Shown in pieces: positions 1-64,000 of a DNA stretch of 64,000 nucleotides. Every line of letters begins with the position of its first letter. Positions within the stretch are counted from its first letter, which is position 1. The notes below the pieces were generated by a model. That model made no database searches, was not told the DNA's origin, and saw nothing but the letters and a program-made list of their open reading frames with translations. The DNA is from Thermonema rossianum DSM 10300 (GTDB taxonomy: Bacteria > Bacteroidota > Bacteroidia > Cytophagales > Thermonemataceae). Location of the stretch: the NCBI RefSeq assembly GCF_000426825.1, contig NZ_KE384579.1, forward strand, positions 78,877 through 142,876, given 5' to 3'. Both the position numbers and the translations under genes were made by a program.

Positions 1-1
1 G

Positions 2-529
2 GTAGAGTGGGTGCTCTTTGAGGCTTATCGTGAACAACAGTCGGCTGTGTTGCGCTGGGAAGTAAGCAATGCAGAGCAGAACACCGGCTTTGTTGTAGAA
101 AAATCAACCGATGCACGGCAGTTTGAAGTGGTGGGCGAGGTGCAGGCTATAGCCGGGCAAAATGCTTACCAGTGGATAGACAATACCTTGGGGGCAGGGG
201 CTTATTATCGCATAGGGGCTATTGCTGCCGATGGAAGCGCCAAATATACAGCCATACGCTACGTGGAAGGTACGGAAGCTGTTTTGTCGATATACCCCAA
301 CCCTTTGCCACGAGGTGTTAAATTGGATATAGAAGGTATAGCCGGCAATGCCATAATCTCCTTGCGCCTACTGAATGCTTACGGACAGGTGGCAGGTGAG
401 TGGCAGGGGGACCTCCGTAGTGTGGAGGCAAGCATGCAAAATACTTTAAGTTCATTGCCTGCCGGTACTTATATACTACTGCTGCAAGAAGGGACGCAGC
501 GGCATAGTCTGAAACTGGTTAAAGAATAA
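2..529 (+). CDS. C-terminal part of a T9SS-secreted protein (partial)
   Basis: The reading frame is open to the left edge of the window, so the start and most of the protein are missing; the GTG at 11 is probably internal. The visible 175 or so residues hold a beta-sandwich-like segment (WEVSNAEQN, VEKSTD, YRIGAI) typical of the domain before a sorting signal, then a type A C-terminal sorting domain: LSIYPNPLP, followed by a run of short strands, LLNAYGQ, LPAGTYILLL and a basic end (LKLVKE). Such domains direct cargo through the type IX secretion system to the surface, where the domain is removed. What the missing N-terminal part does cannot be told. A clear terminator follows. Confidence 0.85.
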   Translation, partial: VEWVLFEAYREQQSAVLRWEVSNAEQNTGFVVEKSTDARQFEVVGEVQAIAGQNAYQWIDNTLGAGAYYRIGAIAADGSAKYTAIRYVEGTEAVLSIYPNPLPRGVKLDIEGIAGNAIISLRLLNAYGQVAGEWQGDLRSVEASMQNTLSSLPAGTYILLLQEGTQRHSLKLVKE

Positions 530-553
530 AGCAAGTGATGATATAGCGATATG

Positions 554-580
554 AAGCCCTCACTACGGTGAGGGCTTTTT
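554..580 (+). terminator. Rho-independent terminator of the T9SS cargo gene
   Basis: Ten-base-pair stem AAGCCCTCAC / GTGAGGGCTT with a TACG loop, running into a T tract. It lies 24 bases after the stop codon at 529. Confidence 0.9.
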
Positions 581-596
581 CTTGTAGCGAAAATCT

Positions 597-629
597 TTTG
601 GAAAATTACTGCTGTCCGGCATACCTTTG
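597..629 (+). promoter_or_regulatory. Bacteroidota-type promoter of the nucleoside hydrolase gene
   Basis: TTTG at 597-600, 21 bases, then TACCTTTG at 622-629, matching the -33/-7 consensus TTTG-N19-21-TAnnTTTG of the primary sigma factor in this phylum. The ATG lies 17 bases further on, so the leader is very short. Confidence 0.65.
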
Positions 630-645
630 AATTACCGAAAAAAAG

Positions 646-1611
646 ATGACTATGCTTCCAATGCGTCTTTATTTGTCGAAATGTCTTCTTTTTCTGTTTT
701 GCTGTCTCTGGGGAGGGCATATGCATTTGGCGGGGCAGCCGTCTGCCATCATTATCGATGCAGACACCGGCAATAGTATTGACGATTTGTATGCTATTGC
801 CTATTTGTTGCAGCAAGCCGGTAGCCGGGTGGTGGCGCTTACGGCAGCTCATTTTAACAACCCGGACTTACTGAGCTATCGCCACTGGAATGGCTATTCA
901 ACCAAGGGTATCCGCACGATGAAAATAAGCTACCGGCTAAATAAAAAGTTGTTGCGGGCAGCCGGGTGCCGGCATTATGTGCGCTGCGTGCCGGGGGCTT
1001 CTTCCATGGTTGGCAGAGCATGGGGAGGAAGCACTCCGCGTCCCTCAGCTGCTTCACGCTTGATTATAGAAGAAGCTATAAAGCTCAATGATGATGAGAA
1101 GCTCCACGTGATTGTTACGGGTCCTGTGACCAATGTGGTGTCGGCAATCATAGAGCAACCGCAGATAGCGCATCGTTTGGTGGTATATGCCATGGGGGGC
1201 GACTATGACCCTAAAAAAGGGGTATGGAACAAAGCAGAGTTCAATGTCCGGAACGACCTCAATGCCTTTGACTATTTGCTCAACAGCGAAGTGGAATTGC
1301 ACATCATGCCCGAATCTGTTGCCCGGCAACTCGTATTTCCCAAAGAGGAAACCCAACAAAAACTTGCCCGGGTGGGCGGCAAGTTGTCTTCCTGCCTTTC
1401 TAAGCGATGGCAGCGGCTGGGTGAAGTAGAAGCGTGGAGTATGTGGGACTTGGCATTGGCAATAGCTTATATGCAGCCGTTGCTGGCAAGAGAGGAGGAA
1501 GTGTTTACACCGCCCGAAAACAGGCAACGCAAGGTGTGGGTTTACACGGCTATTGATGCCCCGGCAATGAAAGCAGCTTTTTGGAACTCTTATCTATCGC
1601 CCGACAACTAA
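646..1611 (+). CDS. Secreted nucleoside hydrolase-like protein
   Basis: This 321-residue protein resembles the inosine/uridine-preferring nucleoside hydrolase superfamily, which splits the N-glycosidic bond of ribonucleosides to base and ribose. The family's calcium-binding N-terminal motif is visible as DADTGNSIDD (about residues 38-47), followed by VTGPVTNV and a C-terminal EFNVRNDLNAFDYLL that corresponds to the EFN...D substrate and metal region. A hydrophobic N-terminus (LLFLFCCLWGG) suggests export, so it may act on nucleosides outside the cytoplasm. Three in-frame ATGs (646, 652, 661) are possible starts. The protein is a distant member: substrate could be another N-glycoside. It is the only gene between a terminator and a convergent gene, so it is probably monocistronic. 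Confidence 0.8.
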   Translation: MTMLPMRLYLSKCLLFLFCCLWGGHMHLAGQPSAIIIDADTGNSIDDLYAIAYLLQQAGSRVVALTAAHFNNPDLLSYRHWNGYSTKGIRTMKISYRLNKKLLRAAGCRHYVRCVPGASSMVGRAWGGSTPRPSAASRLIIEEAIKLNDDEKLHVIVTGPVTNVVSAIIEQPQIAHRLVVYAMGGDYDPKKGVWNKAEFNVRNDLNAFDYLLNSEVELHIMPESVARQLVFPKEETQQKLARVGGKLSSCLSKRWQRLGEVEAWSMWDLALAIAYMQPLLAREEEVFTPPENRQRKVWVYTAIDAPAMKAAFWNSYLSPDN

Positions 1612-1638
1612 CAATACTCCTTGCATCAGAAAGGCGAA

Positions 1639-2145
1639 TTACAGCTTTTCGTAGTGCTTTTTCGGATACTCAAAAAACAAAAACTGCCCGCTGTCTTCTT
1701 GTATGTCCTGCCAATGCTCAACTCTAAACTGCACTGCCCAAATACCACAGGTAGGAATATTTTGCAAATGCACATTTTGGGTAAGCAAGTTGGCGAAGTC
1801 GGTCAGCACCGGATTGTGTCCTATGAGAGCCATTGCCTTCATTTCCGCTTTTTGATTGTTTACAATGCTGAGCAAATCGGCAAGGTGGGCTTCATAAATA
1901 GATTCATCGAAGTGCAGGCGGGTGAGGGGCATGTCCATCTGCTCGGCCAATAACTCGGCAGTTTGGCGGGCACGCACTGCCGGACTGCTTATGATGATGT
2001 CGGGGATATGCTTGTTTCTTTTCAACCACTTGCCCATGAACTTGGCGTCGCGTATGCCTCTTTTTTTCAATGGGCGTTGAAAGTCAGGTAAAAGTGGTTC
2101 TTTCCAAGAAGACTTGGCATGCCGAATGAGGTACAGGTACTTCAT
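1639..2145 (-). CDS. sixA: SixA-type histidine phosphatase
   Basis: A 168-residue member of the histidine phosphatase (phosphoglycerate mutase-like) superfamily. The catalytic RHA motif sits at the very start (YLIRHAKSSW), the second arginine in SSPAVRARQT, and the second catalytic histidine in ALIGHNPVL. SixA of E. coli removes phosphate from histidine phosphotransfer domains; many SixA-like proteins in other phyla have unknown targets, so the substrate is an inference. I start at 2145 because the RHA motif is then at residue 8, as in the family; a longer frame to 2196 would overlap the upstream gene. It follows the T9SS cargo gene by 13 bases and is probably co-transcribed. Confidence 0.85.
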   Translation of the reverse strand: MKYLYLIRHAKSSWKEPLLPDFQRPLKKRGIRDAKFMGKWLKRNKHIPDIIISSPAVRARQTAELLAEQMDMPLTRLHFDESIYEAHLADLLSIVNNQKAEMKAMALIGHNPVLTDFANLLTQNVHLQNIPTCGIWAVQFRVEHWQDIQEDSGQFLFFEYPKKHYEKL

Positions 2146-2158
2146 AGGGAAGAGATGT

Positions 2159-3967
2159 TTATTGTTTGATGAGTTTGAGAAGATGGCGCCGGCCATTACT
2201 TAACTCCAGTTCTATGACATAAAATCCGGGTGGTAGGCTTCCTATGAAGAGACGGTTGCCTTGCCACGGGCAGCTGTGCTGCCTGCCCTGCAGATCACGG
2301 AGCCGGCAGGCACTGATCGGTGCCGTGAGCCCTTCAACTTGCACTTGTTCAGAAGCGGGGTTGGGGAACAAGCGCACCGCCTCTGCCGGGGGCGTGAGGG
2401 CAGTTACCGGATTGGGCGAAAACACCGGACGGATAAACAAGCTTCCCCGTATGTCGGGGTTTTGTTCCCACAAGCCAAACACATTGGCAAACACATGCTC
2501 GTGGCTGTCGAGGTCTTTGTCGAAAGCTACTGCCAAGAAATCATCGGTGGTTTGTTGTATGCCTATATAAAACGTATCGCTAAGCATGACGGTGCCGTAA
2601 ATATCGACAGGGAAGCGGACCACTTGTCCATAGCTTGTGGGGTATTCAATAGGGTATGCCCGCTGGAAGAGCAGTTCGTCAGCGGCAGCAGGGGCATTCA
2701 GGCGCTTGGCTACCCACAGCACAAAGCTTTGGCCGGTAAGGTCCTTTTTGTAGGGCACGAATAAAATATCAACAGCTGTAAGCTGTGCCTGAAGACCGCC
2801 GGGCAGCACAAAACGCACCCCTAACTTGCCAAAGCGCTGGTTGATGCCGGCAACGTATTCAAAGCTGCCATCGTCGTAGGCATAGTAATCGTCTAAAACG
2901 GTTTCTCCGCAAATGGTATCATTGACACGCAAGTCATAAGGGGGAATGGTCGTGTTGTCATCGCTGGTGTTTACTTCGAAGCAGTAACGCAGGGTAGTGG
3001 GGCCTGCGGGAACCGGAATGGGGCTTGGAGTGGCTTCCAAACGGAAGTCATCGCCCGGAAAGATAAGCGGCGCGTTGGGGGCAACGGCGGTAACCGGAAG
3101 TGTTAAGAGCACGTTGTTGTTGCTGTCATATACGCGGCATTGATAGGTCAAGGCGCGGAAGTTGTTATCCAAGTTCCGGAGGCGCGTGCTTATTTTCCCG
3201 GTGGTGGCAAAGCCTGCACTTAAATGATGGAGAGGAATGGCACTGAAGCCGGCAAAATAACGGAGTGGCCGGTTCACGGTGCTAATGTCGCGGTAGTAAA
3301 TATCGTTGCTGTTGCGCCCGCTGTTTAGGTAAACGTAGTCGAGGTGCCAATAGTCGAAGGTACCGGTGAGCCTGCCGTAGCGAATAAACTGAAAACGGAA
3401 GTTGCTATGCAAAAAGCGGCTTTGGTCAATAGGAATCAGTGTTTGGGTGAAAGTGGTGCTGTCGTTGTTTTCGCCGGTACGGCGCCACACCTCTTGCCAA
3501 CTGCCGTTGTCGTCGAGGAACTGCAACACTAAGAAATCTTCAGGGTCGGGGGCTTCGCCCAAGCCGCCTGCTTGCCAAAAGAAACTCAAATAAAGCCCAC
3601 TACCTGCATTATAGCTGCTTAAATCGATGCTAAGGCTTTGCAGGGTATCGGAATACCCTTTCAGTGTAGGACTGCTTATATCATAGGTTGTGCCGTCGCT
3701 GCGGAAGGCATCGAGGGTAGCCACTCCTTTGGTAGGCGGGTCAATACATAGGTTGTTGTTGACCAATACATTCTGAGCAGTCCATCTTGCCCCATCTGTT
3801 TGGGTGCTGTAAGAGTAATAAGAAAAGTCGTCCCAGAAGGGGAGGCTCAACACCTTTTTGGTGGCGGTTTGCACAGGGGCGGGATGATAGGGCGCTATGA
3901 CCCATTGAGCCGACAGCCGGAAGCTAAACAAACAACAAAACAAAAAGCTTAGACGGAGCATAAGCAT
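2159..3967 (-). CDS. Secreted protein with type IX sorting domain
   Basis: A 602-residue secreted protein. It opens with a signal peptide (LRLSFLFCCLFSFRLSAQ) and ends with a type A sorting domain: VRLFPNPASEQV, LRDLQGR, LPPGFYVIEL and a basic tail KLIKQ. The middle contains a jelly-roll-like segment of about 200 residues (LPFWDDFSYY early on, then LYLSFFWQAGG and FDYWHLDYVYLN), a pattern seen in many uncharacterised Bacteroidota surface proteins that resemble MAM or galactose-binding domains. No catalytic motif was recognised. It is expected to be moved across the outer membrane by T9SS and either released or anchored. It heads a two-gene unit with the SixA-type gene. Confidence 0.85.
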   Translation of the reverse strand: MLMLRLSFLFCCLFSFRLSAQWVIAPYHPAPVQTATKKVLSLPFWDDFSYYSYSTQTDGARWTAQNVLVNNNLCIDPPTKGVATLDAFRSDGTTYDISSPTLKGYSDTLQSLSIDLSSYNAGSGLYLSFFWQAGGLGEAPDPEDFLVLQFLDDNGSWQEVWRRTGENNDSTTFTQTLIPIDQSRFLHSNFRFQFIRYGRLTGTFDYWHLDYVYLNSGRNSNDIYYRDISTVNRPLRYFAGFSAIPLHHLSAGFATTGKISTRLRNLDNNFRALTYQCRVYDSNNNVLLTLPVTAVAPNAPLIFPGDDFRLEATPSPIPVPAGPTTLRYCFEVNTSDDNTTIPPYDLRVNDTICGETVLDDYYAYDDGSFEYVAGINQRFGKLGVRFVLPGGLQAQLTAVDILFVPYKKDLTGQSFVLWVAKRLNAPAAADELLFQRAYPIEYPTSYGQVVRFPVDIYGTVMLSDTFYIGIQQTTDDFLAVAFDKDLDSHEHVFANVFGLWEQNPDIRGSLFIRPVFSPNPVTALTPPAEAVRLFPNPASEQVQVEGLTAPISACRLRDLQGRQHSCPWQGNRLFIGSLPPGFYVIELELSNGRRHLLKLIKQ

Positions 3968-4042
3968 GAAAGCAAAAAGTTGATTTTTAAGCTAAATACA
4001 TGACACGAAGATAAAGTAAAGCGATTGCATACCAAAACAATA

Positions 4043-4082
4043 GAAAAGAAAAGGAGCCACTGAGGCTTCAATGGCTCCTTTT
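4043..4082 (-). terminator. Terminator after ftsZ
   Basis: An 11-base-pair stem (AAAAGGAGCCA / TGGCTCCTTTT) lies just after the ftsZ stop. Read on the minus strand it ends in TTTTCTTTTC. It marks the end of the murC-ftsQ-ftsA-ftsZ run. Confidence 0.85.
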
Positions 4083-4101
4083 GCCTGCATGGGCAGCTGC
4101 A

Positions 4102-5673
4102 TCAGTCGGGTTTATCGTGGAAAAATTTATTGTTTCCCAATATTTGATTGTTTTCGTCCAAGTTATAGCGCGATATATTTTTCTTTGATGCCGGCGGAGT
4201 GTCTTTTAACGGGATATTCAATCGTTGATAGGCCGGTATTTCCAGTTTGTCGGATATGTCTTCCGAGGTGCCATCTATATTGCTTAGGTTTTTTAGTTTA
4301 CGGTAACGTTCGAGCCGTTCCTGCATTTCGCGTGAGTAGCGTGCTTGCTTGGCTTGGCGCTCCTGCTCGCGGCGCAACTCTTCCTCATAGGCACTGTCGT
4401 TTTCGCTCTCCTCTTCCATAGGCAGCTCATCCAGGGTGTGTACTACCTTTTCCGGGGTTTTATCAGGCACAGGCTGCTCGGCAACGGGGCGTGCCATCTC
4501 TTCTTCTTCTTCAATATGAACTTCCGGCTCTATCTTGCTGCTTTGCTCTTTGCTTGCGGGCGTATCGAAGTTGCTAAGGATAAAAGTGCGCGCTTCTTTG
4601 GTTTGCTCCACTATATCTTGCTCAGATACAGTGCCTATGGTTTTGCCGGTTTCGAGGTCAACGATTTTTTTTTGCTCTTCCGGTTCTATGGAGGCGTTTT
4701 CTTCTTCTTTTCCAAAACCGGTTGCCACAATGGTTACCCGCAGGCTGTCGCCCAGGCTGGGGTCAATGCCGGTACCAAAAATATTGTATTCGACTTGGTC
4801 GCCTACTTTTTCTTCTACATAGCGGGTAATTTCATCGAACTCATCCATGCGCAGTTCATTCTTGTCGCCCGACATGACGGAGAGCAAGATGCGTTTGGCG
4901 CCGCGGATGTCTTTGTTATCCAGCAGGGGCGAGGTGAGCGCTTGCTCTACGGCTTTGAGTGCACGGTCATCGCCTTCGGCTTTGGCAGAGCCCATGACTG
5001 CCGTGCCGGCATTGCGCATCACTGTTTTTACGTCCTCAAAGTCTATGTTGATATAGAGGTGCGTGGTAATCAATTCGGCAATACTTTTGGCAGCGGTTGC
5101 CAGTATATTGTCGGCTTGGGCATAGGCCTCCGATATAGGCAGGTTGCCGTATATCTCGCGCAGTTTATCGTTGGAGATAACCAGTACCGTATCGCAGTAC
5201 TTCTTCAACTCGGCGATGCCGGCAGTAGCACGTTCACGCTTGACGCGCCCTTCGAAGGAGAAAGGAAAGGTTACAATAGCGACAGTCAGGATGTCCAAAT
5301 CGCGGGCAATTTGGGCAATAACGGGGGCTGCGCCGGTGCCGGTGCCACCGCCCATGCCTGCCGTGATGAATACCATTTTTGTACCGTCGCTGAGTAGATC
5401 CCTGATTTCTTCTTTGCTCTCAAGGGCGGCTTCGCGTCCGCGTTCGGGATTGGCACCTGCCCCCAAGCCTTCGGTTAGAGCACTTCCTATTTGCAGCTTG
5501 CTGGGAATGGGGCTCGCTTGTAAAGACTGCTTATCGGTATTGCAAATGATGAACTCTACATCTTTGATTCCCCGGTTGTACATGTGATTGACCGCATTGC
5601 AACCACCACCACCGACTCCAATCACTTTGATGATGGATTTCTCCTGTCCGCCTATATTAAACTTGTATGACAT
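4102..5673 (-). CDS. ftsZ: Cell division protein FtsZ
   Basis: FtsZ is the tubulin-like GTPase that forms the division ring. The N-terminal nucleotide-binding loop GGGGCNAVNH is at residues 21-30 and the tubulin signature GGGTGTGAAP at 108-117; the synergy loop aspartates fall in the region before residue 215. At 523 residues it is longer than the typical 380-400 because of a charged, glutamate-rich linker (about residues 330-500) containing EEEEE and ELRREQERQAKQ stretches, a common trait in this phylum. The C-terminal peptide (QILGNNKFFHDKPD) is likely the FtsA docking site. It is last in the division run and 206 bases separate it from ftsA, with its own promoter signals in that gap. Confidence 0.98.
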   Translation of the reverse strand: MSYKFNIGGQEKSIIKVIGVGGGGCNAVNHMYNRGIKDVEFIICNTDKQSLQASPIPSKLQIGSALTEGLGAGANPERGREAALESKEEIRDLLSDGTKMVFITAGMGGGTGTGAAPVIAQIARDLDILTVAIVTFPFSFEGRVKRERATAGIAELKKYCDTVLVISNDKLREIYGNLPISEAYAQADNILATAAKSIAELITTHLYINIDFEDVKTVMRNAGTAVMGSAKAEGDDRALKAVEQALTSPLLDNKDIRGAKRILLSVMSGDKNELRMDEFDEITRYVEEKVGDQVEYNIFGTGIDPSLGDSLRVTIVATGFGKEEENASIEPEEQKKIVDLETGKTIGTVSEQDIVEQTKEARTFILSNFDTPASKEQSSKIEPEVHIEEEEEMARPVAEQPVPDKTPEKVVHTLDELPMEEESENDSAYEEELRREQERQAKQARYSREMQERLERYRKLKNLSNIDGTSEDISDKLEIPAYQRLNIPLKDTPPASKKNISRYNLDENNQILGNNKFFHDKPD

Positions 5674-5750
5674 AGTTCAACCCTCTTCTTTATTAATAGG
5701 TAAATACGCACGATGCTTCGTAAAAGTTAAGCTTTTTTGCTGTGTTTGTG

Positions 5751-5786
5751 CAAATGTAATTTAAAATGCAAATGTAAGTTACATTT
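5751..5786 (-). promoter_or_regulatory. Tandem -7 elements and a dyad upstream of ftsZ
   Basis: On the minus strand TACATTTG occurs twice, at 5751-5758 and 5769-5776, each fitting TAnnTTTG. The upstream one sits inside a perfect 17-base dyad, AAATGTAA-G-TTACATTT (5770-5786). No good TTG -33 element stands 20 bases upstream of either, so the promoter call is moderate. The dyad could be an operator or just reflect the repeated -7 sequence. Confidence 0.45.
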
Positions 5787-5879
5787 TTCGACGAATCGCT
5801 TTTATTATTCTACGTAAGGCTCAAACAGACGTTCTTGGGAAAGGATATTTGTAATGGTGTTGAAGTAAGGTATCAAACA

Positions 5880-7205
5880 TTAAAAGCTGTCGTTTTCGTC
5901 GAAGTCGTCTAAAAGTAAGCCTTTTGTTTTTTCTAACAACTTTTTAAAGAAGTCGTTGCTTCGCTTCTTGCTGCCGCTTTCTTCTTTTCTGTCGTTGCCG
6001 GTGCGTGCACTGCTCTGCGGCTGCGAATAAATTTGGTAGCTCTCTTCGCGGTAGTCGAGTGCTTGGAAGCCGGCAAGCACCAAACCTACGGTAGTGGCAT
6101 ACATGGGGTTTTTTACCAATTCTATATTGTGCTTACTGAGATACTCGGTAGGATAGCCCACGCGCACTTCCATGCCGGTGATGTAAGTAAACAACTCGGC
6201 ACAATGAGCCAGCATGGAGCCCCCACCGGTGATAACAATGCCGGCAGGAAGATGCTCAAAGCCGGATTTTAGTATTTGTTCGTGCACTAAGGTAATGATT
6301 TCACCCATGCGTGCTTCGATGATGAGCGCCAGGTTTTTTACCGATATTTCTTTGGGTGCGCGGTTGCGAATGCCTGGTATGGATACAACCTCGTTTTCGC
6401 TGGCTTCTTCCGATATGGCTTTGCCAAAGCGTATTTTAAGCAGTTCGGCTTGGTTGCGCATGACATTGCAGCCTTGGCGTATGTCTTCGGTGATGATGGC
6501 ACCACCAAACGGGATGACGGCTGTATGCCGTATGATGCCATCATAGAAAACAGCCAGGTCGGTGGTGCCACCGCCTATATCGACCAAAGCCACACCGGCT
6601 TCTTTCTCTTCGTCGGCAAGCACCGCCATGCTGGAAGCCACCGGCTCGAGTATCAGATTTTCGATTTCAAGTCCTGCTTTTTGCACACAGCGCCGTATGT
6701 TGTTGATGGCCGTGGTTTGGGCTGTGATAATATGAAAGTTGGCTTCGAGCTTTACGCCCGACATACCTACCGGCTCTTTGATGCCCACCTCATGATCCAC
6801 AATGAAGTCTTGCGGCATGACATGGATGATTTCCGTGCCGGGCGGGGTAGGTATTTTGTACATGTCATTGATCAGGCGGTTGACGTCTTCCGCCGAGATT
6901 TCATCTTGGGTTGATTCCCGGGTGATGCTGCCACGTTGGCGTAAACTCTTGATGTGTTGCCCGGCAATACCCACATTCACAATGCGAATATTGATGCCGG
7001 ATTGCTTTTCTGCTTCTTGGATGGCTTGGGTGATGGCATAGACGGTCTTGTCTATGTTGGCAACAAAGCCGCGAATAACACCCTCGGAGGGCGCTTTGCC
7101 CATGCCCAAGATTTCTATCTTGCCGTACTTATCTTTGCGCCCTACCAGCGCACATATCTTGGTACTGCCAATGTCTAAGCCTACAACAATTTTATCTTTT
7201 GACAT
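5880..7205 (-). CDS. ftsA: Cell division protein FtsA
   Basis: FtsA is the actin-like ATPase that tethers FtsZ filaments to the membrane. The protein (441 residues) begins with the phosphate-1 motif VGLDIGSTKICALVG, has the phosphate-2 loop VDIGGGTTDLAVF and the adenosine loop GIVITGGGSML, in the order expected for the actin/Hsp70 fold, with the 1C subdomain between the first two. The C-terminus (FFKKLLEKTKGLLLDDF) contains an amphipathic stretch that fits a membrane-targeting helix. It follows ftsQ by 9 bases in the same operon. Confidence 0.97.
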   Translation of the reverse strand: MSKDKIVVGLDIGSTKICALVGRKDKYGKIEILGMGKAPSEGVIRGFVANIDKTVYAITQAIQEAEKQSGINIRIVNVGIAGQHIKSLRQRGSITRESTQDEISAEDVNRLINDMYKIPTPPGTEIIHVMPQDFIVDHEVGIKEPVGMSGVKLEANFHIITAQTTAINNIRRCVQKAGLEIENLILEPVASSMAVLADEEKEAGVALVDIGGGTTDLAVFYDGIIRHTAVIPFGGAIITEDIRQGCNVMRNQAELLKIRFGKAISEEASENEVVSIPGIRNRAPKEISVKNLALIIEARMGEIITLVHEQILKSGFEHLPAGIVITGGGSMLAHCAELFTYITGMEVRVGYPTEYLSKHNIELVKNPMYATTVGLVLAGFQALDYREESYQIYSQPQSSARTGNDRKEESGSKKRSNDFFKKLLEKTKGLLLDDFDENDSF

Positions 7206-7214
7206 AATGCTCTT

Positions 7215-7973
7215 TTATTCACAAATGATTTGACGTTCAAACCTGAGATCTACCTTGCGGTAACGATACCACCCCTGAATGGGGAGTATAGTATCGTATA
7301 AAATTTTGAGTTTTGCAAATATATTACTTATGTCTTTTACATTTCCTATATGAATGGCTTGTCCGCCTATTTGCGGATAAAGCCAAATATCTTGGTTTTT
7401 GTTTACATGTACTTGACTAATGCAAGCTTGCCAAAAGGGATGTTCGTGTATGAACTGCATCAAAGCCAGGAGCCGGGCATCTTCTTCCCGCTCTTGCGGG
7501 TTGGGCAGCAACTCTTCGCCTTCGCGCGTAATCACCGGCACGCGTGGCGTGTAGTGTGAAGTGAACGGAATGAGCGCCCCTTTACGGCTCCAATAATAAT
7601 CTTCGCCCTGTGGGTTATAAAAGCGGGCAATAGGCTCAAACATATGCACTTCCACAAACAAGCTGCCTGCCAAATCGCGGTACACATTGCAGTATTCCAC
7701 ATAGGGACTACTTGCCACCTGTTCTTCCAGTTGCTTCAAATTGAGGTTTTTGTATTTTTCGCCACGCAGGAAGATCCCTCCATGACGGCTCAATAATTCC
7801 AATATGTCTTCTTCGGTAAGAAAACTGCCGTCGGCGTTCTCGGGAAAGAAACGTATGACCACCCTTTGGCAGCTTTGCTCATCATAGTTTTTGCTGATGG
7901 CGCCCACCAAAAGGCTTAGGCCCAACAAAGTCAGGAACCACTGTACCCAAGGCTTAAGCCTGCGTTTGCTCAT
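7215..7973 (-). CDS. ftsQ: Cell division protein FtsQ/DivIB
   Basis: A 252-residue bitopic membrane protein of the divisome. One membrane helix near the N-terminus (WVQWFLTLLGLSLLVGAIS, residues 10-28) follows a short basic cytoplasmic tail; a POTRA-like segment comes next (VVIRFFPENADGSFLTEEDILELL), then the FtsQ beta domain with PYVEYCNVYRDL and VHMFEPIARFY. FtsQ links the FtsBL pair and the septal synthase FtsWI to the ring. Identification rests on this architecture and on its place between murC and ftsA. Its 5' end overlaps the murC 3' end by 20 bases. Confidence 0.9.
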   Translation of the reverse strand: MSKRRLKPWVQWFLTLLGLSLLVGAISKNYDEQSCQRVVIRFFPENADGSFLTEEDILELLSRHGGIFLRGEKYKNLNLKQLEEQVASSPYVEYCNVYRDLAGSLFVEVHMFEPIARFYNPQGEDYYWSRKGALIPFTSHYTPRVPVITREGEELLPNPQEREEDARLLALMQFIHEHPFWQACISQVHVNKNQDIWLYPQIGGQAIHIGNVKDISNIFAKLKILYDTILPIQGWYRYRKVDLRFERQIICE

Positions 7974-9366
7974 GTTCGAGTGTTTTAAGCAAATTTAAAA
8001 AAATTGGCAAATGTTGTTCTATATTGCCGGCGCCCATGACTACTACCGTCAGCGGAGGAGCAGCAGAGCGAAGCAGCTGCTCGAGCGATGTTTCTATAGC
8101 ATCGGCGGTTGGGGCTATAAGCGTGGGCACCGGACAATGGTGGGCAATGAGTGCGCTGTCCACCCCTTCGATAGGGGCTTCCCGGGCCGGATAAATGGGC
8201 GTAAGCAGCACCCGGTCGGCAAGCCCCAGGGCTTTGCCAAAGGCAGCGGCAAAGTCGCGGGTACGGGTGTACAGGTGTGGTTGAAACACAGCCACCAACT
8301 GCCTTTGAGGGTATAGCCGGCGCATGGCTTGCAGGGTGCTTTCTATCTCGGTAGGGTGGTGTGCATAATCATCGACCAGTACGTAGTGTGCCGAGCGATA
8401 CCACACCTCCGAGCGCCGCTTGACCCCTTGAAACGAAGCCAAGGCGTCGATGATGCAGGAAGGAGCGATACCTATGCGATGAGCTACGGCAAAAGCAGCG
8501 GTGGCATTGAGTGCATTGTGCAAGCCGGGCACCTGTAGGCGCAGCGCATAGCTGTTTTCCTTTGCGACCATGAGTGTGAAGCAAAGCTGCTCGTTTTCAT
8601 AACGCAGCTCTTTTATGCTATACGAACAGCCGGGATGCTTGCCATAGCGCCACGTGTGCAATGAAGCGGGCGGCACAGCACGCACCTCTTCGTGGGCAAT
8701 GAGCATACCACCGCTTTGTATGTTGCCCAGAAAGGCTTCGAAACTGTCAACGATGGCCGCCTCACTGCCGTAGATGTCCAGATGGTCGGCTTCTATGTTG
8801 GTAACCACGGCTATAGTGGGGTGCAGGTGCAGGAAAGAGCGATCGTACTCGTCGGCTTCGGCTACAATCCAGGCTTCCGGAGACGATGAAAGCAGCAGGT
8901 TGTTCCGGTAGTTACGCATGATGCCACCGACAAAAGCGGTGACGGGCACGCCGGCCTGTTGCAAGATATGGGCAATCATGGCAGTGGTGGTGGTTTTTCC
9001 ATGCGTGCCGGCAACGGCAATTAGGCGGTGCGTGCGGCTGATGAGCCCCAGCAGAGCTGCCCGCTTGATAACCTCAAAGCCGTTTTCGCGGAAATAGCAC
9101 AACTGCGGATGTTCCTGCGAAACGGCAGGCGTATATACTACCAGTACTTTGTCGCTATGGATGAAGTCAAGAGGAATGTGTTCGCAACCTTCTTCATAAG
9201 TTACAAAGATGCCCTTTTCTTCGAGCATACGCGTAATTGCCGAGGCATTGCGGTCATAGCCTGCCACCTGCATGCCTTGGCTCCGGCACCACTGGGCAAG
9301 CGCACTCATGCCGATGCCGCCAATGCCTATGAAATACACATGTGTATATTGTTCGAGATTGTTCAT
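7954..9366 (-). CDS. murC: UDP-N-acetylmuramate--L-alanine ligase MurC
   Basis: MurC adds L-alanine to UDP-MurNAc in the cytoplasm, the first step of the peptide stem. The Rossmann motif GIGGIGMSALA is at residues 14-24, the Mur ligase ATP loop GTHGKTTTT at 120-128, and the UDP-binding/ATPase motif ADEYDRSFL and DDYAHHPTE follow in the right order. With the ATG at 9366 the protein has 470 residues, the usual size; the frame extends 14 codons upstream but that would place the start before the -7 element at 9398-9405. The usual neighbour murG is separated from it by a plus-strand gene. Confidence 0.97.
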   Translation of the reverse strand: MNNLEQYTHVYFIGIGGIGMSALAQWCRSQGMQVAGYDRNASAITRMLEEKGIFVTYEEGCEHIPLDFIHSDKVLVVYTPAVSQEHPQLCYFRENGFEVIKRAALLGLISRTHRLIAVAGTHGKTTTTAMIAHILQQAGVPVTAFVGGIMRNYRNNLLLSSSPEAWIVAEADEYDRSFLHLHPTIAVVTNIEADHLDIYGSEAAIVDSFEAFLGNIQSGGMLIAHEEVRAVPPASLHTWRYGKHPGCSYSIKELRYENEQLCFTLMVAKENSYALRLQVPGLHNALNATAAFAVAHRIGIAPSCIIDALASFQGVKRRSEVWYRSAHYVLVDDYAHHPTEIESTLQAMRRLYPQRQLVAVFQPHLYTRTRDFAAAFGKALGLADRVLLTPIYPAREAPIEGVDSALIAHHCPVPTLIAPTADAIETSLEQLLRSAAPPLTVVVMGAGNIEQHLPIFLNLLKTLEHEQTQA

Positions 9367-9397
9367 TTGACAAAAATGTGTTGACTTTCCTGATAAG

Positions 9398-9405
9398 CAA
9401 AGGTA
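9398..9405 (-). promoter_or_regulatory. Probable -7 element of the murC-ftsQ-ftsA run
   Basis: TACCTTTG on the minus strand (complement of CAAAGGTA), 32 bases upstream of the murC ATG. It matches TAnnTTTG exactly, but the -33 region is C-rich and has no clean TTG. It would give the distal division genes a promoter of their own after the cupin gene split the cluster. Confidence 0.5.
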
Positions 9406-9553
9406 CATTTTTTTGTCCTTCGGGGGAGGCAGAAAGGGCAGCAGTCAACTTTTTTCCGATGCTTTCGTATTGAATGCAAGCGATTTGACAAGCATAGCTT
9501 TTGCATAAGATTTGTAGAGTGCTTGTTTGACACATCATTAAATTGCCAAGCCT

Positions 9554-10441
9554 ATGAAAACACAAGCCATTCCGCTGCATCCGGTTGAGCGCATTTCGGT
9601 CAAGGAAAAAGAGCGCTTTCATGAAGAGTTTCTGAAGCCCAACAAACCTGTGATTTTTAAAGATCTCAGTCATGACTGGCCTGCCTACACCAAGTGGACT
9701 TATGACTATTTCAAGCAGTTGGCGGGGCATGTGATGGTGGATTTGTATAATAACCTGCCGGCAGCGCCCGATAAAAGCTGCATGGCGCCCGATGCACGCA
9801 TGACCTTCGGCGAGTATTTGGATTTGATTGAGCGTGAGCCCACAGACCTGCGCATTTTCTTGTTTAACTTGATGAAATATGCGCCTCAATTAAAAGAAGA
9901 CTACCGGGTGCCTGATGTGACAGACGGTTTTTTGAAAGAGCTTCCTTTCCTGTTTTTTGGAGGAACCGGCTCTATCGTACACATGCACTATGATATTGAC
10001 ATGTCGCATGTCTTTTTGACACAGTTCAAGGGCGTGAAGCGTGTCGTGCTGTTTGCACCGGAATACACGCCCTTCTTGTACCATCTGCCCTTTACGGTGC
10101 AGTCTTATGTAAATGTGAACGAGCCGGATTTCGAGCGCTATCCGGCATTGCGCTATGTGCAAGGCTATGAGTGTTATTTGGAATATGGCGATACGCTCTT
10201 TATTCCTGCCGGCTATTGGCACTATATCGAATACATAGAAGGTGGTTTTGGCATGAGCCTGCGGGCGCTGAATCCCTCTTGGATGAAACGTCTGGAAGGC
10301 GCAGCCAATTTGTTTGTAAAAATGCCTTTAGACAACTTTTTGCGTAAATACTTTACTCAAAGTTGGTATAAATATAAGCACCGCAAAGCCTTTGAGCGTG
10401 CCGAACAGGCTATGAAGCGCCACCATGCGCAAGCTGTATGA
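9554..10441 (+). CDS. Cupin-like (JmjC/cupin_8 family) protein
   Basis: A 295-residue protein of the cupin_8/JmjC-like group of 2-oxoglutarate and Fe(II) dependent oxygenases. The iron triad can be placed: H-x-D in MHYDID (about residues 142-146) and the distal histidine in PAGYWHYIEY (about residue 224). The N-terminal segment FLKPNKPVIFKD resembles that of the FIH/JMJD5 type hydroxylases, several of which hydroxylate ribosomal proteins or other proteins; the substrate here is not known. It sits on the strand opposite to the cell-wall genes, between murG and murC, and its 3' end overlaps the murG 3' end by 32 bases. A possible promoter (TTTG, 18 bases, TAAGATTTG) lies near 9480-9515. Confidence 0.85.
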   Translation: MKTQAIPLHPVERISVKEKERFHEEFLKPNKPVIFKDLSHDWPAYTKWTYDYFKQLAGHVMVDLYNNLPAAPDKSCMAPDARMTFGEYLDLIEREPTDLRIFLFNLMKYAPQLKEDYRVPDVTDGFLKELPFLFFGGTGSIVHMHYDIDMSHVFLTQFKGVKRVVLFAPEYTPFLYHLPFTVQSYVNVNEPDFERYPALRYVQGYECYLEYGDTLFIPAGYWHYIEYIEGGFGMSLRALNPSWMKRLEGAANLFVKMPLDNFLRKYFTQSWYKYKHRKAFERAEQAMKRHHAQAV

Positions 10442-11516
10442 TACACTGTACGATATGTTCGGTTGCTTTGGGGCGTGCCAGCCGGCGTATGTTTTCGCTT
10501 AGCAGGGCACGCTCGGCAGGAGAGTGGAGGAGCGCAAGTGCATCGCTGACCAAAAAGGCGGGGGCTTGCGCTTCGCTTATGATTTTGGCGGCTTGGCGGT
10601 GTACCAATGCCATGGCATTTTTGGTTTGGTGGTCTTCGGCTACATAAGGCGAAGGCACCAGAATAGCCGGTTTGCCTACAATGCAAAGTTCAGAAATGGA
10701 GAGTGCACCGGCACGGGATATAATCAAATCGGCAGCGCTGTAGGCATGGTCCATCCGTTCGATGAAAGCCATGGGGTGCACCCATTCGGAAGCTTGTTGC
10801 TCTTCGACTGCCTGCCGGGCTTTCTCGATAAAGTGCTTGCCTGTTTGCCAAATCACCTGAATGCGGTTGTCGGCAAATCGTCGTATTTGAGCCTGTATGC
10901 TTTCATTAATGACACGCGCTCCCAAGCTGCCCCCCATGACCAACAGCACCGGGGCGCCGTCTTTGAGCCCCAAGGCTTGCAGAGCCTCTGTGCGGGGAGG
11001 AAGCCGCAGGATGTCTTGACGCACCGGATTACCGGTATAAACAATCTTTTCGGCAGGAAAGAAAGCTTCCATGTCCGGATAAGCCACACATATTTTTTGC
11101 GCATATTTGCCCAACCATCGATTGGTAAGTCCGGCATAGGAGTTTTGTTCTTGAATAAGCGTAGGCACGCCTGCGCGGATGGCTGCCAATAGCGTGGGGG
11201 CACTGGCATATCCTCCCACCCCTATGACGATATCCGGCTTTTTTTCTGCTATGATTTGACTTGCCCGCCGGTAGCTTTTCCACAATTTAACAGGCACCTG
11301 CAGGTTGCGCAGGGTCAGTCGCCTTTGAATACCCACAATATCGAGCCCTTCAATAGGGTAGCCCGCCTTGGGGACCCTTTCCATTTCCATGCGGTTCTTT
11401 GCCCCAATGAAAAAAATATCTATTGAAGGGAAGCGTGCTTTGAGTGCATCGGCTATTGCCAATGCCGGAAAGATATGTCCGCCGGTGCCGCCGCCGCTGA
11501 TGATGACCTGTTTCAT
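10410..11516 (-). CDS. murG: Lipid II synthase MurG
   Basis: MurG is the GT28 glycosyltransferase that adds GlcNAc to undecaprenyl-PP-MurNAc-pentapeptide at the inner face of the membrane, making lipid II. The first glycine-rich loop IISGGGTGGHIFPALAIA is at residues 4-21, the second G loop VMGGSLGARVIN follows midway, and the UDP-GlcNAc site shows as ISRAGALSISEL. Size (368 residues) is normal. The start overlaps the ribF stop by 4 bases (ATGA), so the two are probably translationally coupled. The last 32 bases overlap the convergent cupin gene. Usual partners ftsW and murD are not upstream. Confidence 0.97.
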   Translation of the reverse strand: MKQVIISGGGTGGHIFPALAIADALKARFPSIDIFFIGAKNRMEMERVPKAGYPIEGLDIVGIQRRLTLRNLQVPVKLWKSYRRASQIIAEKKPDIVIGVGGYASAPTLLAAIRAGVPTLIQEQNSYAGLTNRWLGKYAQKICVAYPDMEAFFPAEKIVYTGNPVRQDILRLPPRTEALQALGLKDGAPVLLVMGGSLGARVINESIQAQIRRFADNRIQVIWQTGKHFIEKARQAVEEQQASEWVHPMAFIERMDHAYSAADLIISRAGALSISELCIVGKPAILVPSPYVAEDHQTKNAMALVHRQAAKIISEAQAPAFLVSDALALLHSPAERALLSENIRRLARPKATEHIVQCIIQLAHGGAS

Positions 11517-12445
11517 AATGCGTTGAAAAATGAAATGGCTTCCTGATAGTCTTTCTGAATTTGATGACGCAGACTTTCCAAGCTATCAAACTTTTGGTCG
11601 TCGCGCAACTTTTTGAGTAATTCCACGCGTAAGGGAGCTTCGTATAACTCACCTGTAAAGTTCAGCAAGAACACTTCAATGCTGGGCCGGCTTTGCTCTT
11701 TGCCCAAAGTGGGGCGCGTGCCTATATACACCAGGGCTGCTTTGCGTTCGAATTGCTCACCGGAAGCATAGGCAGCATAAATGCCGGCTGCCGGTATGAG
11801 TTTGTAGGCGGCATCTATGTGCAGGTTGGCGGTGGGAAAGCCCAAGGTGCGTCCTATTTTGTCGCCGTGTACGACCGTGCCGCTCAAAGTGTAGGCATAG
11901 CCCAACAGCTGGTTGGCAAGCTCTACATTCCCTTCTTTGAGTGCCTTGCGTATTTTGGTTGAACTCACGGTGATGTCATCGACTTCTTGAGCCGGAATTT
12001 CCTCTACTTCAAAGCCGTAGCGCGGTGCTACCTGTTGCAACAGCCGGATGTTCCCTTGGCGACGGTAGCCAAAGTGATGGTCATAGCCAATGACAATGAG
12101 CCCGGCATGCACCCCCTGTACATACACTTTTTCTATGTATTCGATAGGCATCAGACGGGCAAACTCTTCGGTGAAGGGCAGCATAATAAGCGTGTCTATG
12201 CCTTCTTGGCTGATATGCTCTATTTTTTCCTCAATGGTATTGAGGAGCTCTACAGGCTGCCCCAGCACCAGGCGCGGGTGGGGCCAAAAAGTGATAACCA
12301 CCGATTCGGTTTGGCGCTCTTGAGCTGCCCGGCGCAGGCGTGCCATGATGCGGCGGTGTCCTTGGTGCACACCGTCGAAAGTGCCGGTAGTGACCACCGT
12401 AGGACGATGAGGCCGGTAATCGTGTAGATTATGATAAACTTTCAT
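11513..12445 (-). CDS. ribF: Bifunctional riboflavin kinase / FAD synthetase
   Basis: RibF converts riboflavin to FMN and then FAD. The N-terminal nucleotidyltransferase domain shows TTGTFDGVHQGH at about residues 19-30 and the SSTKIRKAL loop near 166; the C-terminal riboflavin kinase domain shows GRTLGFPTANLH and later RPSIEVFLLNF. At 310 residues it is full length. The start overlaps the truB end by 17 bases, and the stop overlaps the murG start, so it is embedded in a tightly packed operon. Confidence 0.97.
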   Translation of the reverse strand: MKVYHNLHDYRPHRPTVVTTGTFDGVHQGHRRIMARLRRAAQERQTESVVITFWPHPRLVLGQPVELLNTIEEKIEHISQEGIDTLIMLPFTEEFARLMPIEYIEKVYVQGVHAGLIVIGYDHHFGYRRQGNIRLLQQVAPRYGFEVEEIPAQEVDDITVSSTKIRKALKEGNVELANQLLGYAYTLSGTVVHGDKIGRTLGFPTANLHIDAAYKLIPAAGIYAAYASGEQFERKAALVYIGTRPTLGKEQSRPSIEVFLLNFTGELYEAPLRVELLKKLRDDQKFDSLESLRHQIQKDYQEAISFFNAL

Positions 12446-13127
12446 TTCTGCTTTTATACTGCTTCACGTACTCGATTGGCGACAGGGCATTGCTCACTTC
12501 ATAACTACCGATGCGCGTGCGGCGCAGGGCTGTCAGGCAGCCGCCCACCCGGAGTGCTTGTCCCAAATCATGGGCAAGGCTGCGGATATAGGTCCCTTTG
12601 CTGCACACTATGCGTGCATAAAGGTGAGGGGGGGCCCATTGTTGTATTTCAAAGGCATGAATGACTGTCGGGCGCGCTTCTACTTCTATCTCTTTTCCTT
12701 GACGTGCCAGCTCGTAAAGCCGCTTGCCTTGACGCTTGATGGCAGAATACAGAGGCGGGCGTTGCATGATTTCGCCTACAAAGTGTTTTTGTATGCACTG
12801 TTGTATGTCTGCTTGCCGCAGTGCCAGCACCTGCTGCAGCGAAGCCGTGCGGCGCACTTCTGTTTCCAGATCGTAGGAAGGCGATTCGGCCCCCAGCAGA
12901 AACATGGCCAGGTATTCTTTTTCCATGCCTTGCAGCTGCTGTATTTGCTTGGTCTTTTTGCCGGTGCATACAATCAGCAAGCCGGTGGCTAGTGGGTCAA
13001 GGGTGCCGGCGTGCCCCGCTTTTTTTATTTTCAAACGGCGCTTGATATAATTCACCGCATCGAACGAAGTCCATCCATACGGCTTATCGATGAGTATAAT
13101 CTCGCCCGTTTGTGTTGTGTTGTTCAT
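12429..13127 (-). CDS. truB: tRNA pseudouridine(55) synthase TruB
   Basis: TruB makes pseudouridine 55 in the T loop of tRNA. The catalytic aspartate lies in [15 protein letters not shown] (about residues 35-49), preceded by [12 protein letters not shown] and followed by Y-containing PPLYSAIK and [12 protein letters not shown]. From the ATG at 13127 the protein has 232 residues, which is the compact form without a PUA domain common in this phylum. That start overlaps the uppP stop by 4 bases (ATGA); the longer frame up to 13301 would run far into uppP and is rejected. Confidence 0.96.
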
Positions 13128-13936
13128 GCCATTTGTAAGTCTATGCCTAAAAGCAGTAAAATCAATAAGATGCCGCCCAATACAATGCGATAGTAGCCAA
13201 ATACTTTGAAACCGTGTCTGCCTACGTAGGTGATAAAAGTTTTTACGGCAATCATAGCTACCACGAAAGCCACCACATTGCCTGTCAGCAGCAGCAGCCA
13301 CTCTTCCGAAGAAAGAGCTATGGAGCCGCTCTTATAGAAGTCTTTGAATAGTTTATAAGCCGAAGCAGCAAACATGGTGGGCACTGCCAGGAAAAACGAG
13401 AATTCGGCGGCAGTGATGCGGCTGAGCTTTTGCGCCAGCCCGCCGATGATGGTAGCTGCCGAGCGCGAAACACCCGGTATCATGGCTATACATTGAAAAC
13501 ATCCGATGATAAAAGACTCACGAAAGCCTACCTCTTTATTGGGCATGGCGCTGCCTTCAGGCAACCAGTCGTCTATTTTTACCAGCACCCAGCCCCCCAC
13601 GATGAGCGAAACACTTACGACCCATACATTTTCAAGTAGTGCATCGATATAGTCGCCCGCAAGCAGCCCTACTACCACAGCCGGCAGCATGCCTGCCAGC
13701 AGTTTGAAGTAAAAGTCAAGGCTTTTAAAAAAGCGCTTGTAGTAAAGCACAACTACCGACAAGATGGCACCGAATTGAATATTGACATTGAAAAACTTGA
13801 CAAAGTCGTTGCCGGCGATGTCCAGAAAAGTAGAAACGATAATCAAATGACCGGTGGAAGAAACCGGCAAAAACTCCGTCAGTCCTTCCACGATAGCGAG
13901 CAATACGGCTTCCCAGAAGTTCATAGATATGGTCAA
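13124..13936 (-). CDS. uppP: Undecaprenyl-diphosphatase UppP (BacA family)
   Basis: UppP removes one phosphate from undecaprenyl pyrophosphate so the lipid carrier can be reused in wall synthesis. The signature [16 protein letters not shown] is near the N-terminus and [10 protein letters not shown] in the middle, both with the catalytic glutamate, serine and arginine residues of the family. Several membrane helices are evident and the size (270 residues) is standard. A second ATG at 13924 (MNFWEA) is an equally good start. It sits in the operon DUF3098-uppP-truB-ribF-murG. Confidence 0.96.
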
Positions 13937-13951
13937 TGGTTTGGATGAAAA

Positions 13952-14200
13952 TTAAGCGTCGGTGTGGGGCGTATTTTCTTTTTTCTTGTAAAAAATAGCC
14001 ACAAACACCAGCATAAAACCCAAAAAGCTCACAACAGGACCCAGTGTGAGCCCAAGAAAACCAAAACCAAAGGGTGCGTCGTCCATCATCATGATGATGT
14101 AGCCCAAGGCTATCACCAATACGCTGACGACAAGCAGTATATAGTTGAATTTGCCAAATACATTGGGCGAGGTGCTGGAAGGGGTGTGCTTATTTTCCAT
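13952..14200 (-). CDS. DUF3098 family small membrane protein
   Basis: An 82-residue protein with two hydrophobic segments (YILLVVSVLVIALGYIIMM and a second ending VVSFLGFMLVFVAIFY) and short hydrophilic ends. This matches the DUF3098 family, found next to uppP and ftsX in Bacteroidota; its function is unknown. I choose the ATG at 14200 because upstream codons would run past the promoter and the hydrophobic core is then positioned as in the family. In relatives ftsX is usually just upstream; here recF, on the other strand, takes that place. Confidence 0.8.
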   Translation of the reverse strand: MENKHTPSSTSPNVFGKFNYILLVVSVLVIALGYIIMMMDDAPFGFGFLGLTLGPVVSFLGFMLVFVAIFYKKKENTPHTDA

Positions 14201-14218
14201 GGCTTTTTGTTTTGACCA

Positions 14219-14249
14219 CAAAGAAACAATTATTTTGTGGGAATGCCAA
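14219..14249 (-). promoter_or_regulatory. Possible promoter of the DUF3098-uppP-truB-ribF-murG operon
   Basis: On the minus strand TTG (14247-14249), 20 bases, then TTTCTTTG (14219-14226). The -7 box departs from TAnnTTTG at the second base. The short region between DUF3098 and recF must hold divergent promoters for both. Confidence 0.4.
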
Positions 14250-14263
14250 GCAAGCTTGATTCC

Positions 14264-15373
14264 ATGACGCACCTAAAAAATATAAGTTTAACGGACTTTA
14301 AAAGCTATGCTTCTTTGAAATTAAGCTTCCATGAAAAGCTCAATATTCTTGTGGGGCAGAATGGCGTGGGAAAGACCAATCTGTTGGAGGCCATCTATTG
14401 GCTGCTTACGGGCAAAAGCTTGCAAGGTCATAGCGAGCGCCATGCCATTCGTTATGGAAGCGAAGGGTGGAGCGTAGAGGGCGAAATTGCCGAAGAAGAG
14501 CGGCTGCATCATGTGCGTTGTGCTTTTTATCCTAAACAAGACCGCAAGGCTGTGTTTATCGACGGCAGCCGTGTAGAACGCCTGTTGGACTACTACGGCC
14601 GCTTTCCGGTGGTGAGTTTCACGCCCAATGACATTGATTTGATACGGGAGGCAGCCGAGCAGCGCCGCCGCACCATGGACGCTTTCTTTGCGCAGCTCTC
14701 ACAAGAGTATGCCGTCCACTTGGTGCAATATCATGCCCTGTTGCGCCGCCGCAATGCTTTGCTCAAACAGTGGCGCGAACAACACGCTCCGGACGTAGCC
14801 TTGCTTGAAGTTTTTCATATGCGAATGGAGCAAGAAGCTTATCCGCTGTATGACCTGCGCCGCCGTTTCACCGGCGAGCTCAACCCTTTGGTTTCGTTTT
14901 ATTACGAAAAATTGAGTGGAGGAAAGGAGTTTATCAAAATAGAGTATCGCTCGCAGCTGAGCGAGGCTTCTTTGCAACAGCTATGGCAAGAAAGTTTGCC
15001 CACAGACCTTAAAATGGGCTTTACGTCCAAAGGCATACACCGCGACGACTGGCTATTGCTGCTCAACGACGTGCCTATGAAGTGGAGCAGCTCACAAGGG
15101 CAGCGAAAAACTTTTTTGGTGGCGCTTAAGCTTGCCATGAGTGATTTGCTGTTTCGCAGAAAACAACAAAACCCGCTTTTGTTACTTGATGACATTTTTG
15201 ATAAATTGGACGCTGAGAGAGTGTCGGCATTGCTGCAATTGGTGCGGCAGCAACGTTTGGGGCAGGTGTTCATTACAGACACCGAGCCGGAGCGCATGCA
15301 ACGCCTGCTTGCAGAAAGCCACTTGCCGGGCGCACTCTTCGAAGTCAAACAAGGAAGAGCAGTTCAATTATGA
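14264..15373 (+). CDS. recF: DNA replication and repair protein RecF
   Basis: RecF is an SMC-like ATPase that binds DNA near gaps and helps load RecA with RecO and RecR. The Walker A loop GQNGVGKT is at residues 31-38, the ABC-type signature region appears as SSSQGQRKTFLVALKLA, and Walker B as LLLLDDIFDKLD. Size is 369 residues. I start at ATG 14264 (MTHLKNISL), the position of the family's first strand; a longer frame begins at 14237. The stop overlaps the next gene's start by 4 bases. Confidence 0.95.
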   Translation: MTHLKNISLTDFKSYASLKLSFHEKLNILVGQNGVGKTNLLEAIYWLLTGKSLQGHSERHAIRYGSEGWSVEGEIAEEERLHHVRCAFYPKQDRKAVFIDGSRVERLLDYYGRFPVVSFTPNDIDLIREAAEQRRRTMDAFFAQLSQEYAVHLVQYHALLRRRNALLKQWREQHAPDVALLEVFHMRMEQEAYPLYDLRRRFTGELNPLVSFYYEKLSGGKEFIKIEYRSQLSEASLQQLWQESLPTDLKMGFTSKGIHRDDWLLLLNDVPMKWSSSQGQRKTFLVALKLAMSDLLFRRKQQNPLLLLDDIFDKLDAERVSALLQLVRQQRLGQVFITDTEPERMQRLLAESHLPGALFEVKQGRAVQL

Positions 15374-15678
15374 AAGACAAACACAGAATAGCACATCAAA
15401 AGCCCCTGAGCTTTAGCGAGGTGTTGGCGCATATGATAGAGCAGCATCAAGCCAAGTACCGTTTTTATGGCATGCGCATCGGTGACCTGTGGGCACAGCT
15501 GTTGGGCGCCAATGTTGCCCAGCAAACCGAAAAAATTTACCTGCGCGGCGATACGCTGTACGTTTACCTGCGTTCGCCTGTCTTGAAAAATCAACTTCTT
15601 TTTGCCAAAGAAAAAATTAAAGAGCGCTTAAACGCCCAAATGAAGCGGGAAGTGATAAAAAAAATCGTACTTTACTAA
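15370..15678 (+). CDS. DUF721/DciA family protein
   Basis: A 102-residue protein of the DUF721 family. Members with a longer C-terminus (DciA) act as loaders for the replicative helicase DnaB in bacteria that lack DnaC; a short, domain-only form like this one is common in Bacteroidota next to recF. Visible family features are the helical start (EVLAHMIEQHQ), WAQLLGANVAQQTEKIYLRGDTLYV and SPVLKNQLLFAKEKIKERLN. The ATGA overlap with recF indicates coupled expression. A helicase-loading role is inferred from the family, not shown. Confidence 0.85.
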   Translation: MKDKHRIAHQKPLSFSEVLAHMIEQHQAKYRFYGMRIGDLWAQLLGANVAQQTEKIYLRGDTLYVYLRSPVLKNQLLFAKEKIKERLNAQMKREVIKKIVLY

Positions 15679-15732
15679 GGCAAAAAACTTAGTTTCTTTT
15701 TGTGAACAGTAGGTTATTGATTAAAAGCGCTT

Positions 15733-16575
15733 ATGGAAAACATAGAAAAACCGGAAATCGAAATTGCCCAGCTGCGCCGCCTTATAGAAATGATAAAGAA
15801 GCGCTACGATTATGACTTCAGCAACTATGCCATGTCTTCGTTCCGGCGCCGGGTGCAGCGCTTCATCGAGTTGTTTCGAATAGAAAGCATGGAGGAGCTT
15901 ATTCGCAAGTTGGAGCTGGACAAGCAGTTTTTCAAAACCTTCCTGTCCGAAATTACCGTGAACGTCACGGAAATGTTCCGGGACCCTACTTTTTGGGTAG
16001 AATTGCGCGATGAAATCATTCCCAGCATTTTGATGAACAAAAAGGAGTTTCGCGTGTGGCATGCGGGCTGCTCTTCCGGTGAGGAGGTGTTTTCTATGGC
16101 AATTCTGCTTGATGAAATGGGAATTCTTGACCAAGTCGAAATCGTAGCTACCGACATCGATTATAGCATATTGGACAAGGCGCAGCAGGCTACCTATAAC
16201 CTGCGCAACATGGAAGAGGTAAACAAAAAGAATTATCAGCGCTTCATGGGCAAACGCACGCTCGAAGCTTACTATAAGGTAGAGGACGGCAAGGCTGTGA
16301 TGGATAAAACGCTGCTTCGAAACGTGCAGTTCGTAGAGCACAATCTTGTGAACGGAGAAAAAATAGGAGTGTTTGACCTTATTCTCTGCCGCAATGTGAT
16401 GATCTATTTCAACCAAACCTTGCAAAACGAAGTATTAAAGCTGTTTCATGCCAGCTTGCCGCGCTATGGCTACTTGGCAATTGGCTCGAAGGAATCACTC
16501 ATATGGTGCGAATATGCCAATAAATTCATCATTGTGAACAACAATGAAAAGATTTACAAAAAAATAAGAGATTAA
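15733..16575 (+). CDS. CheR-type protein-glutamate methyltransferase
   Basis: A 280-residue SAM-dependent methyltransferase of the CheR family, which methylates glutamates on chemoreceptors. The N-terminal helical domain (residues 10-85) contains YDFSNYAMSSFRRRVQRF; the SAM loop AGCSSGEEVFS is near residue 110, TEMFRDPTFW just before, and LCRNVMIYFN near 219. Nothing resembling a chemoreceptor, CheA or CheW is encoded nearby. It starts a plus-strand series with a CheB-type gene 31 bases on. The target may be the HAMP-containing receptor encoded at 18083 or a protein elsewhere; stand-alone CheR/CheB pairs next to GAF and PAS sensors are frequent in this phylum. Confidence 0.9.
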   Translation: MENIEKPEIEIAQLRRLIEMIKKRYDYDFSNYAMSSFRRRVQRFIELFRIESMEELIRKLELDKQFFKTFLSEITVNVTEMFRDPTFWVELRDEIIPSILMNKKEFRVWHAGCSSGEEVFSMAILLDEMGILDQVEIVATDIDYSILDKAQQATYNLRNMEEVNKKNYQRFMGKRTLEAYYKVEDGKAVMDKTLLRNVQFVEHNLVNGEKIGVFDLILCRNVMIYFNQTLQNEVLKLFHASLPRYGYLAIGSKESLIWCEYANKFIIVNNNEKIYKKIRD

Positions 16576-16606
16576 ACCTTTTTCCATCTTAACACCGATT
16601 GATTGC

Positions 16607-17203
16607 ATGGCGCGTTTCGACCATATAAGTTCTAAATACAAACTGATTGTCATAGGGGGCTCGGCAGGCAGCTTTCAGGTAGTCTCGCGTATTTTGCAGG
16701 CACTGCCCGAAGATTTCCCTTTGCCCATTGCCATGTGTTTGCACCGGCTCAAAGATGTGCGGGAAGGTTTTGCCGAAGCGCTTTCCTTAAAAACCAACAA
16801 GCCGGTAGTGGAGCCGCTCGATAAAGAGCTTATCAAAAAAGGAACGATTTATTTGGCGCCGGCAAACTATCACTTATGTGTGGAACTGGGGCAGACATTC
16901 TCTCTTTCTACCGAAGAGCCGGTGAACAATTCTCGCCCCTCTATTGACCTGCTGTTCGAAACGGCTGCCTATGCTTATCGCGATAAGTTGATTGGTATTT
17001 TGTTGTCGGGAGCAAACCGCGATGGGGCATGGGGAATGAAAAAAATACACGAGCGGGGAGGGCTTACCATCGTGCAGGAGCCATCGGAATGCCTGATAGA
17101 TACCATGCCTGCATCGGCTATGCAGGCCACCCGCATAGATTATGTATTACGAAGTGACCAAATAATTGATTTTTTACGTAAATTACATAAGCAATACGCT
17201 TAA
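16607..17203 (+). CDS. CheB-type methylesterase (catalytic domain only)
   Basis: A 198-residue protein that corresponds to the CheB catalytic domain without the receiver domain that normally controls it. The catalytic triad can be placed: Ser19 in GGSAGS, His46 in CLHRL and Asp about 139 in GANRDGAWG. CheB removes methyl groups placed by CheR. Because there is no receiver domain, activity would have to be regulated otherwise, for instance by expression or partner binding. It lies between the CheR-type gene (31 bases) and the GAF gene (12 bases), so the three are probably one transcript. Confidence 0.9.
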   Translation: MARFDHISSKYKLIVIGGSAGSFQVVSRILQALPEDFPLPIAMCLHRLKDVREGFAEALSLKTNKPVVEPLDKELIKKGTIYLAPANYHLCVELGQTFSLSTEEPVNNSRPSIDLLFETAAYAYRDKLIGILLSGANRDGAWGMKKIHERGGLTIVQEPSECLIDTMPASAMQATRIDYVLRSDQIIDFLRKLHKQYA

Positions 17204-17215
17204 AAAAACACGCTA

Positions 17216-18067
17216 TTGTCCATGAAGAACATATACAGAATAGCAGCTATCCTTTTTGTTTTGGCTTTTTTGGCAGGCGTTGCTTTCCTTGTCAACGACC
17301 TCATTTCCTTGCAAGATAAATTGGCAAAAGTGCTGGATTTGAAAGATTTGGCACAGAGGCAAAAAATGGAGCCGGTGCTTTGGCAGCTGACCCTGCACGT
17401 GGCACTCACCATAGCCGCCGCCCTCTTGGCTATTTTCTTTTTGGTGTTGAACGCCAGCAGAGCCAAAATAGTAATTGCCCAACAGCTTGAAGAAGAAATA
17501 CAGCGCAGCAAGCAAGAAAAAGAAGCGGTGCTTGAAGATGCTGCTACCGCCATGCGGCGCGAAATAGAAGAAAAAGTAGCACGTATCCGGGAAATCGTAA
17601 ATGCCAAAGCCGGCACCGATGAGTTTTTCACGCAAGCGCTGGCAGCCATTGCCGAGGCGGTAGAGGCCAGTCAGGGCATTCTTTACCTGAGTAAATATTA
17701 CGATGGCGTGCAGTATCTCGAAGTAGAAGCAGGCTATGCCTACTATGCATCGGAGGGCTTGCCACAGGCTTTTGAAGTAGGCGAAGGCTTTATTGGACAA
17801 GCAGTTAAGGACAAAAAAACGCTTGTTTTTAACGAGCTGCCCGAAGGGTATATTTCCGTGCCGGTGGTGTCGGGTTTGGGTAAGGGAGCCCCCCGCAGCC
17901 TGTTGATTGCCCCTATGTTGGATGCCGACAAAAGAATTTTGGGCGCCATTGAGCTGGCAAGCTTTAAGAATTTTACGGAAAAAGATAAATTGTTGGTCGA
18001 AGAAGCCATGATGTTGCTGGCACCCCATGTTTTTCTGCCGGCAACCACTTCCGACGACAAAGAATAA
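17216..18067 (+). CDS. Membrane-anchored GAF domain protein
   Basis: A 283-residue protein with two membrane helices (IAAILFVLAFLAGVAFLV near residues 5-25 and LHVALTIAAALLAIFFLVL near 60-80) flanking a short external segment, then a coiled coil (EEEIQRSKQEKEAV) and a GAF domain from about residue 125 to 275. The GAF domain resembles the one in the next protein: both share an E-G-x-G-Q-A core, the PRSLLI(A/M)P strand and a closing E-L-A-S segment. It carries no output domain, so it may act as a sensory partner of the large phosphatase encoded 15 bases downstream. Ligand unknown. Confidence 0.8.
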   Translation: MSMKNIYRIAAILFVLAFLAGVAFLVNDLISLQDKLAKVLDLKDLAQRQKMEPVLWQLTLHVALTIAAALLAIFFLVLNASRAKIVIAQQLEEEIQRSKQEKEAVLEDAATAMRREIEEKVARIREIVNAKAGTDEFFTQALAAIAEAVEASQGILYLSKYYDGVQYLEVEAGYAYYASEGLPQAFEVGEGFIGQAVKDKKTLVFNELPEGYISVPVVSGLGKGAPRSLLIAPMLDADKRILGAIELASFKNFTEKDKLLVEEAMMLLAPHVFLPATTSDDKE

Positions 18068-18082
18068 AGAAAAGCCATACGA

Positions 18083-21000
18083 ATGATGAAAACGCGGAAA
18101 AATATAAGCTTAGGGCTGAAAATCACAGTGGTAGTATTGCTGGTGGCACTGTTGGCCGTTGCCTCAGTGAGCTACTTTGCCTTTCAGGAAAGCAAAACCG
18201 CTTTTAGGAAGAGTGCCATAGAATCGCTGCACGCAGTATCGGCACTGAAGGTAGAGAAAATCAATACCTTTGTCCATGAAATTGAGCGGGGTTTATCCAT
18301 CGGCACACGCCTCAATGCCGCCAAGCGGCGCATCTTGTTTGACGAGTCCGGAGACCAAGAGATAGCCGGGACCAACCCTTTTGCAACAGATGAAAATGAC
18401 CCCTTTGCTTTAGACTATGATGAAAGCGACATCTTGCCCGATGACCCCATCTTTGCAGAAGACAACCAACCTCTGTTTGGCACACAGGAGCAGGAAGACT
18501 CCTTGCCGGCAGTCGATCCGCTGACCTTCTTTCTTACCCCCGAAGCCGAGTTGGATAGTGCCATCGCGATTTTGCGAAAAGTGTATGATTTGCACAACAT
18601 TTATTTGCTCGATGAAAAGCAGAATATCAAATACATAGCCGATAAAAAAACAACGGTACAAGAGGAAAACAAGCCTTTCAAACCGCCTGTAGTTGAGCCC
18701 GGTTTCCTTGAGGCAAGCCGTGATTCGCTACATTTCAGCAAAGTCTTTTTGCAAGACAACGCCCCTTATTTGCTGGCAGCTGCTCCCGTTAAGGACAATG
18801 AAGACCGCATTGGTTATCTTGTTTTTGAAATAGACTTTGAGCGCATCGACCGTCTCATCAATGACCGTACCGGCTTGGGCAATACGGGCGAAGTACTGCT
18901 GGTGCAGCTGCAAGGTTCCAATACGGTGTATGTGCTCAATAAGCGCCCCCTGCTGGAAAAAGATGACCCGGTAAAAAGCATGAACCTCACACAGATGGGC
19001 ACCCTCGACGCCTTGGACGTGCCGCTGGCCGTGCGCAAAGCACTGTCGGGCGAGCAAGCCGAGTTGGAGGAGACAGACGACCGGGGCAAAGAGGTGCTGG
19101 CCGTGACCGACTATGTCCCTCAACTGCAGTGGGGCGTGATTGCCAAAATTGATACATCTGAGGTATATGCGCCTGCTTTTGGGCTGCTGAAACGTTTCTT
19201 GTTGTCAGCAGGTATTACCCTGCTGGTTGCTTTGCTTATTGGACTTATTTTCTCGCAGTTTTTTGTGCAGCCCTTGGGTATTTTGCGTGATGCCGTTGCT
19301 TCTTTGGCAAAAGGGCGCCTGCCTGCCTCCATCGAGGTGGACTCAAAAGACGAGGTCGGCGAAATGGCCTCTTACCTCAACCGCCTGGTGGCAAACCTGC
19401 GTAGCATGGCAAATTTCGCCTCACGCATTGGTAAAAAAGATTTTGACGTGGAGTTTAAACCCGCCGGCGAAGACGATGTGTTGGCCACCGCCCTGCTTGC
19501 CATGCGGGACAGCATTGTGGCTTCGGCAAAAGAAGAAGACGAAAAGCGTTGGATTGTAGAGGGCGTCAAAGAAGTGGGTGATATCCTGCGTGCACGTAAC
19601 GACCTGAAGGAAATGGGCGAAGAATTGCTGGCTTACGTGGTGCAAAGAATAGGTGCTGTGCAAGGGGCATTTTATGTGATGAATGAAAGTGAAAATGAAG
19701 AGGGCGTGAGCTATCTGGAAATGTATGCCAGCTATGCTTACAATAAAAAGAAATATTTGGAAGCCCGCTTCAAGGTAACACGAAAATACGCCGAAGGACT
19801 GGTGGGGCAAGCCGCCATCGAGCGCGATATGATACGGCGTACCGAAATCCCCGAAGATTACTTGACCGTTACTTCCGGCTTATTGGGCGAGCAGCGCCCC
19901 CGCAGTTTGCTCATCATGCCGTTGATTACCAACGAGACCGAGGTGATGGGTTGCTTGGAGCTGGCATCTTTGCACCCCTTCGAAGAAGACGGGCGCGAAG
20001 TGAAATTTGTGCAGGAAATCAGTGGTATCATCGCCCGTACCATCTTCAACATTAAGACAGCCGAAAAAGAAGCCAAGCTCTTAGCCGAAACCACCCAGCT
20101 GAACGTAGAACTGCAGGCGCGTCAAAAAGAGCTGGAAAAAATTGCCAAGGACTTGCAGGAAAAAAGCCGTGAGCTGCAAAAAACAGTTGAACAGCTGGAG
20201 CTTGAAAAGCAAGCCGTGCAGAACGAGCAGCGCAAAACGCAAATCCTGCTTGAAAACGCCTCGGAGGTAATTATCATTTATGACGAAACCATCCATATAC
20301 GCTACATCAGCCCCTCGGTAGAACGAATCCTTGGTTACGGCGTAGATGAAATGGTAGGCATCAACGATGAAGTGCATGTGGAAGAGGAGTGGAAAGAAGC
20401 CTACCGCCGCATGTTCGAAGAACTGAAGCAATACCCCGACGAGCGGGTAACCATTCAAATGGAATACCGCAAAAAAAGCGGCGAAGCCATCTGGGTGGAA
20501 GTGACCGGCACCAACCTCTTGCAAGACCCCGTCATCAAAGGGATTGTTGTGAATATGCGCGATATTACGGAGCGCAAGCGCGCCGAGCGCGAAGAACGGA
20601 TGCGCTCGCAGATGCAGGCGCTCTCCGAAAACTCGCCTGATTTGATTATGCGTCTCAACCTCGAAGGGGTTATCTACTATATCAACCCGACCATTGAAAA
20701 CTATACGGCGAAGGCTAAGGAAGAATACCTGCAAAAGGTATTGAGCAATGAGTTATTGCCCGAAGAGGTGGTGCGTCAGATGTATCGTGTGTTGGAAGGT
20801 GTCAGTGCCCGCCGTGAAAAAGTGACGCTCGAAATCAACTTCCCTTCGGTTTTGGGCGACCGCGTCATGCAGCTGAATGCTATTCCGGAGTTTGGTGAAG
20901 ACAACGAGCTGGAGTCTATTTTGGTTGTACTGCACGATATCACCGTAATGAAGGAATACCAGCTCGAAATAGAAACTGCCAATAAGAAAGTAACCGACAG

Positions 21001-21748
21001 TATCAACTACGCAAAGCGTATTCAAGATGCCATCATGCCGGATACGCAGCTGCTGCGTTCTTACTTTGCCGACTCTTTCGTTATCTTCAAACCCCGGGAT
21101 GTGGTTAGTGGCGACTTCCCCTGGATTGTGCGCAAAGGCGACTATATTTATGTGGCAGCCGCCGACTGTACCGGACACGGCGTGCCCGGTGCTTTGGTGT
21201 CGCTTATCGGTTACTTCCTCATGAACAACATCATAGACACCCATAGCGACATTTTACCCAACGACTTCCTGGACCTGCTCGACAAAGAGATGACCCATAC
21301 CTTACGCCAAGACCGTGAAGACAGTGTAACCCGCGACGGTATGGATGTGTCATTGGCACGCATCGACTTGAAGAACAATAAGATACTGTATGCCGGTGCA
21401 CACCGGCCGCTCTATTATCTCTATCCTTCCGATGAGGATGTGCAAGAGATTAAAGGCGATAAAATGCCCATTGGCGGTGGGCAGTTCCGCGACAGGGACA
21501 AGTTCTCCGTGCATGAGCTGGATTTGACGCAGGGCTTGAGTATTTACCTCTTCTCTGATGGCATGCCGGACCAGTTTGGAGGTCCTCAAAACCGGAAGTT
21601 CTCTTCTAAAAGAATACGTAACATTCTTTTAGAGCATAGACAAGAAAACATGGACCAAATAGCCATGGCATTGGATACTGCCTTCGTGGAGTGGATGGGC
21701 GACAACAAGCAAACAGACGACGTGCTGTTTATCGGTATTCGCTTTTGA
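18083..21748 (+). CDS. SiaA-like membrane receptor with PP2C (SpoIIE) phosphatase domain
   Basis: A 1221-residue multi-domain receptor. In order: membrane helix (about residues 11-33), a large extracytoplasmic sensor region (to about 368, Cache-like, with a very acidic insert around 85-140), second helix (about 370-393), HAMP (about 394-445), GAF (about 490-660), a coiled coil (about 665-720), two PAS domains (about 722-833 and 846-960), and a C-terminal PP2C/SpoIIE-type serine/threonine phosphatase (about 990-1221) with VVSGDFPW, AADCTGHGVPGALVS, SDGMPDQFG and TDDVLF metal-binding motifs. In Pseudomonas, SiaA (receptor-HAMP-PP2C) dephosphorylates SiaC. Here the SiaB- and SiaC-like genes follow directly, which supports the same role. 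The extra GAF and PAS domains are not in the Pseudomonas protein. Possible CheR/CheB target sites were not identified. Confidence 0.88.
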   Translation: MMKTRKNISLGLKITVVVLLVALLAVASVSYFAFQESKTAFRKSAIESLHAVSALKVEKINTFVHEIERGLSIGTRLNAAKRRILFDESGDQEIAGTNPFATDENDPFALDYDESDILPDDPIFAEDNQPLFGTQEQEDSLPAVDPLTFFLTPEAELDSAIAILRKVYDLHNIYLLDEKQNIKYIADKKTTVQEENKPFKPPVVEPGFLEASRDSLHFSKVFLQDNAPYLLAAAPVKDNEDRIGYLVFEIDFERIDRLINDRTGLGNTGEVLLVQLQGSNTVYVLNKRPLLEKDDPVKSMNLTQMGTLDALDVPLAVRKALSGEQAELEETDDRGKEVLAVTDYVPQLQWGVIAKIDTSEVYAPAFGLLKRFLLSAGITLLVALLIGLIFSQFFVQPLGILRDAVASLAKGRLPASIEVDSKDEVGEMASYLNRLVANLRSMANFASRIGKKDFDVEFKPAGEDDVLATALLAMRDSIVASAKEEDEKRWIVEGVKEVGDILRARNDLKEMGEELLAYVVQRIGAVQGAFYVMNESENEEGVSYLEMYASYAYNKKKYLEARFKVTRKYAEGLVGQAAIERDMIRRTEIPEDYLTVTSGLLGEQRPRSLLIMPLITNETEVMGCLELASLHPFEEDGREVKFVQEISGIIARTIFNIKTAEKEAKLLAETTQLNVELQARQKELEKIAKDLQEKSRELQKTVEQLELEKQAVQNEQRKTQILLENASEVIIIYDETIHIRYISPSVERILGYGVDEMVGINDEVHVEEEWKEAYRRMFEELKQYPDERVTIQMEYRKKSGEAIWVEVTGTNLLQDPVIKGIVVNMRDITERKRAEREERMRSQMQALSENSPDLIMRLNLEGVIYYINPTIENYTAKAKEEYLQKVLSNELLPEEVVRQMYRVLEGVSARREKVTLEINFPSVLGDRVMQLNAIPEFGEDNELESILVVLHDITVMKEYQLEIETANKKVTDSINYAKRIQDAIMPDTQLLRSYFADSFVIFKPRDVVSGDFPWIVRKGDYIYVAAADCTGHGVPGALVSLIGYFLMNNIIDTHSDILPNDFLDLLDKEMTHTLRQDREDSVTRDGMDVSLARIDLKNNKILYAGAHRPLYYLYPSDEDVQEIKGDKMPIGGGQFRDRDKFSVHELDLTQGLSIYLFSDGMPDQFGGPQNRKFSSKRIRNILLEHRQENMDQIAMALDTAFVEWMGDNKQTDDVLFIGIRF

Positions 21749-21767
21749 TGCAAAGTGATTGAATACG

Positions 21768-21793
21768 AAAAAGCATATATAATTTTGCTTTTT
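21768..21793 (+). terminator. Weak terminator-like hairpin before the SiaB gene
   Basis: AAAAAGC at 21768-21774 pairs with GCTTTTT at 21787-21793, followed by A/T-rich sequence. The stem has few G-C pairs, so it may only reduce read-through. Confidence 0.3.
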
Positions 21794-21863
21794 ATGTATA
21801 AATTAGTGGAAATTTAATTTTATTTTGTTAATCTTTACAATTAACCAAAATGAGTATTTGACT

Positions 21864-22415
21864 ATGAAATATGTTTTTGATTTACACAAAACGATGCTGG
21901 CACACAACCTCATATTAGTATATGAGGGGGAGTTTACACAAGAAATCACCAAGTCTATTTTGGCCATGGCTGAGCGCAACATGGATGCCATTGGTGAGAG
22001 CTCCGGTGTAAAAAGAAAGGTGTTTAATGTAATGGTCGAGTGCTTGCAAAATATCGTGAAGCACGCCGAAGACCTCAACGAAAAAGGCGAAGACGGTTTG
22101 CGCAACAACGCTATTTTCTTGTTAGGCAAAAGCGTATCGCAGTACTTGATTACTTCGGGTAACCCCGTTCGCAACGAAGTGATAGAGTCCATATCCTCTA
22201 AGATAGACCAAGTCAACGCCCTGGATAAAGACGGTTTGAAGCAGTTGTATAAAGAGGTAATCAAAAAAGGCGAAATTTCTGAAAAAGGAGGAGCCGGGTT
22301 AGGATTTATCGACATGGCGCGTAAGTCAGGACAAAAACTCGAGTATTCGTTTGAGCCTATCAATGATGAGTTTTCTTTCTTCTCTTTGCAAATTACCGTT
22401 CCCCGGGAAGACTAA
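21864..22415 (+). CDS. SiaB-like protein kinase
   Basis: A 183-residue protein of the SiaB family, which has a GHKL-type ATPase fold like anti-sigma factor kinases. The N box appears as VMVECLQNIVKHAED and the G box as GGAGLGFIDMARKSG; ATP-lid material lies between. In Pseudomonas SiaB phosphorylates SiaC on Thr68, opposing the phosphatase SiaA. I start at ATG 21864 (MKYVFDLHKT), with 115 bases after the phosphatase gene; the in-frame codon at 21825 is in A/T-rich leader. Next gene is 51 bases on and encodes the matching SiaC-like substrate. Confidence 0.87.
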   Translation: MKYVFDLHKTMLAHNLILVYEGEFTQEITKSILAMAERNMDAIGESSGVKRKVFNVMVECLQNIVKHAEDLNEKGEDGLRNNAIFLLGKSVSQYLITSGNPVRNEVIESISSKIDQVNALDKDGLKQLYKEVIKKGEISEKGGAGLGFIDMARKSGQKLEYSFEPINDEFSFFSLQITVPRED

Positions 22416-22466
22416 TTCAATCTAACTTTTTATAATTTTGTAATCTACAAACTAACTGAAGGACAT

Positions 22467-22835
22467 ATGAACATCATCAGCTTAGAAGGAAAAGAGGATA
22501 CCCCAAAAGTGATCTTGGATAAAGACAATGGCGTGTTTGAGATCTCGGGCCGTTCTCTCCCCGAAGATGCGCGCGAGTTCTATCGCCCCATTATCGAATG
22601 GCTGCAAGAGTATGCCTCGAACCCCAACCCCGAAACTGTATTTAACTTCAAACTTGAGTACTTTAATACAGCTTCTTCCAAGCTCTTGTTAGATGTGCTG
22701 CAGACTTTGGAAGGCATTCCCAATGCCAAGGTGATATGGTATCACTTCGAAGACGATGAAGACATGGAAGAAGCAGGAAAAGAGTTTGAAGACATGGTGG
22801 ATGTAGAATTTGAATTTAGAATATTGGCAGACTAA
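22467..22835 (+). CDS. SiaC-like regulatory phosphoprotein (DUF1987)
   Basis: A 122-residue protein of the SiaC/DUF1987 family. Family landmarks are visible: an N-terminal strand pair with TPKVILD, the FEISGRSLPEDAREFY segment, and FNTASSKLLLD where the threonine is residue 68, the same number as the phosphorylated threonine in Pseudomonas SiaC. There, unphosphorylated SiaC binds and activates the diguanylate cyclase SiaD. No GGDEF protein is encoded in this window; the downstream gene is an ABC transporter with extra domains, which is the obvious candidate effector or partner, though only by position. The C-terminal third is strongly acidic. Confidence 0.88.
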   Translation: MNIISLEGKEDTPKVILDKDNGVFEISGRSLPEDAREFYRPIIEWLQEYASNPNPETVFNFKLEYFNTASSKLLLDVLQTLEGIPNAKVIWYHFEDDEDMEEAGKEFEDMVDVEFEFRILAD

Positions 22836-22902
22836 CGCTACTTTTCTGCTTAATGCTAAGTAGTGGGCTGCCGGGCAGCAGTATCGAACCAAAAGAAAGT
22901 CT

Positions 22903-25900
22903 ATGAGTGAAAACGTATTAGAGGCTTTAGCAAAGTTGTTTGCCATTACAACAATGCAAGATGGAGGTGCCTCCCCAAAGGAGCGTGCTTATGTGGAGGA
23001 CTATTTTCAACGCGTACTTGATAAAGCCTCGGTACCCAAGTATCTCCAAATCTATGAGCAGGTAGAGCGCGAGTTTCAGGAGAATATAGAACGTGCCCGG
23101 CAGAAAGAGATCGAAAAACTCAAAAAGAAAAAAGAAGGGGCACAAGTAGATGCTGCTGAAGTAGCCAAAGAGATAGAAGAAAGGGCTTTCATGCGTTTCT
23201 CGGTGCGTGCGTTAAAGATGTGCCGGGAAATCAACAACAACCTCGACCTTCAACAGAAGGTCTTTGCTTTAATTCGTATGCTTGAGCTGGTGGCCTGTGA
23301 TAATAATCTCAGTGCCAGGCGAATGGAGGTGATTCGCACCGCTGCAGAATCACTCCAGCTGGAAGAATATTTTGGGCTGATCAAAGACTTCGTATTGGGA
23401 GAGCTGGAAGACCTCCTGATACACGAAGAAGTGCTCATTATAGCCTCCGATTTTTATCCTACCCATGAGCAATTGGCAAAGCACCTTTCGCCCGAAAAGG
23501 GCCTGAAAGGTGCTTTGGTCTTCTTACGCATCCCCGATGTAGATGTGTTCTTCTTGCGTTACCTCCCCGACAAAACAGGTGACTATGAAGTGGTTCGCCT
23601 TGATGCGGTGGAAATAGTGCCCAATGTCGTGGAAGTTTTTGCACGGGGAAGCATCATCCGTACACAGCTCGAAGTAGTCTATTATAGCGAGGTAGTAAGT
23701 GGCTTTATAGGCAAAAGCATCAAGCCCATTTCCTTTGAAGCCACAGATATTGAGTTCCGTTTCAAGAACGGCAACATCGGCGTGCGCAACATCAACCTGA
23801 AGGAGGGCGCCGGCCGCTTGATTGCCATCATGGGAGCCAGTGGAGCCGGGAAAACCACTTTGCTGAATGTGCTCTCCGGCTTGGAAAAGCCTTCCAAGGG
23901 GCAAGTGCTCCTCAATGGTGTGAACATTCACGACGAGCAAGACAAGCAGCGCATCGAGGGGGTGATTGGCTATGTGGCACAGGATGACCTGCTGATTGAA
24001 GAGCTGACCGTTTATCAAAACTTATACTACAGTACCAAACTTTGTTTTAAGGACCTGACCGAAAAGCAGCTGCACGAACGGGTGGTGGATACGCTTGCCA
24101 ACTTGGGGCTGGAGCATATCAAAGACTTGAAAGTGGGGTCGGTCTTGGAAAAGACTATCAGTGGGGGGCAGCGCAAACGCTTGAATATTGCTTTGGAGCT
24201 CATTCGCGAACCTTCCGTGCTCTTTTTGGATGAACCCACTTCCGGGCTTTCGTCCCGTGATTCCGAGAACGTCATGGACTTGCTCAAAGAGCTTTCCTTG
24301 AAAGGAAAACTCATTTTTATAGTGATTCACCAGCCCTCATCCGAAATATTTAAGATGTTTGATAAGCTCCTGATTCTTGATACAGGAGGTTATCCTATTT
24401 ACTATGGCAACCCCATTGAAGCCATCAGTTATTTCCGTCGCAAGGCGCAGTATCCGCGCGCCGATGAACCGGCTTGCGAGCGTTGCGCCAATACCAAGCC
24501 CGAGGAAATCTTTGATATTATAGAAGAGCGGATAGTAACCGAAAAAGGGGTATATACCAACAAACGCAAACGCACCCCCGAGCAATGGCACGAAGAGTAC
24601 CTCAAAGAGTTTGGAGGCAAAACCGAGCTGGTAGAGCGAGTAACCGAACTGCCTCCCAAAGCTTTGGATTTGCCCAGTAAAATCAAACAGACGGCCATTC
24701 TGGCTACGCGCGATTTCTTGTCGAAAGTAACAAACCGCCAATATGTAGCCATCAACCTCTTGGAAGCGCCCTTGTTGGCTTTGTTGCTTTCCTTTGTGAT
24801 TCGTTATCAGAATACACCGGAAGGGGAGTATGTCTATCGTTTCAATGACAACATACCTGCCTATATCCTCATTTGTGTGCTGGTAGCCCTTTTCATGGGC
24901 TTGACCGTCAGTGCCGAAGAGATTATCAAGGACCGTAAGATACGGAAGCGCGAAGCCTTTTTGAATATAAGCAAGCATAGTTATCTGCTTTCCAAAGTGT
25001 TGATACTGTTTACCTTGTCGGCAGTTCAAACACTTTCTTTTGTGCTTATAGGCAATGCCATCCTGGAAGTGCAAGGAATGACCTGGACCTACTGGTTGGT
25101 GCTCTTTTCCGTTTCTTGCTTTGCCAACATGCTGGGGTTGAATATATCCAACACCTTCAACTCGGTAGTAACCGTTTATATTACCATTCCGCTTTTGCTT
25201 ATTCCCCAAATGATATTGAGTGGTATTATTTTCAATTTTAACAAGCTGAACACAGTAGTCAGTGAAAAAGGACGTGTGCCTCTTTTGGCAGATTTGATGG
25301 TATCGCGCTGGGGCTTTGAAGCCATTGCCGTGCGGCAGTTTAAAGATAACCCTTACGAGGCGCCTGTGTATGGCTTCGATAAAGAGGAAAGTATTGCCGA
25401 CTACCGGCGCTCTTTTTGGTTGGAAGAGATGCGTGAGGTGCTGGGCGCGGCCGAAGATTTGCTGAAGCTGCCCAAAAGCGAAGCACGCGCTCCGTTGGAG
25501 GAAAAACTGACTCTTTTGGCTAAGGAATTGGAGCGGGAACAGCGTGCCGATGCGCGTTATCGCTATGCGCGGGAACACCGCCCCGAAACGCCCTATTACG
25601 AAAATCTTTTGCATGAGCTGACGCCCGAAAGGTTTTCTCGCAAAACGGTAGAGTATCTGGAAGAGTACTTCAACACCCTCGAAGAGTATTACAAAAAACG
25701 TTTCAACACAGCACGGCGTCAAAAAGAATTCTTTTTGTTTAATGTCGAAAGCCAAGGGGTAAACCTTGACTCACTGCGAGGACTGTTTTACAATGATGCT
25801 TTGGCCGATTTGGCTAAAAATGCCAATATGAAAGACAAGATAGAACTATATAAAGGCAAGTTTTTACAACACATGGATCCTATCTTCCAGGACCCTACTG

Positions 25901-26109
25901 ATTATAAGCATGCCCTTGACTACCGTGCTCACTTTATGGCGCCTCGTAAACACTTCTTGGGACGCTACTTCGATACCTACTATTTCGATATAGCCGCTAT
26001 ATGGATATTGACGATTTTATTGTATTTTACACTTTATACAGACTTCTTTAACAAACTATCGTTGTCGAAGGGGTGGGAAATGGCTAAGTCTTTCAAAATA
26101 AATAAATAA
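22903..26109 (+). CDS. ABCG-type ABC transporter with TerB-like N-terminal domain
   Basis: A 1068-residue single-chain half transporter. Residues 1-180 are helical and begin with DGGASPKERAYVEDYF, a pattern like the metal-binding TerB fold; 180-280 is an unassigned beta-rich stretch. The ABC ATPase follows: Walker A GASGAGKTT (about 309-317), signature SGGQRKR (about 420), Walker B LFLDEPTSGL (about 440) and H loop VIHQPSS. A linker with ACERCANTKPEE leads to an ABC2-type membrane domain with five helices between about 615 and 775. About 245 charged, largely helical residues then precede one last helix (about 1033-1050). The domain order (ATPase then membrane) is that of the ABCG/White group. 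Substrate unknown; it lies 67 bases after the SiaC-like gene and directly before the lipoprotein pairs. Confidence 0.88.
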   Translation: MSENVLEALAKLFAITTMQDGGASPKERAYVEDYFQRVLDKASVPKYLQIYEQVEREFQENIERARQKEIEKLKKKKEGAQVDAAEVAKEIEERAFMRFSVRALKMCREINNNLDLQQKVFALIRMLELVACDNNLSARRMEVIRTAAESLQLEEYFGLIKDFVLGELEDLLIHEEVLIIASDFYPTHEQLAKHLSPEKGLKGALVFLRIPDVDVFFLRYLPDKTGDYEVVRLDAVEIVPNVVEVFARGSIIRTQLEVVYYSEVVSGFIGKSIKPISFEATDIEFRFKNGNIGVRNINLKEGAGRLIAIMGASGAGKTTLLNVLSGLEKPSKGQVLLNGVNIHDEQDKQRIEGVIGYVAQDDLLIEELTVYQNLYYSTKLCFKDLTEKQLHERVVDTLANLGLEHIKDLKVGSVLEKTISGGQRKRLNIALELIREPSVLFLDEPTSGLSSRDSENVMDLLKELSLKGKLIFIVIHQPSSEIFKMFDKLLILDTGGYPIYYGNPIEAISYFRRKAQYPRADEPACERCANTKPEEIFDIIEERIVTEKGVYTNKRKRTPEQWHEEYLKEFGGKTELVERVTELPPKALDLPSKIKQTAILATRDFLSKVTNRQYVAINLLEAPLLALLLSFVIRYQNTPEGEYVYRFNDNIPAYILICVLVALFMGLTVSAEEIIKDRKIRKREAFLNISKHSYLLSKVLILFTLSAVQTLSFVLIGNAILEVQGMTWTYWLVLFSVSCFANMLGLNISNTFNSVVTVYITIPLLLIPQMILSGIIFNFNKLNTVVSEKGRVPLLADLMVSRWGFEAIAVRQFKDNPYEAPVYGFDKEESIADYRRSFWLEEMREVLGAAEDLLKLPKSEARAPLEEKLTLLAKELEREQRADARYRYAREHRPETPYYENLLHELTPERFSRKTVEYLEEYFNTLEEYYKKRFNTARRQKEFFLFNVESQGVNLDSLRGLFYNDALADLAKNANMKDKIELYKGKFLQHMDPIFQDPTDYKHALDYRAHFMAPRKHFLGRYFDTYYFDIAAIWILTILLYFTLYTDFFNKLSLSKGWEMAKSFKINK

Positions 26110-26135
26110 ATTGCTTGTAATAAATGCTAAATAAT

Positions 26136-27041
26136 ATGAAAAACACATCGTGGCTTTACCTCATCCTTTGTATTTTACTCTTCGGTGCTTGTGGTGAAAG
26201 CATCGAAGAAGATAAGGCATCCTCTGTCACAGCAATGCAGGATAGTTCAAAAAAAACAACTACCCGCTTATCACCGGAAGTTATCAAGGGCATCATTCAG
26301 TCAATTCCCAACCCTGTAGAGGTTGCTTTCTTGATTGAACAAGTGGCAGAATATGACCCTACACTGCTAAACTCGCCGGAAAACGTAAGCAAATACAATA
26401 CGGACTACCGTCGCGCCTTGAACTTGGGCATTTACAGTACTGACTTGGGCTATGCCAACACCTATGGAAAAAGCCAAGACGTTATCAACTACCTTACGGC
26501 TATTCGCGACCTGGCAGCCGGATTGAACGTAGAGAAATATTTTGATTTTGAACATATTCGCAAACTGGCTGCTTATAAAGACAGCTTGGGCGTGTTGGTA
26601 ATGGAATCGACCCGCAGCCTGGAGCGCATGAACGAAGCCCTTCAAAATGAGGGGCGTGCCGATATGACAGTGCTTATCTTAACCGGCGGTTGGTTGGAAG
26701 GGCTGTACCTGCTCTGCAATGTAGAGCGCGAACAACACAACGAAGAGCTGATGATTCGCATTGCCGAGCAAAAAATAGTGTTGGAACAGTTGTTGGTGCT
26801 GTTACGTAACTATGAAGACTTTAACCCCAAAATCAAACGTCTGCGCAGTCAGTTGGAAGAACTGGCTGAGCTTTATGAGCACGTAGAGGTGAAGTATGTG
26901 CCCGGTGAAGTGAAGCAAGTGGAAATAGACGGTGTTCTGACCATAGAGCAAGAGCAAAAAGCCGAAGTGCAATTTACACTGAATGATTTAAATGCTATAT
27001 TGAACAAAGTTCGTGATATAAGAGATCAAATCGTTAACTAA
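26136..27041 (+). CDS. Predicted lipoprotein, copy 1 of a duplicated module
   Basis: A 301-residue lipoprotein: signal peptide with lipobox LFGAC near residue 19, then a flexible segment and an all-helical domain. The core includes RALNLGIYSTDLGYA, NYLTAIRDLAAGL, LILTGGWLEGLYL and an EQ-rich helix toward the end. I do not recognise a named function. The protein at 27553 is clearly homologous over the whole domain. I chose the ATG at 26136, which puts a lysine before the hydrophobic core; ATG 26124 is also in frame. It is 26 bases after the ABC transporter gene and probably in the same transcript, suggesting an envelope partner of the transporter. Confidence 0.8.
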   Translation: MKNTSWLYLILCILLFGACGESIEEDKASSVTAMQDSSKKTTTRLSPEVIKGIIQSIPNPVEVAFLIEQVAEYDPTLLNSPENVSKYNTDYRRALNLGIYSTDLGYANTYGKSQDVINYLTAIRDLAAGLNVEKYFDFEHIRKLAAYKDSLGVLVMESTRSLERMNEALQNEGRADMTVLILTGGWLEGLYLLCNVEREQHNEELMIRIAEQKIVLEQLLVLLRNYEDFNPKIKRLRSQLEELAELYEHVEVKYVPGEVKQVEIDGVLTIEQEQKAEVQFTLNDLNAILNKVRDIRDQIVN

Positions 27042-27059
27042 ACCAAAATTAGAACTGCC

Positions 27060-27500
27060 ATGAAACGCTATGTTTTGTTATTCTTTTTGTTGATTGGAGG
27101 CGCTGCTTACGCACAGCAGTGCACACCGGAGGTAATGCGGGAGTACACGCGCAAGTGTGTGAACCAGTTGCGTCCGCGCGGATATACCTTCCTCAAGAGC
27201 TATCGCATCGATGCCAGCTCTAACAAGACGGTAGAGTACTCGTATATTTTCAACCGTGGACAAACCTATATGATCACCTTTGCCAATGAGTCAAACCCCA
27301 AAGAATTTTCGGGCATTTTATTTGAGTTGTTTGACAGCTCGCGCCGCAAGCTGATTGACAACTACAATCCTTCTTTAAAGCAGTACCGCACAGCCGTTGC
27401 CTTCCGGTGCAGTCAAACCGGCATTTACCACCTGAAGTTTACCTTTGAGCCTTCTGTGAAGGATTATTGCCTGGTAAGCGTAGTAGGCTTTAAGCGTTAA
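27060..27500 (+). CDS. Small secreted protein, copy 1 of a duplicated module
   Basis: A 146-residue protein with a clear signal peptide ending at AYAQQ, expected to be periplasmic or surface-exposed. The mature part is a small beta-rich domain: FLKSYRID, VEYSYIFNRGQTYMI, a central LFDSSRRK segment, CSQTGIYHLKFT and a conserved end VVGFKR. Three cysteines after the signal could form disulfides. Function unknown. A homologue is encoded at 28557 with the same motifs in the same order. It follows the lipoprotein by 18 bases, forming the first lipoprotein/secreted-protein pair. Confidence 0.8.
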   Translation: MKRYVLLFFLLIGGAAYAQQCTPEVMREYTRKCVNQLRPRGYTFLKSYRIDASSNKTVEYSYIFNRGQTYMITFANESNPKEFSGILFELFDSSRRKLIDNYNPSLKQYRTAVAFRCSQTGIYHLKFTFEPSVKDYCLVSVVGFKR

Positions 27501-27552
27501 TCCGGAGTTGCTTGACAACAATACTTTTCGAACAACTAAACAACTGCCAACC

Positions 27553-28482
27553 ATGTTAAAAAAATATTTATCAATTGCACTGCTGCTGTCTATGGGTTTA
27601 TTGGCCTCTTGTGGAGGCGGAGAAGCCGAACAACAAGAGGGTGAAGGTAACAGCCAAACTAATGGAACCACTGAAAATACAGTGAATGTAGAGGAAGCCC
27701 TTCAGAAGCTAAGCAATGATTTTACCTTATTACGTGCCATTCCCAGCCCCATCCAAATGACCTCTTTGGTGCAGGAGTCGGGGGCAAAGTATGACCCTGC
27801 CATCTTGCACGATGCCAACAAAGCCAAAAATTACGGCTCTGATTTTAAACGGGCACTGAATGTAGGCGTTTACAGTACTGACTTGGGGTTTGCTCATCTT
27901 TATGGTAAAAACCAAGACGCAATCGACTATTTGGTGGCCATCCGCGACTTGTCAACAGGCTTGAAAGTAGATTCTTACTTCGATTTTGAGCGCCTCAAGC
28001 AGTTGACCGAATCCAATGCCAGCATTGATGAACTCTTGGCAGAGACGCTTACCAGCCTGCAGACCATGAAGGATGGCTTGGAAAAAGAAAACCGGGGCGA
28101 CATCACGGTATTGGTTGTAACCGGCGGCTGGGTGGAAGCGCTCTATCTGGGATGCCACGTGGCTGAAAATGCCAAAAACAAACAACAGCTGCTCGAGCAT
28201 ATTGCTGACCAAAAAGTATCGCTTGACAACATTGTAAAGCTGTTGGAAGATATTCAAGCGATTAACCCCGAGGCAAAAGCACTGTATGAAAAAGCAAAGC
28301 AGCTGCAAGATGCCTATGCCAATGTTTCCTTGAAAGTGGAAACAATATCGAAAGACACGGTCATTGACGGCGTGCCCACGGTAGTGCAAGAAGATCAGTC
28401 CGTAGAGTTAAACTTCACTGAACAAGATTTTCAAAAGATATACTCTATTGTAAAAGAAATGCGCCGGTTGATCGTTGAATAA
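27553..28482 (+). CDS. Predicted lipoprotein, copy 2 of a duplicated module
   Basis: A 309-residue lipoprotein, homologous to the product at 26136. The lipobox is LLASC, followed by a low-complexity G/E/Q/N segment that acts as a tether, then the same helical domain: RALNVGVYSTDLGFA, YLVAIRDLSTGLK, LVVTGGWVEALYL. The two copies differ throughout, so the duplication is old and they may have separate roles. I start at ATG 27553 (MLKKYLS), the normal signal-peptide start, rather than the in-frame codon at 27508. A hairpin terminator follows the stop. Confidence 0.8.
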   Translation: MLKKYLSIALLLSMGLLASCGGGEAEQQEGEGNSQTNGTTENTVNVEEALQKLSNDFTLLRAIPSPIQMTSLVQESGAKYDPAILHDANKAKNYGSDFKRALNVGVYSTDLGFAHLYGKNQDAIDYLVAIRDLSTGLKVDSYFDFERLKQLTESNASIDELLAETLTSLQTMKDGLEKENRGDITVLVVTGGWVEALYLGCHVAENAKNKQQLLEHIADQKVSLDNIVKLLEDIQAINPEAKALYEKAKQLQDAYANVSLKVETISKDTVIDGVPTVVQEDQSVELNFTEQDFQKIYSIVKEMRRLIVE

Positions 28483-28494
28483 AAGGATACCGGC

Positions 28495-28537
28495 AGGGCT
28501 TCTTTGGGTTTGTTTTGCTCCTCAAGGAAGCCCTTTT
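28495..28537 (+). terminator. Terminator after the second lipoprotein gene
   Basis: Stem AGGGCTTCTTTG / CAAGGAAGCCC (one mismatch near the loop) followed by TTTT. It lies between the second lipoprotein gene and its partner at 28557, so that partner may get less transcript or have its own promoter. Confidence 0.6.
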
Positions 28538-28556
28538 ACCTAAAAAATGATGAATA

Positions 28557-28994
28557 ATGAAACGGTGGTGCTTGTTTTTATCCTTTGCTTTCTTTTATCT
28601 GTTGGGGAGCGTCTCATCGGCTCGTGCTCAATGCGATACCGAGCCTTTTGTTCAAGAAGCACTTAACTTCTTGAAGGAAAAAAACTTCAATTTCCTTAAA
28701 AGTTACAAGATAGATGGCCAAAGGGGCACCAATAAGGAAATAGAATATTCTTATGTGTTCAGCACCGGCACCACTTATATGATTTTTGTAAACAACGGCA
28801 AAAAGAATGCAGAGGGGGTGATTGTGACGGTAGAAGATGCCGAGCGTAACGAAATAGCCAAAAGTTTTGTAGGCGATACCTACGTGCCCGCCGTGCAAAT
28901 TATTTGCAACCGCACCGGCATCTATTATTTGCGCTTCACTTTGGTTGACAAAAGACATGATTGTGCGGCCGCAGTTCTTGGTTTCAAACGCTAA
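28557..28994 (+). CDS. Small secreted protein, copy 2 of a duplicated module
   Basis: A 145-residue protein with a signal peptide (FAFFYLLGSVSSARAQ) and a mature domain homologous to the product at 27060: FLKSYKID, IEYSYVFSTGTTYMI, CNRTGIYYLRFT and the end VLGFKR are shared, including the cysteine before the TGIY motif and the one before the last strand. Function unknown. It completes the second lipoprotein/secreted-protein pair. The esterase gene follows 5 bases after the stop. Confidence 0.8.
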   Translation: MKRWCLFLSFAFFYLLGSVSSARAQCDTEPFVQEALNFLKEKNFNFLKSYKIDGQRGTNKEIEYSYVFSTGTTYMIFVNNGKKNAEGVIVTVEDAERNEIAKSFVGDTYVPAVQIICNRTGIYYLRFTLVDKRHDCAAAVLGFKR

Positions 28995-28999
28995 GCGTC

Positions 29000-29644
29000 A
29001 TGCAGTATGAAATGCATACCCTTGGCGTGACACGCACCGCGCGTTTTTATACTTTAGGGCATGCCGGCGCCCATATCCGCCGCATATGGTGGTGTTTTCA
29101 TGGCTATGGACAACTGGCTGCCGACTTCCTGACGCCCTTCTCTTGTCTCGATGACGGACAAACTCTGTTGATTGCCCCCGAAGGGCTTTCACGTTTTTAC
29201 CTGAAATCAGGCGTGGGACAGGTAGGCGCTTCTTGGATGACCAAGGAAATGCGTGAAGCCGAGATTGCAGACTATTTAAATTACTTCCGGAAAATAGAGC
29301 AAGAGGTGTATGCCTCTTGGGAACATCCATTCGAAATGCATTTGCTGGGGTTCTCGCAGGGCTGTGCCACAGTATGCCGCTGGCTGTTACACAGCCGCTT
29401 TACACCTTCGAAACTTATCTTGTGGGGAGGTGTTTTCCCGCATGACTGGGATTTTGAAAAAGCGGCGGAGCGTCTGCGGGGTGTGCCTGTTTATTTTGTT
29501 CTTGGAAAAGAGGACCGCTTCATTACCCCTGAACAGTTACTATCTTTTATAGATATGCATAAAAAATACGGCTTCGATATGAAGCCGCTGTTTTATGAAG
29601 GTGGACACGAAGTAAAAGAAAGTGTGCTTGCCACCTTGGTTTAG
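29000..29644 (+). CDS. Alpha/beta hydrolase, carboxylesterase/phospholipase-like
   Basis: A 214-residue serine hydrolase with the alpha/beta fold. The nucleophile elbow is GFSQGCA (Ser about residue 118), the oxyanion-hole strand WWCFHGYGQ is near the N-terminus, the acid is probably in LGKEDRFI, and the catalytic histidine is in EGGHEVKES. The GFSQG elbow is typical of the carboxylesterase/lysophospholipase group. Substrate unknown. The ATG at 29000 gives the family's usual start. Its stop overlaps the stop of the convergent reductase gene by 4 bases. Confidence 0.85.
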   Translation: MQYEMHTLGVTRTARFYTLGHAGAHIRRIWWCFHGYGQLAADFLTPFSCLDDGQTLLIAPEGLSRFYLKSGVGQVGASWMTKEMREAEIADYLNYFRKIEQEVYASWEHPFEMHLLGFSQGCATVCRWLLHSRFTPSKLILWGGVFPHDWDFEKAAERLRGVPVYFVLGKEDRFITPEQLLSFIDMHKKYGFDMKPLFYEGGHEVKESVLATLV

Positions 29645-30693
29645 TCTATTTCTATTTCTACCTCCTCTGTGAGTGGATGGCCTACACAAGTGAGGACATA
29701 GCCTTCTTCAATCTCTTGTTCGGTGAGGGCGTCTTTCACTTCCAGCTCTACTTTGCCTTTCTTAAGCTTGCCCATGCAGGTTGTGCAGATGCCACTTTGG
29801 CAAGAATGGGGCAAGTCAATTCCCTTATCCAAAGCTACGTCTAAGATGGTGCGCCCCTTGGGAACTTCAAACTCATAAGTTTCGCGGTCAAAGTGCACAA
29901 TTACCCGGCTGATTTCCGGTTGTGTATTGCCGGCAGTGGCATCTGTCTTACTTTTATCGGTCGATGAAGTAAATACTTCTTTGTGCAACTCCTTGCCCAA
30001 CTGCAAGGCATCATATCCTTTCTGTATTTGTTCCATCATGCCGGAAGGACCACACATCCAGTGACTTATAGGTTCGCCGGCTTGCAACAAAGGACGAAGC
30101 AGTTCTTGTACGCGTTCGGGCGAGAGCAGGCCGGTGAGACCTTGCCACCCTTCGGGGGCTTGTTCCAAAATATGGGTAATATGCAAACGGCCGGCATGTT
30201 CTTTTTGCAATTCTTTCAAATCTTCATAAAACATAATGCTTGCTTCGTCCCGGTTGGCATAGAACAAAGAAACTTTGCCCTCCGGATTGGCCTGCAATAC
30301 CGACTTGATGATGGACATCATGGGGGTGATGCCGCTGCCGCCTGCCCATAGTACATAATGTTCGGCGTGTGGGGGCGTGATGGTAGGGGTGAAGCGTCCC
30401 GAAGGCTGCTGCGACACAATGACCATACCTTCTTGGGCATGGTCGTTCAGATAATTGGAAACAATCCCACCTTTGACCCGCTTAATGCCTACTTTGGGTA
30501 GCTCTCCGGTATAGGGAGAGCTGCAAATAGAGTAGGAACGTTGATATTCTTTCCCTTCTATGTTTAGTATAAAAGTAAGGAACTGCCCTGCCTGATAGCT
30601 CAAAGCGCCTTCGCCGGGTTGTTCAAAAGTGATTTCGATGGCATCGGGCGTGAGTTTTCTGACTCCTTTTATAGTTAAAGAAAGGGTTTTCAT
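29641..30693 (-). CDS. Ferredoxin reductase-type oxidoreductase (PaaE-like)
   Basis: A 350-residue iron-sulfur flavoprotein. An FAD-binding barrel comes first (RSYSICSSP, residues about 54-62, then GIVSNYLND), then an NAD(P)-binding domain (GSGITPMMSIIKSVL and CGPSGMM), and a plant-type 2Fe-2S ferredoxin domain at the C-terminus with CQSGICTTC and a fourth cysteine in LTCVGHP. This order matches PaaE/PaaK, the reductase of phenylacetyl-CoA epoxidase, but no other paa gene is present here, so it more likely feeds electrons to an oxygenase encoded elsewhere. It follows the DUF5916 gene by 16 bases and is probably co-transcribed. Confidence 0.88.
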   Translation of the reverse strand: MKTLSLTIKGVRKLTPDAIEITFEQPGEGALSYQAGQFLTFILNIEGKEYQRSYSICSSPYTGELPKVGIKRVKGGIVSNYLNDHAQEGMVIVSQQPSGRFTPTITPPHAEHYVLWAGGSGITPMMSIIKSVLQANPEGKVSLFYANRDEASIMFYEDLKELQKEHAGRLHITHILEQAPEGWQGLTGLLSPERVQELLRPLLQAGEPISHWMCGPSGMMEQIQKGYDALQLGKELHKEVFTSSTDKSKTDATAGNTQPEISRVIVHFDRETYEFEVPKGRTILDVALDKGIDLPHSCQSGICTTCMGKLKKGKVELEVKDALTEQEIEEGYVLTCVGHPLTEEVEIEID

Positions 30694-30709
30694 AGACTTA
30701 TTTTCTTTT

Positions 30710-32938
30710 TTAAATATTTAACCAATACGTTGCTTTTATAACCAATGCCCGGTTCTTTTGTTGCAGTTCATTGGCGAAATAGTTGTCGGTATATACCACA
30801 AAAATATCAGAAACCGGCTTAAAGCGCCACTGAAGGCGCGCATTGATATTTACATTGTCGATTTGGTTGTTGTATTGTACAAAAGTAGTTAAAAAGAGCT
30901 TACGGGTAAACGAAAGGTCGATGCGGGGACCCAATAATATCAACTCTGCCGAATTATAAGGTTGTGGCAGCAAAATCCGTATATAGTTGCCCGACAGGCT
31001 GATGCTTCCGAAAGGCTGAAAGCGGTAGTTTACAGAGCCTTGAATCCCCAGCAGATGACCATTGTAATACTGCCCGTAGTTGATGCCACCATCTAAATTG
31101 AACAGCTTTCTTCTGTCAGTGTTGAAGTTGAATTCGGCACTGTAAGTGGTGTACTCGCTTCCTTCGGGCAGTTCCAAGCCACCGGTATTGGTGGGGTCAA
31201 ACGAAAAGAAAAGACGCACATAATTGCGCCGCACTGTCAGGTTAAGTCCGGCCGTGTTTTGCAGAACGGCTTCATAGCGAAGCTGACTGAAGCGGTCGGT
31301 AGAGGTACCGAGGCTGTCCCAGTAAAAGCTATTGTAGAAAAAGATATTGTGCCGGGCAATATGTTTACTTTTTTTGGGAAAAATGGTGTAGCGTGCAAAA
31401 GGCTCTAAGCGAAAATGGCCATTGCGTGGCACGTAGCCGGTGCTGGGTTTGTAGTTTCCGCCCACCCATTCATGATTCCAAGCCACAAAAAAGGTAGGCT
31501 TGTTGTAAGCCAAGTAAGCGGCATGGGCAAATTGCCCGGGCAGGTTTTCAGGTGTGAATAGTTGATGATAAAAAAACTTGCCTTGCCAGGTGTTGTCGGC
31601 AGAGGCAAGGTTGTAGTCCAAGCCTACTACCCGGTTATATTGGTTGCTATTGAACGTGAAATCCTGTTGCTCGGTAGAGGTAGTTTGTTCATTCACAAAC
31701 ACGGCAGCGATATTTGAACGGGTAAATACACGGCGCTGCACCGCCGCTACGGTATAATTCTTGCCTACAATGCCCCGGTTTTCATCGGGGCTCGTTTGCA
31801 TGTTCAGGAGCCCCACCCGCCAGTCGCGATTCACCTTGCCGCTCAAGCGGGCGCCGTATAAAATGGGGGTTTGCACAATCAGTCCGGTGACGGTGTCGCG
31901 GGCAATACCTATACGCCGTGAAAAGAAAGGACGTATGCGGGAAAATCCGAAGTTGGCAAAGAGGTCAGCATTTTCAAGAAAAAACTGTCTTCGTTCAGGA
32001 AAGAATATCTCGAAGCGGTCAAGGTTAGTTACTTGCCGATCGACCTCCACTTGTGAGAAGTCGGGGTTAAAGGTGAGGTCCAGGTTTAAAGATGCACTGA
32101 GAGCTACTTTGAGATCTGCCCCGGCATTGCCTTTATACACAGCACCGGTCGTGTCTTGCGTGAAATCTTCGTTGTAGCTACCTGTAAGATAGGGAATTGC
32201 CACAATATTGGACTTGGGCTTGCGCAGTGGGGTTTCAAACCGGAGGATGCCGGTATAAGCCAATGAGGAAATAGAAAAATTGCGTGGCACCGGCACCCAG
32301 CTTGAACGCTCAAAGTGGGCCAGGTCGCCGCGCAAAAAATTGGCTTTCCATTCAGTGCTTCCATTCTTGAAACGAATGGACTTGAAGGGAATCGCCATTT
32401 CTACCACCCAGTAGTCTGTCTGACGGCTCACCTCGGCAAACCATTTGTTATCCCAAGCTTCATCGGTGCCGCGGTTGCCACCGTCGGCAATCAGTCCTTC
32501 ACGTTGCACCCCATAAGGGTTTACCCCGAACTGAAAGCCGTTGGTGCCATCTTGAAAAGTATCGAAGTTCACAAGAAAAAAATCATTGTTCCATGGGCTA
32601 AAATCCCGGCGTAAGGAAGAGACTACAATTTCATCCGGAGACTGTCCGTAACAAATGGCACCTATATAGATGTAATCTTCGTCATAAAGCACACGTACTT
32701 CGGTTTGCGCATTGGCAGCGGAGCTGTCGTAGGGGAAATTTTGCCAAAAATGATTCGCCACCGCTGCTTGTTGCCATACGGGCTCGTCGAGCAGCCCGTC
32801 TATTTTTATGCTGCCGGGCGAAACCTTACGGGCAAGTAACTCATGATTTTCTTGCTTTTGTGCATAGCCTATGGCACAACCTACGCTACACACCATAAGA
32901 CATAGTGTAAAAAAACGGTACAACATCATTCCTTTCAT
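30710..32938 (-). CDS. DUF5916 family outer-membrane-type protein
   Basis: A 742-residue exported protein. A signal peptide is followed by a carbohydrate-binding-module-9-like domain (about residues 35-225: IKIDGLLDEPVWQQA, VLYDEDYIYIGA, FFLVNFDTFQDG, EMAIPFKSIRF) and then a long C-terminal DUF5916 region rich in alternating aromatic and polar residues, with many predicted amphipathic strands (QVEVDRQVTNLDRFEIFFPERRQFF is the conserved opening). The C-terminus ends in an aromatic-rich strand (ATYWLNI), as in outer-membrane barrels. Function is unknown; family members are common in Bacteroidota and a barrel location is an inference. Confidence 0.87.
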   Translation of the reverse strand: MKGMMLYRFFTLCLMVCSVGCAIGYAQKQENHELLARKVSPGSIKIDGLLDEPVWQQAAVANHFWQNFPYDSSAANAQTEVRVLYDEDYIYIGAICYGQSPDEIVVSSLRRDFSPWNNDFFLVNFDTFQDGTNGFQFGVNPYGVQREGLIADGGNRGTDEAWDNKWFAEVSRQTDYWVVEMAIPFKSIRFKNGSTEWKANFLRGDLAHFERSSWVPVPRNFSISSLAYTGILRFETPLRKPKSNIVAIPYLTGSYNEDFTQDTTGAVYKGNAGADLKVALSASLNLDLTFNPDFSQVEVDRQVTNLDRFEIFFPERRQFFLENADLFANFGFSRIRPFFSRRIGIARDTVTGLIVQTPILYGARLSGKVNRDWRVGLLNMQTSPDENRGIVGKNYTVAAVQRRVFTRSNIAAVFVNEQTTSTEQQDFTFNSNQYNRVVGLDYNLASADNTWQGKFFYHQLFTPENLPGQFAHAAYLAYNKPTFFVAWNHEWVGGNYKPSTGYVPRNGHFRLEPFARYTIFPKKSKHIARHNIFFYNSFYWDSLGTSTDRFSQLRYEAVLQNTAGLNLTVRRNYVRLFFSFDPTNTGGLELPEGSEYTTYSAEFNFNTDRRKLFNLDGGINYGQYYNGHLLGIQGSVNYRFQPFGSISLSGNYIRILLPQPYNSAELILLGPRIDLSFTRKLFLTTFVQYNNQIDNVNINARLQWRFKPVSDIFVVYTDNYFANELQQKNRALVIKATYWLNI

Positions 32939-33031
32939 AATTTTTTAAAGGTGAAGTAAAGACAGGCTGGTTTGCACTAAACAAACGTGTGAACCGAATG
33001 GAAAGTATGGAGGTGGGGGTGGTTGCCCGGG

Positions 33032-34171
33032 TCAGCTATGTAATAATTCGGCTACTTGTGCACCTACCTCTGTGCCAATGGCAACCCCCATGCCATTTAG
33101 TGCCACCCCCACAGCTATGGAAGGCGATATTTTTTTTACAATGGGCTGACGGTTGGGAGTAAAAGCCATGATGCCTGCCCATGCATAGTCTATCTCAAAC
33201 GGAATGCCCGGCAGAATCATGTCTTTCAGCTGCTGGACCAAATGGTTGTAAATGAAAGGCGTGGGGGTAAGCTCAGTAGTGCTTTCGCCTTCAAAATCCA
33301 AGTTTCGCCCGCCACCAAAAAGCACTCTGCCGTCTATGTCGCGGAAGTAATAATAGCCCGCATCGAAATGGAAGATACCGCTAAAGGGGAGTTGCTTGAG
33401 GGGGCGGGTAATAAGCACTTGTCCACGACCGGGGGTAACGGGCAGCTGGGGCAATAATTGGCGGCAGAATGCATTGGTGCACACAGCCACACGAGGCGCT
33501 TCAAAGCTGAAGGGCGCCGGGCTATGAGCTTGCTTTACCTGTACTCTTACCCGCTCATCATCTTCTTCTATGTGCACTACTTCGGCACCGCTAAGCACAG
33601 TTACGCCCAACTGCTGCACATAGGCAAGCAAAGCGCGGCTAAGCAGGCCGGTATTGATTTTTCCTTCAAAGGCATTGTAAAGCAGATGAGGAACGCCCCG
33701 AAAACCAAAGGCAGGCAGCCGGTCATCGGCTAACCGAAACACATCTTGACCAAAGATGCTTTGCAACAAACGGTTGACATAAGGCATATGCTCCAGGGCA
33801 TGAAGATGCGCGGGCAGCAGCAGCTCATACCCACCGCAGCTTTCGTACCCTATTTTATCATCGCCTAAACGCCGGCGTAGCTTTTGTAACCCCTGCCAGC
33901 GGCGTTCCACGGTTTGCAGGCAGATGTTTTCGTCATTATGTTGAAGGTCGGCCAGCAGCTCGGTAAGGCTACCAAAGCAGGCAAACCCCGCATTTTTGGT
34001 GCTTGCCCCCGTAGGAAGCAGGCCGCGCTCCAATACCAAAATACGGGCAGTTGTATGGGTTTCGGCTAAAGATGCGGCACAGGAGAGCCCTACCAGTCCG
34101 CCGCCTACAATAATATAATCGAAACTACTCCAGTACTGTCTTTCCCAGTAGCTATTGCTGCTTGTTTGCAT
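33032..34171 (-). CDS. FAD-dependent oxidoreductase (DAO family)
   Basis: A 379-residue flavoenzyme of the D-amino acid oxidase/glycine oxidase superfamily. The dinucleotide loop VGGGLVGLSCA is near residue 22, the acidic end of the second strand is LVLERG, and TGASTKNAGFACFG corresponds to the segment around the flavin in this superfamily. The C-terminal FAD contact appears as GVALNGMGVAIG. Substrate unknown; amine or amino acid oxidation is the family's usual reaction. The gene lies alone between the DUF5916 gene (same strand, 93 bases on) and a longer intergenic region. Confidence 0.85.
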   Translation of the reverse strand: MQTSSNSYWERQYWSSFDYIIVGGGLVGLSCAASLAETHTTARILVLERGLLPTGASTKNAGFACFGSLTELLADLQHNDENICLQTVERRWQGLQKLRRRLGDDKIGYESCGGYELLLPAHLHALEHMPYVNRLLQSIFGQDVFRLADDRLPAFGFRGVPHLLYNAFEGKINTGLLSRALLAYVQQLGVTVLSGAEVVHIEEDDERVRVQVKQAHSPAPFSFEAPRVAVCTNAFCRQLLPQLPVTPGRGQVLITRPLKQLPFSGIFHFDAGYYYFRDIDGRVLFGGGRNLDFEGESTTELTPTPFIYNHLVQQLKDMILPGIPFEIDYAWAGIMAFTPNRQPIVKKISPSIAVGVALNGMGVAIGTEVGAQVAELLHS

Positions 34172-34344
34172 GGCTTGTCAATAGTTTGAGGTTCCATCAT
34201 TAAAAGAGACAACAAAAGAAAACGCAAAAGAGTGGGGTTTATTTTAGGCTTTTCTATTGTTTTTGTGTTTTTTCTTAAAATTTTGCTAACTTACGCCCCT
34301 AAAACGGAGGCAACTTTTGCACCTTGTTACACAATTTCAGAAAC

Positions 34345-34377
34345 AAAAAAACCTGCAGCAATGCCGCAGGCCTTTTT
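34345..34377 (-). terminator. Terminator, active in both directions by structure
   Basis: A stem CCTGC / GCAGG with additional inner pairs is flanked by A7 on one side and T5 on the other. It lies 66 bases after the stop of the minus-strand gene at 34443 and would terminate it; the plus-strand reading would also terminate a transcript starting near 34300. Confidence 0.65.
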
Positions 34378-34442
34378 CTGATGCTTATTAAAATCGATTA
34401 AAAAAATCGTTGAATATCTTAAAGGAGCAGAGTTGCCCCGTT

Positions 34443-34919
34443 TTATTTTTCATTTCCATAAAAAGCCCGGATGTATTGCCGAACTTCCTGCCACATGGCT
34501 TTCACCTTGTCTTGTTCTTCTTCAAAAAACACCTCCAAGCCTTTTAGTGCTTTGATGCTTTCCAGCATTGATGGTACTGAATATACCATAAATTTCGTGC
34601 CATTCTGCTCTTTTGTTACATTGTTTTTACCGGTTTCTTGCAAAAGAGCCAGAAATAAAAGCGCAAATTGCTGAAAGAGAACAGGTACCTGCATGGCAAG
34701 TCCCGCTGCTTCGATGCGTTGCTGCAGATGATACAGCGTGTTTAACTGCCCGTTTGCCCATTCCATAATGGCTTGTGACAATAGAGAAGCTGGTTGGCTG
34801 GCGTCTGCAGCAGTCAGGTTTTCTTCCATCAGCTTACCCATACTCAAACACCTATCGATAATTTGCAGATAGGCATCTTCCCACTCTTTCCACAATTGCT
34901 CTTGTATGGGTGATTGCAT
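34443..34919 (-). CDS. Helical protein of unknown function
   Basis: A 158-residue cytoplasmic-type protein with no signal peptide and no membrane helix. It appears entirely helical and rich in Gln, Glu and Leu (LWKEWEDAYLQII, TLYHLQQRIEAAGL, FEEEQDKVKAMWQEV). No conserved motif was recognised. It has its own well-formed promoter and a terminator, so it is a real single-gene unit. Arrangement of helices loosely recalls small scaffold or PhaE-like proteins, but there is no pha gene here and I make no call. Confidence 0.75.
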   Translation of the reverse strand: MQSPIQEQLWKEWEDAYLQIIDRCLSMGKLMEENLTAADASQPASLLSQAIMEWANGQLNTLYHLQQRIEAAGLAMQVPVLFQQFALLFLALLQETGKNNVTKEQNGTKFMVYSVPSMLESIKALKGLEVFFEEEQDKVKAMWQEVRQYIRAFYGNEK

Positions 34920-34945
34920 GCTTATGCGCGCTCGCTTATCGATTG

Positions 34946-34974
34946 CAAAGATAGTAAATCTTCAATGATTGCAA
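34946..34974 (-). promoter_or_regulatory. Promoter of the helical unknown gene
   Basis: On the minus strand TTG (34972-34974), 18 bases, TATCTTTG (34946-34953), matching the Bacteroidota consensus. The ATG is 27 bases further on. Confidence 0.65.
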
Positions 34975-35147
34975 GTGAAAATTATAGCATTTTTTTGTTT
35001 GCCGGGGCCTCTATTTTACCTGTATGCTTGCTTAAATTGTACAAAATATAGTTTTGTTTGCCGGCTATATCTTGTATGAAACACGTGTATATTAACAGTC
35101 TATTCTGTTTTTTTGCTTATCTTGAAATAAGATTCTGAAAAGACTGC

Positions 35148-36062
35148 TCAAACCCCCACCTTGTCCCTTTTTTTGGGGTCTCTGTTGTTCTGGCTGTGCT
35201 CTTCTATATATTGCACTATTTTACTTGCTATATCTACACCCGTAGCTTTTTCTATACCCTCCAAACCGGGCGACGAATTGACCTCTATAACCAAGGGGCC
35301 CCGTTCGGAGCGTAACATATCGACCCCGGCGATTTGTAGTCCCAAAGCTTTCACTGCTTTGATGGCGGTTTCTTTTTCTTTCCGGCTTAGCTTGACTGCT
35401 TCGCCTTTGCCGCCCCGGTGCAAATTGGAACGGAAATCGCCCCCCTCGCTTTGCCGCTTCATGGCGGCTATTACTTTGCCGCCCACAACGAATGCCCGGA
35501 TGTCGCTGCCTTTCGATTCTTTGATAAATTCCTGCACCAAAATTTCGGCGTCCAGTCCGTAAAAAGCCTCCAACACAGAGCGGGCTGCGGTCTTGGTTTC
35601 TGCCAACACTACGCCCAAGCCCTGAGTGCCTTCCAGCAACTTGATGATAAGCGGGGGACCGCCTACCTGCTTGATGAGGTAGTCGATATCGCTGGGGTAT
35701 TTGGCGAAGGCGGTGCGCGGAATGCCTACACCCGATTTTGCGAGGATTTGAAGGCTACGCAGCTTGTCGCGTGAGCGTATAAGCGCCAGCGAGCCGCAGG
35801 TGGTAAACACCTTTTGCATTTCAAACTGGCGAATGACAGCCGCACCATAGGCAGTAACCGAGGCGCCTATGCGGGGAATGATGGCATCTACATTTTCTAT
35901 ACGATGGTCGCCCACAAATACATCGGCCGTATCGTCATCCATCACCATGTAGCACTTGGTGTGATTGATGAGCAGCGGCTCATGCCCACGCTGCCGGATA
36001 GCCTCCAAGAGCCGGGCAGTGGAATAAAGTTGTTTGTTGCGTGAAAGAACGGCTATGCGCAT
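35148..36062 (-). CDS. rimK: RimK-type ATP-grasp glutamate ligase
   Basis: A 304-residue ATP-grasp ligase of the RimK group, which adds glutamates to the C-terminus of ribosomal protein S6 in E. coli. Motifs in order: the N-terminal pre-ATP-grasp domain (MRIAVLSRNKQLYST), the ATP-binding lysine in PLIIKLLEGTQGLGV, the loop VQEFIKESKGSDIRAFVVGGKV, and the metal-binding end VIEVNSSPGLEGIE. The exact substrate in this organism is inferred. It follows the RimB-like protease gene by 5 bases, an association known for RimK. Confidence 0.92.
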   Translation of the reverse strand: MRIAVLSRNKQLYSTARLLEAIRQRGHEPLLINHTKCYMVMDDDTADVFVGDHRIENVDAIIPRIGASVTAYGAAVIRQFEMQKVFTTCGSLALIRSRDKLRSLQILAKSGVGIPRTAFAKYPSDIDYLIKQVGGPPLIIKLLEGTQGLGVVLAETKTAARSVLEAFYGLDAEILVQEFIKESKGSDIRAFVVGGKVIAAMKRQSEGGDFRSNLHRGGKGEAVKLSRKEKETAIKAVKALGLQIAGVDMLRSERGPLVIEVNSSPGLEGIEKATGVDIASKIVQYIEEHSQNNRDPKKRDKVGV

Positions 36063-36067
36063 AGTTG

Positions 36068-36514
36068 TTATTGCTTTTTCTGCTGAAAAGAAAGGTTTTT
36101 TTGATTTACATCCACCAAGAAGTGATACTTCTTCAAAAATTTTCTGCCCAATAGGATAGGGTAGCGCATTTGCTCCCGGTCTGCCAGGGTGAACTCAATA
36201 TCGAACGGCCTGCCGAAGAGAACGGCTTTTGTTTGAATTACAAAGCGGTATTCACTATGCCCGGATGAGCTGGTTACTTTTTTTTCATAGAAATGGGCGG
36301 TGCGGTATTCGTGGTCGTTGTATTGAGGGTGGGCAGGGTCCAACAGGTGAAAACTCAAGAGCCGCTGACCGCCGGGGGCTTCAATCAGGCATACCCGGTG
36401 GCAGTGTATGGCCGAAGTATAAGCGCCCGTGTCGATCTTGCAATCCAAGTCGTAAAGCTCAAATTCCGGTAAATCAATTTTATCGAAGGCACCTATCAAC
36501 AGTCGATGGTTCAT
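36068..36514 (-). CDS. rimB: RimB-like retropepsin-type protease
   Basis: A 148-residue protein of the family often named 'ATP-dependent zinc protease', a retropepsin-like fold that works with RimK (RimB removes the glutamates that RimK adds to ribosomal protein S6). The aspartic-protease-like motif KIDTGAYTSAIHCHRV lies near residues 26-41, and the flap and second strand as FDIEFTLADREQMRYPILLGRKFL near the end. There is no zinc motif to justify the older name. It is the first gene of a two-gene operon with rimK. Confidence 0.87.
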   Translation of the reverse strand: MNHRLLIGAFDKIDLPEFELYDLDCKIDTGAYTSAIHCHRVCLIEAPGGQRLLSFHLLDPAHPQYNDHEYRTAHFYEKKVTSSSGHSEYRFVIQTKAVLFGRPFDIEFTLADREQMRYPILLGRKFLKKYHFLVDVNQKNLSFQQKKQ

Positions 36515-36761
36515 GCAATGGCAATGTTGTGTTCTTTAATATAAAGAAAAAGCCTGCAAATAAACATAAGTTTTGGCAATTGTTGGTGTAAAAAAATGAT
36601 GAAGTAAAGTTTGTGGGTTTGTTGCCTTGCTCAATGGGGGCTTTTAACAAATAGTGCGTGGAATGTAAAAAAATGGAAGCAGGGAAGAGGGAATGAATGG
36701 ATTTTTATAAATCTATTGATTATCTTGTAGTTAAACCACTAATCCTTAATATCTGCCAACC

Positions 36762-38759
36762 ATGCCGCCATTTGTACGGCTTGCGCTAATGAGTATTGCC
36801 GGCATCTTACTTGCGCGCTTTCATTGGGTGCGCGTGCCTGCTACTTTGTGTGTAGTACTAAGTGCTTCCACCGTTTTGTTGGCGGCTTATTGGTGGTATG
36901 TTCAAGGCCGAAGGCGCGCTTATCATGACATAGTGCTTTCTATTCTATTTTACCTGTTGGTGTTGTTGTGTGCCAATAGCCGGTACAATCTAACAAACCG
37001 GCAGCCTATTGCCATGGATTTATATGCCCGTTGGGAAGGGCGTCCCGTTCTTTGGCTGGCAGAAATACAAGAAACGCCGGTCCGCAAAGCCAATTACACA
37101 CAGGCAGAAGCCCTTTTGGTCGCTTACTACGATACAGAGCGGCAAACATGGCGGTTGCCCGGGCGCCCGTGCACGGTGTTGTTGCGCTTGCAGGACAGCC
37201 TGAAGACCTTGCAAATTGCTGACCACTTATTGTTGAGAAGCAAAATAGAACCTTTTGCACCACCTTTGAAGCCCGGAGATTTCGACTACCGGGCATATAT
37301 GCACAGCCGCAACATATATCTCACCGCTTGGGTGAAGCAAAGCAGTTGCTTGCTTGTCAACACTTCTTTGAGCGGGTGGGGGCTTATCCGGCGCCATATT
37401 GCCCATTGGCAGGTGCGCTTAAAACAATCGCTTCTACAAACCGGCGTGAAGCAGCATGCCGGTGTTTTGCTGGCACTAAGCTTGGGCGATAAAAGTCTCT
37501 TACGACAGGACATAAAACAATTGTATGCCGATACGGGCGCTTCGCATGTTTTGGCGGTGTCGGGCTTGCATGTGGGTATTCTGTTTTTGTTGATGCAATG
37601 GCTGTGGCAGCCGGGGCAACGCCCCGCGTGGCGCTGGTTGTTCCTACTGACTACCTTGCCTTTATTGTGGGGCTATGCTTTGCTCACCGGGGCGTCGCCT
37701 TCGGTCCTGCGGGCATCGCTGATGTTTTCCCTGTTCTCGGTGGCTTCTTGCCTGAACCGCACCACCAATGCTTACAACACATTGGCGCTTTCGGCTTTTT
37801 TGCTTTTGTTATGGAATCCGTTACTGCTCTTCCATTTGAGTTTTCAACTTTCTTATTTGGCAGTTTTGGGAATTTTGTTCTTTTATCCCCGTTTGTCGAA
37901 GCTTTGGCAGCCCCGCTTCCTTATACTCAAAAAGGGATATGAGTTATTGTGCGTTTCAGTTGCCGCCCAGCTGACCACCTTGCCGCTTACATTGCTTTAT
38001 TTCCGTCAGTTTCCTTTGTCAAGTTTGGCCAGTAGCTTATTGGTAGTGCCCCCGGCGCCTTTCTTGCTGCTGGCTTCACTTGGCTTGGGCATCATGGCGT
38101 GGACGGGTGCCCCCGCTGCCTTCATTGCCCTTGTCACAAAAGCATTGGTAGTCATGCAATCACTGATTGAGCGTTGTTTGCAGTGGCTACAGCACTACTG
38201 CCCGCCTGTGCCTGTTCCTTATTGGGATATGGCGGACACGTGGGTAGCGTATGCCTTACTGTTGCTGTTGGGGCTGTATCTGACCAAAGAAATAGCTTTT
38301 TCAAAAGCAGTTATTGGAGCGGCGGGGGTGCTATTGATAGGCACGCTTCATAATGTATCTAAACAGTATGCACTGAACAAGGAAGCCCGCTTGTATGTAT
38401 GGTATAACAGCCAACACAAGCACTGCGAGGTATGGATTGTGAAGGGGCAGCAGGCTTGGTGTTCCGATAAAGCGTGGTGCGCGCGTGCCCGCATATGGAG
38501 GCTTACATGGAACGGCAAGCATATTGCCTTGGTCAATACCCCCGTGGATACGGCAGGGCTGTGGAAGCAGCCCCCGGATGTGCTCGTGTGGAATACTTAT
38601 TACACTATCCCGGACAGATATCTGAAGCATGTCCCTTTGATTGTTTTGGGGCGGCAGGTAAGCATGCAACAACGGCAAGCCCTGCGGCGGCGCTTCGTAG
38701 TGCATGAGCTAAGCAAAGAGGGAGCTTGGTGTATGAGCGAAAATTCGCCGGTAGAATAA
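36762..38759 (+). CDS. comEC: ComEC/Rec2-type DNA uptake membrane protein
   Basis: A 665-residue polytopic membrane protein of the ComEC family, the inner-membrane channel for single-stranded DNA in natural transformation. An N-terminal soluble DUF4131-type domain follows two helices; the competence domain begins around residue 220 with the conserved ALSLGDK and DTGASHVLAVSGLHVGIL, then TGASPSVLRASLMF and PLLLFHLSFQLSYLAVLGI. The C-terminal part after about residue 530 is short and lacks the HxHxDH metallo-beta-lactamase motif found in longer ComEC proteins. That short form is frequent in this phylum. No other competence gene is in the window. Confidence 0.93.
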   Translation: MPPFVRLALMSIAGILLARFHWVRVPATLCVVLSASTVLLAAYWWYVQGRRRAYHDIVLSILFYLLVLLCANSRYNLTNRQPIAMDLYARWEGRPVLWLAEIQETPVRKANYTQAEALLVAYYDTERQTWRLPGRPCTVLLRLQDSLKTLQIADHLLLRSKIEPFAPPLKPGDFDYRAYMHSRNIYLTAWVKQSSCLLVNTSLSGWGLIRRHIAHWQVRLKQSLLQTGVKQHAGVLLALSLGDKSLLRQDIKQLYADTGASHVLAVSGLHVGILFLLMQWLWQPGQRPAWRWLFLLTTLPLLWGYALLTGASPSVLRASLMFSLFSVASCLNRTTNAYNTLALSAFLLLLWNPLLLFHLSFQLSYLAVLGILFFYPRLSKLWQPRFLILKKGYELLCVSVAAQLTTLPLTLLYFRQFPLSSLASSLLVVPPAPFLLLASLGLGIMAWTGAPAAFIALVTKALVVMQSLIERCLQWLQHYCPPVPVPYWDMADTWVAYALLLLLGLYLTKEIAFSKAVIGAAGVLLIGTLHNVSKQYALNKEARLYVWYNSQHKHCEVWIVKGQQAWCSDKAWCARARIWRLTWNGKHIALVNTPVDTAGLWKQPPDVLVWNTYYTIPDRYLKHVPLIVLGRQVSMQQRQALRRRFVVHELSKEGAWCMSENSPVE

Positions 38760-38812
38760 AGTGTAAAATTTGGATTTTTGCCAAGTGGGTAAAACAAAGA
38801 ATTGTGTATGAG

Positions 38813-38873
38813 TTTTTTGTATGAAATAATTTAGAGTGAAACAGGTGAAATGGAAAATTTTTTGTATGAAATA
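38813..38873 (+). repeat. Two direct 16-base repeats upstream of the E1 gene
   Basis: TTTTTTGTATGAAATA occurs at 38813-38828 and again, identical, at 38858-38873, 45 bases apart start to start (about four helical turns). They lie in the 263-base region between comEC and the dehydrogenase gene. The second copy overlaps the candidate -33 element. Confidence 0.7.
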
Positions 38874-38890
38874 GTGCAAACAAATCTTTG
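38858..38890 (+). promoter_or_regulatory. Candidate promoter of the E1 dehydrogenase gene
   Basis: TTTTTTG at 38858-38864, 18 bases, then AATCTTTG at 38883-38890, a near match to TAnnTTTG. It would leave a leader of about 125 bases before the ATG at 39023. Confidence 0.4.
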
Positions 38891-39022
38891 CAAGGTGCAA
38901 TTTTGTGTTATGATTTCTGCTTGAAAAAATGTATATTGCAAGGGCTGCACAGTGCCTTGCAGCTTCTTTCAAAAACAATCCTTTATCAACCTTGCTCACA
39001 AATAACCTAAACATTTACACTC

Positions 39023-41443
39023 ATGGCAGTAGCAGAAAAAAAAATTCTTTCTAAGCTTCAATTAACCAAAGAAGACATATTAAAAGATTACCGCTTGGCT
39101 TGTGAAAGCCGTGAAGCAAGCATCTTGGGGCGGAAGGAAGTGTTTATGGGAAAAGCCAAGTTTGGCATTTTCGGCGATGGCAAAGAGTTGGCGCAAATAG
39201 CCATGGCTAAGGCTTTCCAAAAAGGCGACTGGCGCTCGGGCTACTACCGCGACCAAACATTTATGATGGCAATCGGCGCCCTCACGCTCGAAGAGTTTTT
39301 CGCACAGCTTTATGCCGATACCAACCCGGAGCATGAACCCGCCACGGCAGGGCGCTGTATGAACTCCCACTTTGCCACCCACCTTGTCGATGAGCAGGGC
39401 AAGTGGTTGAACCACACCGAACTCTACAACTCGTCTGCCGATATTTCGCCCACAGCAGGTCAGATGCCCCGTCTTTTGGGTTTGGCATGGGCATCCAAGC
39501 TTTACCGCGAAAACCCCGACCTGCGTCCCTTCAAGCAGTTTTCTAACAATGGCAACGAAATAGCTTTTGGTACCATTGGCAATGCCTCTACTTCCGAAGG
39601 CATGTTCTTCGAGGTGATGAATGCTGCCGGCGTCATGCAGGTGCCCATGCTCATGTCTGTATGGGATGACGGTTACGGCATTTCTGTATCGCAAGAATAT
39701 CATACCATCAAACAAAGCATATCAAAAGCCCTGAAAGGATTTCAGAGCGACAAAGACGGCAAGGGCTTTGAAATTTATGAGGTGAAAGGGTGGGACTACC
39801 CCGCTTTGTTGGAAACCTACCGCAAGGCAGCAGCCGGATGCCGCAAAAACCACACGCCCGCATTGGTGCATGTAACCGAAATCACACAACAGCTGGGGCA
39901 CTCTACCTCCGGCTCGCATGAGCGCTACAAATCACCCGAGCGTTTGGAATGGGAACGCACCTATGATTGCAATCGTAAGTTCAAAGAGTGGATTCTTGAA
40001 AACGGCATCGCTACCGAAGAAGAGCTGGAGCAGATAGAAAAAGAAGCCTTGGCACGTGTGAAACAGGCGCGCAATACCGCTTGGAGCAACTACCTGAAAG
40101 GAGTGAAGGAATACACCGACAGTGCGCTGGCGCTGCTGCAAGAAGCAGCCGGTAGCTCGAAGCTGCATGCCGAAGAAATTGCTGCCATTACCAAAGAATT
40201 TAAAGAAACCATCAACCCCATCAAGCGCGATGCTTTTCGTGCCGTCAAGCGTGCCATACGTGTGCTGCGCGATGAAAAAGACCTGCCTGCGCGTCATGCA
40301 TTGGTGGAGTGGGTGAAAGAAAAAACCGCCCGGGCACACGACGAGTACAGCTCGCATCTGTATAGCGAAACCGAAGAGTCGCCCCTGCGAGTGGCTGAGG
40401 TCAAGCCTGTTTATTCTGACAACAGCCCCTTGGTAGATGGGCGTGAAATCATGCAAAACTACTTCGACGCCCTCTTTGCACGTGACCCGCGCGTGATTGC
40501 CTTTGGCGAAGACGTGGGACGCATCGGAGACGTAAACCAAGGGATGGCAGGCTTGCAGGAAAAGTACGGAGAAATACGTATTACCGACACTTCTATCCGG
40601 GAGTGCAGCATCTTGGGACAAGCCATAGGGGTAGCCATGCGTGGGCTGCGCCCCATTGCCGAAATCCAATACCTCGACTACATCCTCTATGCCGTGCAAA
40701 TCATGTCAGATGACTTGGCTACCCTGCGTTACCGCACCAAAGGGCGTCAGAAAGCCCCGGTGATTGTGCGCACGCGTGGGCACCGCCTCGAAGGCATCTG
40801 GCATTCGGGTTCGCCCATGGGCATGCTGTTGCACAGCCTCAGAGGCATGCATGTGCTGGTGCCGCGTGATATGGTACGTGCCGCCGGCTTCTATAACACC
40901 ATGATGCAGTCCGATGACCCTGCTTTGATTATCGAGTGCCTGAACGGCTATCGCCTGAAGGAGCGCATGCCCGATAATCTCGCAGAGATTACGGTGCCTT
41001 TGGGGGTACCGGAGGTGTTGCGTGAGGGCGAAGACGTCACCATCGTAACCTATGGTTCCATGTGCCGCATAGTGATGCAGGCAGCCGAAGAATTGGCGGC
41101 ACTGGGCATCAGCTGTGAAGTGATTGACGTGCAGTCCTTATTGCCGTTCGACATCCATCACCGCATCGTGGAGTCGGTGAAGAAAACCAACCGTTTGGTG
41201 GTTGCCGATGAGGATGTAAGTGGTGGTGCTACCGGCTTTATGTTACAAAAGATAGTGGAAGAGCAGGGTGCTTACCGCTGGCTGGATTCCCAACCCATGA
41301 CCATCCCCGCAAAAGACCATCGCCCGGCTTATGGCTCCGATGGGGATTACTTCTCTAAACCCAATGTAGAGGAAATCGTGGATAAAGTGTATGCCATGAT
41401 GCATGAGTTCAACCCGGCGAAGTTTCCCGCTTTGTATGAATAA
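39023..41443 (+). CDS. 2-oxoacid dehydrogenase E1, fused alpha and beta subunits
   Basis: An 806-residue fusion of the thiamine-diphosphate-dependent E1 alpha (about residues 1-410) and beta (about 470-806) chains of a branched-chain 2-oxoacid or pyruvate dehydrogenase. The alpha part has the arginine-rich YYRDQTFMMAIG segment and the cofactor motif near residue 183, here GNASTSEG where GDASTSEG or GDG is usual; the beta part shows AFGEDVGRIGDVNQG, AEIQYLDYILYA and VSGGATGFMLQKI. Fused E1 chains are common in Bacteroidota. Whether it acts on pyruvate or branched-chain acids is not decidable from the sequence. No E2 or E3 gene is adjacent. A terminator follows. Confidence 0.93.
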   Translation: MAVAEKKILSKLQLTKEDILKDYRLACESREASILGRKEVFMGKAKFGIFGDGKELAQIAMAKAFQKGDWRSGYYRDQTFMMAIGALTLEEFFAQLYADTNPEHEPATAGRCMNSHFATHLVDEQGKWLNHTELYNSSADISPTAGQMPRLLGLAWASKLYRENPDLRPFKQFSNNGNEIAFGTIGNASTSEGMFFEVMNAAGVMQVPMLMSVWDDGYGISVSQEYHTIKQSISKALKGFQSDKDGKGFEIYEVKGWDYPALLETYRKAAAGCRKNHTPALVHVTEITQQLGHSTSGSHERYKSPERLEWERTYDCNRKFKEWILENGIATEEELEQIEKEALARVKQARNTAWSNYLKGVKEYTDSALALLQEAAGSSKLHAEEIAAITKEFKETINPIKRDAFRAVKRAIRVLRDEKDLPARHALVEWVKEKTARAHDEYSSHLYSETEESPLRVAEVKPVYSDNSPLVDGREIMQNYFDALFARDPRVIAFGEDVGRIGDVNQGMAGLQEKYGEIRITDTSIRECSILGQAIGVAMRGLRPIAEIQYLDYILYAVQIMSDDLATLRYRTKGRQKAPVIVRTRGHRLEGIWHSGSPMGMLLHSLRGMHVLVPRDMVRAAGFYNTMMQSDDPALIIECLNGYRLKERMPDNLAEITVPLGVPEVLREGEDVTIVTYGSMCRIVMQAAEELAALGISCEVIDVQSLLPFDIHHRIVESVKKTNRLVVADEDVSGGATGFMLQKIVEEQGAYRWLDSQPMTIPAKDHRPAYGSDGDYFSKPNVEEIVDKVYAMMHEFNPAKFPALYE

Positions 41444-41469
41444 ATGCAGTTGATCAGTGATAAAAACAG

Positions 41470-41492
41470 AAAGGGGCACTTGCCCCTTTTTT
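41470..41492 (+). terminator. Terminator after the E1 gene
   Basis: Seven-base-pair stem AAGGGGC / GCCCCTT with a four-base loop and T6 tail, 26 bases after the stop. Confidence 0.88.
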
Positions 41493-41556
41493 GTTATGTC
41501 TGTTGTCCTCTTGGGCATTTCGAGCATCCCTCTTGTTATTTCAAAGTTTCCCTTTT

Positions 41557-41648
41557 GTCATTTCGAGCGTAAGCGGGAAATCTCTTTTTCCTTCTTATGG
41601 CTTGGTGCGATGAGATTTCTCACTCGCTTACGCTCGGTTCGAAATGAC
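41557..41648. repeat. Palindromic repeat, copy A
   Basis: A 92-base imperfect palindrome. The left arm is GTCATTTCGAGCG...GGAAATCTC and the right arm GAGATTTCTCACTCGC...TTCGAAATGAC, separated by a loop of about 30 bases ending GGTGCGAT. The arms can fold into a long hairpin. Confidence 0.88.
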
Positions 41649-41796
41649 AGCTTACGTTTACACTCGTGCGAAATGACAGGCTGCGGTTCACTCATTCGAG
41701 ATGACACTCTACGCTTTGCTTCGTTCGAAATGGCAGGCAGCATTTTTGTAGTTGCTTTCTGTGCCTTGTTTTGCCCTTTCGAGCTTCCCCCCCTTT

Positions 41797-41886
41797 GTCA
41801 TTTCGAGCGATAGCGAGAAATCTCTGTTGCTTCTTGTGGCGTGGTGCGATGAGATTTCTCACTCGCTTACGCTCGTTCGAAATGAC
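41797..41886. repeat. Palindromic repeat, copy B
   Basis: A 90-base copy with the same orientation as copy A. The right half, from GGTGCGATGAGATTTC to the final GAAATGAC, is nearly identical to that of copy A, which suggests recent duplication or gene conversion. Confidence 0.88.
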
Positions 41887-41925
41887 AGGCTGCGCTTTGT
41901 GCTTTTCGAAGTGAGAGGGGGGTAA

Positions 41926-41955
41926 AGAAAAAAACCGCCTTTCAAAAGGCGGTTT
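41926..41955 (-). terminator. Terminator after rplT
   Basis: Eleven-base-pair stem AAACCGCCTTT / AAAGGCGGTTT; on the minus strand it is followed by TTTTTCTTT. It ends the infC-rpmI-rplT unit. Confidence 0.9.
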
Positions 41956-41981
41956 GGGAATATATGATAAAAGCGTTTAAA

Positions 41982-42338
41982 TTAAGCTTGTACCGATTTT
42001 ACTTTTTCCACGATAGCAGCAAAGGCTTCGGGGTGATTCATGGCTAAGTCTGCCAATACTTTGCGGTTGAGCTGCATGCCCGACTTGTTGTACAAGCCCA
42101 TGAATTGAGAGTAAGACATACCATGCTGGCGAGCTGCCGCGTTGATACGCATAATCCACAGGCGGCGGAAATCACGCTTGCGGCGCTTTCTGTCACGATA
42201 AGCATACTGCCATGCGCGCTCTACGGCGTTTTTGGCTACGGTCCATACATTCTTTCTTCTGCCAAAATAACCTTTGGCAAACTTCAACATTTTTTTGCGA
42301 CGTGCGCGCGATGCTACATGGTTTACTGAACGAGGCAT
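41982..42338 (-). CDS. rplT: 50S ribosomal protein L20
   Basis: L20 binds 23S rRNA early in assembly of the large subunit. The 118-residue sequence is typical: a basic start ([15 protein letters not shown]), [30 protein letters not shown] and the globular end [18 protein letters not shown]. It is the last gene of the infC-rpmI-rplT group, 118 bases after rpmI, and a strong terminator follows. Confidence 0.98.
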
Positions 42339-42456
42339 AGTTTTTCTCTTTTTTTGGTGAACGGCGATGCTCCTATGGCATACTTAATACCGGACACCGG
42401 GTGAAACATTGAAACCGGAAATGTTTTTAATTAAGATTGAATACGTTGACACCTGT

Positions 42457-42654
42457 TTACTTGAGTGCCAACAAAGCTTTGATGCGCGGGGCATCAGCAG
42501 GGTGCACCAAAGTAGAATGCGTAAGGTTGCGCTTGCGCTTGGTGCTCTTTTTGGTCAAGATGTGGCTTTTGTAAGCGTGCTTACGCTTGATTTTGCCGGT
42601 AGCCGTCAGCTTGAAACGCTTTTTGGCTCCTGAGTTTGTTTTTTGCTTTGGCAT
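42457..42654 (-). CDS. rpmI: 50S ribosomal protein L35
   Basis: A 65-residue, very basic protein of the large ribosomal subunit. It begins [15 protein letters not shown] and contains [22 protein letters not shown], both hallmarks of L35. A hairpin terminator and a separate promoter lie between infC and this gene, so L35 and L20 can be made independently of IF-3. Confidence 0.97.
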
Positions 42655-42693
42655 AACTGTCTGATTTTATGCAACAATACTTGAAAAGGAAGG

Positions 42694-42725
42694 CAAATTT
42701 ACAAGTAAAGAGGCAATTACACAAA
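42694..42725 (-). promoter_or_regulatory. Promoter of rpmI-rplT
   Basis: On the minus strand TTTG (42722-42725), exactly 20 bases, then TAAATTTG (42694-42701): a full match to the phylum consensus. The rpmI ATG is 40 bases beyond the -7 box. Confidence 0.75.
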
Positions 42726-42738
42726 TGCCCCTTCTATG

Positions 42739-42774
42739 GAAAAAGACCGCAGGCAGACGACTTGCCTGCCTGCG
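42739..42774 (-). terminator. Terminator or attenuator between infC and rpmI
   Basis: Nine-base-pair GC-rich stem CGCAGGCAG / CTGCCTGCG with a nine-base loop; on the minus strand it runs into GTCTTTTT. It lies 29 bases after the infC stop. Confidence 0.75.
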
Positions 42775-42802
42775 ATTGTGCTAAGGAGCAATATTTTTCT
42801 TT

Positions 42803-43393
42803 CTATTCCTCTTCTTTGTCTTTATCGTCTGACTTTTTCTTTTTCTTAGGCAGGGGCGCAAGCATCATAATCATACGCTTGCCTTCCAGTTTCGGCATCT
42901 GCTCTACTTTGGCTACATCTTCCAGTTCGGTAGCCATTTTCAGGAGCAGTACTTCGCCGCGGTCTTTGAAAACGATGCTGCGACCGGCAAAGTGCACATA
43001 AGCTTTCACTTTGGCGCCTTCTTCCAAGAAGCTGCGCGCATGCTTGAGCTTGAAGTTGAAGTCGTGTTCGTCGGTGTTGGGACCGAAGCGGATTTCTTTG
43101 ACGACTACTTTTTGCGCTTTGGCTTTGATTTCCTTTTCGCGTTTCTTTTGCTCATACTTGAACTTAGAGTAGTCGATGACCCGGCAAACAGGAGGGTCTG
43201 CATTAGGGGCTATTTCTACCAAATCCAGCCCTTGTTGTTCGGCTATTTTCAGGGCTTCTTCGATGGGGTAGATGCCTTGCTCTACGTTGTCGCCTACCAA
43301 ACGAACTTCTTTAGCCCGTATTTTCTCGTTGATGCGGTAGGGTTCTTCTTTTTGTACTCTTCCTCCTCTTGGTCTTCTTGATTTTCTACGCAT
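42803..43393 (-). CDS. infC: Translation initiation factor IF-3
   Basis: IF-3 keeps ribosomal subunits apart and proofreads the start codon on the 30S subunit. The N-terminal domain shows [16 protein letters not shown] and [24 protein letters not shown], the linker is lysine-rich, and the C-terminal domain has [20 protein letters not shown]. Size is 196 residues with a charged tail ([14 protein letters not shown]). The start is ATG at 43393, not the rare AUU that controls infC in E. coli, so that form of autoregulation is unlikely here. Confidence 0.97.
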
Positions 43394-43484
43394 TGTGTGT
43401 TTTTAACGTCCTTTTTTAAATGAAGTAATAACTGTTGTTAAACGGTTAACAATGAAATCTTTTAAAGATTCACGAATGGTTCTG

Positions 43485-43515
43485 CAAGTTTAGAATCAAA
43501 TGATGAAATTTGCAA
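43485..43515 (-). promoter_or_regulatory. Promoter of infC
   Basis: On the minus strand TTG (43513-43515), 20 bases, TAAACTTG (43485-43492), one mismatch from TAnnTTTG. It implies a leader of about 85 bases before infC. Confidence 0.55.
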
Positions 43516-43571
43516 GTGTGGCATTCTTTATTGAGCGGCTTATTTTCTTTTTTCTTTTTAAGTTCAACGCC

Positions 43572-43604
43572 TTGCTTTTTCTACCGTAAAAAGTACTAAC
43601 TTTA
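43572..43604 (+). promoter_or_regulatory. Promoter of the outer-membrane-type protein gene
   Basis: TTG at 43572-43574, 22 bases, TAACTTTA at 43597-43604 (last base differs from consensus). The ATG at 43631 is 27 bases further on. Confidence 0.5.
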
Positions 43605-43630
43605 CCTCACAAAACCAAAAAGAGAATCTT

Positions 43631-44194
43631 ATGATGAGACGTTTTGTATGTTTGCTTTTTTTATTGATTGCAGCTCACTGGACCATGGCACAAGGTGAGT
43701 GGGCAGTGGGAGTGCGTGTGCCCGAACCCGCCGGACTGAGCGTGAAGAAATACCTGAACGGCGGAAGCAACGCACTTGAGTTTGGCATTGGTACCTATGG
43801 CTACGGTTATGGCTATGGCAGCACCTATCCGGGTTACAAAGGCTATTACAAGAAATACAACAAAGATTATTACTATCGTCGTGGTGGCTTGGTTATTATG
43901 GCTGACTACTTGTGGCAGAACTCCATCAGTGGGGTAGAGGGATTGCAGTGGTATGCCGGTCCCGGTTTGCAGCTGCGTTCGTTCAACTACCTTTACGATA
44001 GCGACGGTGACGGCAACTTGGATACCGAAGGTACGGCTTTGGGTTTGGGTCCCAATGGCATGGCGGGTCTGGAGTGGTTTTTCCCACAAGCCGACTTCTT
44101 TTCCTTATTTGTGGATATGGGCTTGTATATAGAGATAGCCCCGCGTCCGTGGGTGGCGCTGAATGCAGGCATCGGCTTTCATTTCAACTTCTAA
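43631..44194 (+). CDS. Exported beta-barrel-like protein with Gly/Tyr repeat
   Basis: A 187-residue exported protein of unknown function. A signal peptide ends at TMAQ; the rest alternates polar and aromatic residues as in a small outer-membrane barrel and ends with GIGFHFNF, a typical C-terminal strand with terminal phenylalanine. Two oddities: a Gly/Tyr-rich stretch YGYGYGYGSTYPGYKGYYKK (about residues 56-75) and, near residue 123, DSDGDGNLDTEG, which reads like a calcium-binding EF-hand or dockerin loop. It has its own promoter and terminator and so is a single-gene unit. Confidence 0.75.
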   Translation: MMRRFVCLLFLLIAAHWTMAQGEWAVGVRVPEPAGLSVKKYLNGGSNALEFGIGTYGYGYGYGSTYPGYKGYYKKYNKDYYYRRGGLVIMADYLWQNSISGVEGLQWYAGPGLQLRSFNYLYDSDGDGNLDTEGTALGLGPNGMAGLEWFFPQADFFSLFVDMGLYIEIAPRPWVALNAGIGFHFNF

Positions 44195-44210
44195 CGTCTA
44201 TAGTAAAGAA

Positions 44211-44237
44211 GAAGGCAGCTGCACGGCTGCCTTTTTT
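44211..44237 (+). terminator. Terminator after the barrel-like protein gene
   Basis: Stem AAGGCAGC / GCTGCCTT with a short loop and a T6 tail, 18 bases after the stop. Confidence 0.88.
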
Positions 44238-44284
44238 GTTTTCTCTTTTTTTATGCTTTCAATCACCCAAAACAACTTATAGTC

Positions 44285-45166
44285 ATGATTTTATTGGATG
44301 GCAAAAAGCTGTCGGCAGAAATCAAAGCCGAATTGGCACAAGAAGTACAACGTATGAAAGATGCGGGTCAGCGCCCACCGCATCTGGCAGCCGTATTGGT
44401 TGGCAACGACGGTGCCAGCGAGACTTATGTTGCCAGCAAGGTAAAGCGATGCCATGAGGTGGGCTTTGAATCTACCCTGGTGCGCTTGCCGGAGAATATA
44501 ACAGAGGAGGCATTGCTCGAAGAGATAGAAAAGTTGAATGAAAACCCCGCCATAGATGGCTTTATTGTTCAGTTACCCTTGCCCAAACACATAGACGAGA
44601 GCCGTGTGATTCAAGCCATACGTCCCGAAAAAGACGTGGATGGTTTTCACCCTATCAACATTGGGCGCATGGTGAAGGGCTTGCCTGCCTACATACCGGC
44701 AACACCTTTTGGCATAGTGGAGATGCTGCGGCGCTATGAGGTGCCTACTGCCGGCAAGCACTGTGTGGTCATTGGGCGCAGCCAGATAGTAGGTATGCCC
44801 ATGAGCATCCTGATGGCACGCAAAGGGGAGCCGGGCAACTGCACGGTGACCATCTGCCACAGCTATACGAAAGACCTTGCCGCCTTCACCCGCGAGGCAG
44901 ACATAATTGTGGCTGCTTTGGGCAAGCCCGAATTCTTGACCGCCGATATGGTGAAAGAAGGTGCAGTAGTAATAGATGTGGGGATATCAAGGGTGAAAGA
45001 CGAGCATGCCCCCAAGGGCTATGTAATCAAAGGCGACGTGAAATTTGACGAAGTAGCGCCAAAAACAAGTTACATTACACCGGTGCCGGGTGGTGTAGGT
45101 CTCATGACCGTTGTATCTTTGCTGTACAATACCTTATTGGCAGCACAGAAGAAAATTTATTCATGA
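44285..45166 (+). CDS. folD: Methylene-THF dehydrogenase/cyclohydrolase FolD
   Basis: FolD interconverts 5,10-methylene-, methenyl- and 10-formyl-tetrahydrofolate using NADP. Family motifs are clear: the catalytic lysine region [55 protein letters not shown], the cofactor loop [11 protein letters not shown] and the end [11 protein letters not shown]. At 293 residues it is full length. The stop overlaps the nuoN start by 4 bases, an unusual pairing. Confidence 0.98.
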
Positions 45167-46656
45167 AGCAACTGTTTAGCAATCCTTTTATAGAGTCATT
45201 TGCCCACCGCTTTGAAAATATCTATCAAAGCGTGGGCTTTTTGTTGCCGGAAGCGGCTCTCTTGGCAGGCATCGTTTTGTTGTTGCTGCTTGCCATAAGC
45301 ACACGCAAAGCCTATGGGTTGCGTCTTGCCTTTTGGGCAGTCGCCATCATGATGGCGAGTTTGTTTGCGCAGCTCTTTTTTCTTGTAGGGCAACTGCGCA
45401 GCTTACCGGACGAAGCCCCCCTCTATTTGATGGCAGATACTTTATGTGTTTTTCATCCCCTGCAAATACAGGCACGCATAGCCTTGAATTTGGGGGCTTT
45501 GCTGTTTGGCGTGGTCTTTCTCTTTGAATTGCTGGGGCACTACCGCAAGGAAAGTGTGGAGTGGCTGTTTTGGGCGCTCTCGGCTCTGCTGGGCTTGGAT
45601 TTGCTGCTGCTAAGTGCCCATTTCCTTACTTTTTATATGAGCTTTGAATTGAGCTCTATTGCTACTTATTTCTTATTGAGCGTGGGGCGGCAGCGAAGAC
45701 AGCATGAGGCGCTCATGAAGTATGTTTTGTTCGGGGCTTTTGCCTCTGCCCTGATGCTCTACGGCATCTCGTGGATTTATGGACTCGCCGGAAGTATAGA
45801 GTTTACCCAAGCGGCTTTTTGGCAGCATTTGCAAGCAGCGCCTTCCTTATGGCTGTATATTGCTTGGGCACTCTTTGCCGCAGGTGTGTTTTTCAAGTTG
45901 AGCGTAGTGCCTTTTCATTTTTGGGCACCCGATGCCTACGAAGGCGCCCCCGCCATGAGCCTTGCTTTTGTGTCGGCAATACCCAAGGTGGCTATACTTG
46001 CTTTTATGATGCTGTTGAACAGCCGGATGGCGGCATTTGCTGCCTTGCAGACAGTATGGGGGCAACTGCTGATGGCAGTGGCACTGGCTTCGTTGTTGCT
46101 TGGCAACTTCATCGCTTTGCGGCAGCACAATCTGAAGCGCCTGCTGGCATATTCTACCATCGCACACATGGGCACGCTTCTGTTGCCGGTAGTTGCCGCA
46201 GGCTACGAGGGAGCAGAAGAAGTGTTTTTATATTATTGGGCGGTGTATGCGCTCACGCTGTTTGTGGCATTTGCCTTGGCAGCACAGCAGCAAATAGACC
46301 AAATTGCCGATTTGAGACGTTTTAACCATACGACAGGGGCTAAGCTCGCATGGGGCGTGGTGGCTTTCTCTCTGGCAGGGCTGCCGCCTACTGCCGGTTT
46401 CTTGGCAAAGTTGGGTGTCTTTGTACACTTCTGGAAAATGGCTGCCTCGCACAACCTTGCCTTGCTGTTGTGGGTAACGGCTTTGTTGAGTACAGCCGTG
46501 GCGCTGGCTTATTACATCAAAATACCTTATGCGCTCTTTTTCAAGCAAGAAAGCGAGGCGGGCGCCCCGGCAGGAGCAGATGCCGCCTTGTTGCCGGCTA
46601 TGATGATTGCCCTGCTGTTGGTGCTGGCTATCCTGTGGGGCTACCCCTTTGCTTGA
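45163..46656 (+). CDS. nuoN: NADH-quinone oxidoreductase subunit N
   Basis: A 497-residue membrane protein of the proton-pumping antiporter-like family of complex I. It is assigned to NuoN rather than NuoL or NuoM by the N-terminal [17 protein letters not shown], the segment [37 protein letters not shown] and [14 protein letters not shown], and by its length and lack of a long C-terminal lateral helix. It pumps protons as part of NADH dehydrogenase in the cytoplasmic membrane. No other nuo gene is next to it; it overlaps the end of folD. Confidence 0.92.
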
Positions 46657-46741
46657 TGTTCAGCCGTTCATTTGAATTGAATAGTTGTAAATTTGCACTG
46701 TTTCACGAAAACCAACCAGTCACTTATACCTTCAAACGCTT

Positions 46742-48133
46742 ATGAAAATAGAATTAGGCATACCCAAAGGAACCCGCGATTTTGGACCGGAGCAGGTGGC
46801 AAAGCGCCACTATATCATGAACCATATCCGCGAAGTGTTTGAGCTGTTTGGCTATGAGCCCATCGAAACGCCTGCTATGGAGTTGCTCTCGGTGCTTACC
46901 GGCAAGTATGGCGAAGAGGGCGACCAACTGCTGTTTCGTGTGCTCAATTCCGGAGACTTTTTGAAAGATGTATCGCAAGAAGACATAGCGAAGGGGGCAG
47001 CGCATTTAGCCAATGTGATTTGCGAAAAGGGCTTGCGCTATGACCTCACCGTGCCTTTTGCCCGCTATGTGGTGATGCACCAGCATGAATTGGCTTTCCC
47101 TTTCAAGCGCTATCAGATGCAACCTGTGTGGCGTGGCGACTCGCCCCAAAAAGGACGCTATCGTGAGTTTTACCAATGCGATGCCGACGTGGTAGGTACC
47201 GACTCGCTACTCTGTGAAGCCGAAATAGTGCTGATGATTACGGAAGTATTCCGGCGTTTGGGCATTGAAGACTATACCATAAAAATCAATCACCGCGAGC
47301 TGTTGCGTGCCATGAGTGAGTGGATTGGTGCCGCGGGGCAGGAACAGGCGCTCTGCGTTGCCATTGACAAACTGGACAAAATAGGACAGGAGGGCGTAGT
47401 GCGCGAGTTGCAAGAGCGGGGTTTTGCGCAACACCAAATAGAGCAGCTGTTGCCTTTGTTTGAAGTAAATGGCACTTATGCCGAGGTGTTGAAACACTTC
47501 GCAGAACAAATGAAAGAACTTGCTTCGGCAAAAAAAGCAATTGAAGACCTGCAGGCGATTCAAAGCCTGCTGGAGGAAGCAAGCGGGCAACCATTGAATA
47601 CCTTCCCCTTGATGCTGGATCCAACCCTGGCGCGTGGTCTTTCGTACTATACGGGGGCTATCTTCGAAGTGAAGGTGAACAATGTGGCAATAGGCAGTGT
47701 GAGCGGCGGCGGGCGCTACGACAATCTGACCGGTACTTTTGGCAAAGAGGGGCTGACCGGCGTGGGCTTTTCTTTCGGTTTGGACCGCCTCTATGACGTC
47801 ATGGAAGCGCTCGATTTGTTTCCAAAAGACACACGCGCCGGCGTCGATGTAATGCTCGTGCATTTTGATGCGGAGTCGCGTAAGGGCGTCCTGCCTTTGT
47901 TGCAGCGCTTGCGCGGTGCTGGTATCAAGGCAGAACTTTACCCCCAAGCCGATAAGATTAAAAAGCAGATGAAATATGCCAATAAGAAAGGAACCCCTTG
48001 GGTGCTTTTGGCAGGAAGCGAAGAGTTGCAAAGGCAGTCGGTGCAGTTGAAGAACATGCATACCGGTGAGCAGGTCGAGATAGCTGTGGACGAAGTAGTT
48101 GGATTTTTGAAACAAAAATTGTATAATCGTTAA
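46742..48133 (+). CDS. hisS: Histidine--tRNA ligase
   Basis: A 463-residue class II aminoacyl-tRNA synthetase. Motif 1 is within HIREVFELFGYEPIETPAMEL, motif 2 as RPxxxFxQ-like RYREFYQCDADVVG, the histidine-binding LARGLSYYTGAIFE (HisA motif) and motif 3 as GVGFSFGLDRL; the C-terminal anticodon-binding domain starts near VDVMLVHFD. These are diagnostic for HisRS. It starts 85 bases after nuoN. Confidence 0.97.
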   Translation: MKIELGIPKGTRDFGPEQVAKRHYIMNHIREVFELFGYEPIETPAMELLSVLTGKYGEEGDQLLFRVLNSGDFLKDVSQEDIAKGAAHLANVICEKGLRYDLTVPFARYVVMHQHELAFPFKRYQMQPVWRGDSPQKGRYREFYQCDADVVGTDSLLCEAEIVLMITEVFRRLGIEDYTIKINHRELLRAMSEWIGAAGQEQALCVAIDKLDKIGQEGVVRELQERGFAQHQIEQLLPLFEVNGTYAEVLKHFAEQMKELASAKKAIEDLQAIQSLLEEASGQPLNTFPLMLDPTLARGLSYYTGAIFEVKVNNVAIGSVSGGGRYDNLTGTFGKEGLTGVGFSFGLDRLYDVMEALDLFPKDTRAGVDVMLVHFDAESRKGVLPLLQRLRGAGIKAELYPQADKIKKQMKYANKKGTPWVLLAGSEELQRQSVQLKNMHTGEQVEIAVDEVVGFLKQKLYNR

Positions 48134-48169
48134 TATTGCCTTTTATAAGACGCTTACGTTTTTGGTCTT

Positions 48170-50098
48170 ATGCAAAAAACACTGGAGCATGTATATGGTG
48201 AGCTGCTCAACCGCTTTGTATTGTTGGCAGAGCTAAGCCCCGAGGGGGAGTTGCTCTCTGTCAACGACCGCCTGCTTGCTTTTCTGCAACTTACCGACTT
48301 CAAGCCGGAACAACCATTGGCAGCTTGGCTGCTGAATCCGGTAGAGTTGTCTCACGCCTTGACACAGGTGCAGCGCAAGGGCGAATGGCAAGGACAGTGG
48401 ACCTTCAAAGTAGGAGAGCAGCTGACCAATGCGGCGGTTACTCTTGGCAAGTTGAAAGAACAAGAGGGGCGTGTGTATATGCTTGCACACCCGCTTTCGC
48501 CCTCGCAGCAGTTGCTGGAGCGTTTCCGGGCAGTGCTCGACGAGACCACCGACCTCATCATCGTGGTAGATGCCGCCACCGGGCGCATCATCGATGCCAA
48601 CGAAACCGCCGTGCAGCAACTGGGCTTCAGCCGGCTGGTGCTCTTGAAGCGTCATTTGTATCAAATAGATACCTCTTTCCCCCTATATACGACACAGGCA
48701 CAGTGGCAGGATTTTGTGGAAAAACTGCGCGAAGAACCCCAACAGCGCCGCAGTGTGCGCACCTCGCTGCGCCTGACCCCCGACGAAACACTGGATGTGG
48801 ACGCTACCTTGAAGCTGGAGCGCTATCTGAATCAAGAGTATATCATTGTGATAGCGCGGGACATCAGCGAGCAGGTAGCTCTGGAGAAAAAACTGGACTC
48901 GAAGGAAAAGTTCTTCGAAACGCTCATCGAAAGCACCGAAGACACCCTGCTGCTCGTTGATAAAGAAGGGTTTATCCTGTATGCCTCGCCCTCTTGCTTC
49001 AAACAATGGGGATATACCGTAGAAGAGCTGGTGGGGCAGAGCATACAAAAGCTGGTGCATCCCGATGACAGCGACTTCTTCGAAAAGGTATTTAAGGAAA
49101 TTGCTTCCACCCCCAAAAAGCTGTTTAAGCTTACCTATCGCTCTTTGCACAAAGAGGGCTATTACAACTGGCTGGAAGCACAAGCCAAAAACCTGATCCG
49201 GGAAGAAGCCATCGGCGCCATTCTCATCAGTGCACACAACGTAACCAACCAGGTGCTGGCAGAAGAGCGCATCATACAGGCACTGCAGCAAGCCGAGCGC
49301 CTCAACCAAGAACTGGAACAGCACAAAGCTGAGCTGATTGCCAGTCAGGAGGAGCTGCGCCAAACCAATGAAATGCTTGAAAAGAACAACGCAGAGCTCA
49401 AAAAAATCAACCAAGAGCTTGACCGCTTTGTGTACAGTGCCTCGCATGACCTGCGCGCCCCCATCGCTTCGGCATTGGGCGTAATTACTGTCTGCAAGAT
49501 GCTTGACGACCCGGAGCAGATAAAACATTACCTGGACCTTCAGGAAAAAGGACTTAAAAAACTCGACAGTTTCATTCAGGATATCCTCGACTACTCGCGC
49601 AATGCACGTTTGGAAGTGCAGCGCGAAGAAATAGAGCTGCAGGCGCTCATCAAAGGGGTCTTTGAGCAGTATGCTTACATGGATAATGCCGGGCGTATCG
49701 ATAAACAAGTACACATAGAAGCGCCGGTGCCTTTTTATTCGGACCGCCGCCGCCTGACAATTATACTTAACAACCTGATATCGAATGCTATTCGCTACAG
49801 CTCGTCCCGCCGCGAGCACCCTTATATCAAAGTGAGTATTAAAATAAACGAAGAGCAAGGGGAGTTCGTCATAGAAGATAATGGCATAGGCATAGAAGAA
49901 AAACATTTGCCACGCATCTTTGATATGTTTTACCGGGCTACGCAAGACCAAGCCGGTTCAGGGCTGGGGCTCTACATAGTAAAAGAAACCATAGAAAAGC
50001 TGGGAGGGCAAATATCCCTGAAGTCCAAATATGGTGAAGGTACCACCTTCCGTTTTGTAATACCCAATTTGTTAAACAAAGCACCACACACCCACTAA
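48170..50098 (+). CDS. PAS-domain sensor histidine kinase
   Basis: A 642-residue cytoplasmic histidine kinase with no membrane helix. A poorly conserved PAS-like start (about residues 10-110) is followed by two PAS domains (about 118-235 and 243-365), a coiled coil rich in Glu and Gln (about 365-415), a HisKA dimerisation domain with the phospho-accepting histidine about residue 425 in SASHDLRAPIAS, and a HATPase domain with NNLISNAIRYS (N box), EDNGIGIEEKHLPRIF and GSGLGLYIVKE (G boxes). No response regulator is adjacent, so it is an orphan kinase. Its signal is unknown. Confidence 0.93.
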   Translation: MQKTLEHVYGELLNRFVLLAELSPEGELLSVNDRLLAFLQLTDFKPEQPLAAWLLNPVELSHALTQVQRKGEWQGQWTFKVGEQLTNAAVTLGKLKEQEGRVYMLAHPLSPSQQLLERFRAVLDETTDLIIVVDAATGRIIDANETAVQQLGFSRLVLLKRHLYQIDTSFPLYTTQAQWQDFVEKLREEPQQRRSVRTSLRLTPDETLDVDATLKLERYLNQEYIIVIARDISEQVALEKKLDSKEKFFETLIESTEDTLLLVDKEGFILYASPSCFKQWGYTVEELVGQSIQKLVHPDDSDFFEKVFKEIASTPKKLFKLTYRSLHKEGYYNWLEAQAKNLIREEAIGAILISAHNVTNQVLAEERIIQALQQAERLNQELEQHKAELIASQEELRQTNEMLEKNNAELKKINQELDRFVYSASHDLRAPIASALGVITVCKMLDDPEQIKHYLDLQEKGLKKLDSFIQDILDYSRNARLEVQREEIELQALIKGVFEQYAYMDNAGRIDKQVHIEAPVPFYSDRRRLTIILNNLISNAIRYSSSRREHPYIKVSIKINEEQGEFVIEDNGIGIEEKHLPRIFDMFYRATQDQAGSGLGLYIVKETIEKLGGQISLKSKYGEGTTFRFVIPNLLNKAPHTH

Positions 50099-50113
50099 AG
50101 TTGACTTGTTGCC

Positions 50114-50635
50114 ATGTCTGCATTCCCCACCAAGCGCAAAGAGAGCTGGAAAACACGCCGTTTCCGCTGGATGATGAACTGCTTCCCTACTTACTTTGGC
50201 ACCGGGGGGCGCATCCTGTTTATTTCTTCCGACTGGAAGGAAATACATATCCGGCTTTCGCTTAACCTCTTTACCTACAATTATGTGGGCGTGGTTTATG
50301 GCGGCAGCATATACTCAGCCATGGACCCTTTCTATATGTTGCAGCTGATTCATATCTTGGGCAAAGAATATGTAGTATGGGATAAAGCGGCGACCATCCG
50401 TTTCCTGCGCCCCATCAAAAAGAAAGTATATGCGCGCTTTTTAATAGACGACGCACTCATAGAGCAAATCAAACAGCAGATAGCGCAAACACAGGAAATG
50501 GAAATCACCTTGCCCGTAGAGTGGAGAGACAAAGAGGGAAATGTATATGCTCATATAGACAAGGTGCTCTACATAGCCTCTAAGGAATACTACAAGCAAA
50601 AGCGCAGCCGCAAACAGACTGCCAAGCCGGCTTAA
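50114..50635 (+). CDS. DUF4442 hotdog-fold protein
   Basis: A 173-residue protein of the DUF4442 family, related to acyl-CoA thioesterases with the hotdog fold. Visible signs are TGGRILFISSDWKEIHIRLSLN, NYVGVVYGGSIYSAMDPFYML (the long central helix after a GG) and KAATIRFLRPIKKKVYARF. Substrate is unknown. It sits 15 bases after the histidine kinase and 32 bases before maf, so it is probably in one transcript with them, without an evident functional link. Confidence 0.82.
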   Translation: MSAFPTKRKESWKTRRFRWMMNCFPTYFGTGGRILFISSDWKEIHIRLSLNLFTYNYVGVVYGGSIYSAMDPFYMLQLIHILGKEYVVWDKAATIRFLRPIKKKVYARFLIDDALIEQIKQQIAQTQEMEITLPVEWRDKEGNVYAHIDKVLYIASKEYYKQKRSRKQTAKPA

Positions 50636-50667
50636 AGGGAAATAGGTATATTTGCCACAAAAAACGG

Positions 50668-51255
50668 ATGATTCAAAAGCAACTTTTAGAGCGTTTCCCG
50701 CGTATTGTGCTGGCTTCGGCTTCGCCCCGCCGCCGCCAACTGATGCAGGCACTCGATATCCCCTTTATTGTAGATGTGCGCCATAGCGAGGAGTTCGTGC
50801 CCGAAGGCACGGAGCCTTCGAAGGTAGCCGCCTATTTGGCAAGACAGAAAGCAGCTGCTTTTGTGCCTATACCCGCCGATACGCTGGTGATTACAGCCGA
50901 TACGGTAGTGATTCATCAAGGCGAAGTGCTGGGCAAGCCTGCCGATGTGATAGAGGCAGCGCGCATGTTGCGTCGTTTGTCGGGGCAGCAGCATGAAGTC
51001 ATCACCGCCGTGTGTTTGGCTACCGCCGAAGGAAGCCGTATTATCCAAGACAGCACGCAAGTCTATTTCCGTGAGATGGAAGACAACGAAATAGCATATT
51101 ACATAGCGCAGTATAAACCCTATGACAAAGCGGGCAGCTATGGTGCCCAAGACTGGCTGGGGATGGCATTCATTGAGCGCATCGAAGGGTCCTACTTCAA
51201 TGTGATGGGCTTGCCTACTCATAAGCTATATGCGGCACTTAAAAGCATGTTGTAA
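50668..51255 (+). CDS. maf: Maf family nucleoside triphosphate pyrophosphatase
   Basis: A 195-residue house-cleaning pyrophosphatase of the Maf family, type YhdE, that acts on dTTP/UTP and modified nucleotides. Family motifs: LASASPRRRQLM with the Ser-x-Arg-Arg signature at residues 15-22, ITADTVVIHQGEVLGKPAD, and YDKAGSYGAQDWLGMAFIERIEGSYFNVMGLP. Size is typical. Its end overlaps the next gene's start by 26 bases. Confidence 0.95.
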   Translation: MIQKQLLERFPRIVLASASPRRRQLMQALDIPFIVDVRHSEEFVPEGTEPSKVAAYLARQKAAAFVPIPADTLVITADTVVIHQGEVLGKPADVIEAARMLRRLSGQQHEVITAVCLATAEGSRIIQDSTQVYFREMEDNEIAYYIAQYKPYDKAGSYGAQDWLGMAFIERIEGSYFNVMGLPTHKLYAALKSML

Positions 51256-52648
51256 GCTGCCCGGCGCAAAGGCAGCAGCCATTGCCTATGCTTTGTTTTA
51301 TGTGGTGTGGCATGTGTGGACGCTGCCCTATGCACCGCTGCCTTGGTTCGATGAGGTGGTATTTGCATCTATCAGCCGCCAGTGGATAGAAAGCGCCTCA
51401 TTGGTGCCCGGCGTAACTTCGGCAGCCTTGCATGGCTTGCCATTTAAGATTTACGGTTTTGTCAGTTTCACCATTCATGGTATTGCCATGCAGCTTTTGC
51501 CGCTACCGCTGGGCTACCGGCTGCCTACTTTCTTGTTTGCTTGCTTGCTGTTGCTTTTGTGCCGTCGTTTGTTTGGCTTGCCGTGGCAGATGTTGCTTGT
51601 CTTTTCCCTTGACCCTTTCCTGCAGCTTTCCATGCATGAGGGGCGCATGGACCTGGAGGCTGTTTTTTGGAGCTTAAGTGCCTGGTACTTCCTTTGTCGT
51701 ACAGGGAAAAGCCGGCATTCCTCTTGGATGGCAGGAGTCATGGCGCTGCTTGCCATACTGACCACGCCGCGCTCGTTTGTGTTGTTGCTGCCGCCTGTGT
51801 TTACGGCACTGAGGCGGGGCGAGTGGCGTTTCTTCTTGCCACTGTGCGGGGGCTATGCGCTTTGGATACTGTGGGCTTTTGGTTCGCCACAGGCATGGCT
51901 TAATCATTATCTATATGATTTTGCGCTGCTGAAAAACTACGTGGGCAATAGCGGCTATGTACCCAAGCATGAATATCTTTTGATAGGAAGTGTGTGCTTA
52001 TCGGCGGTGCTTTATTTTGCCGGCAGGCGGCGCCTTCCAAAAGAACCACTTTTTATTGCTTCCGTAAGCAGCATTTTCACTTTTTATTTGCTGGTTTTTG
52101 ACTATGGTCCGTATTCCGTTTTTATTTTACCGCTTTATTACTACCTTCTTTTTTTCTTTTTGCAAGCTGCAAACAAACGCCTGCGCAGCCTTGTATTGGG
52201 ATGCCTGTTGCTGTTTAATGTGGGCTATACGTTTGCCAAGCAAGTGCAGGTGTTTATGTCTTTGCCCATGCGCGACTACCACGCCTTTCATGCTTTCGTG
52301 CGCCGGCATATACCGCCCGGCAGCAAGGTGGTCAGCGAGCCCATGCCTTATTACGCACTATTGGAAGCAGGTGCCGACCTCCAGCTGATGGATTACTACA
52401 ACACCCCCGGAGAGCGGGAGCGCATTCACAGAGAGGAATACAGGGCAGAATATATGATTGTTACGGACCACTTGGCTTGGCGAAAGCCCGGCATAGTGGC
52501 GCTTTACCAAGCCAACAGCGAATGGCAGCCTATAGCCCGTTATGAGCGGCAGGCGCCTGCTTGCCTGACCGGCTGGGAGCGCCTCTTTCGTTTGTCTTCT
52601 ACCGAGCGCACAGGCTATAACTGCATCATTTACCGGCGGCGCTTTTGA
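51230..52648 (+). CDS. GT39-like polytopic membrane glycosyltransferase
   Basis: A 472-residue membrane protein with around ten hydrophobic segments. Near the N-terminus the first external loop carries WFDEVVFASIS; an acidic pair in this place is the catalytic feature of GT-C fold enzymes (GT39/PMT, ArnT, GT83), which use a polyprenyl-phosphate sugar on the outer face of the membrane. A second marker, MHEGRMDLEAVFW, is in a loop after helix 4. The C-terminal soluble part has GSKVVSEPMPYYALLEAGADL. Acceptor and sugar are unknown. It overlaps maf by 26 bases and, tail to tail, the minus-strand small gene by 19 bases. Confidence 0.75.
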   Translation: MRHLKACCKLPGAKAAAIAYALFYVVWHVWTLPYAPLPWFDEVVFASISRQWIESASLVPGVTSAALHGLPFKIYGFVSFTIHGIAMQLLPLPLGYRLPTFLFACLLLLLCRRLFGLPWQMLLVFSLDPFLQLSMHEGRMDLEAVFWSLSAWYFLCRTGKSRHSSWMAGVMALLAILTTPRSFVLLLPPVFTALRRGEWRFFLPLCGGYALWILWAFGSPQAWLNHYLYDFALLKNYVGNSGYVPKHEYLLIGSVCLSAVLYFAGRRRLPKEPLFIASVSSIFTFYLLVFDYGPYSVFILPLYYYLLFFFLQAANKRLRSLVLGCLLLFNVGYTFAKQVQVFMSLPMRDYHAFHAFVRRHIPPGSKVVSEPMPYYALLEAGADLQLMDYYNTPGERERIHREEYRAEYMIVTDHLAWRKPGIVALYQANSEWQPIARYERQAPACLTGWERLFRLSSTERTGYNCIIYRRRF

Positions 52649-52866
52649 TGTTTCTTGGCGCTTTTTTTCTTTGCCGGGGGCTCTTGCCCAGGAGGCGGTG
52701 CCGCGTCTGCTTGTTGGCGGCGACGGTAGGCATATCCAAAGAAGGAAGCCATCATAAGCATAAAAACCCAGTAGTTTTCAACAAACCGCCCCATGAATAC
52801 CTCATAAATGCCTATGATGAGCAGCGCCACTGTCAAAGAGAGTAATAAGGTATCTATGAGCTTCAT
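52630..52866 (-). CDS. Small membrane protein with a basic tail
   Basis: A 78-residue protein with two hydrophobic helices (TLLLSLTVALLIIGIYEVFM and WVFMLMMASFFGYAY) and a strongly basic, proline-containing tail ending KKKSAKKHQKRRR. The tail could touch RNA or the membrane surface. Function unknown. Its start overlaps the rimM stop by 4 bases (ATGA), which supports it as a real gene and part of the rpsP-rimM operon. Its 3' end overlaps the convergent GT39-like gene by 19 bases. Confidence 0.72.
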   Translation of the reverse strand: MKLIDTLLLSLTVALLIIGIYEVFMGRFVENYWVFMLMMASFFGYAYRRRQQADAAPPPGQEPPAKKKSAKKHQKRRR

Positions 52867-53450
52867 AGCAGGTCTGTTTCAAAAAAACCATCATCGGCTT
52901 CTTCGTCGTGCTTGTCTTCCAAATACACTTCCAGCAAGCCATCGGGCAGGCGCACATGCAGGCAGCGATTGTCGCGGTCCACACGCAAGATAAAAGCATC
53001 TTGGATGGGAATAAGCACCTCTTTGCCCTGATATATCATGGATATGAGGGCGTTGCTTTCCAAGTCATAAATGGTATTGACGCTGCCCAGTCTTCCTTTT
53101 TCCTCATCGATGATTTGAAACCCTATAACTTCGTGATAGTAAAAAGCGTTTTCGCTTTCGAGTGGGGGCAGCATAGACAAAGGCAAATACAGCTTGCTCT
53201 TGGCTAAGGTCTCGGCTTGGTCTATATGGTCTATGCCGGCAAGCTTCACAATTACGCGGTTGCGCTTGTGCATGAGCGGGTGCACATACTCTACTTTGTA
53301 GGGTATGAGGCTGCCGAAGCGCTCTACCCACAAAGTGTCTATGTTTTCGTATTGGCTCAAGTCATCAACATCGAAGAGGGCTTGCAGTTCACCTGCCAAG
53401 CCATGCGCTTTGGTCAGGTAGCCCAACACAAAGCAATCATCAATAGTCAT
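52863..53450 (-). CDS. rimM: 16S rRNA processing protein RimM
   Basis: RimM binds S19 and helps mature the 3' major (head) domain of the 30S subunit. The N-terminal barrel shows VLGYLTKAHGLAGELQALF (the conserved G-x-HG-xxG-E element) and the C-terminal PRC-barrel domain YYHEVIGFQIIDEEKGRLG and LIPIQDAFILRVD. From the ATG at 53450 the protein has 195 residues; a longer frame starts at 53477 but would run through a terminator hairpin. It follows rpsP and precedes a small membrane protein where trmD is common in other bacteria. Confidence 0.93.
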   Translation of the reverse strand: MTIDDCFVLGYLTKAHGLAGELQALFDVDDLSQYENIDTLWVERFGSLIPYKVEYVHPLMHKRNRVIVKLAGIDHIDQAETLAKSKLYLPLSMLPPLESENAFYYHEVIGFQIIDEEKGRLGSVNTIYDLESNALISMIYQGKEVLIPIQDAFILRVDRDNRCLHVRLPDGLLEVYLEDKHDEEADDGFFETDLL

Positions 53451-53474
53451 GCTTCTTTGTTTTTTTGAGTTTTT

Positions 53475-53514
53475 CAAAAAAGGAGAAAGCGGCTTACTGA
53501 AATAGCAAACCGCC
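53475..53514 (-). terminator. Hairpin between rpsP and rimM
   Basis: On the minus strand GCGGTTT pairs with AAGCCGC (one G-T pair), followed by TTTCTCCTTTTTT. It may lower rimM expression relative to rpsP. It also argues for the shorter rimM start. Confidence 0.55.
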
Positions 53515-53555
53515 TTCTGCGTAAAATGGTTTCAAGCGTAGAACAAGTGAAAGTC

Positions 53556-54089
53556 TTATTCTGCGTTGTTTTCGTTGTTCTCTTCAGAAGCTGCATTCTC
53601 TTCTTCGGCAGGAGCAGCGGCTTCTTCAGCAGCTTTGCGCTTGGCTTCGATAGCCTTGGCGCGTTCTTCTTTGATTTTAGCTTCTGCTTCAAGCTGAGCC
53701 TTCTTGGCGGCTTCTTTTTGCTGAGCCAAGCGGGCTTTTTTGCCTTCGATTTTAGCTTCTTTGGCTTGCAACCACTCTTGGTAACGCTTGTCTGCTTCCT
53801 CACGCGTGATGGCGCCTTTGCGCACACCTACCTCCAGATGCTTGCGCAGCAAAATACCGCGGTATTTCAACATGCGGCGCACAGTCTCGGTAGGTTGTGC
53901 CCCTTTCAGCAGCCAGTCAAGGATGCGCTCGTCATCCAATACGATGGTTGCAGGGTCGGTCAAGGGGTTGTAACGCCCCACTTTCTCGATGAATTTACCG
54001 TCACGCGGTGCTCGAGAATCAGCTACGACTACGTCGTACATCGGTTTTTTCTTGCGTCCACGACGCGCCAAACGGATACGTACTGCCAT
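53556..54089 (-). CDS. rpsP: 30S ribosomal protein S16 with long charged tail
   Basis: S16 is a small-subunit assembly protein. The core (residues 1-80: AVRIRLARRGRKKKPMYDVVVADSRAPRDG, FIEKVGRYNP, RILDWLLKGAQPTETVRRML) is canonical. From about residue 100 the protein continues for some 75 residues of Ala, Glu and Lys in a likely helix (KKAQLEAEAKIKEERAKAI, ending EENNENNAE), giving 177 residues instead of 80-90. Such tails are known in this phylum. I start at ATG 54089 (MAVRIRL); the frame continues upstream to 54269 but through the promoter. Confidence 0.96.
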   Translation of the reverse strand: MAVRIRLARRGRKKKPMYDVVVADSRAPRDGKFIEKVGRYNPLTDPATIVLDDERILDWLLKGAQPTETVRRMLKYRGILLRKHLEVGVRKGAITREEADKRYQEWLQAKEAKIEGKKARLAQQKEAAKKAQLEAEAKIKEERAKAIEAKRKAAEEAAAPAEEENAASEENNENNAE

Positions 54090-54145
54090 TGTTTTTTGTT
54101 TTAGTTCAACCTTTGATAGAACCCGTCTATCGGTTTTCGAAGGCA

Positions 54146-54177
54146 CAAAGATAGCACACCGGCTTGATTTATACAAA
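54146..54177 (-). promoter_or_regulatory. Promoter of rpsP-rimM
   Basis: On the minus strand TTTG (54174-54177, within TTTTTTG), 20 bases, TATCTTTG (54146-54153): full consensus match. The leader to the ATG at 54089 is about 50 bases. Confidence 0.78.
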
Positions 54178-54330
54178 AAAGCCCTGACTTTGTGCGCTTT
54201 ATTTCTGCTGCCTGTCTCTGGTGGAGTACTTTGTCGCTCAGCTTTTTGTTTTGCGCTTCGCTTGCCCAAGCCGGCGGTGTATTTTCATGAAAAAGACAAG
54301 CAAGGCTATTCAAAACTGCCAAATATTCAT

Positions 54331-54338
54331 TAACTTTG
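54331..54338 (+). promoter_or_regulatory. -7 element of lepA
   Basis: TAACTTTG matches TAnnTTTG and lies 48 bases before the lepA ATG. The -33 region has only a weak TTC at the expected distance. Confidence 0.5.
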
Positions 54339-54386
54339 CCTATTCAATACAACGAAGAGAAACCCATTATTTCCGGTTGAAGCAGT

Positions 54387-56177
54387 ATGAAGAATATCCG
54401 TAACTTTTGTATCATAGCCCACATCGACCACGGCAAGAGTACCCTTGCCGACCGCCTGTTGGAATACACCCAAACCGTGGACCAACGCAAGATGCAGGCG
54501 CAGGTACTCGACAGCATGGACTTGGAGCGGGAGCGGGGCATTACCATCAAGAGCCACGCCATTCAGATGAAATACAACTACAAGGGCGAGACTTACATCC
54601 TGAACTTGATTGATACCCCCGGGCACGTGGACTTTTCCTATGAGGTATCGCGCTCTATTGCTGCCTGTGAGGGTGCCCTGTTGGTGGTAGATGCAGCCCA
54701 AGGCATTGAAGCGCAAACCATTTCCAACCTGTATTTAGCCATAGAACACGACCTGGAGATTATTCCGGTCATTAACAAGATAGACCTGCCGGCAGCCAAT
54801 CCCGAAGTGGTAGGCGATGAAATCATAGACCTCATCGGCTGCAAACGCGAAGATATTATTCTTGCTTCTGCCAAAGAGGGCATTGGCATAGAAGAAATAC
54901 TGCAAGCCGTCGTGGAGCGTATCCCCGCACCCGAGGGCGACCCCAATGCCCCCTTGCAAGCGCTTATTTTCGACTCTGTCTTCAACCCTTACCGCGGGGT
55001 GGAGGTTATCTTCCGCGTATATAACGGACGCATACGCAAAGGCGACAAAGTGAAGTTTTGGGCAACGGGGCGCGAATATGAGGTGGAAGAAGTAGGTATC
55101 TTGCGTTTGGATAAAGAACCACGTGACTATATCGACACCGGAGACGTAGGTTATTTGGTATCGGGCATCAAACAGGCAAAAGAAGTGAAAGTGGGCGACA
55201 CCATCACTACCGTAAGCAAACCGTGCGATGCACCTATCAAAGGGTTTAAGGAGGTGAAGCCCATGGTCTTTGCCGGTATTTATCCGGTAGAGAACAGCGA
55301 ATTTGAAGACCTGCGCGAAGCCATGGAGAAATTGCAGCTCAACGATGCTGCTTTGGTGTGGGAGCCCGAAACCTCTGCCGCGCTCGGTTTTGGTTTTCGC
55401 TGTGGCTTCTTGGGCATGCTGCACATGGAGATAGTGCAGGAGCGCCTCGAGCGCGAGTTCGATATGACGGTCATTACCACCGTGCCTTCGGTGAAGTATC
55501 ATGCCTATACTACCGGCGGCAAGATGATAGAGGTGAGTGCCCCCTCGGAAATGCCCGACCCTGCAATGCTCGACCACATCGAAGAGCCTTTTGTGAAAGT
55601 GCAAATCATTACAAAGGCGGAGTTTGTGGGCAACATCATGACATTGTGCTTGGAACGCCGTGGGGTGCTAAAACAACAAAACTACTTGACTACCGACCGC
55701 GTGGAGCTCGTGTTTGAAATGCCTTTGGCAGAAATCATATTCGATTTCTTCGATAAACTCAAAACCATCTCGCGCGGCTATGCTTCTTTGGATTATGAGT
55801 TTTTGGGCTATCGCGAATCGAAGCTGGTCAAGCTCGATATTTTGCTCAACGGGGAGCGTGTAGATGCGCTTTCTGCCATTGTGCACCGCGACAAAGCCTA
55901 TGATTGGGGCAAGCGCCTGTGTGAAAAGCTGAAAGAGCTGTTGCCGCGCCAGCAGTTCGAAATTGCCATTCAGGCAGCCATAGGAACCAAGGTCATTGCG
56001 CGCGAAACGGTGAAGGCGCTGCGCAAAAACGTATTGGCAAAATGTTACGGTGGTGACATCACCCGTAAGCGCAAGCTGCTCGAAAAGCAAAAGAAAGGAA
56101 AGAAACGCATGCGCCAGATAGGCAAGGTAGAGGTGCCACAAGAAGCCTTCATGGCGGTATTGAAACTTGACCAGTAA
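54387..56177 (+). CDS. lepA: Elongation factor 4 (LepA)
   Basis: EF-4/LepA is a ribosome-dependent GTPase related to EF-G that affects translation under stress and 30S biogenesis. G motifs: AHIDHGKST (G1, about residues 11-19), RERGITIKS (G2 region), DTPGHVDF (G3) and NKIDLPAA (G4); the LepA-specific C-terminal domain ends with [28 protein letters not shown]. Size is 596 residues, standard. It is a single-gene unit with a strong terminator downstream. Confidence 0.98.
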
Positions 56178-56201
56178 AAAAAACTTGCATATGGAATGGC
56201 G

Positions 56202-56232
56202 GGCAGTACACTGTTTGTGTGCTGCCTTTTTT
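56202..56232 (+). terminator. Terminator after lepA
   Basis: Ten-base-pair stem GGCAGTACAC / GTGTGCTGCC (one G-T pair), five-base loop and T6. The convergent glycosyltransferase gene ends 35 bases further on. Confidence 0.9.
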
Positions 56233-56266
56233 GCTTGTGCTTCGTCGTGCTAAAAACGCCCTTTGG

Positions 56267-57163
56267 CTACCGGCGCAGTATGCCCTTGACCAGCTCGCGC
56301 AGGATGACAGCACTCTTTTTATGAAAGAAAAAAAGCGGCGAAATACGCAAGGCTTTGAGGTAATAGCGAAACGCTTTTGCAGGGTGCTTGCCCATTGCCA
56401 GATGAAGCGCCAGATAAGCATAAGCATGTGTGCGGAAACGCCGCAGGTAAGAGGCAGGCAACGCGCGCACGGCTTCGTCGGCTTCCACGTAGCGGATGCA
56501 GGCTTGCAAACGTGCTTCCAGGCGTGCCGCATTTACCTCCATGACACTGCGGGCATCGTGTTGTATCATGCAAGCCACCACCTCATTGGCATAGGGCAAG
56601 GGGTAGCGCGCTGCCAAACGCAGCCATAGCTCCCAGTCTTCGCTGCCGGCAAGGGTGCGGTCTTCTTGAAAGGGGTGAAGCAGGGCGATGTCGCGACGCA
56701 CAAAGACAGCGATGCAGCTAAGCAGGTTGCCGGCAAACAGCTGCTCTGCGAGATTGCCCTTGCGTTTGGCTTGTGAGCTTAGCAGGCGCCCGTTTTCGTC
56801 CCTGATTTCATAGGCTAAGGCAAACCAGGCGCAGTTTTGATGCCGTTGCAGAAAAGCATGGGCGGCAGACAGACAATGAGGGTAATACAGGTCGTCGGAG
56901 TCCAGAAAAGTGACATAACTGCCCTGTGCCTGTCGTACACCGAAATTACGGGCGGCAGCGCGTTCCCCGTTTTCTTTGTAAAAATAGCGCACCCGTTGGT
57001 CGCGCTGTACATACGGCGCCACCACCTCGCGGGTGTGGTCGGTGCTGCCGTCATCGACCACAATCACTTCAAAGTCGTGAAAGTCTTGCGCCAACACACT
57101 GTCAAGCGTGCGGGCAATAAAAGATGCCCTGTTGTAAGTGGGTATGATTACGGAAAAAAGCAT
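56267..57163 (-). CDS. Family 2 glycosyltransferase
   Basis: A 298-residue GT-A fold glycosyltransferase. The nucleotide-sugar site is clear: SVIIPTYNRASFI at residues 4-16, EVIVVDDGSTDHT at about 33-45 and the DxD motif as TFLDSDDLYYP near 88. The likely base region follows in GSEDWELWLRL. The C-terminal third is helical with a basic end and may rest on the membrane. Donor and acceptor are unknown. It follows engB by 2 bases, so it is last in a rhodanese-engB-GT2 operon. Confidence 0.9.
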   Translation of the reverse strand: MLFSVIIPTYNRASFIARTLDSVLAQDFHDFEVIVVDDGSTDHTREVVAPYVQRDQRVRYFYKENGERAAARNFGVRQAQGSYVTFLDSDDLYYPHCLSAAHAFLQRHQNCAWFALAYEIRDENGRLLSSQAKRKGNLAEQLFAGNLLSCIAVFVRRDIALLHPFQEDRTLAGSEDWELWLRLAARYPLPYANEVVACMIQHDARSVMEVNAARLEARLQACIRYVEADEAVRALPASYLRRFRTHAYAYLALHLAMGKHPAKAFRYYLKALRISPLFFFHKKSAVILRELVKGILRR

Positions 57164-57165
57164 GC

Positions 57166-57819
57166 CTACTCTTCTTCGTCGTGTGCGGACGCCTCGCCTT
57201 TGGCTATGCGTTTGAACTCATTGGGCTCAAAGACAAAACTTTGATTGACCTCTTCAATAAATTGAAGGATGTCTTCTCTGCCGGTGCCCTCGGTTGCCGA
57301 AGTGATGAAGCAGGGCGGCAGCTCTTCCCACATCTGCAAGAGGGTGCGGCGGTAGCGTGCCAGGTTGGCCTGCTGTTGGTTGCGCGACAGCTTATCGGCT
57401 TTGGTGAAAACAAAAGCCAACGGCAAGCCGGCACTGCCCAGGCGCGCGACCATCTCCATGTCGATGGCTTGAGGTTCCAGGCGCAAGTCCATAAGCACAA
57501 AAGTGCACATGAGGTTGGGGCGCCGGGTGAGATAATCGTTAATCATCTTTTGCCAGGCGGCACGCTCTTGCTTGCTTACCTTGGCATAACCATAGCCGGG
57601 CAGGTCGGCAAGATACCAACGCTCGTCTATCAGAAAGTGATTGATAAGCCTTGTTTTACCGGGTTGTGCCGAAGTGGCTGCCAGATTCTTACGCTGCACC
57701 AGCATATTGATAAGCGATGACTTGCCCACATTGGAGCGTCCGATGAAGGCATATTCGGGCTTATCGGGAAACGGGCAGTCTTCCACTTTTTTACTGCTCT
57801 TTACAAAATTTGCTTTCAT
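57166..57819 (-). CDS. engB: Ribosome biogenesis GTPase EngB (YsxC/YihA)
   Basis: A 217-residue GTPase needed for 50S subunit assembly. G1 is GRSNVGKSS (about residues 29-37), G3 is DLPGYGYAKVS, G4 is TKADKLSR and G5 is TSATEGTG. The N-terminal FVKSSKKVEDCPFPDKPEYAFI is typical. The start at 57819 overlaps the rhodanese stop by 4 bases (ATGA); a longer frame to 57981 would read through that gene. The C-terminus is acidic. Confidence 0.96.
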   Translation of the reverse strand: MKANFVKSSKKVEDCPFPDKPEYAFIGRSNVGKSSLINMLVQRKNLAATSAQPGKTRLINHFLIDERWYLADLPGYGYAKVSKQERAAWQKMINDYLTRRPNLMCTFVLMDLRLEPQAIDMEMVARLGSAGLPLAFVFTKADKLSRNQQQANLARYRRTLLQMWEELPPCFITSATEGTGREDILQFIEEVNQSFVFEPNEFKRIAKGEASAHDEEE

Positions 57820-58157
57820 CGTGCTTCTTCGTCTTTTTGCGATGTGATATAATCTATAAACGCCTCGATGCCCCCTCGCAGATTCAGCACTTTCTGAAAG
57901 CCACATTGAAGCAACAGCTTTTGTGCCTGATAACCACGCATGCCCGAGCGGCAATGAACGATGATTTCTTTGTCGCGCCATGCGTCTATCTCATCCAGGC
58001 GGAAGAGCAGCTCGGGCAAGGGTATATGCTTGGCTTCGGGCAGGTGGTACTCTTCATATTCCCACTGTTCGCGCACATCCAAAACGGGGGGGAGCTTGTG
58101 TGCTTGCCGGCGTCGACAAAACTCCTCTACTTCTATACAGGGCAATTGGGTGTCCAT
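57816..58157 (-). CDS. Single-domain rhodanese-like protein
   Basis: A 113-residue rhodanese domain, which moves or carries sulfur as a persulfide on cysteine. The active-site loop is VHCRSGMRG (Cys about residue 67), preceded by PVLDVREQWEYEEYHLPEAKHIPL and followed by NLRGGIEAF, all typical of the GlpE/PspE type. Starting at ATG 58157 gives the usual size; the frame continues to 58244. It is first in the operon with engB and GT2. Partner unknown. Confidence 0.88.
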   Translation of the reverse strand: MDTQLPCIEVEEFCRRRQAHKLPPVLDVREQWEYEEYHLPEAKHIPLPELLFRLDEIDAWRDKEIIVHCRSGMRGYQAQKLLLQCGFQKVLNLRGGIEAFIDYITSQKDEEAR

Positions 58158-58343
58158 AAGCAGGTTTTTGTAGCTTGCTGCAAAGATATGAATTTGCGGC
58201 TTTTCATAACAAGCCGCTGCAATAGAGGAACCCTCTTCGTGCAACTTGCTTTTTTATAGCCTGTCATCTCTCACCTCAAGCAGCCTGTCATCTCTCACGA
58301 GCGTAAGCGTACATTGTCATTTCGAACGAGTGAATCGCAGCTT

Positions 58344-58427
58344 GTCATTTCGAACGAGCGCAGCGAGTGAGAAATCTCGTCGAACCAAGCAGCAGGCAAA
58401 TAGATTTCTCGCTACGCTCGAAATGAC
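58344..58427. repeat. Palindromic repeat, copy C
   Basis: An 84-base imperfect palindrome: GTCATTTCGAACGAGCG...GAGAAATCTC on the left, AGATTTCTCGC...CGCTCGAAATGAC on the right, with a loop of about 24 bases. Same family as copies A and B. Confidence 0.87.
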
Positions 58428-58560
58428 AAAAGGGGGGTCGAAATGACCAAAGGGGCGGAGGGACAGAGAAGGGGATTCGAAAGGATGAAGAAGAGAGCGG
58501 AGAAAAAAAGTTGCCCCACAACTGAAGCTTGCTGTTCTGTGTGGAACCTAAGCGCAGCTT

Positions 58561-58651
58561 GTCATTTCGAACCGAGCGTAGCGAGGTGAGAAATCTCATC
58601 AAAGCAAGCCACAAAACGCAACAGAGATTTCTCGCTTGCGCTCGAAATGAC
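58561..58651. repeat. Palindromic repeat, copy D
   Basis: A 91-base copy, GTCATTTCGAACCGAGCG...GAGAAATCTC paired with GAGATTTCTCGC...CGCTCGAAATGAC. The loop sequence differs from that of copies A-C while the arms are conserved. Confidence 0.87.
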
Positions 58652-58702
58652 AAGGGAGCACCCCAAAAGACAAAAACCAAAGAAAAGGCTTGCCAAAGCA
58701 AG

Positions 58703-61700
58703 CTAAGCATGCTTGCTACCGGAAGGCGACATCCAGACAGGCAGGGCAACGAAAACACCAAAGAGCGAAAACAAAAGCCCCCCGATGGAACCAATTGCCA
58801 GCGAAAACCAGAAAATCTCTTGGTCGCCTTCGCTCAGGAAAGGCACCAGCCCCATGACCGTGGAAAAGGTGGTTATCAAGATAGGGACTGACTTGTACCA
58901 TACGGCGCGGCAGATACGACGCAGGCGCCTGTCGCTGTTGCGCGTTTGATTGTATTCGTTCAGTATGAAGATGGCAGCATTCACCACCAAGCCGCCCAAC
59001 AGCACAAAAGCGGCATATCCTCCTTGGTCGAAAGAGAAATCGCCCCATGCAAAGATGAGAAACAAACCGATAAACGAAAGCGGCACCGTGATGATGATAT
59101 AAAAAGGCTTGAGGAGGTTTTCGAACAATATGGCGCAAATCATATAGACCACGCCCAGCAACAACAGCAGGATGGTATAAGAACGTTTGTTTTTTTGCAT
59201 ATCGAAGAAGTAGAAGGTAAAGTCGTCTTTGTCGATAGTAAAGCCGGGCGGCAGCACCTTGCGGTATTGTTTTATGCAACGCTGCAGATAGCGCTCGCCG
59301 AAGTTATAGGAGCCATAGTATTCAAAGCCGATGATGCGGATGTATTGCCGGTTTTCTTTGTAAATGGCATCGTTCAATTTTTCGAATTGCAGGCGGGAGA
59401 AAAGCTCCGGGCGTACACTCTTCTGCCGGTTCAGCAGCAGGTTTTGTTTTTTCAACTCGTAAGTGGAAAAACGCTTGGCTCCCTCTTCGCGAAAAAAGAC
59501 CGGCACGTACTCGTTCTCATACGACACATAAGACTGCGCATAGGGGGCAAGGCTGTAGAGCTCAATGCCCTGAAGCAATGCCCGGTTCGACAAGCCGGCT
59601 TGTGCCAGCAGGGTAGTGTTCAGGTGCATACGGAAAGCCTCGGTGTTTCTGTCACCATAGCTCAGGCGCTCGTTCAGGTTGAGGTCTTTCACACGGGGGT
59701 GTCTCTGCAAAAGAGTCGCAAACCTTTGGGCTTGCTCATAAAGTTTGTCGTAATGATATCCGGTCATGCGCACCCGCATTTGGCGCATCTGTTCGCCGGT
59801 GATGTTGCTAAATCCTTCCCCTACGCCATATACCGACCAGCCTACCCCTGCCCAGTCGAGCGATTGCTTGATAAGCATGGATTTGAGCATATAAGGCAAG
59901 CCGGTTTGTTCATATTCCGGTTTGAAATAAATGACAATGGTAGCGCTTTGCCCCGAATAAATGTTGGTGACAAATTTATCGATACCTTGAATACCCGAAA
60001 GGTACTGTTCCACTTTCTCTATGACCGCATTCATCTGCTGCGGCGTGGTGCCGAAAGGCATGCGGGCATATACCGTCAGTTGAGTGCGCTCCAGTGTGCG
60101 GAAGCGTGCTTTCTCATAAACCTCTTGCATAAACAGGCGCAAGGCGCCGCCCAGCACCTTATCCACATAGGGACGTATGTTTTCCAAGTAATATTCACTG
60201 CCAAGCGATTGGTTGTACCACTCCCAGCCTTTCACTTCGGAGGGCAGCATAAATACCGGTGTGCCAAACATCAGCAGTACCGCCAAGGTGAACGATTTCT
60301 TATGCGCGGCCAGCCACGCAATCAGGCGTTCATAGTATAGATAGCGCTTATAGCGCCGCCGTTGTCTGCCGAAAGGCATCTTCTTTTTTGTGGCAACACT
60401 TTCTTTTTGTAAAAAAAGACGGTAAGCCGCCGGCGTAAAAAACAAAGCGACCACGAGTGAGAGCCCCAAACTAAGGATAATCACCCATGCAAAATCGATA
60501 AGCGAAAGTCGCTGCTCTTCGGGCAGCAGCCACACCAGCCCCAGAGCTGCCATGGTGGTGCTTGTAGCCCCCAGCAGTCCCAGAAAAGCACGTGTATTGC
60601 CTTTCTTTTTCAGGTGGTCGAGCATCACCACGGCGTTGTCGAGCAACATGCCGAACGAGAGTGTGAGGCCTGCCAGTGAGTAAATGTGCACTTCAATGCC
60701 CAACAGGTAAATGAGGGCGAAAGTCAATGACAGGTTGATGAAAACACCACCCAGCAATACCAGCAGATAGCGCCAGTCGCGGTAAATAAGCAGGATAATC
60801 AACAGCAAGATAGCCACAGACAAACCGGTGCGGTATTGAATTTTTTGCAGCTCCTCGCGCATCTTTTCGGTACGGTCATCTTCGAGCACTACGCGAAAGC
60901 CTTCGGGCAGGCGTCTTGCCAGCCGCTCGATACGATTGTGCACCTGTTCGGCAAGCACCAAAGTGTTTACATCCGGGCGGGCATACACAAGCAAACGCAC
61001 CGCATTCTTTCCGTTGATGCGGAAATAGCGGCGTGCTTCTTCTTCTTCCCTATAGAGCTTTGCAAAAAAACCGAAGCGCATGCCCGGGCGCAGCTCGCTT
61101 TGTTCGATGTCGTGAAGCGACTGCGGCAGCATGAGCACTTCCATATAGAAACGCTGCTGTTGAGGACTTTCGTAGATGCCCACGAACTGCCGTTCAAAGA
61201 AACGCTGCAGATGCTGTTGCAGGTCGCTTACCTTCAGCCCGTAGGCAAGCAGCCGTTGGGCGTCATATTCCACGGTCAGCTGCAGGGGGCGTGCCCCGTA
61301 AATATCCATGCGTTCGATTTCGCGGACAGACGAAAGCGGCCGCTTGATTTGCTCTTCGATGGTTTTTTGAATGAAAGCCGGTGCAAGAGGTGCATAAACA
61401 GAATAGACCAGCAGGGGGCTGCGTTTTTCATCTTCTTCACTTGCCGAGGGATAAACCTGCGGATAACTTGCATTGGGCGGCAATTGTGGATAAAGCTGCC
61501 GGATAAGGTTGCTTACTTCGAAGCGTTTGAAGTCCAAATCTGTTTTTTCATTGAAATAAAGCGTGATGCTGCCACCATTGTAACGCGACACCGACTCCAT
61601 CTTTTCCACTTCGCTGATATTGGAAAGCATGTTTTCAAGCGGGGCGGTAATTTTTTGCTCTACCACTTCGGGCGGTGCCTGCGGCAAGCCATAGCTGATG

Positions 61701-61813
61701 TAGAGCGTAGGCTTACGCAGCGAGGGGGCGTACTTTACGCTTATGTAGGGCAGACTCAGCAAAGACAACAGCGCCAGCACAACAAACACAAATACGAGGC
61801 GAAACGGGCTCAT
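58703..61813 (-). CDS. RND efflux permease subunit (complete)
   Basis: A 1036-residue inner-membrane transporter of the RND superfamily (AcrB-like, HAE1 type), which expels compounds using proton entry. It shows the expected double set of one helix, a large periplasmic loop, then a bundle of helices. TM4 carries LTLSFGMLLDNAVVMLDH with the proton-relay aspartate, and the equivalent TM10 segment is GGLVVNAAIFILNEY. The periplasmic loops carry porter-domain features. Substrate unknown. It is preceded, with a 4-base overlap, by a second RND permease, so both may form a mixed trimer or two pumps. The gene ends next to the repeat region. Confidence 0.9.
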   Translation of the reverse strand: MSPFRLVFVFVVLALLSLLSLPYISVKYAPSLRKPTLYISYGLPQAPPEVVEQKITAPLENMLSNISEVEKMESVSRYNGGSITLYFNEKTDLDFKRFEVSNLIRQLYPQLPPNASYPQVYPSASEEDEKRSPLLVYSVYAPLAPAFIQKTIEEQIKRPLSSVREIERMDIYGARPLQLTVEYDAQRLLAYGLKVSDLQQHLQRFFERQFVGIYESPQQQRFYMEVLMLPQSLHDIEQSELRPGMRFGFFAKLYREEEEARRYFRINGKNAVRLLVYARPDVNTLVLAEQVHNRIERLARRLPEGFRVVLEDDRTEKMREELQKIQYRTGLSVAILLLIILLIYRDWRYLLVLLGGVFINLSLTFALIYLLGIEVHIYSLAGLTLSFGMLLDNAVVMLDHLKKKGNTRAFLGLLGATSTTMAALGLVWLLPEEQRLSLIDFAWVIILSLGLSLVVALFFTPAAYRLFLQKESVATKKKMPFGRQRRRYKRYLYYERLIAWLAAHKKSFTLAVLLMFGTPVFMLPSEVKGWEWYNQSLGSEYYLENIRPYVDKVLGGALRLFMQEVYEKARFRTLERTQLTVYARMPFGTTPQQMNAVIEKVEQYLSGIQGIDKFVTNIYSGQSATIVIYFKPEYEQTGLPYMLKSMLIKQSLDWAGVGWSVYGVGEGFSNITGEQMRQMRVRMTGYHYDKLYEQAQRFATLLQRHPRVKDLNLNERLSYGDRNTEAFRMHLNTTLLAQAGLSNRALLQGIELYSLAPYAQSYVSYENEYVPVFFREEGAKRFSTYELKKQNLLLNRQKSVRPELFSRLQFEKLNDAIYKENRQYIRIIGFEYYGSYNFGERYLQRCIKQYRKVLPPGFTIDKDDFTFYFFDMQKNKRSYTILLLLLGVVYMICAILFENLLKPFYIIITVPLSFIGLFLIFAWGDFSFDQGGYAAFVLLGGLVVNAAIFILNEYNQTRNSDRRLRRICRAVWYKSVPILITTFSTVMGLVPFLSEGDQEIFWFSLAIGSIGGLLFSLFGVFVALPVWMSPSGSKHA

Positions 61814-63999
61814 TGTCCATGTTTTTTTGTTCCGGGAAATGAGGCGGCTTTTGACTTGCGGGCGGTTAGTGCCCGGTACATCAGCGGCACGAAGAAAAGG
61901 GAGATAAAGCTTCCGATGCTTAAGCCCCCGATGATGGCCAACACAAAAGGACGCTGCAGGTCGCCTGCCATGCTGCTGTCAAAAAGGAAAGGCGTCAGCG
62001 CCAAAATGTTGGTGAGCGAAGTCATGAAAATGGGCTTGAAGGTAATTTCACCGGCTTTGGCAATGGCTTCGTCCAAGGGCATGCTTTGGCGCAGGCGGTT
62101 GATGGCGTCTATTTTCAAGATGGATTCGTTGTCTATGATACCCAGCATCACCACCAGGCCAATGGCAGCCATGATATTGAGGCTTTCGCCTGCCAGCCAT
62201 AAGAGCAAGAAGCTGCCCGTGAAGCCAAGCGGCAAAGTGAAAATCACGATGAGCGGCTGCCGCAACGACTCAAACTCTATGCTCAGGATGAAATAAAGCA
62301 ACAAAACCGAAAGCGCAAGAATAAACAGCATGCGCCCGATATTTTGCCGGTTGTCGTAGTGTTGCCCGCTGAAATCGACACGCAGGCGATAGGCTTGTGC
62401 CAGGCGGCTGCTGAGGGCTTCGGCAGCGTCTATGGGCAAGGCGGCATTGGTAGCATGCAAAGCGTGGTAAATGCCGGCACGGTCAGCGGTAAGGCTGCGG
62501 TGCGTTTGCCCGGTGTGTATATCCACGAATAAAGACAGGGGATAGCGGCGCAGGCTATCGACGACCACATAGCTTTTATGTAACTTTTCGTGGAAGTCGT
62601 TGCCACGATAGGCTACCACAATGGGCACCGCTTCGTTGAAGTCGTGCAAATAGTCTGCGGTATTTTCTGCGAAAGTGGCTTTGAGCGTTTGCAGCAACTG
62701 TTGGTAATGCACGCCATAGCGTTGCAGTGCTTGTTGGCGCACTTCCACAGAAACGAGCGTATGCGCTTCCATGCCGGCATCTGCTTGCCAGCCGCCTTGT
62801 GGAAGCTGTGCGCGCAAGCTGTCGGCAATGCGCTGCAGTTGTCCTATGGGCACAGGCTCGCTGCCACGCAGCGAACGAAAGCGGGCACTCCAGTAGGGCT
62901 TATCTGACCGGAAGAGCATGTCGAAGATGTTGGGGGCTTCGCCAAGATGCACCGATGCGCCGGGATAATAGCGGCTGAAATATTGGCTTAGCAGTTGTTC
63001 AAACTGTTTGCGCTCTTGGTAGGTGTTAAACAGAAAGTAAATGGTTGCCTGCTGGGCAGTGGCGTTGGCTGTTTGCATCAAATATTGCATTTGCCCTATA
63101 TCGCTTTCGCTCAGGTGGTAGTGTTTCGAGAACTGCCGCAGCAGTGCTTCCACCCGGCGCCGGTTTTCATTGGCCGAGAGCGGTTCGTTCCATTCTATAT
63201 GCACGCTCATGTCTTTGCGTTTGAGTGTGGGCATGCCTTCTATGGGCAGCAGGAAAGCAATGCCCAAGCCTGCCACACCTGCCACCAGCAGGGTGGGGAA
63301 TACCAGCCGCCGCCGGGCAAGACACCAATGGTAAAGTTTTTTATAGCCTCTGAGTGCCCAAAGATAAAGCCGGTTGTCTTCGCGCGGCAATTGGTTGCTG
63401 TTGCGGAAAAGCAAAAGATACAGCAAAGGAAGCAGGAAAAAAGACACCAGCAAGGAAGTAAACAGGATAGCCCCCACTGCCACCGCTTGGTCGTAGCTGA
63501 GGGCACCGCTCAGCCCATCCAGAAACACCAAGGGAATGAAAACGGCTTGTGTCGTAAGCGCCGAGCTCACCAAGGGGGCTACCATTTCGGAAGTGCCCTT
63601 CACACAGCTTTCGAGCAGCGGCATGCCTGCCTTGCGCATCTTGCCTATGTGGTCGAAGATGATGATGGCGTTGTCGATGGTCATGCCCAGGCCGAGCGTG
63701 AGCCCTGCCAGCGAAATCACATTCAAAGACACATCGAACAGGTAAAAAACCGAAAAGCTCATGATGAGAGAGGTAGGCAGCACCACGCCTATGAGAAAAG
63801 GCACCCGGTAGTTGCCGATAAAGAGCAGCAGCACCAGAAAGGCGCCAATGCCCCCGAAGAGCAGGTCGTTCTTCAGGTTGGAAATGCTCATGTCCAGCAC
63901 TTCGTATTGCGACTGCGTGAGGGTAAAATCAAGGTTGGGGTAGTCGTGGCGCAGCTCTACGAGCAAGGTGTCGAGTGTTTGCATGACTTCCGGCATGCG
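61810..63999 (-). CDS. RND efflux permease subunit (5' part cut by window edge)
   Basis: The reading frame is open to the right edge; about 730 residues are present, and by comparison with the family roughly the first 300 are missing. The ATG at 63996 is internal. Present are the end of the first periplasmic loop, TM2-TM6 with LTLGLGMTIDNAIIIFDH (proton relay), the second periplasmic domain and TM8-TM12 including AAIGLVVMLGIIDNESILKID. It differs clearly from the downstream permease, so this is not a recent duplication. Any membrane fusion or outer-membrane channel gene would lie outside the window. Confidence 0.88.
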   Translation of the reverse strand, partial: RMPEVMQTLDTLLVELRHDYPNLDFTLTQSQYEVLDMSISNLKNDLLFGGIGAFLVLLLFIGNYRVPFLIGVVLPTSLIMSFSVFYLFDVSLNVISLAGLTLGLGMTIDNAIIIFDHIGKMRKAGMPLLESCVKGTSEMVAPLVSSALTTQAVFIPLVFLDGLSGALSYDQAVAVGAILFTSLLVSFFLLPLLYLLLFRNSNQLPREDNRLYLWALRGYKKLYHWCLARRRLVFPTLLVAGVAGLGIAFLLPIEGMPTLKRKDMSVHIEWNEPLSANENRRRVEALLRQFSKHYHLSESDIGQMQYLMQTANATAQQATIYFLFNTYQERKQFEQLLSQYFSRYYPGASVHLGEAPNIFDMLFRSDKPYWSARFRSLRGSEPVPIGQLQRIADSLRAQLPQGGWQADAGMEAHTLVSVEVRQQALQRYGVHYQQLLQTLKATFAENTADYLHDFNEAVPIVVAYRGNDFHEKLHKSYVVVDSLRRYPLSLFVDIHTGQTHRSLTADRAGIYHALHATNAALPIDAAEALSSRLAQAYRLRVDFSGQHYDNRQNIGRMLFILALSVLLLYFILSIEFESLRQPLIVIFTLPLGFTGSFLLLWLAGESLNIMAAIGLVVMLGIIDNESILKIDAINRLRQSMPLDEAIAKAGEITFKPIFMTSLTNILALTPFLFDSSMAGDLQRPFVLAIIGGLSIGSFISLFFVPLMYRALTARKSKAASFPGTKKHGQ

Positions 64000-64000
64000 G

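Follow-up and report, generated by a model that had tools for sequence, protein, structure and literature searches.

Sigma factors are known targets of partner switches. The described switch closest to the locus considered here is SiaABCD of Pseudomonas aeruginosa; in the published accounts, a PP2C/SpoIIE phosphatase, the kinase SiaB and SiaC are encoded together (PMC7647112, PMC8457831), the phosphosite of SiaC is known (PMC7647112), SiaC acts on a diguanylate cyclase, and the authors of the SiaC-SiaD work propose that DUF1987 proteins are modulators of their neighbors (PMC8457831). The second point of comparison is the ABCG-type or pigment-precursor-type ABC-2 half transporter (TIGR00955), in which an ATPase is followed by an ABC-2 domain in one chain.

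The locus lies in a 64,000-nucleotide stretch of Thermonema rossianum DNA (the window), which as a whole has a single matching place in the genome. It shares with the P. aeruginosa system the joint encoding of phosphatase, kinase and SiaC, and the NTxS phosphosite of SiaC, with Thr68 at the same number. In contrast to P. aeruginosa, the window locus has no diguanylate cyclase SiaD, and an ABC exporter takes the next position; genes for CheR, CheB and a GAF-domain protein precede SiaA; and SiaB and SiaC stay under the equivalog cut-offs (NF038264, 87.9 of 225 bits, and NF038265, 73.4 of 150 bits). The exporter resembles the TIGR00955 type in its ATPase (PF00005, 3e-33) and subsequent ABC-2 domain (PF01061, 1.9e-17), both over cut-off and in one chain; it scores 262 against the TIGR00955 cut-off of 736, and differs by an N-terminal TerB-like domain, an extra C-terminal region, and frequent neighbors encoding a lipoprotein (LP) and a small secreted protein (SP). 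The TerB match of the window copy is under cut-off (22.2 of 24.4 bits), whereas eight of ten hand-chosen exporter N-termini were over it when scanned.

Genes of the Locus

Table 1. Features of the locus, with positions in the window
Feature	Position	Strand	Remarks
CheR methyltransferase	15733..16575	+	PF01739 2.3e-45
CheB methylesterase domain without receiver domain	16607..17203	+	PF01339 2.9e-50
GAF-domain protein, frequent locus partner	17216..18067	+	
SiaA-like sensor phosphatase: Cache-type, HAMP, GAF, PAS, PAS, SpoIIE	18083..21748	+	
SiaB family kinase (DUF6272)	21861..22415	+	PF19788 1.7e-44
SiaC, partner-switch target protein, Thr68 in NTAS	22467..22835	+	PF09345 1.9e-38
ABCG-like half exporter: N-terminal TerB-like, ATPase, ABC-2 membrane domain	22903..26109	+	
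LP1, lipoprotein	26136..27041	+	ATG start; alternative ATG possible 12 bases upstream
SP1, small secreted protein, Sec-type leader by eye	27060..27500	+	
LP2, LP1 paralogue, 38% identity	27553..28482	+	ATG start; mechanical ORF from TTG at 27508
SP2, SP1 paralogue, predicted PPC/GOLD/PliG-like jelly-roll domain	28557..28994	+	
FSH1-like serine hydrolase	29000..29644	+	ATG at 29000, 5 bp after SP2; ORF 28961-29644

The window contains the three components by which SiaABC was recognized, a SpoIIE/PP2C phosphatase with HAMP, a SiaB family kinase, and a SiaC with threonine in NTxS (Table 1). In the SiaA-like protein, SpoIIE (PF07228, 5e-21, 76 bits) and HAMP are over cut-off, and the Cache-type domain, dCache_1, is under it (39.6 of 45 bits); the kinase reaches 182 bits with the SiaB family profile NF038262 (cut-off 85), and SiaC 131 bits with PF09345 (cut-off 24.5). 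The partner-switch and CheR/CheB genes, which are usual in this locus, are absent from the first-pass annotation of the two pairs. The FSH1-like hydrolase (PF03959, 4.6e-7, frame read from 28994) is a frequent downstream neighbor, labeled in many loci, and is probably optional. Promoter-like sites number 20 (18.7 in shuffles) and terminator-like sites 25 (17.6 in shuffles, sd 4.0); the limits of the operon were therefore left unset.

The order lipoprotein, secreted protein, lipoprotein, secreted protein, as it was first annotated, is borne out by four co-directional ORFs at 26136-28994, and the homology claimed for both pairs is confirmed by pairwise alignment, with scores well over background. 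LP1 and LP2 (BLASTP, 209 bits, E 1e-70) are identical at 113 of 300 positions with 9 gaps, and reach a local score of 525 without the leader region (shuffle maximum 68, n=500); SP1 and SP2 (87 bits, E 2e-27) are identical at 57 of 153 positions (37%) with 15 gaps, and reach 199 (shuffle maximum 51, n=500). Comparisons of LP against SP gave E 8.6 or no match. All motifs named at first pass were found, YSTDLG and TGGW-E in both LPs, and FLKSY-ID, TGIY and GFKR in both SPs. Inspection by eye and with a simple pattern located lipobox-like cysteines at FGAC19 in LP1 and LASC20 in LP2, and hydrophobic stretches at the N-termini of SP1 and SP2. Cysteine occupies the lipobox column in at least 90% of 84 LP rows; the lipobox pattern was found in 103 of 132 LP ORFs and is missing from some copies, for example the second and third LPs of family f15. 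In a check for surface-export signals, two or more acidic residues followed the lipobox in 43 of the 103 LPs. Neither LP nor SP matched a curated family in Pfam and other curated-family profile searches, in agreement with the initial statement that no function could be recognized.

Age and Mode of the Duplication

The first-pass annotation had read the divergence between the copies as an old, retained duplication, a view that the comparison with relatives sustains. The order LP-SP-LP-SP is present in all eight sampled genomes of the window’s family; a single LP is found in 77 of the 80 named loci (the best 80 of 583 matches to LP1). In the LP tree, LP2 forms one clade (support 100/99), as do all 16 LPs of the family (97/98), and LP1 as one clade is not rejected by the AU test (p 0.43); judging from this tree, the LP duplication falls within the window’s family. 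Between two species of the genus, dN/dS is 0.02-0.06 for LP1, SP1, LP2 and SP2, at dS values of 1.4-1.8 that are near saturation; these low ratios suggest that all four genes have been retained.

The phylogeny of both families had been proposed as a check, and it places the duplication for LP; SP may have co-duplicated with LP, but the protein is short and its alignment in the focused tree has only 147 columns. An SP1 clade (AU test, p 0.062) and an SP2 clade (p 0.235) are neither shown nor rejected. Separate LP and SP duplications, or sequence exchange among copies, instead of one block duplication, are a course of events that we regard as possible though not probable. SP2 is not a single clade in the best SP tree; the window SP1 and its sister-species copy branch outside the other 14 SPs of the family, whose clade has support of 97/94 in one tree and 92/94 in the focused tree; and single-gene duplication is seen elsewhere, as LP-LP-LP-SP, LP-LP and LP-LP-SP arrays (families f15 and f3) and as LP-SP-SP (f9). 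Yet the identical order in all eight family genomes and the LP clades described above argue for the duplication of a block, and a single clade of all 16 family SPs is not rejected (p 0.395) by this short alignment. Seventeen chosen loci supplied the focused trees with 29 of 51 rows for LP and 25 of 45 for SP; two further alignments took in 31 of 51 LP ORFs and 34 of 45 SP ORFs, and those of the named loci left out 2 of 84 LP ORFs (L105, L135) and 3 of 76 SP ORFs (L112, L122, L165).

Conservation of the Locus in Related Bacteria

The LP-SP pair usually closes a gene cluster that is common to many Cytophagales. Within the named loci, which lean to the main-locus type since they are the best-scoring 80 of 583 against LP1, the gene preceding LP is the exporter in 76 of the 78 with upstream DNA, and in 74 of 80 the first labeled gene past the final LP is SP; no SP match follows LP in the other six. 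Median gaps are 78 bp between SiaC and exporter (n=61), 67 bp between exporter and LP (n=74), and 16 bp between LP and SP (n=74). Sia and Che genes were counted as present on the same strand in the 57 named loci with over 5.5 kb upstream: CheR, CheB, GAF, SiaA, SiaB and SiaC all occur in 42, GAF in 48, CheB in 47, and CheR in 42, although some CheR absences may stem from the 10 kb flank. The titles of the named loci refer mostly to Cytophagales or its families, with some Marinilabiliaceae, Bacteroidales and Chitinophagaceae; LP was found in 4 of 148 genomes of a phylum sample, which indicates that the family is rare outside Cytophagales.

The SiaC phosphosite reads NTAS or NTSS in 81 of 88 SiaC proteins and NSSS in two; the other five have threonine in another context (two), isoleucine or valine (two), or are out of register (one). 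No GGDEF match was found in any of 11 genomes, including the window’s own (97.5% complete), with a search that gave a match in 8 of 14 known genomes as a control; a Pseudomonas-type output thus seems absent from the organism. For some of the genomes, CheR and CheB are unlikely to serve methyl-accepting chemotaxis proteins (MCPs) only: of the 22 whose locus includes CheB, nine gave no match to an MCP (E 0.001), and in seven of these nine the locus CheB is the sole CheB.

Departures from the full cluster bear on how its genes are connected. Among the 57 loci, three have SiaC as the only Sia gene, three have SiaB and SiaC, and three have exporter, LP and SP without any Sia gene in the flank examined; besides these last three, SiaA is missing from six. 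The genome of T. rossianum has six SiaC matches, which implies that SiaC has other partners and that the locus SiaC could serve elsewhere. The Sia-free and SiaA-free loci and these additional SiaC matches speak for a reading in which LP and SP are the exporter’s envelope partners, the Sia and CheR/CheB genes merely share the locus, and SiaC acts on another target, leaving the exporter ungated. We consider this rather unlikely, since in 61 of 64 loci the labeled gene closest to the exporter on its upstream side, within 1.5 kb, is SiaC and not SiaA or SiaB, and since SiaC alone is kept with the exporter in three loci; moreover, in genomes G008 and G015, where LP-SP is detached, the exporter adjoins a SiaC match, so that the link between SiaC and exporter persists without neighboring LP-SP.

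The association of LP and SP with the exporter has exceptions of its own. Locus L174 has the order SiaC-LP-SP with no exporter found. LP is present in all 35 genomes with SP among 59 relatives. In this sample, the exporter adjoins 26 of 31 LP-SP stretches and is not adjacent in five (L064, L073, L077, L082, L084), and LP (L069, L072, L088) or SP (L070, L078, L094, L099) stands alone in 7 of 39 stretches. Such cases, together with 13 of 19 LP-paralogue loci that have no adjacent exporter of the same type, would fit a general envelope or cell-surface module that neighbors the ABC protein by history and not by function. This is improbable in view of the exporter’s place next to LP in 76 of 78 named loci and beside 26 of 31 stretches; in addition, a distant LP paralogue lies beside a second exporter of the same type in 6 of the 19 paralogue loci, the window’s own genome included, and this second pair stands in reversed gene order. 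All six genomes in which LP or SP genes are partly or wholly detached have an exporter copy of the same type elsewhere. Of the envelope or cargo roles first suggested by the position after an exporter, this adjacency supports the former; cargo is less likely, as both proteins carry Sec-type leaders (by eye).

Predicted Folds of LP and SP

Both fold predictions are confident: the AlphaFold2 model of LP1 (pLDDT 87.2, pTM 0.83) is an all-helical bundle with a beta hairpin ahead of the last helix, and that of SP2 has pLDDT 90.7 and pTM 0.79. A Foldseek search of the LP model against the PDB gave no match that reached E 0.001 (best E 1.0). The imelysin-like lipoprotein 3pf0 is a helical bundle like the LP model (Z 7.3, rmsd 3.0 over 101 residues), but its Z is no higher than for unrelated helical bundles; at rank 17 among generic bundles it is at noise level and does not support LP as an imelysin. 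The predicted LP fold gives no function. For SP2, model and fold searches indicate a jelly roll, matching PPC/collagen-binding, GOLD and PliG domains (PDB 5sv5, 1nqj, 5azw, 4dzg) at Z 8.8 to 9.8 over 87-91 residues and 11-18% sequence identity. Unlike these domains, SP forms a secreted protein by itself, contains conserved cysteines and has no Pfam family of its own; PPC, GOLD and PliG are not among the 25 listed of 29 Pfam families with matches to 34 SPs (E up to 1). C1q domains (2 of 34 members, best E 0.15) and T9SS C-terminal domains (3 of 34, best E 0.0011) were rejected as identities of SP. PDB sequence searches with the LP and SP family profiles returned just two and four weak partial matches. 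That SP is a periplasmic PliG-like lysozyme inhibitor, and the locus a defense against muramidases, is highly improbable: PliG is among the best SP2 fold matches (4dzg, Foldseek E 1.8e-5, Z 9.8, rmsd 2.4, 90 aligned), but GOLD, PPC, collagen-binding and subtilase C-terminal domains lie within about 1 Z of it, so that the evidence for SP extends to the common jelly roll only, and regular pairing with LP and exporter would be unexpected for a lysozyme inhibitor.

Proposed Role of the Locus

We think it moderately probable that an ABCG-like exporter under SiaABC control has LP and SP as its partners in the envelope, and that in the window’s family the LP-SP pair was doubled by an old tandem duplication. 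SiaA would sense an outside signal via its Cache-type domain and dephosphorylate SiaC at Thr68, and SiaB would re-phosphorylate it; unphosphorylated SiaC may bind the cytosolic part of the exporter, at the TerB-like domain or nearby helices, and switch it on. The substrate that the exporter would then carry into the envelope may be lipid-like, a glycan or a small molecule, and the lipid-anchored LP and the small jelly-roll SP would receive or place it there; the two pairs may have separate specificities. Reversible methylation by CheR and CheB probably tunes the sensor. As a tentative generalization, with a modest chance of being right, the Sia switch might directly gate an ABC exporter in the absence of detectable diguanylate cyclases, with receptor-free CheR/CheB adaptation, and with LP-SP as envelope receptors or acceptors that come, depending on lineage, as a single pair, as two pairs or as LP arrays.

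Implications

No description of this locus was found among the open-licence papers searched. A duplicated LP-SP pair is ordinary by itself, and the setting of the locus matters more than the duplication. The locus is a testable case of the modulation of adjacent proteins by DUF1987 proteins, as proposed in the SiaC-SiaD study (PMC8457831). The recurrent order SiaC-exporter-LP-SP would, if the proposed role is true, extend the direct output of a partner switch to a membrane transporter; CheR and CheB would gain a substrate outside chemotaxis, and the two nameless families LP and SP would gain a function.

The duplicated lipoprotein and secreted protein genes

The four open reading frames that the first-pass annotation had read as alternating lipoprotein (LP1, LP2) and small secreted protein (SP1, SP2) genes are present in that order on the same strand. 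Both pairs align over their full lengths, LP1 with LP2 at 38% identity (209 bits, E 1e-70) and SP1 with SP2 at 37% identity (87 bits, E 2e-27); their scores of 525 and 199 far exceed the shuffled-sequence maxima of 68 and 51, in keeping with the homology proposed for both pairs, and the motifs reported as shared were found in the proteins. Neither Pfam nor NCBIfam gave a match above cut-off for the four proteins, and a scan of 31 LP and 34 SP homologs for known families returned scattered weak matches only.

Coordinates of features in the window and at other sites
Feature	Location	Coordinates	Strand
SiaA-like phosphatase	window	18083-21748
SiaB family kinase	window	21861-22415
SiaC	window	22467-22835
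TerB-ABC-ABC2 (ABCG-like) half exporter	window	22903-26109
LP1	window	26136-27041	+
SP1	window	27060-27500	+
LP2	window	27553-28482	+
SP2	window	28557-28994	+
RND (ACR_tran) efflux genes	window	58703-63996	-
WG-repeat protein, LP paralog, TerB-ABC exporter, RuvA, SprA, in that order	same genome, contig C14 (locus L100)
Chemoreceptor (MCP) match	same genome, contig C2	272100-272603
SiaC directly before LP and SP	locus L174	2913-4737

LP1 is modeled as a bundle of helices, the last of them preceded by a beta hairpin (pLDDT 87.2, pTM 0.83); Foldseek found no PDB match to it at E 0.001 (best E 1.0), and the best VIA-align Z score, 9.1, lies in the range of unrelated helical bundles. SP2 is confidently modeled as a jelly-roll (pLDDT 90.7), and its fold matches, as good as E 9e-6 in Foldseek and Z 10.1, are to GOLD, PPC/collagen-binding, PliG, and subtilase C-terminal domains; the modeled fold suggests partner or ligand binding and indicates no particular function.

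The duplication had been described as old, and the LP-SP-LP-SP order indeed recurs in all eight sampled genomes of the family. The 80 named loci are the best-scoring 80 of at least 583 LP relatives found among 84,980 species; a single LP is present in 77 of them, two LPs in L102 and L149, and three in one locus. Arrays in other families (LP-LP-LP-SP or LP-LP in f15, LP-LP-SP in f3, LP-SP-SP in f9) indicate that single-gene expansions also occurred. In the focused LP tree, the eight LP2 proteins of the family form one clade (support 100/99), as do all sixteen family LPs (97/98), and the AU test does not reject a grouping of the LP1 proteins (p-AU 0.43). The focused SP tree does not prove block duplication: a single family clade (p 0.395) and an SP2 clade (p 0.235) are not rejected, an SP1 clade is borderline (p 0.062), and SP1 of the genus is placed outside the other 14 family SPs (support 92/94; 97/94 for the 14 in another tree). 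Duplication of an LP-SP block is the simplest interpretation. Comparison of the two species of the genus gives dN/dS values of 0.02-0.06 for the four genes, similar to that of the exporter (0.054); with dS at 1.4-1.8 for the four, these values are rough. The tandem duplication is real, old, and in itself ordinary.

Gene neighborhood and distribution

Upstream of LP1, window positions 15733-18067 encode CheR, a CheB that lacks a receiver domain, and a GAF protein; next come a SiaA-like phosphatase (Cache-HAMP-GAF-PAS-PAS-SpoIIE), a SiaB family kinase, SiaC, and the half exporter. Sequence of the named loci extends over 5.5 kb upstream of the exporter in 57, and all six upstream families (CheR, CheB, GAF, SiaA, SiaB, SiaC) occur on the same strand in 42 of these; in the others, CheR alone is missing in five, CheR and CheB in one, only SiaB and SiaC are found in three, SiaC alone in three, and none of the six in three. 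In 76 of 78 named loci the labeled gene immediately upstream of LP is the exporter; the two exceptions are L149, which lacks an adjacent exporter, and L174, in which LP comes immediately after SiaC. The last LP is followed by SP in 74 of 80 loci; being the best 80 of at least 583, these loci lean to one locus type. Median gaps are 78 bp (SiaC-ABC), 67 bp (ABC-LP), and 16 bp (LP-SP). The genes of the linked form are likely co-transcribed. The missing exporter between SiaC and LP in locus L174 may reflect either a true loss or an error of assembly; there and in L167, both Cyclobacteriaceae-titled and without SiaA or SiaB matches, a cytidine-deaminase-like gene immediately precedes SiaC. In L143 and L153, at about 12-15 kb and thus past the downstream end of the main locus, there are another SiaA-like gene and a divergent pair of SiaC and SiaB.

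The 59 relatives' genomes were chosen by kinship, with stretches picked around LP and SP matches; the exporter adjoins LP-SP in 26 of the 31 stretches with both and is not adjacent in five, and the other stretches hold LP and exporter without SP (one), LP alone (three), or SP alone (four). Six genomes with detached LP or SP genes all still have the exporter; in two of them (G008, G015) it adjoins a SiaC match, with LP and SP on other contigs. The detached stretches slightly lower the confidence in the functional reading and slightly raise the probability, still small, that the exporter adjoins LP-SP merely through a shared genomic past.

A distant LP paralog in the genome of T. rossianum adjoins another TerB-ABC exporter (TerB 2.1e-9), an arrangement directly upstream of ruvA and sprA that is also seen in the sister species (L182). 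In 6 of the 19 LP-paralog loci examined, a TerB-ABC exporter is adjacent to LP and comes after it, whereas in the main locus the exporter comes first. That the two are paired again in a different gene order argues for a joint function of lipoprotein and exporter; the remaining 13 loci lack the pairing.

A pattern search of the species collection gave at least 584 matches, at least 583 of which encode LP relatives; the 80 named loci are mostly titled as Cytophagales or its families, and include Marinilabiliaceae, Bacteroidales, and a few Chitinophagaceae. LP was found in 4 of 148 genomes sampled across the phylum. Forty of the 59 relatives have LP and 35 have SP, all SP-bearing genomes having LP; the five with LP only show weaker LP matches (best E 8.3e-33). 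Elsewhere in the window, the RND efflux genes comprise slightly overlapping open reading frames of 1036 and 728 amino acids, the second ending near the window edge.

Predicted inputs and output of the Sia switch

In Pseudomonas aeruginosa, SiaA and SiaB control whether SiaC is phosphorylated at Thr68; SiaC unphosphorylated at this residue binds SiaD, a diguanylate cyclase, and activates it (PMC7647112, PMC8457831). Thr68 is conserved here, within NTAS or NTSS in 81 of 88 SiaC sequences, with Ile or Val in two. In contrast to the P. aeruginosa system, the gene beside SiaC encodes the exporter, and GGDEF domains were found in none of 11 genomes searched, that of T. rossianum included; we infer that the exporter is the putative SiaC target in the main locus. 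SiaC is multiplied, with six matches in this genome, so that the main-locus SiaC may have a partner elsewhere, and 42 in a relative (G052); within this taxonomic order, the 11 genomes searched gave no GGDEF match.

A search for MCPs found no match in 37 of the 59 relatives. Nine of the 22 genomes with CheB in the main locus have no MCP match, and in seven of these nine the main-locus CheB is the only one, which makes a standard chemoreceptor an unlikely CheR/CheB substrate there; gene proximity alone points to SiaA or the GAF protein as a candidate. The genome of T. rossianum has two MCP matches with a second CheB nearby, so its CheR/CheB could serve both MCPs and a main-locus substrate. One of the two MCP matches, on contig C2, contains an in-frame TAA within the matched stretch; the copy of the sister species has none.

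No published description of this locus was found in the literature searched. The main finding is the setting of the duplication, a recurrent locus of Sia switch, exporter, lipoprotein, and secreted protein.
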